A stretch of DNA of 17,364 bases from the NCBI GenBank assembly GCA_934569225.1, contig CAKTKC010000030.1:1-17364 (forward strand). Reading direction: 5' to 3'. The notes beneath the pieces were generated by a model. It had not been told where the DNA came from. It searched no databases and worked only from the letters and a program-made list of their open reading frames with translations. This document shows positions 1 through 17,364 of the stretch, piece after piece; positions within the stretch are counted from its first letter, which is position 1, and the number at the start of each line of letters is the position of its first letter. This DNA comes from an uncultured Oscillospiraceae bacterium (GTDB taxonomy: Bacteria > Bacillota > Clostridia > Oscillospirales > Oscillospiraceae). Position numbers and translations under genes: made by a program.

Positions 1-1
1 A

Positions 2-1135
2 ATGCTTCGCCCTTTTCTCACCTGCGGCCTTGCAAAACGGGCATCGGGACTTCTGGAAATGGTGAAACTGGAAGCCTGTGTTCCCAACCTGCCGGTACAC
101 GAAGATCGAATCCATGTGGCGAACGGCACACTGTTCCTGAACGGCGAGTTCACCGACCATAAAGAATTCTGCCGCAACCGTCTGCCGGTCAAATATGATA
201 CCAACGCTCCGCAGCCAGTCACATGGCTGCATTTTTTATCGGAACTTTTGGGGGATGAGGATATTCTTACTCTGCAAGAATACCTCGGCTATTGCTTTCT
301 GCCCACTAACCGTGGGCAGACCATGATGCTGCTGAAAGGCAACGGCGGGGAGGGCAAAAGCCGTATCGGCGTGGTGATGCAGAAGATGTTGGGTGACAAC
401 CTGAAAAACGGCAGCATTGCCAAGGTGGAGCGTAGCCCTTTTGCCAGAGCTGATCTGGAGCATCAGCTTGTTATGGTGGACGATGACATGAAGATGGAAG
501 CTCTGAAATCCACCCACTATCTTAAGTCGCTGATTACGGCTGAAATGCCCATGGATTTGGAGCGGAAGGGTGAACAAAGCTATCAGGGGCAGATGTACGT
601 CCGCTTTCTGGCGTTCAGTAATGGCGATCTGGAATCTCTCTATGACCATTCCGATGGCTTCTACCGTAGACAGCTGATCCTATCCGTTAAGAAGAAACCG
701 CTTGACCGTGAGGATGATCCTTTTCTGGCGGACAAGCTCTGTACCGAAATTGAGGGGATCTTCCTCTGGTGCCTGGAAGGCCTGCGGAGACTGATCGATA
801 ATAACTACCGCTTTACCGAAAGTGAACGCACCAAGGATAACCGTGCGGAAGCCAAACGGGAGGCCGACAATGTACTGCTGTTCATGCGTTCGGAAGGATA
901 TATTCGGCTGAAAGCTGACAGCACCATCACTTCTGCCGATTTGTACGCCATCTATACCATGTGGTGCAACGATAACACCTATAAATCATTGGCGGCGCGG
1001 ACGGTCAGCATGACCTTGAAAAAGCACGCCGATGAGTTCGGTATTGAACACGATAATCACATTACGAATCGGCTCGGCAAGCGAGTCAACGGCTTCTGGG
1101 GCGTCGAAGCTTTGGTGACACCGCCTATTTTATGA
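2..1135 (+). CDS. D5/P4-type phage-plasmid primase, C-terminal helicase part (5' end outside window)
   Basis: This is the superfamily 3 helicase half of a primase-helicase of the phage/plasmid P4-like family (DUF5906/D5 type), which starts replication of plasmids, phages and integrative elements. The Walker A motif GNGGEGKS sits at residues 113-120 counted from the first ATG, and the Walker B-like LVMVDDD at 156-162. The residues before Walker A (HVANGTLFLNG) match the usual D5 N-terminal region, so the reading frame very probably continues upstream of the window; the ATG at position 2 is not a convincing start. The C-terminal about 80 residues look like the winged-helix tail of such proteins. 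The stop overlaps an ATG at 1132 (ATGA). The gene leads the element's replication and mobilization genes. Confidence 0.85.
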   Translation: MLRPFLTCGLAKRASGLLEMVKLEACVPNLPVHEDRIHVANGTLFLNGEFTDHKEFCRNRLPVKYDTNAPQPVTWLHFLSELLGDEDILTLQEYLGYCFLPTNRGQTMMLLKGNGGEGKSRIGVVMQKMLGDNLKNGSIAKVERSPFARADLEHQLVMVDDDMKMEALKSTHYLKSLITAEMPMDLERKGEQSYQGQMYVRFLAFSNGDLESLYDHSDGFYRRQLILSVKKKPLDREDDPFLADKLCTEIEGIFLWCLEGLRRLIDNNYRFTESERTKDNRAEAKREADNVLLFMRSEGYIRLKADSTITSADLYAIYTMWCNDNTYKSLAARTVSMTLKKHADEFGIEHDNHITNRLGKRVNGFWGVEALVTPPIL

Positions 1136-1153
1136 GATCAAACACAGAAAACA

Positions 1154-1206
1154 CCATCCCATCCATCCCAAGCATCCCATGTGGGATAGATGGGCGGATG
1201 GGATGG
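1154..1206. repeat. Palindromic ATCCC-repeat block, candidate replication origin
   Basis: The arms CCATCCCATCC (1154-1164) and GGATGGGATGG (1196-1206) are perfectly complementary. Inside them ATCCCAT (1174-1180) faces GTGGGAT (1181-1187). The pentamer ATCCC or its complement therefore occurs many times in 53 bases, giving both an iteron-like and a hairpin character. It lies directly after the primase-helicase gene and before the next ribosome binding site. P4-family primases are known to act at iteron-containing origins; applying that here is inference. It could instead be a transcription or translation control hairpin. Confidence 0.6.
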
Positions 1207-1239
1207 AGAATTTCCAGTTTATCCGCAAAGGAGGATGCA

Positions 1240-1443
1240 ATGGGAAGAATTTATTTTAAGGAGCTACCGCTGTTTCACTTGTACGACGGCAATTTGACCG
1301 GCTCGCAGAAGCTACTGATGACGCTGCTTCTGGTGGATCGGTACGACATTTACGAGCTGAGCTGTCTTGCGCGGATGTGTCCGGAGGACGTGACTACCGA
1401 TCTGGCGGAGCTGAAACGGAAGGGGTATCTGCAAGACAAGTGA
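1240..1443 (+). CDS. Small helix-turn-helix-like protein (67 aa)
   Basis: The start was chosen at ATG 1240 because AAAGGAGG (1227-1234) lies five bases upstream. An in-frame ATG at 1132 would add 36 residues encoded mostly by the palindromic repeat block and has no good ribosome binding site. The 67-residue product ends with a segment (YELSCLARMCPEDVTTDLAELKRKGYLQ) that reads like a winged-helix or helix-turn-helix: helix, turn, recognition helix, then a KGYL wing start. Such proteins after a primase in mobile elements usually act in replication or regulation, but I cannot assign a specific family. Function is unknown. Confidence 0.65.
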   Translation: MGRIYFKELPLFHLYDGNLTGSQKLLMTLLLVDRYDIYELSCLARMCPEDVTTDLAELKRKGYLQDK

Positions 1444-1719
1444 AAACCGGAAAGAAATTTGCGCGGCGGCGAAACGATTCCGCGAAACCGTGCTGCTCGG
1501 AATCGAGTACCGGCTTCACGGATGCGTGTGGGTTTGCATGGTTTCCTGCGAAGTCACGCGGTTCCGGAAAGTCGACACCCCTCGCTTACGAAGAGGACAT
1601 CATCCGCCGCTTTTCCAGCGGATTTCGGGAAAATAGAATATTTCACCACACAGCGAAGCAGGTTTTCGGAAACGCAACCCTGCTTCGCTGTTTTCATCAC
1701 AAAAATTGGGGAGGATTTT
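1444..1719 (+). other. Non-coding spacer with inverted repeats, possible oriT region
   Basis: The spacer lies between the small helix-turn-helix gene and the relaxase operon. It contains ATCCGC (1602-1607) facing GCGGAT (1618-1623) and a 12-base perfect inverted repeat, CAGCGAAGCAGG (1651-1662) against CCTGCTTCGCTG (1679-1690). An open frame crosses the spacer from 1459 but its translation does not look like protein. Origins of transfer for MobV relaxases normally lie upstream of the mob gene, so oriT is a reasonable expectation here; no known nick-site consensus was recognised. Confidence 0.35.
1651..1694 (+). terminator. Hairpin followed by TTTT, possible terminator or transfer hairpin
   Basis: Perfect 12-base arms at 1651-1662 and 1679-1690 enclose a 16-base loop and are followed by TTTTC. 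The stem strength fits an intrinsic terminator upstream of the relaxase operon, but the loop is long and the T-run short. It may instead be part of the origin of transfer. Confidence 0.4.
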
Positions 1720-1938
1720 ATGAGCATCAGAAATGAGATCAAGGCACAGATCGTCCGCGCTGGATTTACCATGCAGGAGCTGGTTGACCGTCTGGCCGAG
1801 GAATATGACTGGAGTGACAGCGTGTCCAACCTGTCTGCCAAGCTGCAAAGGGAGAGCATCCGATACAAGGAAGTTGTGGAGCTGGCCGATGTGCTGGGCT
1901 ATGACATAGTATGGCAGAAACGGAGGGATAACCGATGA
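1720..1938 (+). CDS. Small XRE/DUF6471-like putative DNA-binding protein (72 aa)
   Basis: The start was chosen at ATG 1720, with GGGGAGG at 1708-1714. The product begins MSIRNEIKAQIVRAG and contains a helix-turn-helix-like core (MQELVDRLAEEYDWSDSVSN, then a second helix, ending VLGYDIVWQKR). Proteins of this type are common next to MobV relaxases in Clostridia elements and are often mislabelled in databases. Its stop overlaps the relaxase start (ATGA at 1935-1938), so the two are probably translationally coupled, which suggests an accessory or regulatory role in mobilization. The exact family is uncertain. Confidence 0.75.
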   Translation: MSIRNEIKAQIVRAGFTMQELVDRLAEEYDWSDSVSNLSAKLQRESIRYKEVVELADVLGYDIVWQKRRDNR

Positions 1939-2894
1939 AAGCACAGTATGCCATTCTTCGCTTTGCCAAGTACAAGGGACCGGAGATCGGTCACATTGAG
2001 TCCCACAACGAGCGTACCAAGAAGAAGTATGCCAGCAATCCCGATATTGACACATCCCGAAGCCATCTTAACTTCCATCTGGTATCACCGGAACGCAAAT
2101 ACCGTGCGGAGGCCGAAAAGCAAATTGCTGAAGCAGGCTGCCGTACACGCTCCGACAGCGTGCGGGTGGTGGAAGCCCTGGTGACCGCCAGCCCGGAGTT
2201 TTTCAAGGGCAAGAAGAAATCCGAAGTCAAAGCCTACTTTACAGTGGCGCTGGACTTCATTCAAAAACATCAGTCAAAAGATACGATCATATCCGCCGTG
2301 GTGCATATGGACGAGAAGACTCCCCATATGCACCTTTGTTTTGTCCCGCTGACGGAGGACAAGCGACTCAGCGCCAAAGAAATCGTTGGCAACAAGAAAA
2401 AACTGACATGGTGGCAGGATGAATTTTGGAAGCACATGGTCGGGAAATATCCCGATCTGGAACGTGGCGAGAGTGCCAGTGAGACCGGACGCACGCACAT
2501 CCCGCCGAGGCTGTTCAAGGAGGCCGTGCACCTGAACCGAATGAAGGATCAGATCATGGCGATTCTGAATGACAGCAACCCCTTCAATAAAAAGTCCAAG
2601 GCAGAGGAATTGGAAACGCTGCTGGACAAGTACGTTCCCGGTGTAGAGGCCATGAGGACAAAGCTGAAAAAGTATGACAAGACCTACAAGGAGTTGACCG
2701 CAGAAAATGCAGAACTGGAAAAGGAACTCAACTCTGCATCCCGTGAGAGCATTCAGAAAAAACTGGAGATTCAGCGCAAGCTTTCCGAGCTGGATGAGCT
2801 TCGCCGCACCGTAGATTCCATCCCCGATGCCGTAATCCGGGAATACACCGAGCAGAAATATGTGCATCACGGTCGAATGAATCAGGAAATCTGA
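1935..2894 (+). CDS. MobV-family relaxase (plasmid recombination/mobilization protein)
   Basis: This relaxase nicks one strand at the origin of transfer so that the element can be moved by a helper conjugation system. The N-terminus carries the MobV motif HNER (residues 24-27), equivalent to the catalytic HxxR of pMV158 MobM. It is followed by NPDID (35-39) and SHLN (43-46), then the metal-binding HMDEKTPHMH at 124-133 (H124, H131, H133). Residues about 225-300 are rich in K, E and L with heptad-like spacing and probably form a coiled coil. At 319 residues it is shorter than MobM (494), as usual in this subgroup. GGAGGG at 1922-1927 serves as the ribosome binding site. It is coupled to the upstream 72-residue gene by an ATGA overlap. 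Confidence 0.93.
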   Translation: MKAQYAILRFAKYKGPEIGHIESHNERTKKKYASNPDIDTSRSHLNFHLVSPERKYRAEAEKQIAEAGCRTRSDSVRVVEALVTASPEFFKGKKKSEVKAYFTVALDFIQKHQSKDTIISAVVHMDEKTPHMHLCFVPLTEDKRLSAKEIVGNKKKLTWWQDEFWKHMVGKYPDLERGESASETGRTHIPPRLFKEAVHLNRMKDQIMAILNDSNPFNKKSKAEELETLLDKYVPGVEAMRTKLKKYDKTYKELTAENAELEKELNSASRESIQKKLEIQRKLSELDELRRTVDSIPDAVIREYTEQKYVHHGRMNQEI

Positions 2895-2925
2895 GGCAAT
2901 ACTACTTTTGAAAGAGAGGAATTCT

Positions 2926-3105
2926 ATGGCAGAAATCAAGGAAATGAAGCCGGGCATGACTGAACAGAAAAAGCAGGCTGTCATCGAACAGCTCTGGCTG
3001 ACTTATTACAATGATACGCTATTTGCAAAGGGGCTGATCACGGAAGAACAGCGCAATAAGATGCGTTTGATGATCAAGAGCCGTACTGCTGCAAAGGCGC
3101 GATAA
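2926..3105 (+). CDS. Small SHOCT-like protein (59 aa)
   Basis: The start is at ATG 2926, preceded by AGAGAGGA (2913-2920). The product is a short helical, lysine-rich protein whose second half (NDTLFAKGLITEEQRNKMRLMI) resembles the SHOCT pattern, a short helix, then GLITEEE-like turn and second helix. It sits 31 bases after the relaxase and just before a strong terminator, so it is probably the last gene of the mobilization operon. A role in oligomerisation or as an accessory or excision factor is possible; nothing in the sequence decides this. Confidence 0.7.
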   Translation: MAEIKEMKPGMTEQKKQAVIEQLWLTYYNDTLFAKGLITEEQRNKMRLMIKSRTAAKAR

Positions 3106-3113
3106 AATAAATA

Positions 3114-3155
3114 GGGCGGCAATCGTGAGATACGGTTGCCGCCCAAACTTTTTTT
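3114..3155 (+). terminator. Intrinsic terminator of the mobilization operon
   Basis: GGGCGGCAA (3114-3122) and TTGCCGCCC (3136-3144) form a perfect 9-base GC-rich stem, followed after AAAC by seven T (3149-3155). It stands nine bases after the small SHOCT-like gene and separates it from the recombinase promoter. Confidence 0.9.
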
Positions 3156-3158
3156 GAC

Positions 3159-3184
3159 AACTTTTCAAATCATCTTGAAAAGTT
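3159..3184. promoter_or_regulatory. Perfect inverted repeat over the recombinase -35 box (candidate operator)
   Basis: AACTTTTCAA (3159-3168) and TTGAAAAGTT (3175-3184) are perfect complements separated by six bases. The right arm contains the -35 hexamer (3175-3180), so a bound dimer would block RNA polymerase. The candidate repressor could be one of the element's small DNA-binding proteins or the recombinase itself. Confidence 0.6.
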
Positions 3185-3203
3185 CATTTGTTTGCGATAT
3201 AAT
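3175..3203 (+). promoter_or_regulatory. Sigma-A type promoter for the serine recombinase
   Basis: TTGAAA (3175-3180), a 17-base spacer and a perfect TATAAT (3198-3203) lie 43 bases upstream of the recombinase start. This gives the recombinase transcription independent of the mobilization operon. Confidence 0.85.
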
Positions 3204-3246
3204 GTTTGCTGATAATGATACAGCGAACTTTTTGAAGGAGACCATT

Positions 3247-4935
3247 ATGGATATACATTCTGTCAGACAACAGCTGCGGATGAAAAGCATCTACGATATT
3301 CCGCTTCGGGTAACCTACTATGCCCGTGTTTCCTCAGAATCGGATGAGCAGCTGAACTCTCTGGGCAACCAGATCAGTTATTACGAAGATTTCATCAGGA
3401 AGAACGCTGCGTGGACATTCGTGCCGGGATATATCGACGAAGGGCTGTCCGGTATTTCCACCAAACGCCGTGAGAATTTCAATCGAATGGTAGACGATGC
3501 CGAGACCGGTAAATTTGATCTTGTCATCACGAAGGAAATCTCACGCTTTGCCCGTAATACGCTGGACTCCATCCAGTATACCAGACAGCTGCTGAATGCG
3601 GGAGTAGGTGTCTTTTTCCAGAACGACAACATCAATACCTTTGACGAGGACTCCGAACTTCGTCTGTCCATCATGTCCTCCATCGCACAGGATGAACTCC
3701 GCAAGCTGTCCTCCCGTGTGAAATTTGGGCATCAGCAGGCCATCAAGCAGAATGTAGTGCTGGGCAACAGCCGCATCTTTGGATATATCAAAAATGATGG
3801 CCGTTTGGTTATAGATGAAGATCAGGCGGTGATGGTGCGGCAGCTGTTTGAACTGTATGCTACCGACGAATACTCCATGAAACAGCTTGAAACCCTGTTC
3901 TGGGAAAAAGGATACCGCAACCACAACGGTAAAAAAATTGCCCACTCCACCATGTCGGGCATGATCTCCAATCCCAAGTACAAAGGCTATTACGTGGGTA
4001 ATAAGGTCAAAGTAGTGGATATGTTCACCAAGAAGCAAAAATTTCTCCCGCCGGAGGAATGGGTCATGTTCAAGGATGAAACTGGTGAAATCGTACCGGC
4101 TATCGTTTCCGAAGAAGTGTGGGAGCAGGCTAATGCCGTACTTCGCAGGAGAAGCGAGGATGTGAAGAACCGACAGGGTGTCTGCAATCATGCCAATCTT
4201 TTGACCGGAAAGCTGTTCTGTACCCATTGTGGTACACCTTACTACCGCCGTGACTCCGTGGATCGGCAAGGTAACAAAAATTCCAAGTGGGTCTGCTCCG
4301 GGAAAATCAACAATGGCAAAGGCAGCTGTGATTCCATCCCGATCTATGAAAAAGAACTGATTCCGCTGCTCTTTGAGGTATTCCGTGATACAAGGGAAGC
4401 CTCCGCCGCTATGCTGGAAGAATACGAGCAGATGTACCGTTCCATGACCAGCGACGGCAACATCGGAAAGAAGATCGAAGCTGCACAGGCAACCATTGAG
4501 CTGACCCTGAAAAAGAAAAGCAAGCTGTTGGAATTGGTAGCCCTCGACAGTATCACCCCCGCTGATTTCAAGTCCATGACAACGCAGTGCAACGCCGACA
4601 TCAAAGCCGCTGAACAGGAGCTTGCCGAGCTTCGGGAACAGCAGGAATCCAGCGAGGAGTTCCGCAGCAACATGGAGCGTATCCGCAAGGTGCTTCGGGA
4701 TGCCGAGCGTGACTGTCAAAACGGCGAGATCACCAAGGAATTTATCGATACCTTTATTGATAAAATCTTTGCTACGCCGGAGGGTGACGGCACTATGCGG
4801 CTGGACATCAAGATTTTCACGGGTGAAAGCTGTGAAAAGTATCTGCAAAAACTGAAAAGAAGGGCAAATTTCGAAGGTTGTACGGGTCACACGTTCAAGA
4901 AGATGATCGAGGCTTACGAGCAGGGTCTGCAGTAA
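3247..4935 (+). CDS. Large serine recombinase (integrase/excisionase of the element)
   Basis: This is a 562-residue large serine recombinase that catalyses integration and excision. The start at ATG 3247 has GAAGGAG at 3234-3240; upstream in-frame codons would overlap the promoter. The resolvase domain begins with YARVS, placing the nucleophile at Ser29, and contains SRFARN at 99-104 with conserved arginines. A recombinase DNA-binding domain follows (about 180-300). A zinc ribbon has Cys325, Cys328, Cys350 and Cys361, and a long charged helical segment (about 400-480) matches the coiled coil that controls synapsis direction in this family. Length is normal and the protein appears intact. It is the last gene of the element, facing the acs cluster. 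Confidence 0.95.
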   Translation: MDIHSVRQQLRMKSIYDIPLRVTYYARVSSESDEQLNSLGNQISYYEDFIRKNAAWTFVPGYIDEGLSGISTKRRENFNRMVDDAETGKFDLVITKEISRFARNTLDSIQYTRQLLNAGVGVFFQNDNINTFDEDSELRLSIMSSIAQDELRKLSSRVKFGHQQAIKQNVVLGNSRIFGYIKNDGRLVIDEDQAVMVRQLFELYATDEYSMKQLETLFWEKGYRNHNGKKIAHSTMSGMISNPKYKGYYVGNKVKVVDMFTKKQKFLPPEEWVMFKDETGEIVPAIVSEEVWEQANAVLRRRSEDVKNRQGVCNHANLLTGKLFCTHCGTPYYRRDSVDRQGNKNSKWVCSGKINNGKGSCDSIPIYEKELIPLLFEVFRDTREASAAMLEEYEQMYRSMTSDGNIGKKIEAAQATIELTLKKKSKLLELVALDSITPADFKSMTTQCNADIKAAEQELAELREQQESSEEFRSNMERIRKVLRDAERDCQNGEITKEFIDTFIDKIFATPEGDGTMRLDIKIFTGESCEKYLQKLKRRANFEGCTGHTFKKMIEAYEQGLQ

Positions 4936-4941
4936 CGCAAA

Positions 4942-4980
4942 CAGGGCGCTCCTTCCGAGCGCCCTGCCTTTTCATTTTTA
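4942..4980 (+). terminator. Intrinsic terminator after the recombinase
   Basis: CAGGGCGCTC (4942-4951) and GAGCGCCCTG (4957-4966) form a perfect 10-base stem with a five-base loop, followed by the T-rich CCTTTTCATTTTT. It lies between two convergent genes. On the minus strand no T-run follows the stem, so it mainly serves the recombinase. It also marks the area where the element's end should lie. Confidence 0.85.
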
Positions 4981-5589
4981 CATCTGGCTTTTGATCGTAG
5001 AGATCAGAATGTCCCCCGCCACGACCCGATCTTCCGCGGCGAAGCCTTCCGCAAAGTTGTCGGAATAGATCACCTGGGCGTTTGGGGGGAATTCGTCGTC
5101 CCCTTCCCAGACCAGGATTTGCATCCGATAGCCGCCGATCAGATCGAACTGATAGCCCGCGTCCCCATGAGACAGGGGCAGCGCCTGCATCTTTTTGCAG
5201 GCAGCCTTGAAAGCCGCCAGCCGGGTGCCGAACGTGAAGGCTGCCCGGGTCAGCACGCGGCCGGTGTAGGGCTTGATGTACATCTCCCCCCAGGGCATCT
5301 CCCGGAAGGTCTTCCACTGTCCCTGCCAGGCCACGTCTTTGCTCTCCAGCAGATAGCGCAGCAGAAACGTCTGGGAGGGCAGCGGCGGCAGTGCCCCGCC
5401 ATCCAGAGCGCGGATGGCATAGTCCGGGTGGGCAATGGCAAACGCCCTGCCCAGAAGACCGAGGGTGAATTCCTTCCCGTCCCAGTGGACGTCTGACAGT
5501 CTCGCCGTCACGGCGGCGGGGTTCAGACTGCGGAACAGCTCCGCATAATGGGCAAAGGGGGCTTCTTCTTTGTGGTTTTCTACTTGCAT
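4978..5589 (-). CDS. DUF3786 domain protein
   Basis: The 203-residue soluble protein matches the DUF3786 family in length and pattern: an N-terminal helical part, then a DVHWDGKEFTLGLLGR core, and the C-terminal signature YSDNFAEGFAAEDRVVAGDILI. It has no signal peptide or membrane segment. DUF3786 genes are often found in strict anaerobes near corrinoid or CODH/ACS genes, and this one is the last gene of the acs-side operon, 12 bases after the YaeR-like gene. The ribosome binding site is AAGGAAT-type. Its molecular function is not known. The C-terminus appears complete, so the adjoining mobile element has not truncated it. Confidence 0.85.
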   Translation of the reverse strand: MQVENHKEEAPFAHYAELFRSLNPAAVTARLSDVHWDGKEFTLGLLGRAFAIAHPDYAIRALDGGALPPLPSQTFLLRYLLESKDVAWQGQWKTFREMPWGEMYIKPYTGRVLTRAAFTFGTRLAAFKAACKKMQALPLSHGDAGYQFDLIGGYRMQILVWEGDDEFPPNAQVIYSDNFAEGFAAEDRVVAGDILISTIKSQM

Positions 5590-5601
5590 ATTCCTTATTC
5601 C

Positions 5602-5979
5602 TTAATCGTGTAGTTCCAGAGGCAGACCGTCGGGATCCCGGAAGAATACATAGTGCCCTCCGTTCGTCTTGTCCTCGTGAATCGGTTCCGTCTCAATGCC
5701 CTGTGCGTTCAGCCAGTCCCGAGCCGCCTGAATGTTCGTTACCCGGAAGGCCAAATGCCGTAGACCCAGAGCCTCTGGCAGAGTCAGCCGGGCAGGAGCG
5801 TCGGGCTTGATGAACAGCTCCAGCACCAAATTCCCCAGCCGCAGCATCCGCAGATAATCCCGCTGCTCCGGCCTCCAGACCTGACTCTCCAGAGTGAATC
5901 CCAGCTTGTTGACATAAAAATCCATAGTTCGGGCTTCCTCCGAAGCAATCACCGCCACATGGTGCATTCCCTCCAGCAT
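5602..5979 (-). CDS. VOC-fold metalloprotein, SMU1112c/YaeR glyoxalase I-like
   Basis: This 125-residue protein has a single glyoxalase/VOC fold made of two beta-alpha-beta-beta-beta modules. It closely resembles E. coli YaeR and the SMU1112c group: GMHHVAVIAS near the start, LELF in the middle, GLRHLAF, and the C-terminal FFRDPDGLPLELHD. Candidate metal ligands are the histidine of HHVAV (His6 or His7), Glu54 of LELF, the histidine of LRHLAF and the final glutamate of PLELHD. The start lies one base after the acsV stop, with an AGGAGG ribosome binding site inside the acsV 3' end, so it is co-translated with acsV. The family's substrate is unknown; its place in an acs operon is unexpected. 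Confidence 0.88.
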   Translation of the reverse strand: MLEGMHHVAVIASEEARTMDFYVNKLGFTLESQVWRPEQRDYLRMLRLGNLVLELFIKPDAPARLTLPEALGLRHLAFRVTNIQAARDWLNAQGIETEPIHEDKTNGGHYVFFRDPDGLPLELHD

Positions 5980-5980
5980 G

Positions 5981-7906
5981 TTACGCCTCCTGAATGGAGT
6001 GGGGGAACAGTCGCTTGTCCGTATGGGGCAGGAAGCAGGCGGCTACAAAGGAATCCATGTAGCCGGGGTATGTAGAAAGCTCCAGATAGGTCATGTTCGC
6101 GGCCACCTCCGCGGTCTTCGCGGCGGCCTCGTCGCTCATGACCATGGCATACGCGCCGGACAGGGAGGAGTTGCCGATGTAGTGGAACTTCTCCAGCTCC
6201 ACGTCCGGGAACATGCCGATGTTCACCGCGTTCTTCATGTTGATACCGGAGCCGATACCGCCGGCAACATAGACGTTCTCGATGGCTTCCACGGGCATAT
6301 CCACGCTTTGCAGCAGCGTCGCAATGGCGGAGAAAATCGCGCCCTTGGCACGGATAAAGTTGTCAATGTCCACTTCATTGATGGACACTTCCCGGCCGGT
6401 TTCGCTTTCGTTTTCAAAGGCGATAACGTAACGCCCCATGCCGTGGTGATCCCGGCGGACGCGCTCGCCTTCCCGGACGAACAGGCCCTTGGCGTTGACG
6501 ATGCCGCAGCGGTACAGTTCGGAAATGATGTCGATGATGCCGCTGCCGCAGATGCCCACGGCCTTCTGATCCGCGTCGCCCACGATGGAAACGGTGGGTT
6601 CCATGGTCACCTTGTCAATGGTGCAGGCTTCGATGGCGCCATCCGTGGCGCGCATGCCGCAGGAAATGTCGCCGCCCTCAAAGGCAGGGCCGGCAGAACA
6701 GGCGCAGCTCACAAGGAAGTCCCGGTTGCCGAAGACGATCTCGCCGTTGGTGCCCAGGTCGATGAACAGGCTCAGCGCATCGCTGTCCCAGATACCGGAG
6801 GCCAGCGTACCGGCGGTGATGTCGCCGCCCACGTAGGAACCAATGTTGGGGGCAATGAGTACCGGCGCCAGGGGGTTGGCGGGAAGCTTCAGATCCTGCG
6901 CCAGCAGCCCGTTCCACAGGAAGAAGCTGGGTATGTACGGATCCATCCGTACGCTCTGGGCATCCACACCCACCAGCAGGTGATTCATGGTGGTATTCGC
7001 GCCCACGCTCATGCGCAGAATGGACGGACAGGTGATCCCCGCGGACTTGCACAGATTGGCAATGATGGGGTTCAGTGTCTCCTTCAGAATGGCGTCCTGA
7101 AGCTTTTTCCTGCCGCCGGGCTTGCCCTGCTCGATGATACGGTTGATAACGTCCGCGCCGTAGCGGATCTGGCCGTTGCCGGAGGAGCCCTTCGCCAGGA
7201 TCTTGCCTGTGGTCAGATCGGTCAGTACCATGGTGACCGTGGTGGTGCCGATATCGATGGCACAGCCGATGATATTGGTGTCCTCCGGAGCGCAGATCTC
7301 CATGCAGCGGAAGGTATCGCCCAGAAGTTCGCCCTTCACGCACACGTGGAAGCTGTTCTCCCGCAGAACGTGGGCAAGCTTCACCATGACGCAGAAGGGA
7401 ATCTCCACCTTCTCTACGCCCAGCGCTTCCTCAAGCGCCCATGTCAGGCGCTCGTTGTCGGGCATGGTGTCGTCCAGACTCGGCTCGGCCATGGTCACGA
7501 CCACCGCCCGGAGCCGATTGGTAAAGTGAATGCCGCTCTGCTTCAGCTGGCTCTGGCAGGCGTCAAAAATGGCGACCTCCTGGGGGCTGCTCAGGTCGGC
7601 GGTCTTCATCCGGGACTGGTAGGCGCTGGCAATGTCCGGGACAAACACGGTGCAGTCGCCGACGACCTTCGAGCTGCAGCTCAGGCGCCAGCCTTCGGCA
7701 TATTCTTCGTCGGAAATATGGCGGCTGGGGTAGGATTCCAACTCTCCCTCCACCAGCTTGATGCGGCACTTGCCGCAGGAGCCGTTGCCGGAGCAGGGGG
7801 CGTCGATGGCAATATTGCCCCGGCGCGCCAGTTCCAGCAGATTATCTCCGGCGTTGCATTCCATTGTAACAGGGGCTGCCCCCTCAATTTGAAAAACAAC
7901 TTTCAT
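5981..7906 (-). CDS. acsV: Corrinoid activation/regeneration protein AcsV (RACo)
   Basis: This 641-residue enzyme is the reductive activator of the corrinoid iron-sulfur protein; it uses ATP to return oxidised Co(II) to the active Co(I) state. The N-terminal plant-type [2Fe-2S] ferredoxin domain has Cys38, Cys44, Cys47 and Cys77 (CX5CX2CX29C). The C-terminal DUF4445/ASKHA-fold ATPase shows DIGTTT at 218-223, LFIDLGTNGEIVFG and VAGGIGSG around 547-554. The start at 7906 was chosen because MKVVFQIEG begins the ferredoxin fold and AAAGGAA lies upstream. An ATG at 7975 would translate the hairpin region. It follows acsB in the same orientation after a structured 250-base spacer. Confidence 0.95.
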   Translation of the reverse strand: MKVVFQIEGAAPVTMECNAGDNLLELARRGNIAIDAPCSGNGSCGKCRIKLVEGELESYPSRHISDEEYAEGWRLSCSSKVVGDCTVFVPDIASAYQSRMKTADLSSPQEVAIFDACQSQLKQSGIHFTNRLRAVVVTMAEPSLDDTMPDNERLTWALEEALGVEKVEIPFCVMVKLAHVLRENSFHVCVKGELLGDTFRCMEICAPEDTNIIGCAIDIGTTTVTMVLTDLTTGKILAKGSSGNGQIRYGADVINRIIEQGKPGGRKKLQDAILKETLNPIIANLCKSAGITCPSILRMSVGANTTMNHLLVGVDAQSVRMDPYIPSFFLWNGLLAQDLKLPANPLAPVLIAPNIGSYVGGDITAGTLASGIWDSDALSLFIDLGTNGEIVFGNRDFLVSCACSAGPAFEGGDISCGMRATDGAIEACTIDKVTMEPTVSIVGDADQKAVGICGSGIIDIISELYRCGIVNAKGLFVREGERVRRDHHGMGRYVIAFENESETGREVSINEVDIDNFIRAKGAIFSAIATLLQSVDMPVEAIENVYVAGGIGSGINMKNAVNIGMFPDVELEKFHYIGNSSLSGAYAMVMSDEAAAKTAEVAANMTYLELSTYPGYMDSFVAACFLPHTDKRLFPHSIQEA

Positions 7907-7943
7907 AGTGGGTAGTTCCTTTCGTAGGACGTTATGTAGCAAA

Positions 7944-7972
7944 ATGTGGGAGGGGCTGCGCCCCTCCCACAT
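7944..7972 (-). terminator. Strong hairpin between acsB and acsV (terminator or attenuator)
   Basis: Perfect 12-base arms ATGTGGGAGGGG (7944-7955) and CCCCTCCCACAT (7961-7972) enclose a five-base loop. On the minus strand the stem is followed by TTTTGC. It lies only 38 bases upstream of the acsV start, leaving no room for a promoter after it. It therefore probably acts as a partial terminator that lowers acsV expression relative to acsB. Confidence 0.6.
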
Positions 7973-8156
7973 CAAAATCAGGATTTCGCTGCCGCAGCAG
8001 CCATCCGTGCGCCATCTGCGGAGAAACGACTCAGGGTCAGATGGTCACGCAATATTCTCTTTCGCGGTTATCACCGCAGTAACGAACCGAGCGGTACCCA
8101 ATGGCGTAGAGACTACAGACCAGCCCTGTCACGCATTGCCCGCGGCGGCTCGCCGC
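7973..8156. other. Structured non-coding spacer downstream of acsB
   Basis: No gene is apparent. In addition to the terminator-like hairpin next to it, several inverted repeats are present. GCTGC pairs with GCAGC at 7988-8001, CCATCTG (8012-8018) with CAGATGG (8038-8044), GCGGT (8064-8068) with ACCGC (8073-8077), and GCGGCG (8142-8147) with CGCCGC (8151-8156). The last hairpin touches the acsB stop codon. The spacer may be an interspersed palindromic repeat element of this genome or an mRNA-processing region. Confidence 0.5.
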
Positions 8157-10283
8157 TTACATTAAAGGTTCCATAGCCAGAACGGGATGACCCTTCTCGG
8201 TCAGCCAGTTCAGCAGCTCCTCGCAGTCGGTAGTAACGGTCTCGTCGGCAACCATGTCGGTGAAGTTGTCGATGCCGTACAGCTCCTTGGCCGTCTTGTT
8301 CAGACGCTCGGCAACGTCGTCCTTCAGCTCCTTGGGCATCCAGACAATGCGCTCGATGCCGCCCTCAGCAGCGATGAACTTCTTGGAGGAGATGAAGTGA
8401 CGGCCGTGACCCATGTAGCCGGGGGTCTGGACGCCGCCGCCGGTGCAGGAGGCCAGCTCGCCGAAGGTCATACCGGCAGGGGTCATGCCCTTGTATTCCC
8501 GGTTCACAACGATGAAGCCGTTGGACATCGGCTCAATGCCGCAGATGCACTCGAAGCAGCCGCAGGAGGTCATCGGGTCCTCCAGAATGGAGTACAGGGT
8601 GACGTTCTCAACAGCGCCGTGGGTCGCGTCGGAGATCGCCTTGTTGACGGACTGGAAGCGGCCGGTGCGCTCGTCCTCGCAGCCTTCCTTGAAGATGGGC
8701 TGGCAGGGACCGTTGGGGTTCAGCTCGTAGGTAGCCTTGGCATCCAGCCAGGACACAGCGCCGCACAGACCCAGACGCTCGGGGGTGACCACGCAGCAGT
8801 GGGCGGGGGCGAAGGACTGGCACATGATGCAGGTGAAGTAGCGGTCAACGGCCTCGTCGGTCATGGACGCCAGACGGTCGTCGCGCTGGTTGTACCGGGG
8901 CATAGCCACCTCGTCACGGAACTTCTCCGCCTGGGCGGCGTCGGTGATCAGGGTGATCTGGCACTTGTCCACAACGGCGTCGAACTCGTCCATGATCATA
9001 ACGTACAGAACCTCGGCGAAGTCCTTCAGCCGCAGACCCGCCTCGTAAGCCGCGTTGCTGACACGGATACGAACCTGGTTACGCTGGCCGGTGTGCATAA
9101 CGCCTTCCATGTAGTTGAACCATGCGTGGAACTTCCGCTCGATAACGGACTCGAAGTCCACCTGCATCTTCTTGCCGGCCACCTCAACGTAGGTCGCCAG
9201 AGCCAGATCCTTGGCCTGATCGAAGTCGGGGCCGACGATGCTGATCTTGTGATCCTCGATTTCATTCAGCTCCCGCATCACAACCAGCTCGGCAGTGGGG
9301 TTCTTGGCAGACCAGATCTCGTTGTGCATGTCGGCCTTACGGATGATCTCGCCCTCGAAGGCAGCAGCGAAAGCCACGGGGATGGGCAGTTCCTTTACCT
9401 TGATCTTGATGTTCCGCAGCTCCAGAGACTTCTTCACGGTCTCGGCATGGTCGCATACGGACTCCAGAGCGCCGGGAACCTGATTCTCGCCCAGGTCGAT
9501 GTCCACGACCACGGGGAAGCCCAGAGCGATGGCGCCCGCACCGGCGGAAACCACCACGGAGTCAATGGCGCCGAAGGTGTTGACGAAAGCGGGAACACGG
9601 TTCTTGGTGTAGTCCAGCAGAGCGGCCAGATTGCCGGGCTGAACGTTGCCGAAAATCAGAGCGGCACGGATGGCCACGGTGACGACATGGATAACAGCGG
9701 TCACGTCATGTCCCAGAGGAATGACACGCAGCTCCAGACCCATCTTGACGCCGCCCTCGGCGCACTGCTCGATGACGTCGCCCACCATGAAGGTCATGAT
9801 GCCCTTGCTCTGGTAGTCCTTGACCACCTTGACCACGTCCTCAGCATTGTCCGCCTTGCCCAGCACAACGGCTACGCCGGGGATATCGCCGGTAACCAGC
9901 GGCACGCCCAGAGAACGGATGATGGGATCGGGAACAAAGCCGATGCCGGACTCGTTCTCATAGGGGTTCGCACCGTCGATGTATTTCAGTCCCTCAATGA
10001 TCTCCGCGCCGACAGCGGTGGCCAGGCCGGCGTTCAGCGCCTGACCCAGATCCTCCTGGTTGGTGATCAGGCTCTTGAGCACGCCCACGCAGGCGGGCAG
10101 GTCGCCCAGGGTCTTGACCTTTACGCCGGTAGCAGCGTAAATGGTGGGGAAAAAGTATGCGGTATCGGGGAAGGCAATCTCCTTGTCTGCGCCGTACTTG
10201 GCAATGGCGTCGTTGACGGCACCTTCGGTCAGTCCCGCAACGGCATTGGAACCGCCATAAATGAGATCGGTTAATACGCTCAT
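8157..10283 (-). CDS. acsB: Acetyl-CoA synthase (CO-methylating), AcsB
   Basis: AcsB joins the methyl group from the corrinoid protein, CO and coenzyme A into acetyl-CoA at the nickel-containing A-cluster. The 708-residue length fits bacterial AcsB (729 in Moorella). The [4Fe-4S] ligands are Cys485, Cys488, Cys497 and Cys507, and the distal nickel site is the Cys574-Gly-Cys576 motif. All are offset by exactly 21 from Moorella Cys506, 509, 518, 528, 595 and 597, so the active site is intact. The start at 10283 has GGGAGGA (10291-10297). An upstream in-frame ATG (10298) would overlap this site. It is separated from the upstream acsC-acsE fusion by 412 bases with a strong terminator-like hairpin. 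Confidence 0.97.
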   Translation of the reverse strand: MSVLTDLIYGGSNAVAGLTEGAVNDAIAKYGADKEIAFPDTAYFFPTIYAATGVKVKTLGDLPACVGVLKSLITNQEDLGQALNAGLATAVGAEIIEGLKYIDGANPYENESGIGFVPDPIIRSLGVPLVTGDIPGVAVVLGKADNAEDVVKVVKDYQSKGIMTFMVGDVIEQCAEGGVKMGLELRVIPLGHDVTAVIHVVTVAIRAALIFGNVQPGNLAALLDYTKNRVPAFVNTFGAIDSVVVSAGAGAIALGFPVVVDIDLGENQVPGALESVCDHAETVKKSLELRNIKIKVKELPIPVAFAAAFEGEIIRKADMHNEIWSAKNPTAELVVMRELNEIEDHKISIVGPDFDQAKDLALATYVEVAGKKMQVDFESVIERKFHAWFNYMEGVMHTGQRNQVRIRVSNAAYEAGLRLKDFAEVLYVMIMDEFDAVVDKCQITLITDAAQAEKFRDEVAMPRYNQRDDRLASMTDEAVDRYFTCIMCQSFAPAHCCVVTPERLGLCGAVSWLDAKATYELNPNGPCQPIFKEGCEDERTGRFQSVNKAISDATHGAVENVTLYSILEDPMTSCGCFECICGIEPMSNGFIVVNREYKGMTPAGMTFGELASCTGGGVQTPGYMGHGRHFISSKKFIAAEGGIERIVWMPKELKDDVAERLNKTAKELYGIDNFTDMVADETVTTDCEELLNWLTEKGHPVLAMEPLM

Positions 10284-10420
10284 GTGAATTCCTCCCAATT
10301 TTTGTAATCCTCAAAGATAATATATATTAAGCCCGAAGGCTGAATATACCAATTTATTTTCCGGCACCACGCCGGGGCTTTCAAATGCAGCAAATCCTTC
10401 CAAAACAGAAAAAGCAAACT
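10284..10420 (-). other. Leader region upstream of acsB
   Basis: These are the bases between the terminator-like hairpin and the acsB start. They are AT-rich for this part of the genome, with TATATT and TATTAT-like stretches near 10318-10350, which would suit a promoter. No -35 and -10 pair with a 16-18 base spacer is convincing, so none is claimed. The GGGAGGA ribosome binding site at 10291-10297 is clear. Confidence 0.35.
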
Positions 10421-10447
10421 GGCTGGGAGGGAGGTTCCCTCCCAGCC
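10400..10447 (-). terminator. Terminator-like hairpin between acsC-acsE and acsB
   Basis: Perfect 12-base arms GGCTGGGAGGGA (10421-10432) and TCCCTCCCAGCC (10436-10447) enclose a three-base loop. On the minus strand they are followed by AGTTTGCTTTTTCTG. This should end most transcripts from the upstream acs genes, so acsB probably has its own promoter or is expressed by controlled read-through. Confidence 0.7.
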
Positions 10448-10477
10448 ATGTAGTGCATGGGAAAACTGTCAGTCACG

Positions 10478-10675
10478 CTACTCAGCCAGCCAAATGTCGG
10501 CCTTCCAGGGTCTATGGTCATCCGGCACCTTAATCAACAGACTCGAAAGCAGTCCGTCAACCACCCAGTGCCAAATCCATCCTCCATCTCCCCCACTCAG
10601 CGTGGACAACCGCCGCAAAACCGGTCGAGGGGCCCAAAGGATGTCCAAACCACCACCCAGAGTCCGTAACGTCAC
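10478..10675 (-). other. Spacer with an unusual tryptophan-rich open frame, coding status doubtful
   Basis: Between the acsC-acsE stop and the terminator-like hairpin lies a 65-codon open frame on the minus strand, rich in Trp and Gly (GGDGGWIWHWVV). I recognise no family, the frame lacks a clear ribosome binding site, and the plus strand is open in the same place. It may be a gene remnant, part of an interspersed repeat, or a structured RNA. It is recorded because 250 bases here are otherwise unexplained. Confidence 0.2.
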
Positions 10676-10680
10676 TGGCC

Positions 10681-10695
10681 GCCCGTCCTACGGGC
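10681..10695 (-). repeat. Hairpin abutting the acsC-acsE stop codon
   Basis: GCCCGT (10681-10686) and ACGGGC (10690-10695) form a perfect six-base stem with a three-base loop directly after the TAA stop. No T-run follows on the minus strand. A similar hairpin touches the acsB stop. Confidence 0.55.
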
Positions 10696-12966
10696 TTAAA
10701 GCTCCAGGTAGGAGTCGGAGTAGAGGACGTGGTTCTTGAAGATGTCGCAGGACTTGATGGTCTCCATCAGACGCAGGTCGCAGGGGTTGACGATGGCGGA
10801 GGTCAGACCCTGCATCATCGCCATGGCAACCAGAGCGGAGTCCATGATGGGACGGACGGTCTTGGGCGCGCCATTGGAGTTGTTGGACAGACCGCCGGTG
10901 GACTTCAGGCCCTCGTCGGCGAACATCTTGATAGCGTTCAGAACGTCCATCTGCTTGTCCTGCATGCCCTTGACAACCAGGAACAGGGGGTCGAACCACA
11001 GATCGTCGGAGGCCATGCCCAGGCTCATGCCGCGCTCCAGCATGTTGTGGCAGTGCTTCATGCGTTCTTCGTTGTCCTTGGCAATGCCGTCGGCAGAGCA
11101 GAGGGCGATACAGATGGCGTCGTTGGCAGCAGCCAGATCGATGTTGGAAATACGGGAACCGGCATCGGCGGAGTTGACGATGGGCTTGCCGTTGGTGCGG
11201 TTGTAGACCTTGATACCGGCCTCGATAGCCCGCTTGTTGGCGGTGTCCAGTGCCAGAGGAACGTTGTTGAAGTTCTCCTGCAGCAGCTTGACAGCCCACA
11301 TCATGCGCTCGGGACCGTCCTTCTCAGCAGGGCCGATGTTGACGTCCAGATAGGTGGCGCCGGCAGCGATCTGCTCAGCAGCACGCTTCAGGATGGGCTC
11401 GGGATCCCGCTCGTCCATAGCCTTGCGGACGGAAGGCGCAATGCAGTGGATACGCTCGCCGATGGTGACGAAGGTCTTGCTCTCGGGGTTGTGACCCTTG
11501 TACTGCACGCCCATGTCCACGACCTTGATCTCGGGAACCTTGGTAGCCAGCAACTCGTCGAAGGACAGCTCCTTGACTTCCACCTGAGTGGCAGCCTTGG
11601 CGGCGTTCTCGGCGGCGGCAGCCTTGGCGGCGGCCTCGTATTCCTTGTCCTTCATGTACTTGGGCAGCTGAACCGCTTCGGTGGGGCCAACAACGACGTT
11701 CCAGCCGGGCAGCTTCTCCTGAATTTCACCCTTCATAACGGCAACCTTGCCGGGGATGATCAGGGTGCGGTTCTTGATCTTGTTCTCGATGTCCAGGGTC
11801 TCGAAGGTCTTCTTGACGGTGGTGGAGGAGAACTTACCGGCAGCCCAGGCAGTCAGAACGGACATGCCGGATGCGTCGGTGATGATCAGATTCACGGGCT
11901 CGTTGGAACGCTCCAGCTCGCCGGAAACCAGGAAGTAGGTCAGCGCGAAGTCCACGGTCAGGGCGCAGGGGCTGTTCTCGTCGGCGCCGTTCAGAGGATA
12001 GATCTTGCTCTCCACCTTCATGGGCTTCTGAGGATCGGTGAAGATGTTCTGACGCAGGCCGTACAGAGGCAGCGCCTGAGCATAGGTCATGTTCTCCATG
12101 ACGATGATGGAGGCGTACTTCTCGGTGAACATGGAAGCGTAGGCGGTCTGCAGATGGTCATCGCCGCTGGCGATACGGGCGACGTTGACGATGGAGGGAT
12201 AGCCGAAGCTACGGTCGCCATCCTTGATGGCGGTGCGGCGCACCAGAACGGCGTTGGCCAGGGTCTCCTTGGCGGTCTTGCCGGTGACATCCAGAACCAG
12301 GTTCTTGTTGCCGGCGGCTTCCAGCTTCTTCACGGTGTCGTACAGGTCGGAGATGGTGTCGGCGTGAACGCCCAGAACAACGCCGGCCTCCTTGGCGACA
12401 GCGTTCATAGCCTCGTAGTTTTCAGGGGTAGCGCCGTCCAGAATGACGTTCTTGCCCGCGACTGCCAGAGCAGCCTTGGCGCACTCCACATCCCAGCACT
12501 CCAGGATCAGGTCACGGCCGGTAGCAGCGGCCTTCTTGACCAGCTCCGCGTAGACGGCGGGATCGGACTGCTTGTTGGCGACGAAAACGAACTCAACGTA
12601 CATTCTCTCGCCGATACGCTCGTAGTCAACCTTCTGCAGCTCGGCCAGCTTCTTGTCGGCTTCCTCAGCGGACATGCAGGTGCAGACGGAAACTGCGTAC
12701 AGGTTCTTGTTGACCAGAGTCTTCTCGTGACGGTAGAGGACAGTCTCGCCGCCCAGCTTGTGGTCGCCGACGGTGATGGTCTTCATGGGAGGCGCAGTCT
12801 GCTCGTTGAGCATCGCCTTCGCGTCGTCAGAGAAGTAGGGGCACTTGTCGATGGACACAGCGCCCTGCGCCACCTTCATGCAGAATGCCATACAGGTGGG
12901 GCTGCCGCACTCCTTACAGTTCTTCTTAGGAGACAGCTTAAAAATGTCAAGACCTTTCAAAGCCAT
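10696..12966 (-). CDS. acsC/acsE: Fusion of corrinoid iron-sulfur protein large subunit (AcsC) and methyl-THF methyltransferase (AcsE)
   Basis: This 756-residue polypeptide joins two Wood-Ljungdahl proteins that are normally separate. Residues 1 to about 440 are AcsC: the [4Fe-4S] cysteines are Cys17, Cys20, Cys25 and Cys42, followed by a TIM-barrel and the C-terminal corrinoid-binding part. Residues about 441-498 are a linker with an alanine-rich stretch (445-459). Residues 499-756 match AcsE/MeTr, which moves the methyl group from methyl-tetrahydrofolate to cobalt: IGERI at 502-506, and pterin-site residues Asp574, Asn598 and Asn695 (GLSN) corresponding to Moorella Asp75, Asn96 and Asn199. 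Both halves have near-normal length (Moorella AcsC 446, AcsE 262). There is no sign of a frameshift. The gene starts 20 bases after acsD, in the same operon. Confidence 0.93.
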   Translation of the reverse strand: MALKGLDIFKLSPKKNCKECGSPTCMAFCMKVAQGAVSIDKCPYFSDDAKAMLNEQTAPPMKTITVGDHKLGGETVLYRHEKTLVNKNLYAVSVCTCMSAEEADKKLAELQKVDYERIGERMYVEFVFVANKQSDPAVYAELVKKAAATGRDLILECWDVECAKAALAVAGKNVILDGATPENYEAMNAVAKEAGVVLGVHADTISDLYDTVKKLEAAGNKNLVLDVTGKTAKETLANAVLVRRTAIKDGDRSFGYPSIVNVARIASGDDHLQTAYASMFTEKYASIIVMENMTYAQALPLYGLRQNIFTDPQKPMKVESKIYPLNGADENSPCALTVDFALTYFLVSGELERSNEPVNLIITDASGMSVLTAWAAGKFSSTTVKKTFETLDIENKIKNRTLIIPGKVAVMKGEIQEKLPGWNVVVGPTEAVQLPKYMKDKEYEAAAKAAAAENAAKAATQVEVKELSFDELLATKVPEIKVVDMGVQYKGHNPESKTFVTIGERIHCIAPSVRKAMDERDPEPILKRAAEQIAAGATYLDVNIGPAEKDGPERMMWAVKLLQENFNNVPLALDTANKRAIEAGIKVYNRTNGKPIVNSADAGSRISNIDLAAANDAICIALCSADGIAKDNEERMKHCHNMLERGMSLGMASDDLWFDPLFLVVKGMQDKQMDVLNAIKMFADEGLKSTGGLSNNSNGAPKTVRPIMDSALVAMAMMQGLTSAIVNPCDLRLMETIKSCDIFKNHVLYSDSYLEL

Positions 12967-12986
12967 TGTATGTATCCTCCTTCCGA

Positions 12987-13928
12987 TTACACGAGATCCG
13001 TGATGAACTTCTTGATGGTGGCAACGGCTGCGGGATGACGCATGATGACAGCGTCAGCGCCGCCGGTCAGGTTGGCAGCGGCGGTGGAGACTTCCATCCC
13101 GATCGCGCGCTCTTCCCGGCTGCCCCATTCGGGCTCATCTTCTTCGGAAGCGGTGGATTCCTTCACGGCCCAGGCGTCGGGAGACACGGGGGACATGATG
13201 GGCATCTGCAGGTCGGCATCGGACTGCGCCAGAGCGGCCAGACGGACACGATCCAGAGTGGAGGCCACGTACTCGAAGCCGTAACCCACGGCGGCGGTGC
13301 CGATGTTCATGACGATGTTCTCAGGGTTGATGGAGAGGCCCTTGAGCATGATGTTCAGCTGCTTGGCGAGGTTGATGTCGTCAGCGGTCTCAGCGCCCAC
13401 CTTCTGGCCGTAAGCCAGAGCGACGGAAGCACCGACGGTCTTGTAGTCCTCGTTCCGGGCGGACAGAACCAGAATGTTCTTGCCCTGCAGCGCCTCAGCG
13501 ATCTTGCTGAACAGCTCGCCGTCCTTCTCGATGTTCTTGCAGCCCATGACCACGATGGGCATAGTGGTTGCCTCGGCGACAGCCTTGGCGTCGGCCACAC
13601 AGTCGGCAACGGAGCGGTTGGCGCCGTTGGGGTCTGCGGACTCGAAGTGCAGGCACAGGAAATCCGCGCCGGGCATGGTCTCCGCCTTCTTGGCAAAGTC
13701 AACCATGGTGCTGCAGCCGGCGTAGAACTCCTTCAGAGCAGGAGCATCCCACTCTGTTGCCAGATCGGAAATTTCAATACCGATCTTGGGCGCGTGTTCG
13801 ATGGCAGCATCGAAGGTGTAAAACGGCATCACGTTCTGACCGCCGATGACGATTGCCTTGTCACCGGTGCCCAGCGTCACGGCATTGATCTTGCCGCTGA
13901 AGGGTGCCGTTTTAGGAGTGAAAGCCAT
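12987..13928 (-). CDS. acsD: Corrinoid iron-sulfur protein small subunit AcsD
   Basis: This is the small subunit of the corrinoid iron-sulfur protein; it pairs with AcsC to hold the cobamide that carries the methyl group to acetyl-CoA synthase. The 313-residue TIM-barrel protein is close to Moorella AcsD (323). Recognisable parts are the start KINAVTLGTGDKAIVIGG, the segment FESADPNGANRS, the sequence MNIGTAAVGYGFEYVAST and the acidic stretch before GSREERAIGMEVSTAAA near the C-terminus. The start at 13928 has an AGGGGGAT ribosome binding site. An earlier in-frame ATG at 13970 has no similar support. It lies between cooC and the acsC-acsE fusion. Confidence 0.96.
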   Translation of the reverse strand: MAFTPKTAPFSGKINAVTLGTGDKAIVIGGQNVMPFYTFDAAIEHAPKIGIEISDLATEWDAPALKEFYAGCSTMVDFAKKAETMPGADFLCLHFESADPNGANRSVADCVADAKAVAEATTMPIVVMGCKNIEKDGELFSKIAEALQGKNILVLSARNEDYKTVGASVALAYGQKVGAETADDINLAKQLNIMLKGLSINPENIVMNIGTAAVGYGFEYVASTLDRVRLAALAQSDADLQMPIMSPVSPDAWAVKESTASEEDEPEWGSREERAIGMEVSTAAANLTGGADAVIMRHPAAVATIKKFITDLV

Positions 13929-14006
13929 AATTTGTAATCCCCCTTGATATTTTTTCCACACGCAGGGCAAAAAATCGCCCGGCGCAATTATGGATGTGTT
14001 TCTGCC

Positions 14007-14031
14007 GCGGAATGCCGCCCCGGCACTCCGC
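14007..14031 (-). repeat. Hairpin between cooC and acsD
   Basis: Eleven-base arms at 14007-14017 and 14021-14031 flank a three-base loop. The only imperfect pair is A-C on the plus strand, which becomes G-U in minus-strand RNA, so the stem is better in the transcript of the acs genes. No T-run follows, so it is more likely a stability or processing element than a terminator. Confidence 0.5.
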
Positions 14032-14043
14032 AGGTTTACCGGC

Positions 14044-14811
14044 TCACAGGCCGATAGACTGCATGATCCCCCGCAGCGCGACCTTCATGGGATCGCTGTC
14101 CGGGAGCTTCGCGGACGGATTTCCGTCGCAGTCGCAACGGTAGACCGCCTCGTCGTGAGGCAGGACGCCGAAGAGCTTGAGACCGTGCTTTTCGATCTCG
14201 GCGCGGATGCCGTCGTCCAGCTTTCCCTCCGGCGCACGGTTGATGATCAGCCCCATCTGTCCTGGATTGAGATTCATCTCGTCGATCATTTCGGCAATTC
14301 TCGCCACGGCCTGAACGCCCCGGCGGGAGCAGTCGGAAATCAGAAGCATGGTGTCCACATGGGGAAGCGTCCCCCGGGCGATATGCTCCAGCCCCGCCTC
14401 GTTGTCCATGACCACGTAGGAATAGTTGGGCAGATATTTGGCCAGCTGGGATTGCAGCACGCCGTTGACATAGCAGTAGCAGCCCTTGCCCTGGGTGCGG
14501 CCCATGACCAGCATGTCGAAATCGTCGTCTTCGATCAAGGCGTCGCCGAACTTCATTTCCGCGTAGTCCGCCTTGGTCATGCCCTTGGGAATGGTGCCCT
14601 TCAGCTCTGCCTGTGCCATCTCCTCGCGAATCTGGCCGAGAGAGGTCTCCACCTCCACACCCAGAACCTCGTTCAGGTTGGAATTGGCGTCGGCGTCCAC
14701 CACAAGGACGGGGCCGCGCTTCTTTGCGCACAGGTAATCGATGATCATGCCGCAGGTAGTGGTTTTGCCCACGCCGCCCTTGCCGGCAACGGCAATGGTA
14801 TGAGGTGCCAT
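14044..14811 (-). CDS. cooC: CooC/AcsF-type nickel-insertion ATPase
   Basis: This is a MinD-like P-loop ATPase (255 aa) of the CooC family, which helps insert nickel into CO dehydrogenase or, for the AcsF type, into the A-cluster of acetyl-CoA synthase. The deviant Walker A motif GKGGVGKTT lies at 10-18, VVDADANSN at 37-45 and the CooC-typical Cys111-Tyr-Cys113 motif (Cys112/Cys114 in characterised CooC1), which binds metal at the dimer interface. The start at 14811 has AAGGAG (14821-14826). Earlier in-frame codons translate the leader hairpins. It is the first gene of the cluster. With acsB but no CODH gene nearby, an AcsF-type role in maturing AcsB is the more likely one. Confidence 0.92.
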   Translation of the reverse strand: MAPHTIAVAGKGGVGKTTTCGMIIDYLCAKKRGPVLVVDADANSNLNEVLGVEVETSLGQIREEMAQAELKGTIPKGMTKADYAEMKFGDALIEDDDFDMLVMGRTQGKGCYCYVNGVLQSQLAKYLPNYSYVVMDNEAGLEHIARGTLPHVDTMLLISDCSRRGVQAVARIAEMIDEMNLNPGQMGLIINRAPEGKLDDGIRAEIEKHGLKLFGVLPHDEAVYRCDCDGNPSAKLPDSDPMKVALRGIMQSIGL

Positions 14812-15025
14812 AGTCTGGTTCTCCTTAAAAGTGGTTTTGCGAAACGCGGATCCGGGAGCAGCCCCTCCCGCGTTTGTCTCCCTCCCGGAAATCGGAAAGG
14901 AACGATCGACGGTGCCGAATTTCGTCCATACAGGCCGCGTCACCACGCGCATTCAAGGCTCGGGAGCCGTTTTTGACTGCGGATGGTGACCTTGCCCTAC
15001 GGGCGCACTTCGCCCATATCGATAC
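14812..15025 (-). promoter_or_regulatory. Long structured leader upstream of cooC
   Basis: About 210 bases separate the predicted transcription start from the cooC start. They contain AAACGCGG (14842-14849) paired with CCGCGTTT (14868-14875), GCGT/ACGC at 14937-14948 and GGCTC/GAGCC at 14957-14968. Two mutually exclusive hairpins share the bases GGGC at 15001-15004: GCCC/GGGC (14994-15004) and GGGCG/CGCCC (15001-15015). The arrangement could allow switching. No cobalamin, T-box or other riboswitch consensus was recognised, and part of the leader may be an interspersed repeat. Confidence 0.4.
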
Positions 15026-15031
15026 CAACTT

Positions 15032-15060
15032 ATCGTATCACATATGCCATCTAAATTCAA
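15032..15060 (-). promoter_or_regulatory. Sigma-A type promoter for the acs cluster
   Basis: On the minus strand TTGAAT (15060-15055), a 17-base spacer and TACGAT (15037-15032), with an extended TGA directly before the -10 box. It lies upstream of cooC, after the last bases of the small gene at 15135. It is the only convincing promoter found for the cooC-acsD-acsC/E genes. Confidence 0.7.
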
Positions 15061-15134
15061 CCCATAATTTGCGAATTTTTTCAGAAAACTTGCCCAACTT
15101 TCATTTATCCGACGGCTGCAATTGGGTATTTTTG

Positions 15135-15362
15135 TTATACCGGCGTGAACACGTACTTCTGGATCAGGCCGTCCACCACCGCGTGGATGGTCACGCTGCC
15201 GCCCGCGCCTTTTTCCGTGGAAAATTCCACGGTTTTCCCCTTCAGGCGGCTGCGGAGGTATTCCTCCGGGTCATCGCATTCCACCTCTTCAAAGAAGACG
15301 TCCCGCATCTGGTTGTTGCGGCAAAGGTTTTTGATCTCGTAAACCAGCTCGTATTCTGCCAT
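15135..15362 (-). CDS. Small protein of unknown function (75 aa)
   Basis: The start at 15362 has a GGGGGA-type ribosome binding site (near 15371-15377) and a good promoter upstream. The product is soluble and acidic, with an N-terminal YELVYEIKNLCRNN segment, a FFEEVECDDPEEYLRSRLKG middle, and a C-terminal part that looks like beta strands (VEFSTEKGAGGSVTIHAVVDGLIQKYVF). I do not recognise a family. Cysteines at about 14 and 29 do not form a metal motif. It lies upstream of and on the same strand as the acs cluster, but the cooC promoter separates it. Confidence 0.75.
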   Translation of the reverse strand: MAEYELVYEIKNLCRNNQMRDVFFEEVECDDPEEYLRSRLKGKTVEFSTEKGAGGSVTIHAVVDGLIQKYVFTPV

Positions 15363-15415
15363 AAAGCGTTTCCCCCTTACAAATCACGGCTCTGCCCGGC
15401 CGGGTCGTTTCCTTA

Positions 15416-15444
15416 AATATAGCACATCCGATGCTTTTCCTCAA
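15416..15444 (-). promoter_or_regulatory. Promoter for the 75-residue gene
   Basis: On the minus strand TTGAGG (15444-15439), a 17-base spacer and TATATT (15421-15416), 54 bases upstream of the start codon. It is divergent from the tRNA promoter beginning at 15474. Confidence 0.7.
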
Positions 15445-15473
15445 CCGGGATTCCCTTTTCCGACAAAAAATGG

Positions 15474-15502
15474 TTGCTTTTTTCAGGCGGCTCTGCTATA
15501 AT
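15474..15502 (+). promoter_or_regulatory. Promoter for tRNA-Gly
   Basis: TTGCTT (15474-15479), 17 bases, and a perfect TATAAT (15497-15502) stand ten bases before the first tRNA base. This fits a start a few bases upstream of the mature 5' end. Confidence 0.85.
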
Positions 15503-15512
15503 GCACCTGTAC

Positions 15513-15586
15513 GCAGGATTCGTACATCGGTAGTACAACAGCTTCCCAAGCTGTGAAGGCGGGTTCGACTCCCGTATCCTGCTCCA
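15513..15586 (+). tRNA. tRNA-Gly (anticodon CCC)
   Basis: A complete cloverleaf of 74 bases can be drawn. The acceptor stem is GCAGGAT with ATCCTGC, the D stem GTAC/GTAC, and the anticodon stem ACAGC/GCTGT around the loop TTCCCAA. A four-base variable loop follows, then a T arm GCGGG/CCCGT with loop TTCGACT, discriminator T and an encoded CCA. The anticodon CCC reads GGG codons. It has its own promoter and a downstream terminator. Confidence 0.96.
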
Positions 15587-15645
15587 TTGGACGCAAATCC
15601 GAACACAATTACCGTTGTGGGAATGGTTTTCATCCAAACCAGAAG

Positions 15646-15681
15646 ACACGCCCTGCCTTAGTTGGCAGGGCGTGTTCTTTT
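15646..15681 (+). terminator. Intrinsic terminator of the tRNA gene
   Basis: ACACGCCCTGCC (15646-15657) and GGCAGGGCGTGT (15664-15675) form a perfect 12-base stem with a six-base loop, followed by TCTTTT. It also lies just beyond the stop of the convergent minus-strand gene at 15687, where it could work weakly in the other direction. Confidence 0.9.
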
Positions 15682-15686
15682 ACCCG

Positions 15687-16286
15687 TCAAAAGTTTTCCT
15701 CGATCAGCGCCCGGAACGCGTCCCGGGAAAGCGGATCCGTCACGGAAATGGAGTAGGCGTAGCTTCCGTCCGTCCAGATGGCCAGACTGTACGCGCCGTC
15801 GTTGCCCTTCAGGGTCACGGCGTTTCCGGAAATTTCCAGTGTTTCCTCCTGTGCGTACACATTGTAATCGCCGGAATTGTCCTCCGTTCCGGGGGATTTG
15901 CGGTAGCACAGGCTGTCGGTGCCGCCGAAATACTGAACCTCCGCCAGGTTGTCCCAATAGGACACATATTCCGTGCGCTCCACCGTAAAGGGAACGCCCG
16001 TCAGCTTCTCCAGGGGAATACCCGTTTTTTCGGTCAGCGCTTCCAGGCTGTCCACGGTGTCGATCTGGGCGACCGCCATCATTCCCTGCTCAGGCGGGTC
16101 GGCCTGCTTCGGCTTCCAGACGTACCAGCAGCACACCACAATGGCAAGGCAGGCCGCCAACGTAAACAGACGCCGGGTCAGCTGACGCTTCTTCTGCTTT
16201 GCCCGTTTTGCTTCCACATTGTGGAGGACTCGCTGCCGCATTTCCGGCGTCACTTCGATTTTATCCATGATCTGCTCATACTTCAA
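15687..16286 (-). CDS. Membrane-anchored DUF4367-like protein, putative anti-sigma factor
   Basis: This 199-residue protein has a basic cytoplasmic N-terminal part (about 1-39). A single membrane segment follows at about 40-57 (LFTLAACLAIVVCCWYVW), then an extracytoplasmic domain. The end of that domain (VTLKGNDGAYSLAIWTDGSYAYSISV ... ALIEENF) resembles DUF4367, a domain found in proteins partnered with ECF-type sigma factors. It overlaps the upstream sigma gene by 11 bases, the usual layout for a sigma and anti-sigma pair. No ZAS zinc motif (HxxxCxxC) is visible, so inhibition of the sigma factor is inferred from context and topology. The inducing signal is unknown. Confidence 0.75.
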   Translation of the reverse strand: MKYEQIMDKIEVTPEMRQRVLHNVEAKRAKQKKRQLTRRLFTLAACLAIVVCCWYVWKPKQADPPEQGMMAVAQIDTVDSLEALTEKTGIPLEKLTGVPFTVERTEYVSYWDNLAEVQYFGGTDSLCYRKSPGTEDNSGDYNVYAQEETLEISGNAVTLKGNDGAYSLAIWTDGSYAYSISVTDPLSRDAFRALIEENF

Positions 16287-16866
16287 AGTCGTAGCCCTCC
16301 TGTAAAATGGTTTTCAGCTTCTCCCTGCCCCGGCGAAGGTCGGAACGGACAGTGGACGGATTCCGCCCCAGAATCTTTGCGATTTCCTCTGTGGAATAGC
16401 CCTCGTAATAGTGCAGGTGGATCACCTCCCGGAACTGCACCGGCAATTCCTTCACCGCGTCCCAGACGAAGGACAGGTCCTCCCGCCCTTCCTCCGCCAG
16501 CTCGTCACTCAGCTCGTCAGAGGTTCGGAGGGCGTTGTACTCGATGCGGTTCTTGCTCAGATTCGCCGCCACCCGCAGAAGCCAAGCCTTCTTGTGTTCC
16601 TCGCTTTCAAAGTTGGGAGCGGCGGTCAGCAGCTTCAGAAGCGTGTCCTGCAAGACTTCCTCCGCATCCGCCATGTTATGGAGATAACTGTAGGCGCAGC
16701 GCAGAATCGCGTTTCCGTATTTGTCCAGAGCATCCGCCGCCATCTGCCCCGCCCGGTCATCCGCCTTCGTCTGCTGCTTTTCCTGCGGGATCAGCCGAAG
16801 GGCAAACGCGTACAGCCGCCCCAGAAGCCGCCACCACAGGGGCATGGGAATTGCTATTGCTTCCAT
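16276..16866 (-). CDS. RNA polymerase sigma factor, sigma-70/ECF-like
   Basis: This 196-residue alternative sigma factor has region 2 at about 48-110 (YGNAILRCAYSYLHNMADAEEVLQDT) and region 4 at about 136-186, with a helix-turn-helix (YSTEEIAKILGRNPSTVRSDLRRGREKL). The start at 16866 has an AAAGGAAC ribosome binding site. This start gives about 40 extra residues before region 2, including a hydrophobic, Trp-rich stretch (MPLWWRLLGRLYAFALRLIP), which ECF factors do not normally have. An internal Met42 would give a standard length but has a weak ribosome binding site. It is cotranscribed with the downstream putative anti-sigma gene. Confidence 0.9.
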   Translation of the reverse strand: MEAIAIPMPLWWRLLGRLYAFALRLIPQEKQQTKADDRAGQMAADALDKYGNAILRCAYSYLHNMADAEEVLQDTLLKLLTAAPNFESEEHKKAWLLRVAANLSKNRIEYNALRTSDELSDELAEEGREDLSFVWDAVKELPVQFREVIHLHYYEGYSTEEIAKILGRNPSTVRSDLRRGREKLKTILQEGYDFEV

Positions 16867-16924
16867 TCCAGAGGTTCCTTTCTTTTCTGAAATCCGTTTT
16901 CCGCCGTTTTATACGAGTTTTTTA

Positions 16925-17289
16925 TAAAACGCTTAAAAGCGTTTCAGCATGTCAAAAAAGCCTCGCAGAGTTTGCCGCCCGCAGGCGGCAAATAAAGTCA
17001 GATCATTTTCTGCCGGGGCGTGTACCTGGCAGAAAAAACCTTACAGGCTGCAAGTGTGCGAGTTGTCCGCCAAAGGCGGACAAGGAGTGCGCGCGGCAGA
17101 CTGCAATTCTCTTGTCAAAAAAGGCCGTTGGCCTTTTTTGACAGTCTGAAACGCTTAAAAGCGTTTCATTAGGCCGCAGGATTGCGGCCAGCGGCCACTG
17201 CCGCTAAAAAACGAAGTCAATACATTTCTTACCGCCGCCCAGGCGGTCTGCCGTGTAACGGCAGAATAAAATGATGAAATCATTTTATT
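16925..17289. repeat. Dense array of about eleven different hairpins
   Basis: Nothing here codes for protein. Consecutive perfect inverted repeats occur at 16927-16944, 16971-16992, 17006-17036, 17063-17083, 17113-17143, 17147-17168, 17172-17189, 17190-17205, 17231-17247, 17248-17264 and 17265-17289, with arms of 6 to 14 bases. The 18-base palindrome AAACGCTTAAAAGCGTTT occurs twice (16927 and 17149). The hairpin sequences otherwise differ, so this is not a CRISPR or simple tandem repeat. Some arms look like terminators; the density is far above what transcription ends require. Confidence 0.85.
17113..17143. terminator. Bidirectional terminator-like hairpin within the array
   Basis: Perfect 14-base arms TGTCAAAAAAGGCC (17113-17126) and GGCCTTTTTTGACA (17130-17143) enclose a three-base loop. 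The GC-rich stem tip followed by six T on each strand gives the classic intrinsic terminator form in both directions. Confidence 0.75.
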
Positions 17290-17364
17290 AGAGCCTATCT
17301 GAAAATAAAGTATTCTTGTGCTATTTCAACAAAATCCAAATGGAAGCGAGATGGACAAACGCAA

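Follow-up and report, generated by a model that had tools for sequence, protein, structure and literature searches.

The window analyzed here is a stretch of 17,364 nucleotides from an uncultured Oscillospiraceae bacterium, and at 10696..12966 on its minus strand it encodes AcsC and AcsE as a single protein of 756 residues. The frame runs uninterrupted from an ATG at 12966, with a GGAGG located 5′ of it, to a stop codon at 10696-10698. The original prediction of the two proteins in one uninterrupted 756-residue frame is borne out by that frame and by both halves scoring above their NCBIfam cut-offs; the strand, which it had not given, is minus. Pfam matches are FeS at residues 13-44, CdhD at 70-436, and Pterin_bind at 519-727. 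Judged by its sequence, the fusion is real, conserved, and in frame, with key residues of both halves kept.

In the order of transcription, the cluster consists of a CooC-like ATPase, acsD, the acsC-acsE fusion, acsB, acsV, a glyoxalase-like gene, and DUF3786. At its head, at 14044..14952 on the minus strand, is the gene for the CooC-like P-loop ATPase (CbiA/AAA_31), which we take by name to be CooC/AcsF. Directly upstream of the fusion is acsD for the small CFeSP subunit (12987..13970, minus strand; NF040759, 470 bits against 430). Downstream on the same strand are encoded the acetyl-CoA synthase, acsB, at 8157..10298 (NF040764, 999 bits against a cut-off of 800), and the corrinoid reductive activator, acsV, at 5981..7975 (NF040756, 922.6 bits against a cut-off of 800). 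No CODH gene is identified within the window. A broader indication of the pathway comes from the 31 fused genomes, those behind 31 of the best 80 related loci that we collected. CODH (TIGR01702) scores above the cut-off in 25 of these, elsewhere in the genome and in five of them on the fusion's own contig (G002, G017, G024, G026, and G030), and FTHFS (PF01268) does so in 30; hence, the fused genomes mostly hold these other Wood-Ljungdahl genes.

The AcsC part is residues 1-441 (11644..12966, minus strand), and NF003195 matches it over that length with 509 bits against a cut-off of 306. Its four-cysteine FeS motif scores 44.5 bits against a cut-off of 23 with PF04060. Cys17, Cys20, Cys25, and Cys42, which had been named as the kept Fe-S cysteines, are indeed cysteine in 81/81 aligned sequences, and they align with cysteines of solved CFeSP chains. 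The solved relatives of residues 1-440 are all CFeSP chains, the best being 9fzy_F. A putative corrinoid-binding region is placed at about residues 315-442 with the help of HgcA-type corrinoid models, which match residues 315-447 with scores all under their own cut-offs and are used for domain placement only. By that placement, AcsE starts directly behind the likely corrinoid-binding region. The AcsC companion, AcsD, is encoded alongside, in a gene order that is seen in related loci too.

The AcsE part, the methyl-THF:CFeSP methyltransferase, is residues 498-756 (10699..11475, minus strand). It passes NF040758 with 465.5 bits against a cut-off of 370, covering profile positions 3-261 of 261. 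The solved relatives of residues 501-755 are the MeTr chains 1f6y, which aligns over all of that range, and 2e7f, whose sequence is also the one in 4djd. Asp574, Asn598, and Asn695, predicted as pterin-site residues, align with positions 75, 96, and 199 of 1f6y, counted along the alignment, and Asp659, which the prediction did not name, aligns with position 160 of this Moorella thermoacetica enzyme. We take D75, N96, D160, and N199 of AcsE to be the pterin-site residues. Their counterparts here, D574, N598, D659, and N695, are invariant in 54/54 sequences. The general methyltransferase model NF005719 stays below its cut-off on the fusion protein (178.7 bits against 259). In place of a separate AcsE chain of about 262 residues, we find AcsE fused within one frame, and it is thus a variant of the NF040758-type AcsE.

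Between the halves, an alanine-rich linker of about 58 residues had been predicted. A linker is present at residues 442-497, 56 residues in all, but it is Ala-rich only in about its first 25. Alignment columns divide it into an Ala/Lys-rich tether whose length varies (residues 442-466; 11569..11643, minus strand) and a pre-AcsE segment in which certain positions are conserved (residues 467-497; 11476..11568, minus strand). In the latter, P478 and I480 are kept in 54/54 sequences, Y489 in 53/54, and V487 and F469 in 52/54. The two standalone AcsE proteins compared, P0198 and P0231, begin MAKFITIGERIH and have no such segment. The AlphaFold model of linker plus AcsE has a mean pLDDT of 69.5 and a pTM of 0.69, with pLDDT of 75-91 at residues 466-495 versus 45-62 in the blocks covering the tether. 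The full-length model has a mean pLDDT of 75.6 and a pTM of 0.47, is poor at the C-terminus, and has a helix at 442-458 with pLDDT of 70-88 and a pLDDT of 85 over 471-490. Both models are mediocre and disagree on the tether, of low confidence in one and helical in the other, but they agree on confidence in the pre-AcsE segment, which by these models probably lies against the barrel of the methyltransferase. The relative placement of the AcsC and AcsE halves is beyond the reach of two models this weak.

Single chains matching both families turn out to be plentiful in protein databases, as had been proposed for checking. Among 7,999 candidates scored, the best 120 are all 749-763 residues long with 100% coverage, and the top protein cluster alone has 3,114 member sequences. 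Genome contigs gave 526 stretches encoding a relative, of which the best 80 were kept; these are titled Oscillospiraceae, Faecousia, Avoscillospira, Limimonas, Butyricicoccus, Pseudoflavonifractor, Ruminococcaceae, and unresolved Clostridia or Bacillota. One of the 80 (L049) is interrupted by an in-frame TAG at residue 443, beyond which the linker can still be recognized, and the other frames are open over the full match length.

Sampling by taxonomic rank, with samples that overlap in a few genomes, indicates where the fusion resides. The genus sample is the genus of G011 and G014, the latter of which carries L037, titled Candidatus Faecousia intestinigallinarum. AcsC scores above the cut-off in 87 of its 121 genomes, in 88 copies, a count that leaves aside 6 more genomes with AcsC fragments under the cut-off. 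Complete fusions make up 61 of the 88 copies; 16 are fused and end inside AcsE, 12 of those frames at a contig end; in 10 the contig ends ahead of AcsE, which makes them uninformative; and one, G1390, has a TAG in the linker, which is the L049 case again, with the same sequence around the TAG. Hence, 77 of 78 informative copies are fused, and by this sequence count the fusion is common within its lineage. Of the 300 genomes in the family sample, 86 carry AcsC above the cut-off, and 31 of these 86 are fused: 27 complete, 3 incomplete (G377, G427, and G589), and one, G458, with a frameshift in AcsC, behind which the AcsC tail and AcsE are in one frame. The other 55 are unfused, 49 of them with a standalone AcsE above the cut-off, 3 with AcsE fragments (G344, G372, and G590), and 3 with no match (G444, G525, and G561). 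AcsE above the cut-off is found in 8 of 295 genomes of the order sample, 4 fused, one of which is the query genome, and 4 standalone. AcsC is carried by 22 of 391 genomes in the class sample and 118 of 398 in the phylum sample, and by frame length there is no fusion among these carriers beyond the query genome; independent fusions elsewhere in the phylum were looked for in these two samples and not found. Standalone AcsE above the cut-off is present in 18 of the 21 other class genomes with AcsC.

An assembly or annotation artefact, or a C-terminal half in decay, is an explanation to consider with source genomes that are nearly all MAGs, with one linker stop in 80 loci, and with the AcsC frameshift of G458. 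It is opposed by the many independent assemblies that contain the fusion, which refute an assembly artefact for the lineage, and by the invariance of the catalytic residues together with the dN/dS of AcsE, so we consider it extremely improbable. Over 13 close relatives and up to 78 pairs, AcsE has the lowest median dN/dS of the four parts, 0.11, followed by the tether at 0.14, AcsC at 0.19, and the pre-AcsE segment at 0.23; the values of the two linker parts are rough because the parts are short. By this comparison, the AcsE half is under strong purifying selection. The pre-AcsE segment is at the other end of the range, and by itself its value is no argument for strong constraint.

A second, intact acsE elsewhere in the genome had been suggested as a refuting observation. 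Each of the 31 fused genomes has exactly one AcsE above the cut-off, and in every case the frame around it is 756 residues or longer. Under the threshold, 13 of these genomes encode small AcsE-like proteins, 15 in total, and 3 MetH-sized frames match as well. Of the small methyltransferase-like proteins, 14 of the 15 were scanned, and 12 pass the NF005719 cut-off. Such paralogues in 13 of 31 genomes are what might lead one to ask if the AcsE half is dispensable, with an NF005719-type methyltransferase serving the pathway in its stead. The remaining 18 fused genomes have no small paralogue (17 with no further AcsE-like match at all, one more with a MetH-sized match only), the AcsE omega is the lowest of the four parts, and similar small matches occur beside standalone AcsE in split genomes too, which makes the small paralogues unlike a replacement. 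We rate a dispensable AcsE half as very unlikely. The AcsE search in the genus covered 58 genomes and 20 others; in the 58 further genus genomes, AcsE above the cut-off lies in fused frames, in contig-end frames (G1395, G1411, and G1433), or behind the TAG (G1390). The 280-residue AcsE frame of G1411, on a different contig from the fused copy, was considered as a separate acsE and rejected. It starts at a contig end, and over 315 bases its DNA is 91.7% alike to the AcsE-and-linker end of the fused copy, which suggests a further copy of the fusion truncated at that end.

To see how the fusion may have come about, we examine 60 split loci having both genes on one contig, 42 from the family sample and 18 from the class sample, leaving out six genomes with acsC and acsE on different contigs. 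In 60/60, acsE is 3′ of acsC on the same strand. The gap has a median of 48 nucleotides, is at most 100 nucleotides in 48/60, and ranges from -8 to 846; the two genes are in the same frame in 27/60. Because acsE adjoins acsC downstream in the split relatives, loss of the acsC stop codon is a sufficient route to the fusion. The commonest gene order, CooC-AcsD-AcsC-AcsE-AcsB-AcsV-DUF3786, is found in 36 of 100 fused loci and 12 of 61 split loci, counts in which loci are unequal in length, some places occur twice, and L049 is counted as split.

The concatenated tree of 93 rows, 33 of them fused, puts all fused rows and the split G384 in one clade with an SH-aLRT of 97, and needs 2 changes between the fused and split states. 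A smaller, more careful tree of 27 fused and 18 split rows supports the clade of fused rows plus G384 at 100/97. A clade of the fused rows alone is not rejected, with a p-AU of 0.292, yet appears in just 8% of 200 bootstrap trees. The separate genes give different pictures: in the AcsE-only tree, the 33 fused rows form one clade with an SH-aLRT of 99, and in the AcsC-only tree, G384 groups with seven fused rows. The G384 genes are separate, with a clean stop, an SD-like site, an ATG belonging to acsE, and no linker remnant. The proposal to map the fused chains on a phylogeny is hence answered by their clustering within one clade, joined by G384 in the concatenated tree. The fusion probably arose once by these trees, and what fits best is one fusion event with a G384 that has recombined or split again, which we favor over two fusions.

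The fusion could also be nearly neutral, a harmless loss of a stop codon with no kinetic or structural gain over the split pair. Split and fused forms do occur in one family with their commonest gene order in common, acsC and acsE are frequently in frame with each other where they are neighbors, G384 represents a lineage with split genes, and by omega the constraint is weakest in the pre-AcsE segment. But the fusion has been kept through a clade so divergent that its members reach as low as 71% identity to the window, and invariant positions occur in the segment, which P0198 and P0231 lack. We see neutrality as somewhat unlikely. The reading that we prefer, and hold to be likely from the sequence comparisons, is a genuine, selected fusion that would make a bifunctional CFeSP-methyltransferase with MetH-like tethering.

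Comparison with solved and related systems helps to place this protein. The Moorella thermoacetica AcsC/AcsD and AcsE of 4djd, whose source species we presume to be that one, are the same two enzymes with the same key residues at the same pathway step, and according to the title of the entry, CFeSP and MeTr were co-crystallized as a complex. AcsC and AcsE are separate chains there, whereas here they are one chain with a 56-residue linker. The closest solved AcsC, at 50% identity in the structural alignment, is in 9fzy, where CFeSP is bound to CODH/ACS; it is a chain of 450 residues without AcsE, and here AcsE is attached. The split acsC-acsE operons of the family and class have the commonest gene order and an NF040758 AcsE in common with the fusion, but are two genes where the fusion is one, with a pre-AcsE segment added relative to P0198 and P0231. 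MetH is alike in one respect, since a single chain there tethers a barrel that binds methyl-THF to a cobalamin domain, and differs in families and in domain order. The MetH model TIGR02082 reaches 87.4 bits on the fusion against a cut-off of 1010.85, and the methyl acceptor of MetH is homocysteine, not acetyl-CoA synthase. By this analogy, the fusion may work like a MetH but is not one. The best 50 Foldseek matches in the PDB are folds of the CFeSP, MeTr, MetH, DHPS, and KDO8P-synthase types, with nothing unexpected.

MeTr moves a methyl group from methyl-THF to Co(I) on CFeSP, after which the corrinoid domain visits ACS. On the preferred reading, an ancestor among gut Clostridia of the Oscillospiraceae type would have lost the acsC stop codon and joined acsC to the adjacent downstream acsE. 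The AcsC half together with AcsD would carry the corrinoid and the FeS cluster, and the AcsE half, suspended from the corrinoid-binding domain by the Ala-rich tether and the segment of conserved positions, would bind methyl-tetrahydrofolate and hand its methyl group to the corrinoid of the AcsC half. The methylated corrinoid would then methylate the acetyl-CoA synthase AcsB, and AcsV would reactivate corrinoid that had become oxidized. Tethering would make the two partners stay together, as in methionine synthase (MetH). We infer from this arrangement that both halves would be active in a stable complex and that tethering may bring a rate advantage. The original prediction of methyl transfer in cis, a 1:1 stoichiometry, and a simpler methyl branch would be in keeping with such a protein but goes further than its sequence shows. 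MeTr is a homodimer, and a dimer of AcsE halves would hold two CFeSPs. A bolder version, which we put forward tentatively and with more doubt than conviction, is a convergent MetH-like corrinoid machine within the Wood-Ljungdahl pathway, with the methyltransferase permanently on the mobile corrinoid domain, the new segment as a clamp, and, through the AcsE dimer, a stable (AcsCE)2(AcsD)2 assembly that would load and deliver methyl groups without dissociation.

The AcsE half may also have a life of its own. An AcsE-only protein search finds 272-residue proteins named by NCBI with 86-92% identity to the window, some labelled dihydropteroate synthase. Three of these, P0144, P0158, and P0171, are identical to the C-terminal ends of the uninterrupted fused frames L058, L040, and L080 and begin at a Met equivalent to Met485 of the window, a putative internal initiation site at 11512..11514 on the minus strand. 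P0164, of 276 residues, is taken from the fused L095 and begins four residues earlier; the remaining 11 of the 15 NCBI entries tested have no exact match among the loci collected. As far as the sequences indicate, these entries reflect either an error of gene calling or real production of some free AcsE. In the latter case, the gene could have two products, with free AcsE made beside the full fusion through translation that begins internally at Met485 or through proteolysis of the tether, and methyl transfer would be largely intermolecular. Of 53 fused loci, 43 have a Met 9-22 residues ahead of IGERI, and anti-SD pairing at that Met has a median of -6.0 kcal/mol, stronger than the -2.9 at other internal Mets (n=1513), with -10.0 at the true start and -6.8 kcal/mol at Met485 of the window; to these can be added the four NCBI entries starting there within uninterrupted fused frames. 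On the other side, the Met is missing in 10 of the 53, and about half of the equivalent sites are weaker than -6. The pairing may also be a coincidence, given that the loci are related and that the upstream codons specify a conserved peptide. We judge two products to be unlikely, if less so than a dispensable AcsE half.

The original prediction knew of no description of this fusion, and none is found in the literature searched, exact phrases included, in which few subscription journals are covered. As far as searched, then, this architecture of known enzymes is undescribed. Two parts of the pathway that are separate in well-studied species are joined in uncultured gut bacteria, and this may underlie reports of a missing acsE. 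The natural tethering of a methyltransferase to the corrinoid domain makes testable whether CFeSP and MeTr need to dissociate in each cycle, and the puzzle of the missing acsE and this natural experiment in tethering make the fusion worth following up. A search assigning one KO to each gene would plausibly label the fused gene as AcsC only. In the main text of PMC11338639, acsE is "not detected in 78 %" of Oscillospirales genomes, and the words "fused" and "fusion" are absent; going by that text, we infer that the fusion plausibly accounts for the gap. Passages of PMC10823672 have acsE missing in some MAGs as well, and the fusion in the passages seen of PMC5736913 is hdrB-hdrC. In a portion of PMC12449052, acsE is a required marker for calling an acetogen, with 69 putative acetogen MAGs selected and acsB in 449; under the rule as worded in that portion, carriers of the fusion could be undercounted.

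The acsC-acsE frame is interrupted in one related locus, L049 of genome G1390 (G1390:C9), where the codon for residue 443 of the fusion is an in-frame TAG, with several further changes close by, and a complete AcsE is encoded downstream of it in a frame of 313 aa. This TAG may have come from an error in sequencing, may be polymorphic, or may mark the gene beginning to split. Genome G384 (locus L125) carries acsC and acsE as two genes of mixed affinity, its AcsC clustering with the AcsCs of fused proteins and its AcsE falling outside the fused AcsE clade, for which recombination is a possible explanation.

The public entries have irregularities of their own. NCBI gives the name dihydropteroate synthase to AcsE-type proteins including P0137, P0144, P0158 and P0164, and three of the entries so named (P0144, P0158 and P0164) are pieces of fused frames. 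P0143, P0152, P0168, P0174, P0179 and P0180 are AcsE-like proteins of 261 aa with 86-89% identity to the window, in which the start resembles standalone AcsE and the remainder the fused kind; they come from contigs of about 1.0-4.7 kb, and are possibly assembly chimaeras or recombinants.

Genome G1397 has 2 copies of the fusion on separate contigs (L188 and L189), and the same arrangement probably holds for G1411 (L190 and L191), the copies of which have 91.7% DNA likeness across 315 bases. The pairs may be true duplicates, or they may reflect a mixture of strains within the MAG. In the genome behind L022, Pseudoflavonifractor sp. MSJ-30 (G011), no CODH or FTHFS passes its cut-off, although the record title carries no MAG label. 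The assembly may be incomplete, the contig may be foreign, or the cluster may exist here without the remaining pathway.

At the end of the acs cluster the window encodes a DUF3786 protein (4978-5589). Comparison of gene order across related loci finds this gene closing the cluster in many of them, fused and split alike, making it a candidate for an accessory role in the pathway, though it has no stated function. Adjoining the cluster are mobile-element genes (window 1-4935), encoding a DUF5906 protein whose D5-type matches are weak (2-1135), a Mob_Pre relaxase (1935-2894) and a large serine recombinase (3136-4935); the element may carry the cluster or may just lie next to it. Elsewhere the window holds a tRNA-Gly(CCC) at 15513-15586, while 15687-16866 encodes an ECF-type sigma factor and, after it, an unclassified protein.
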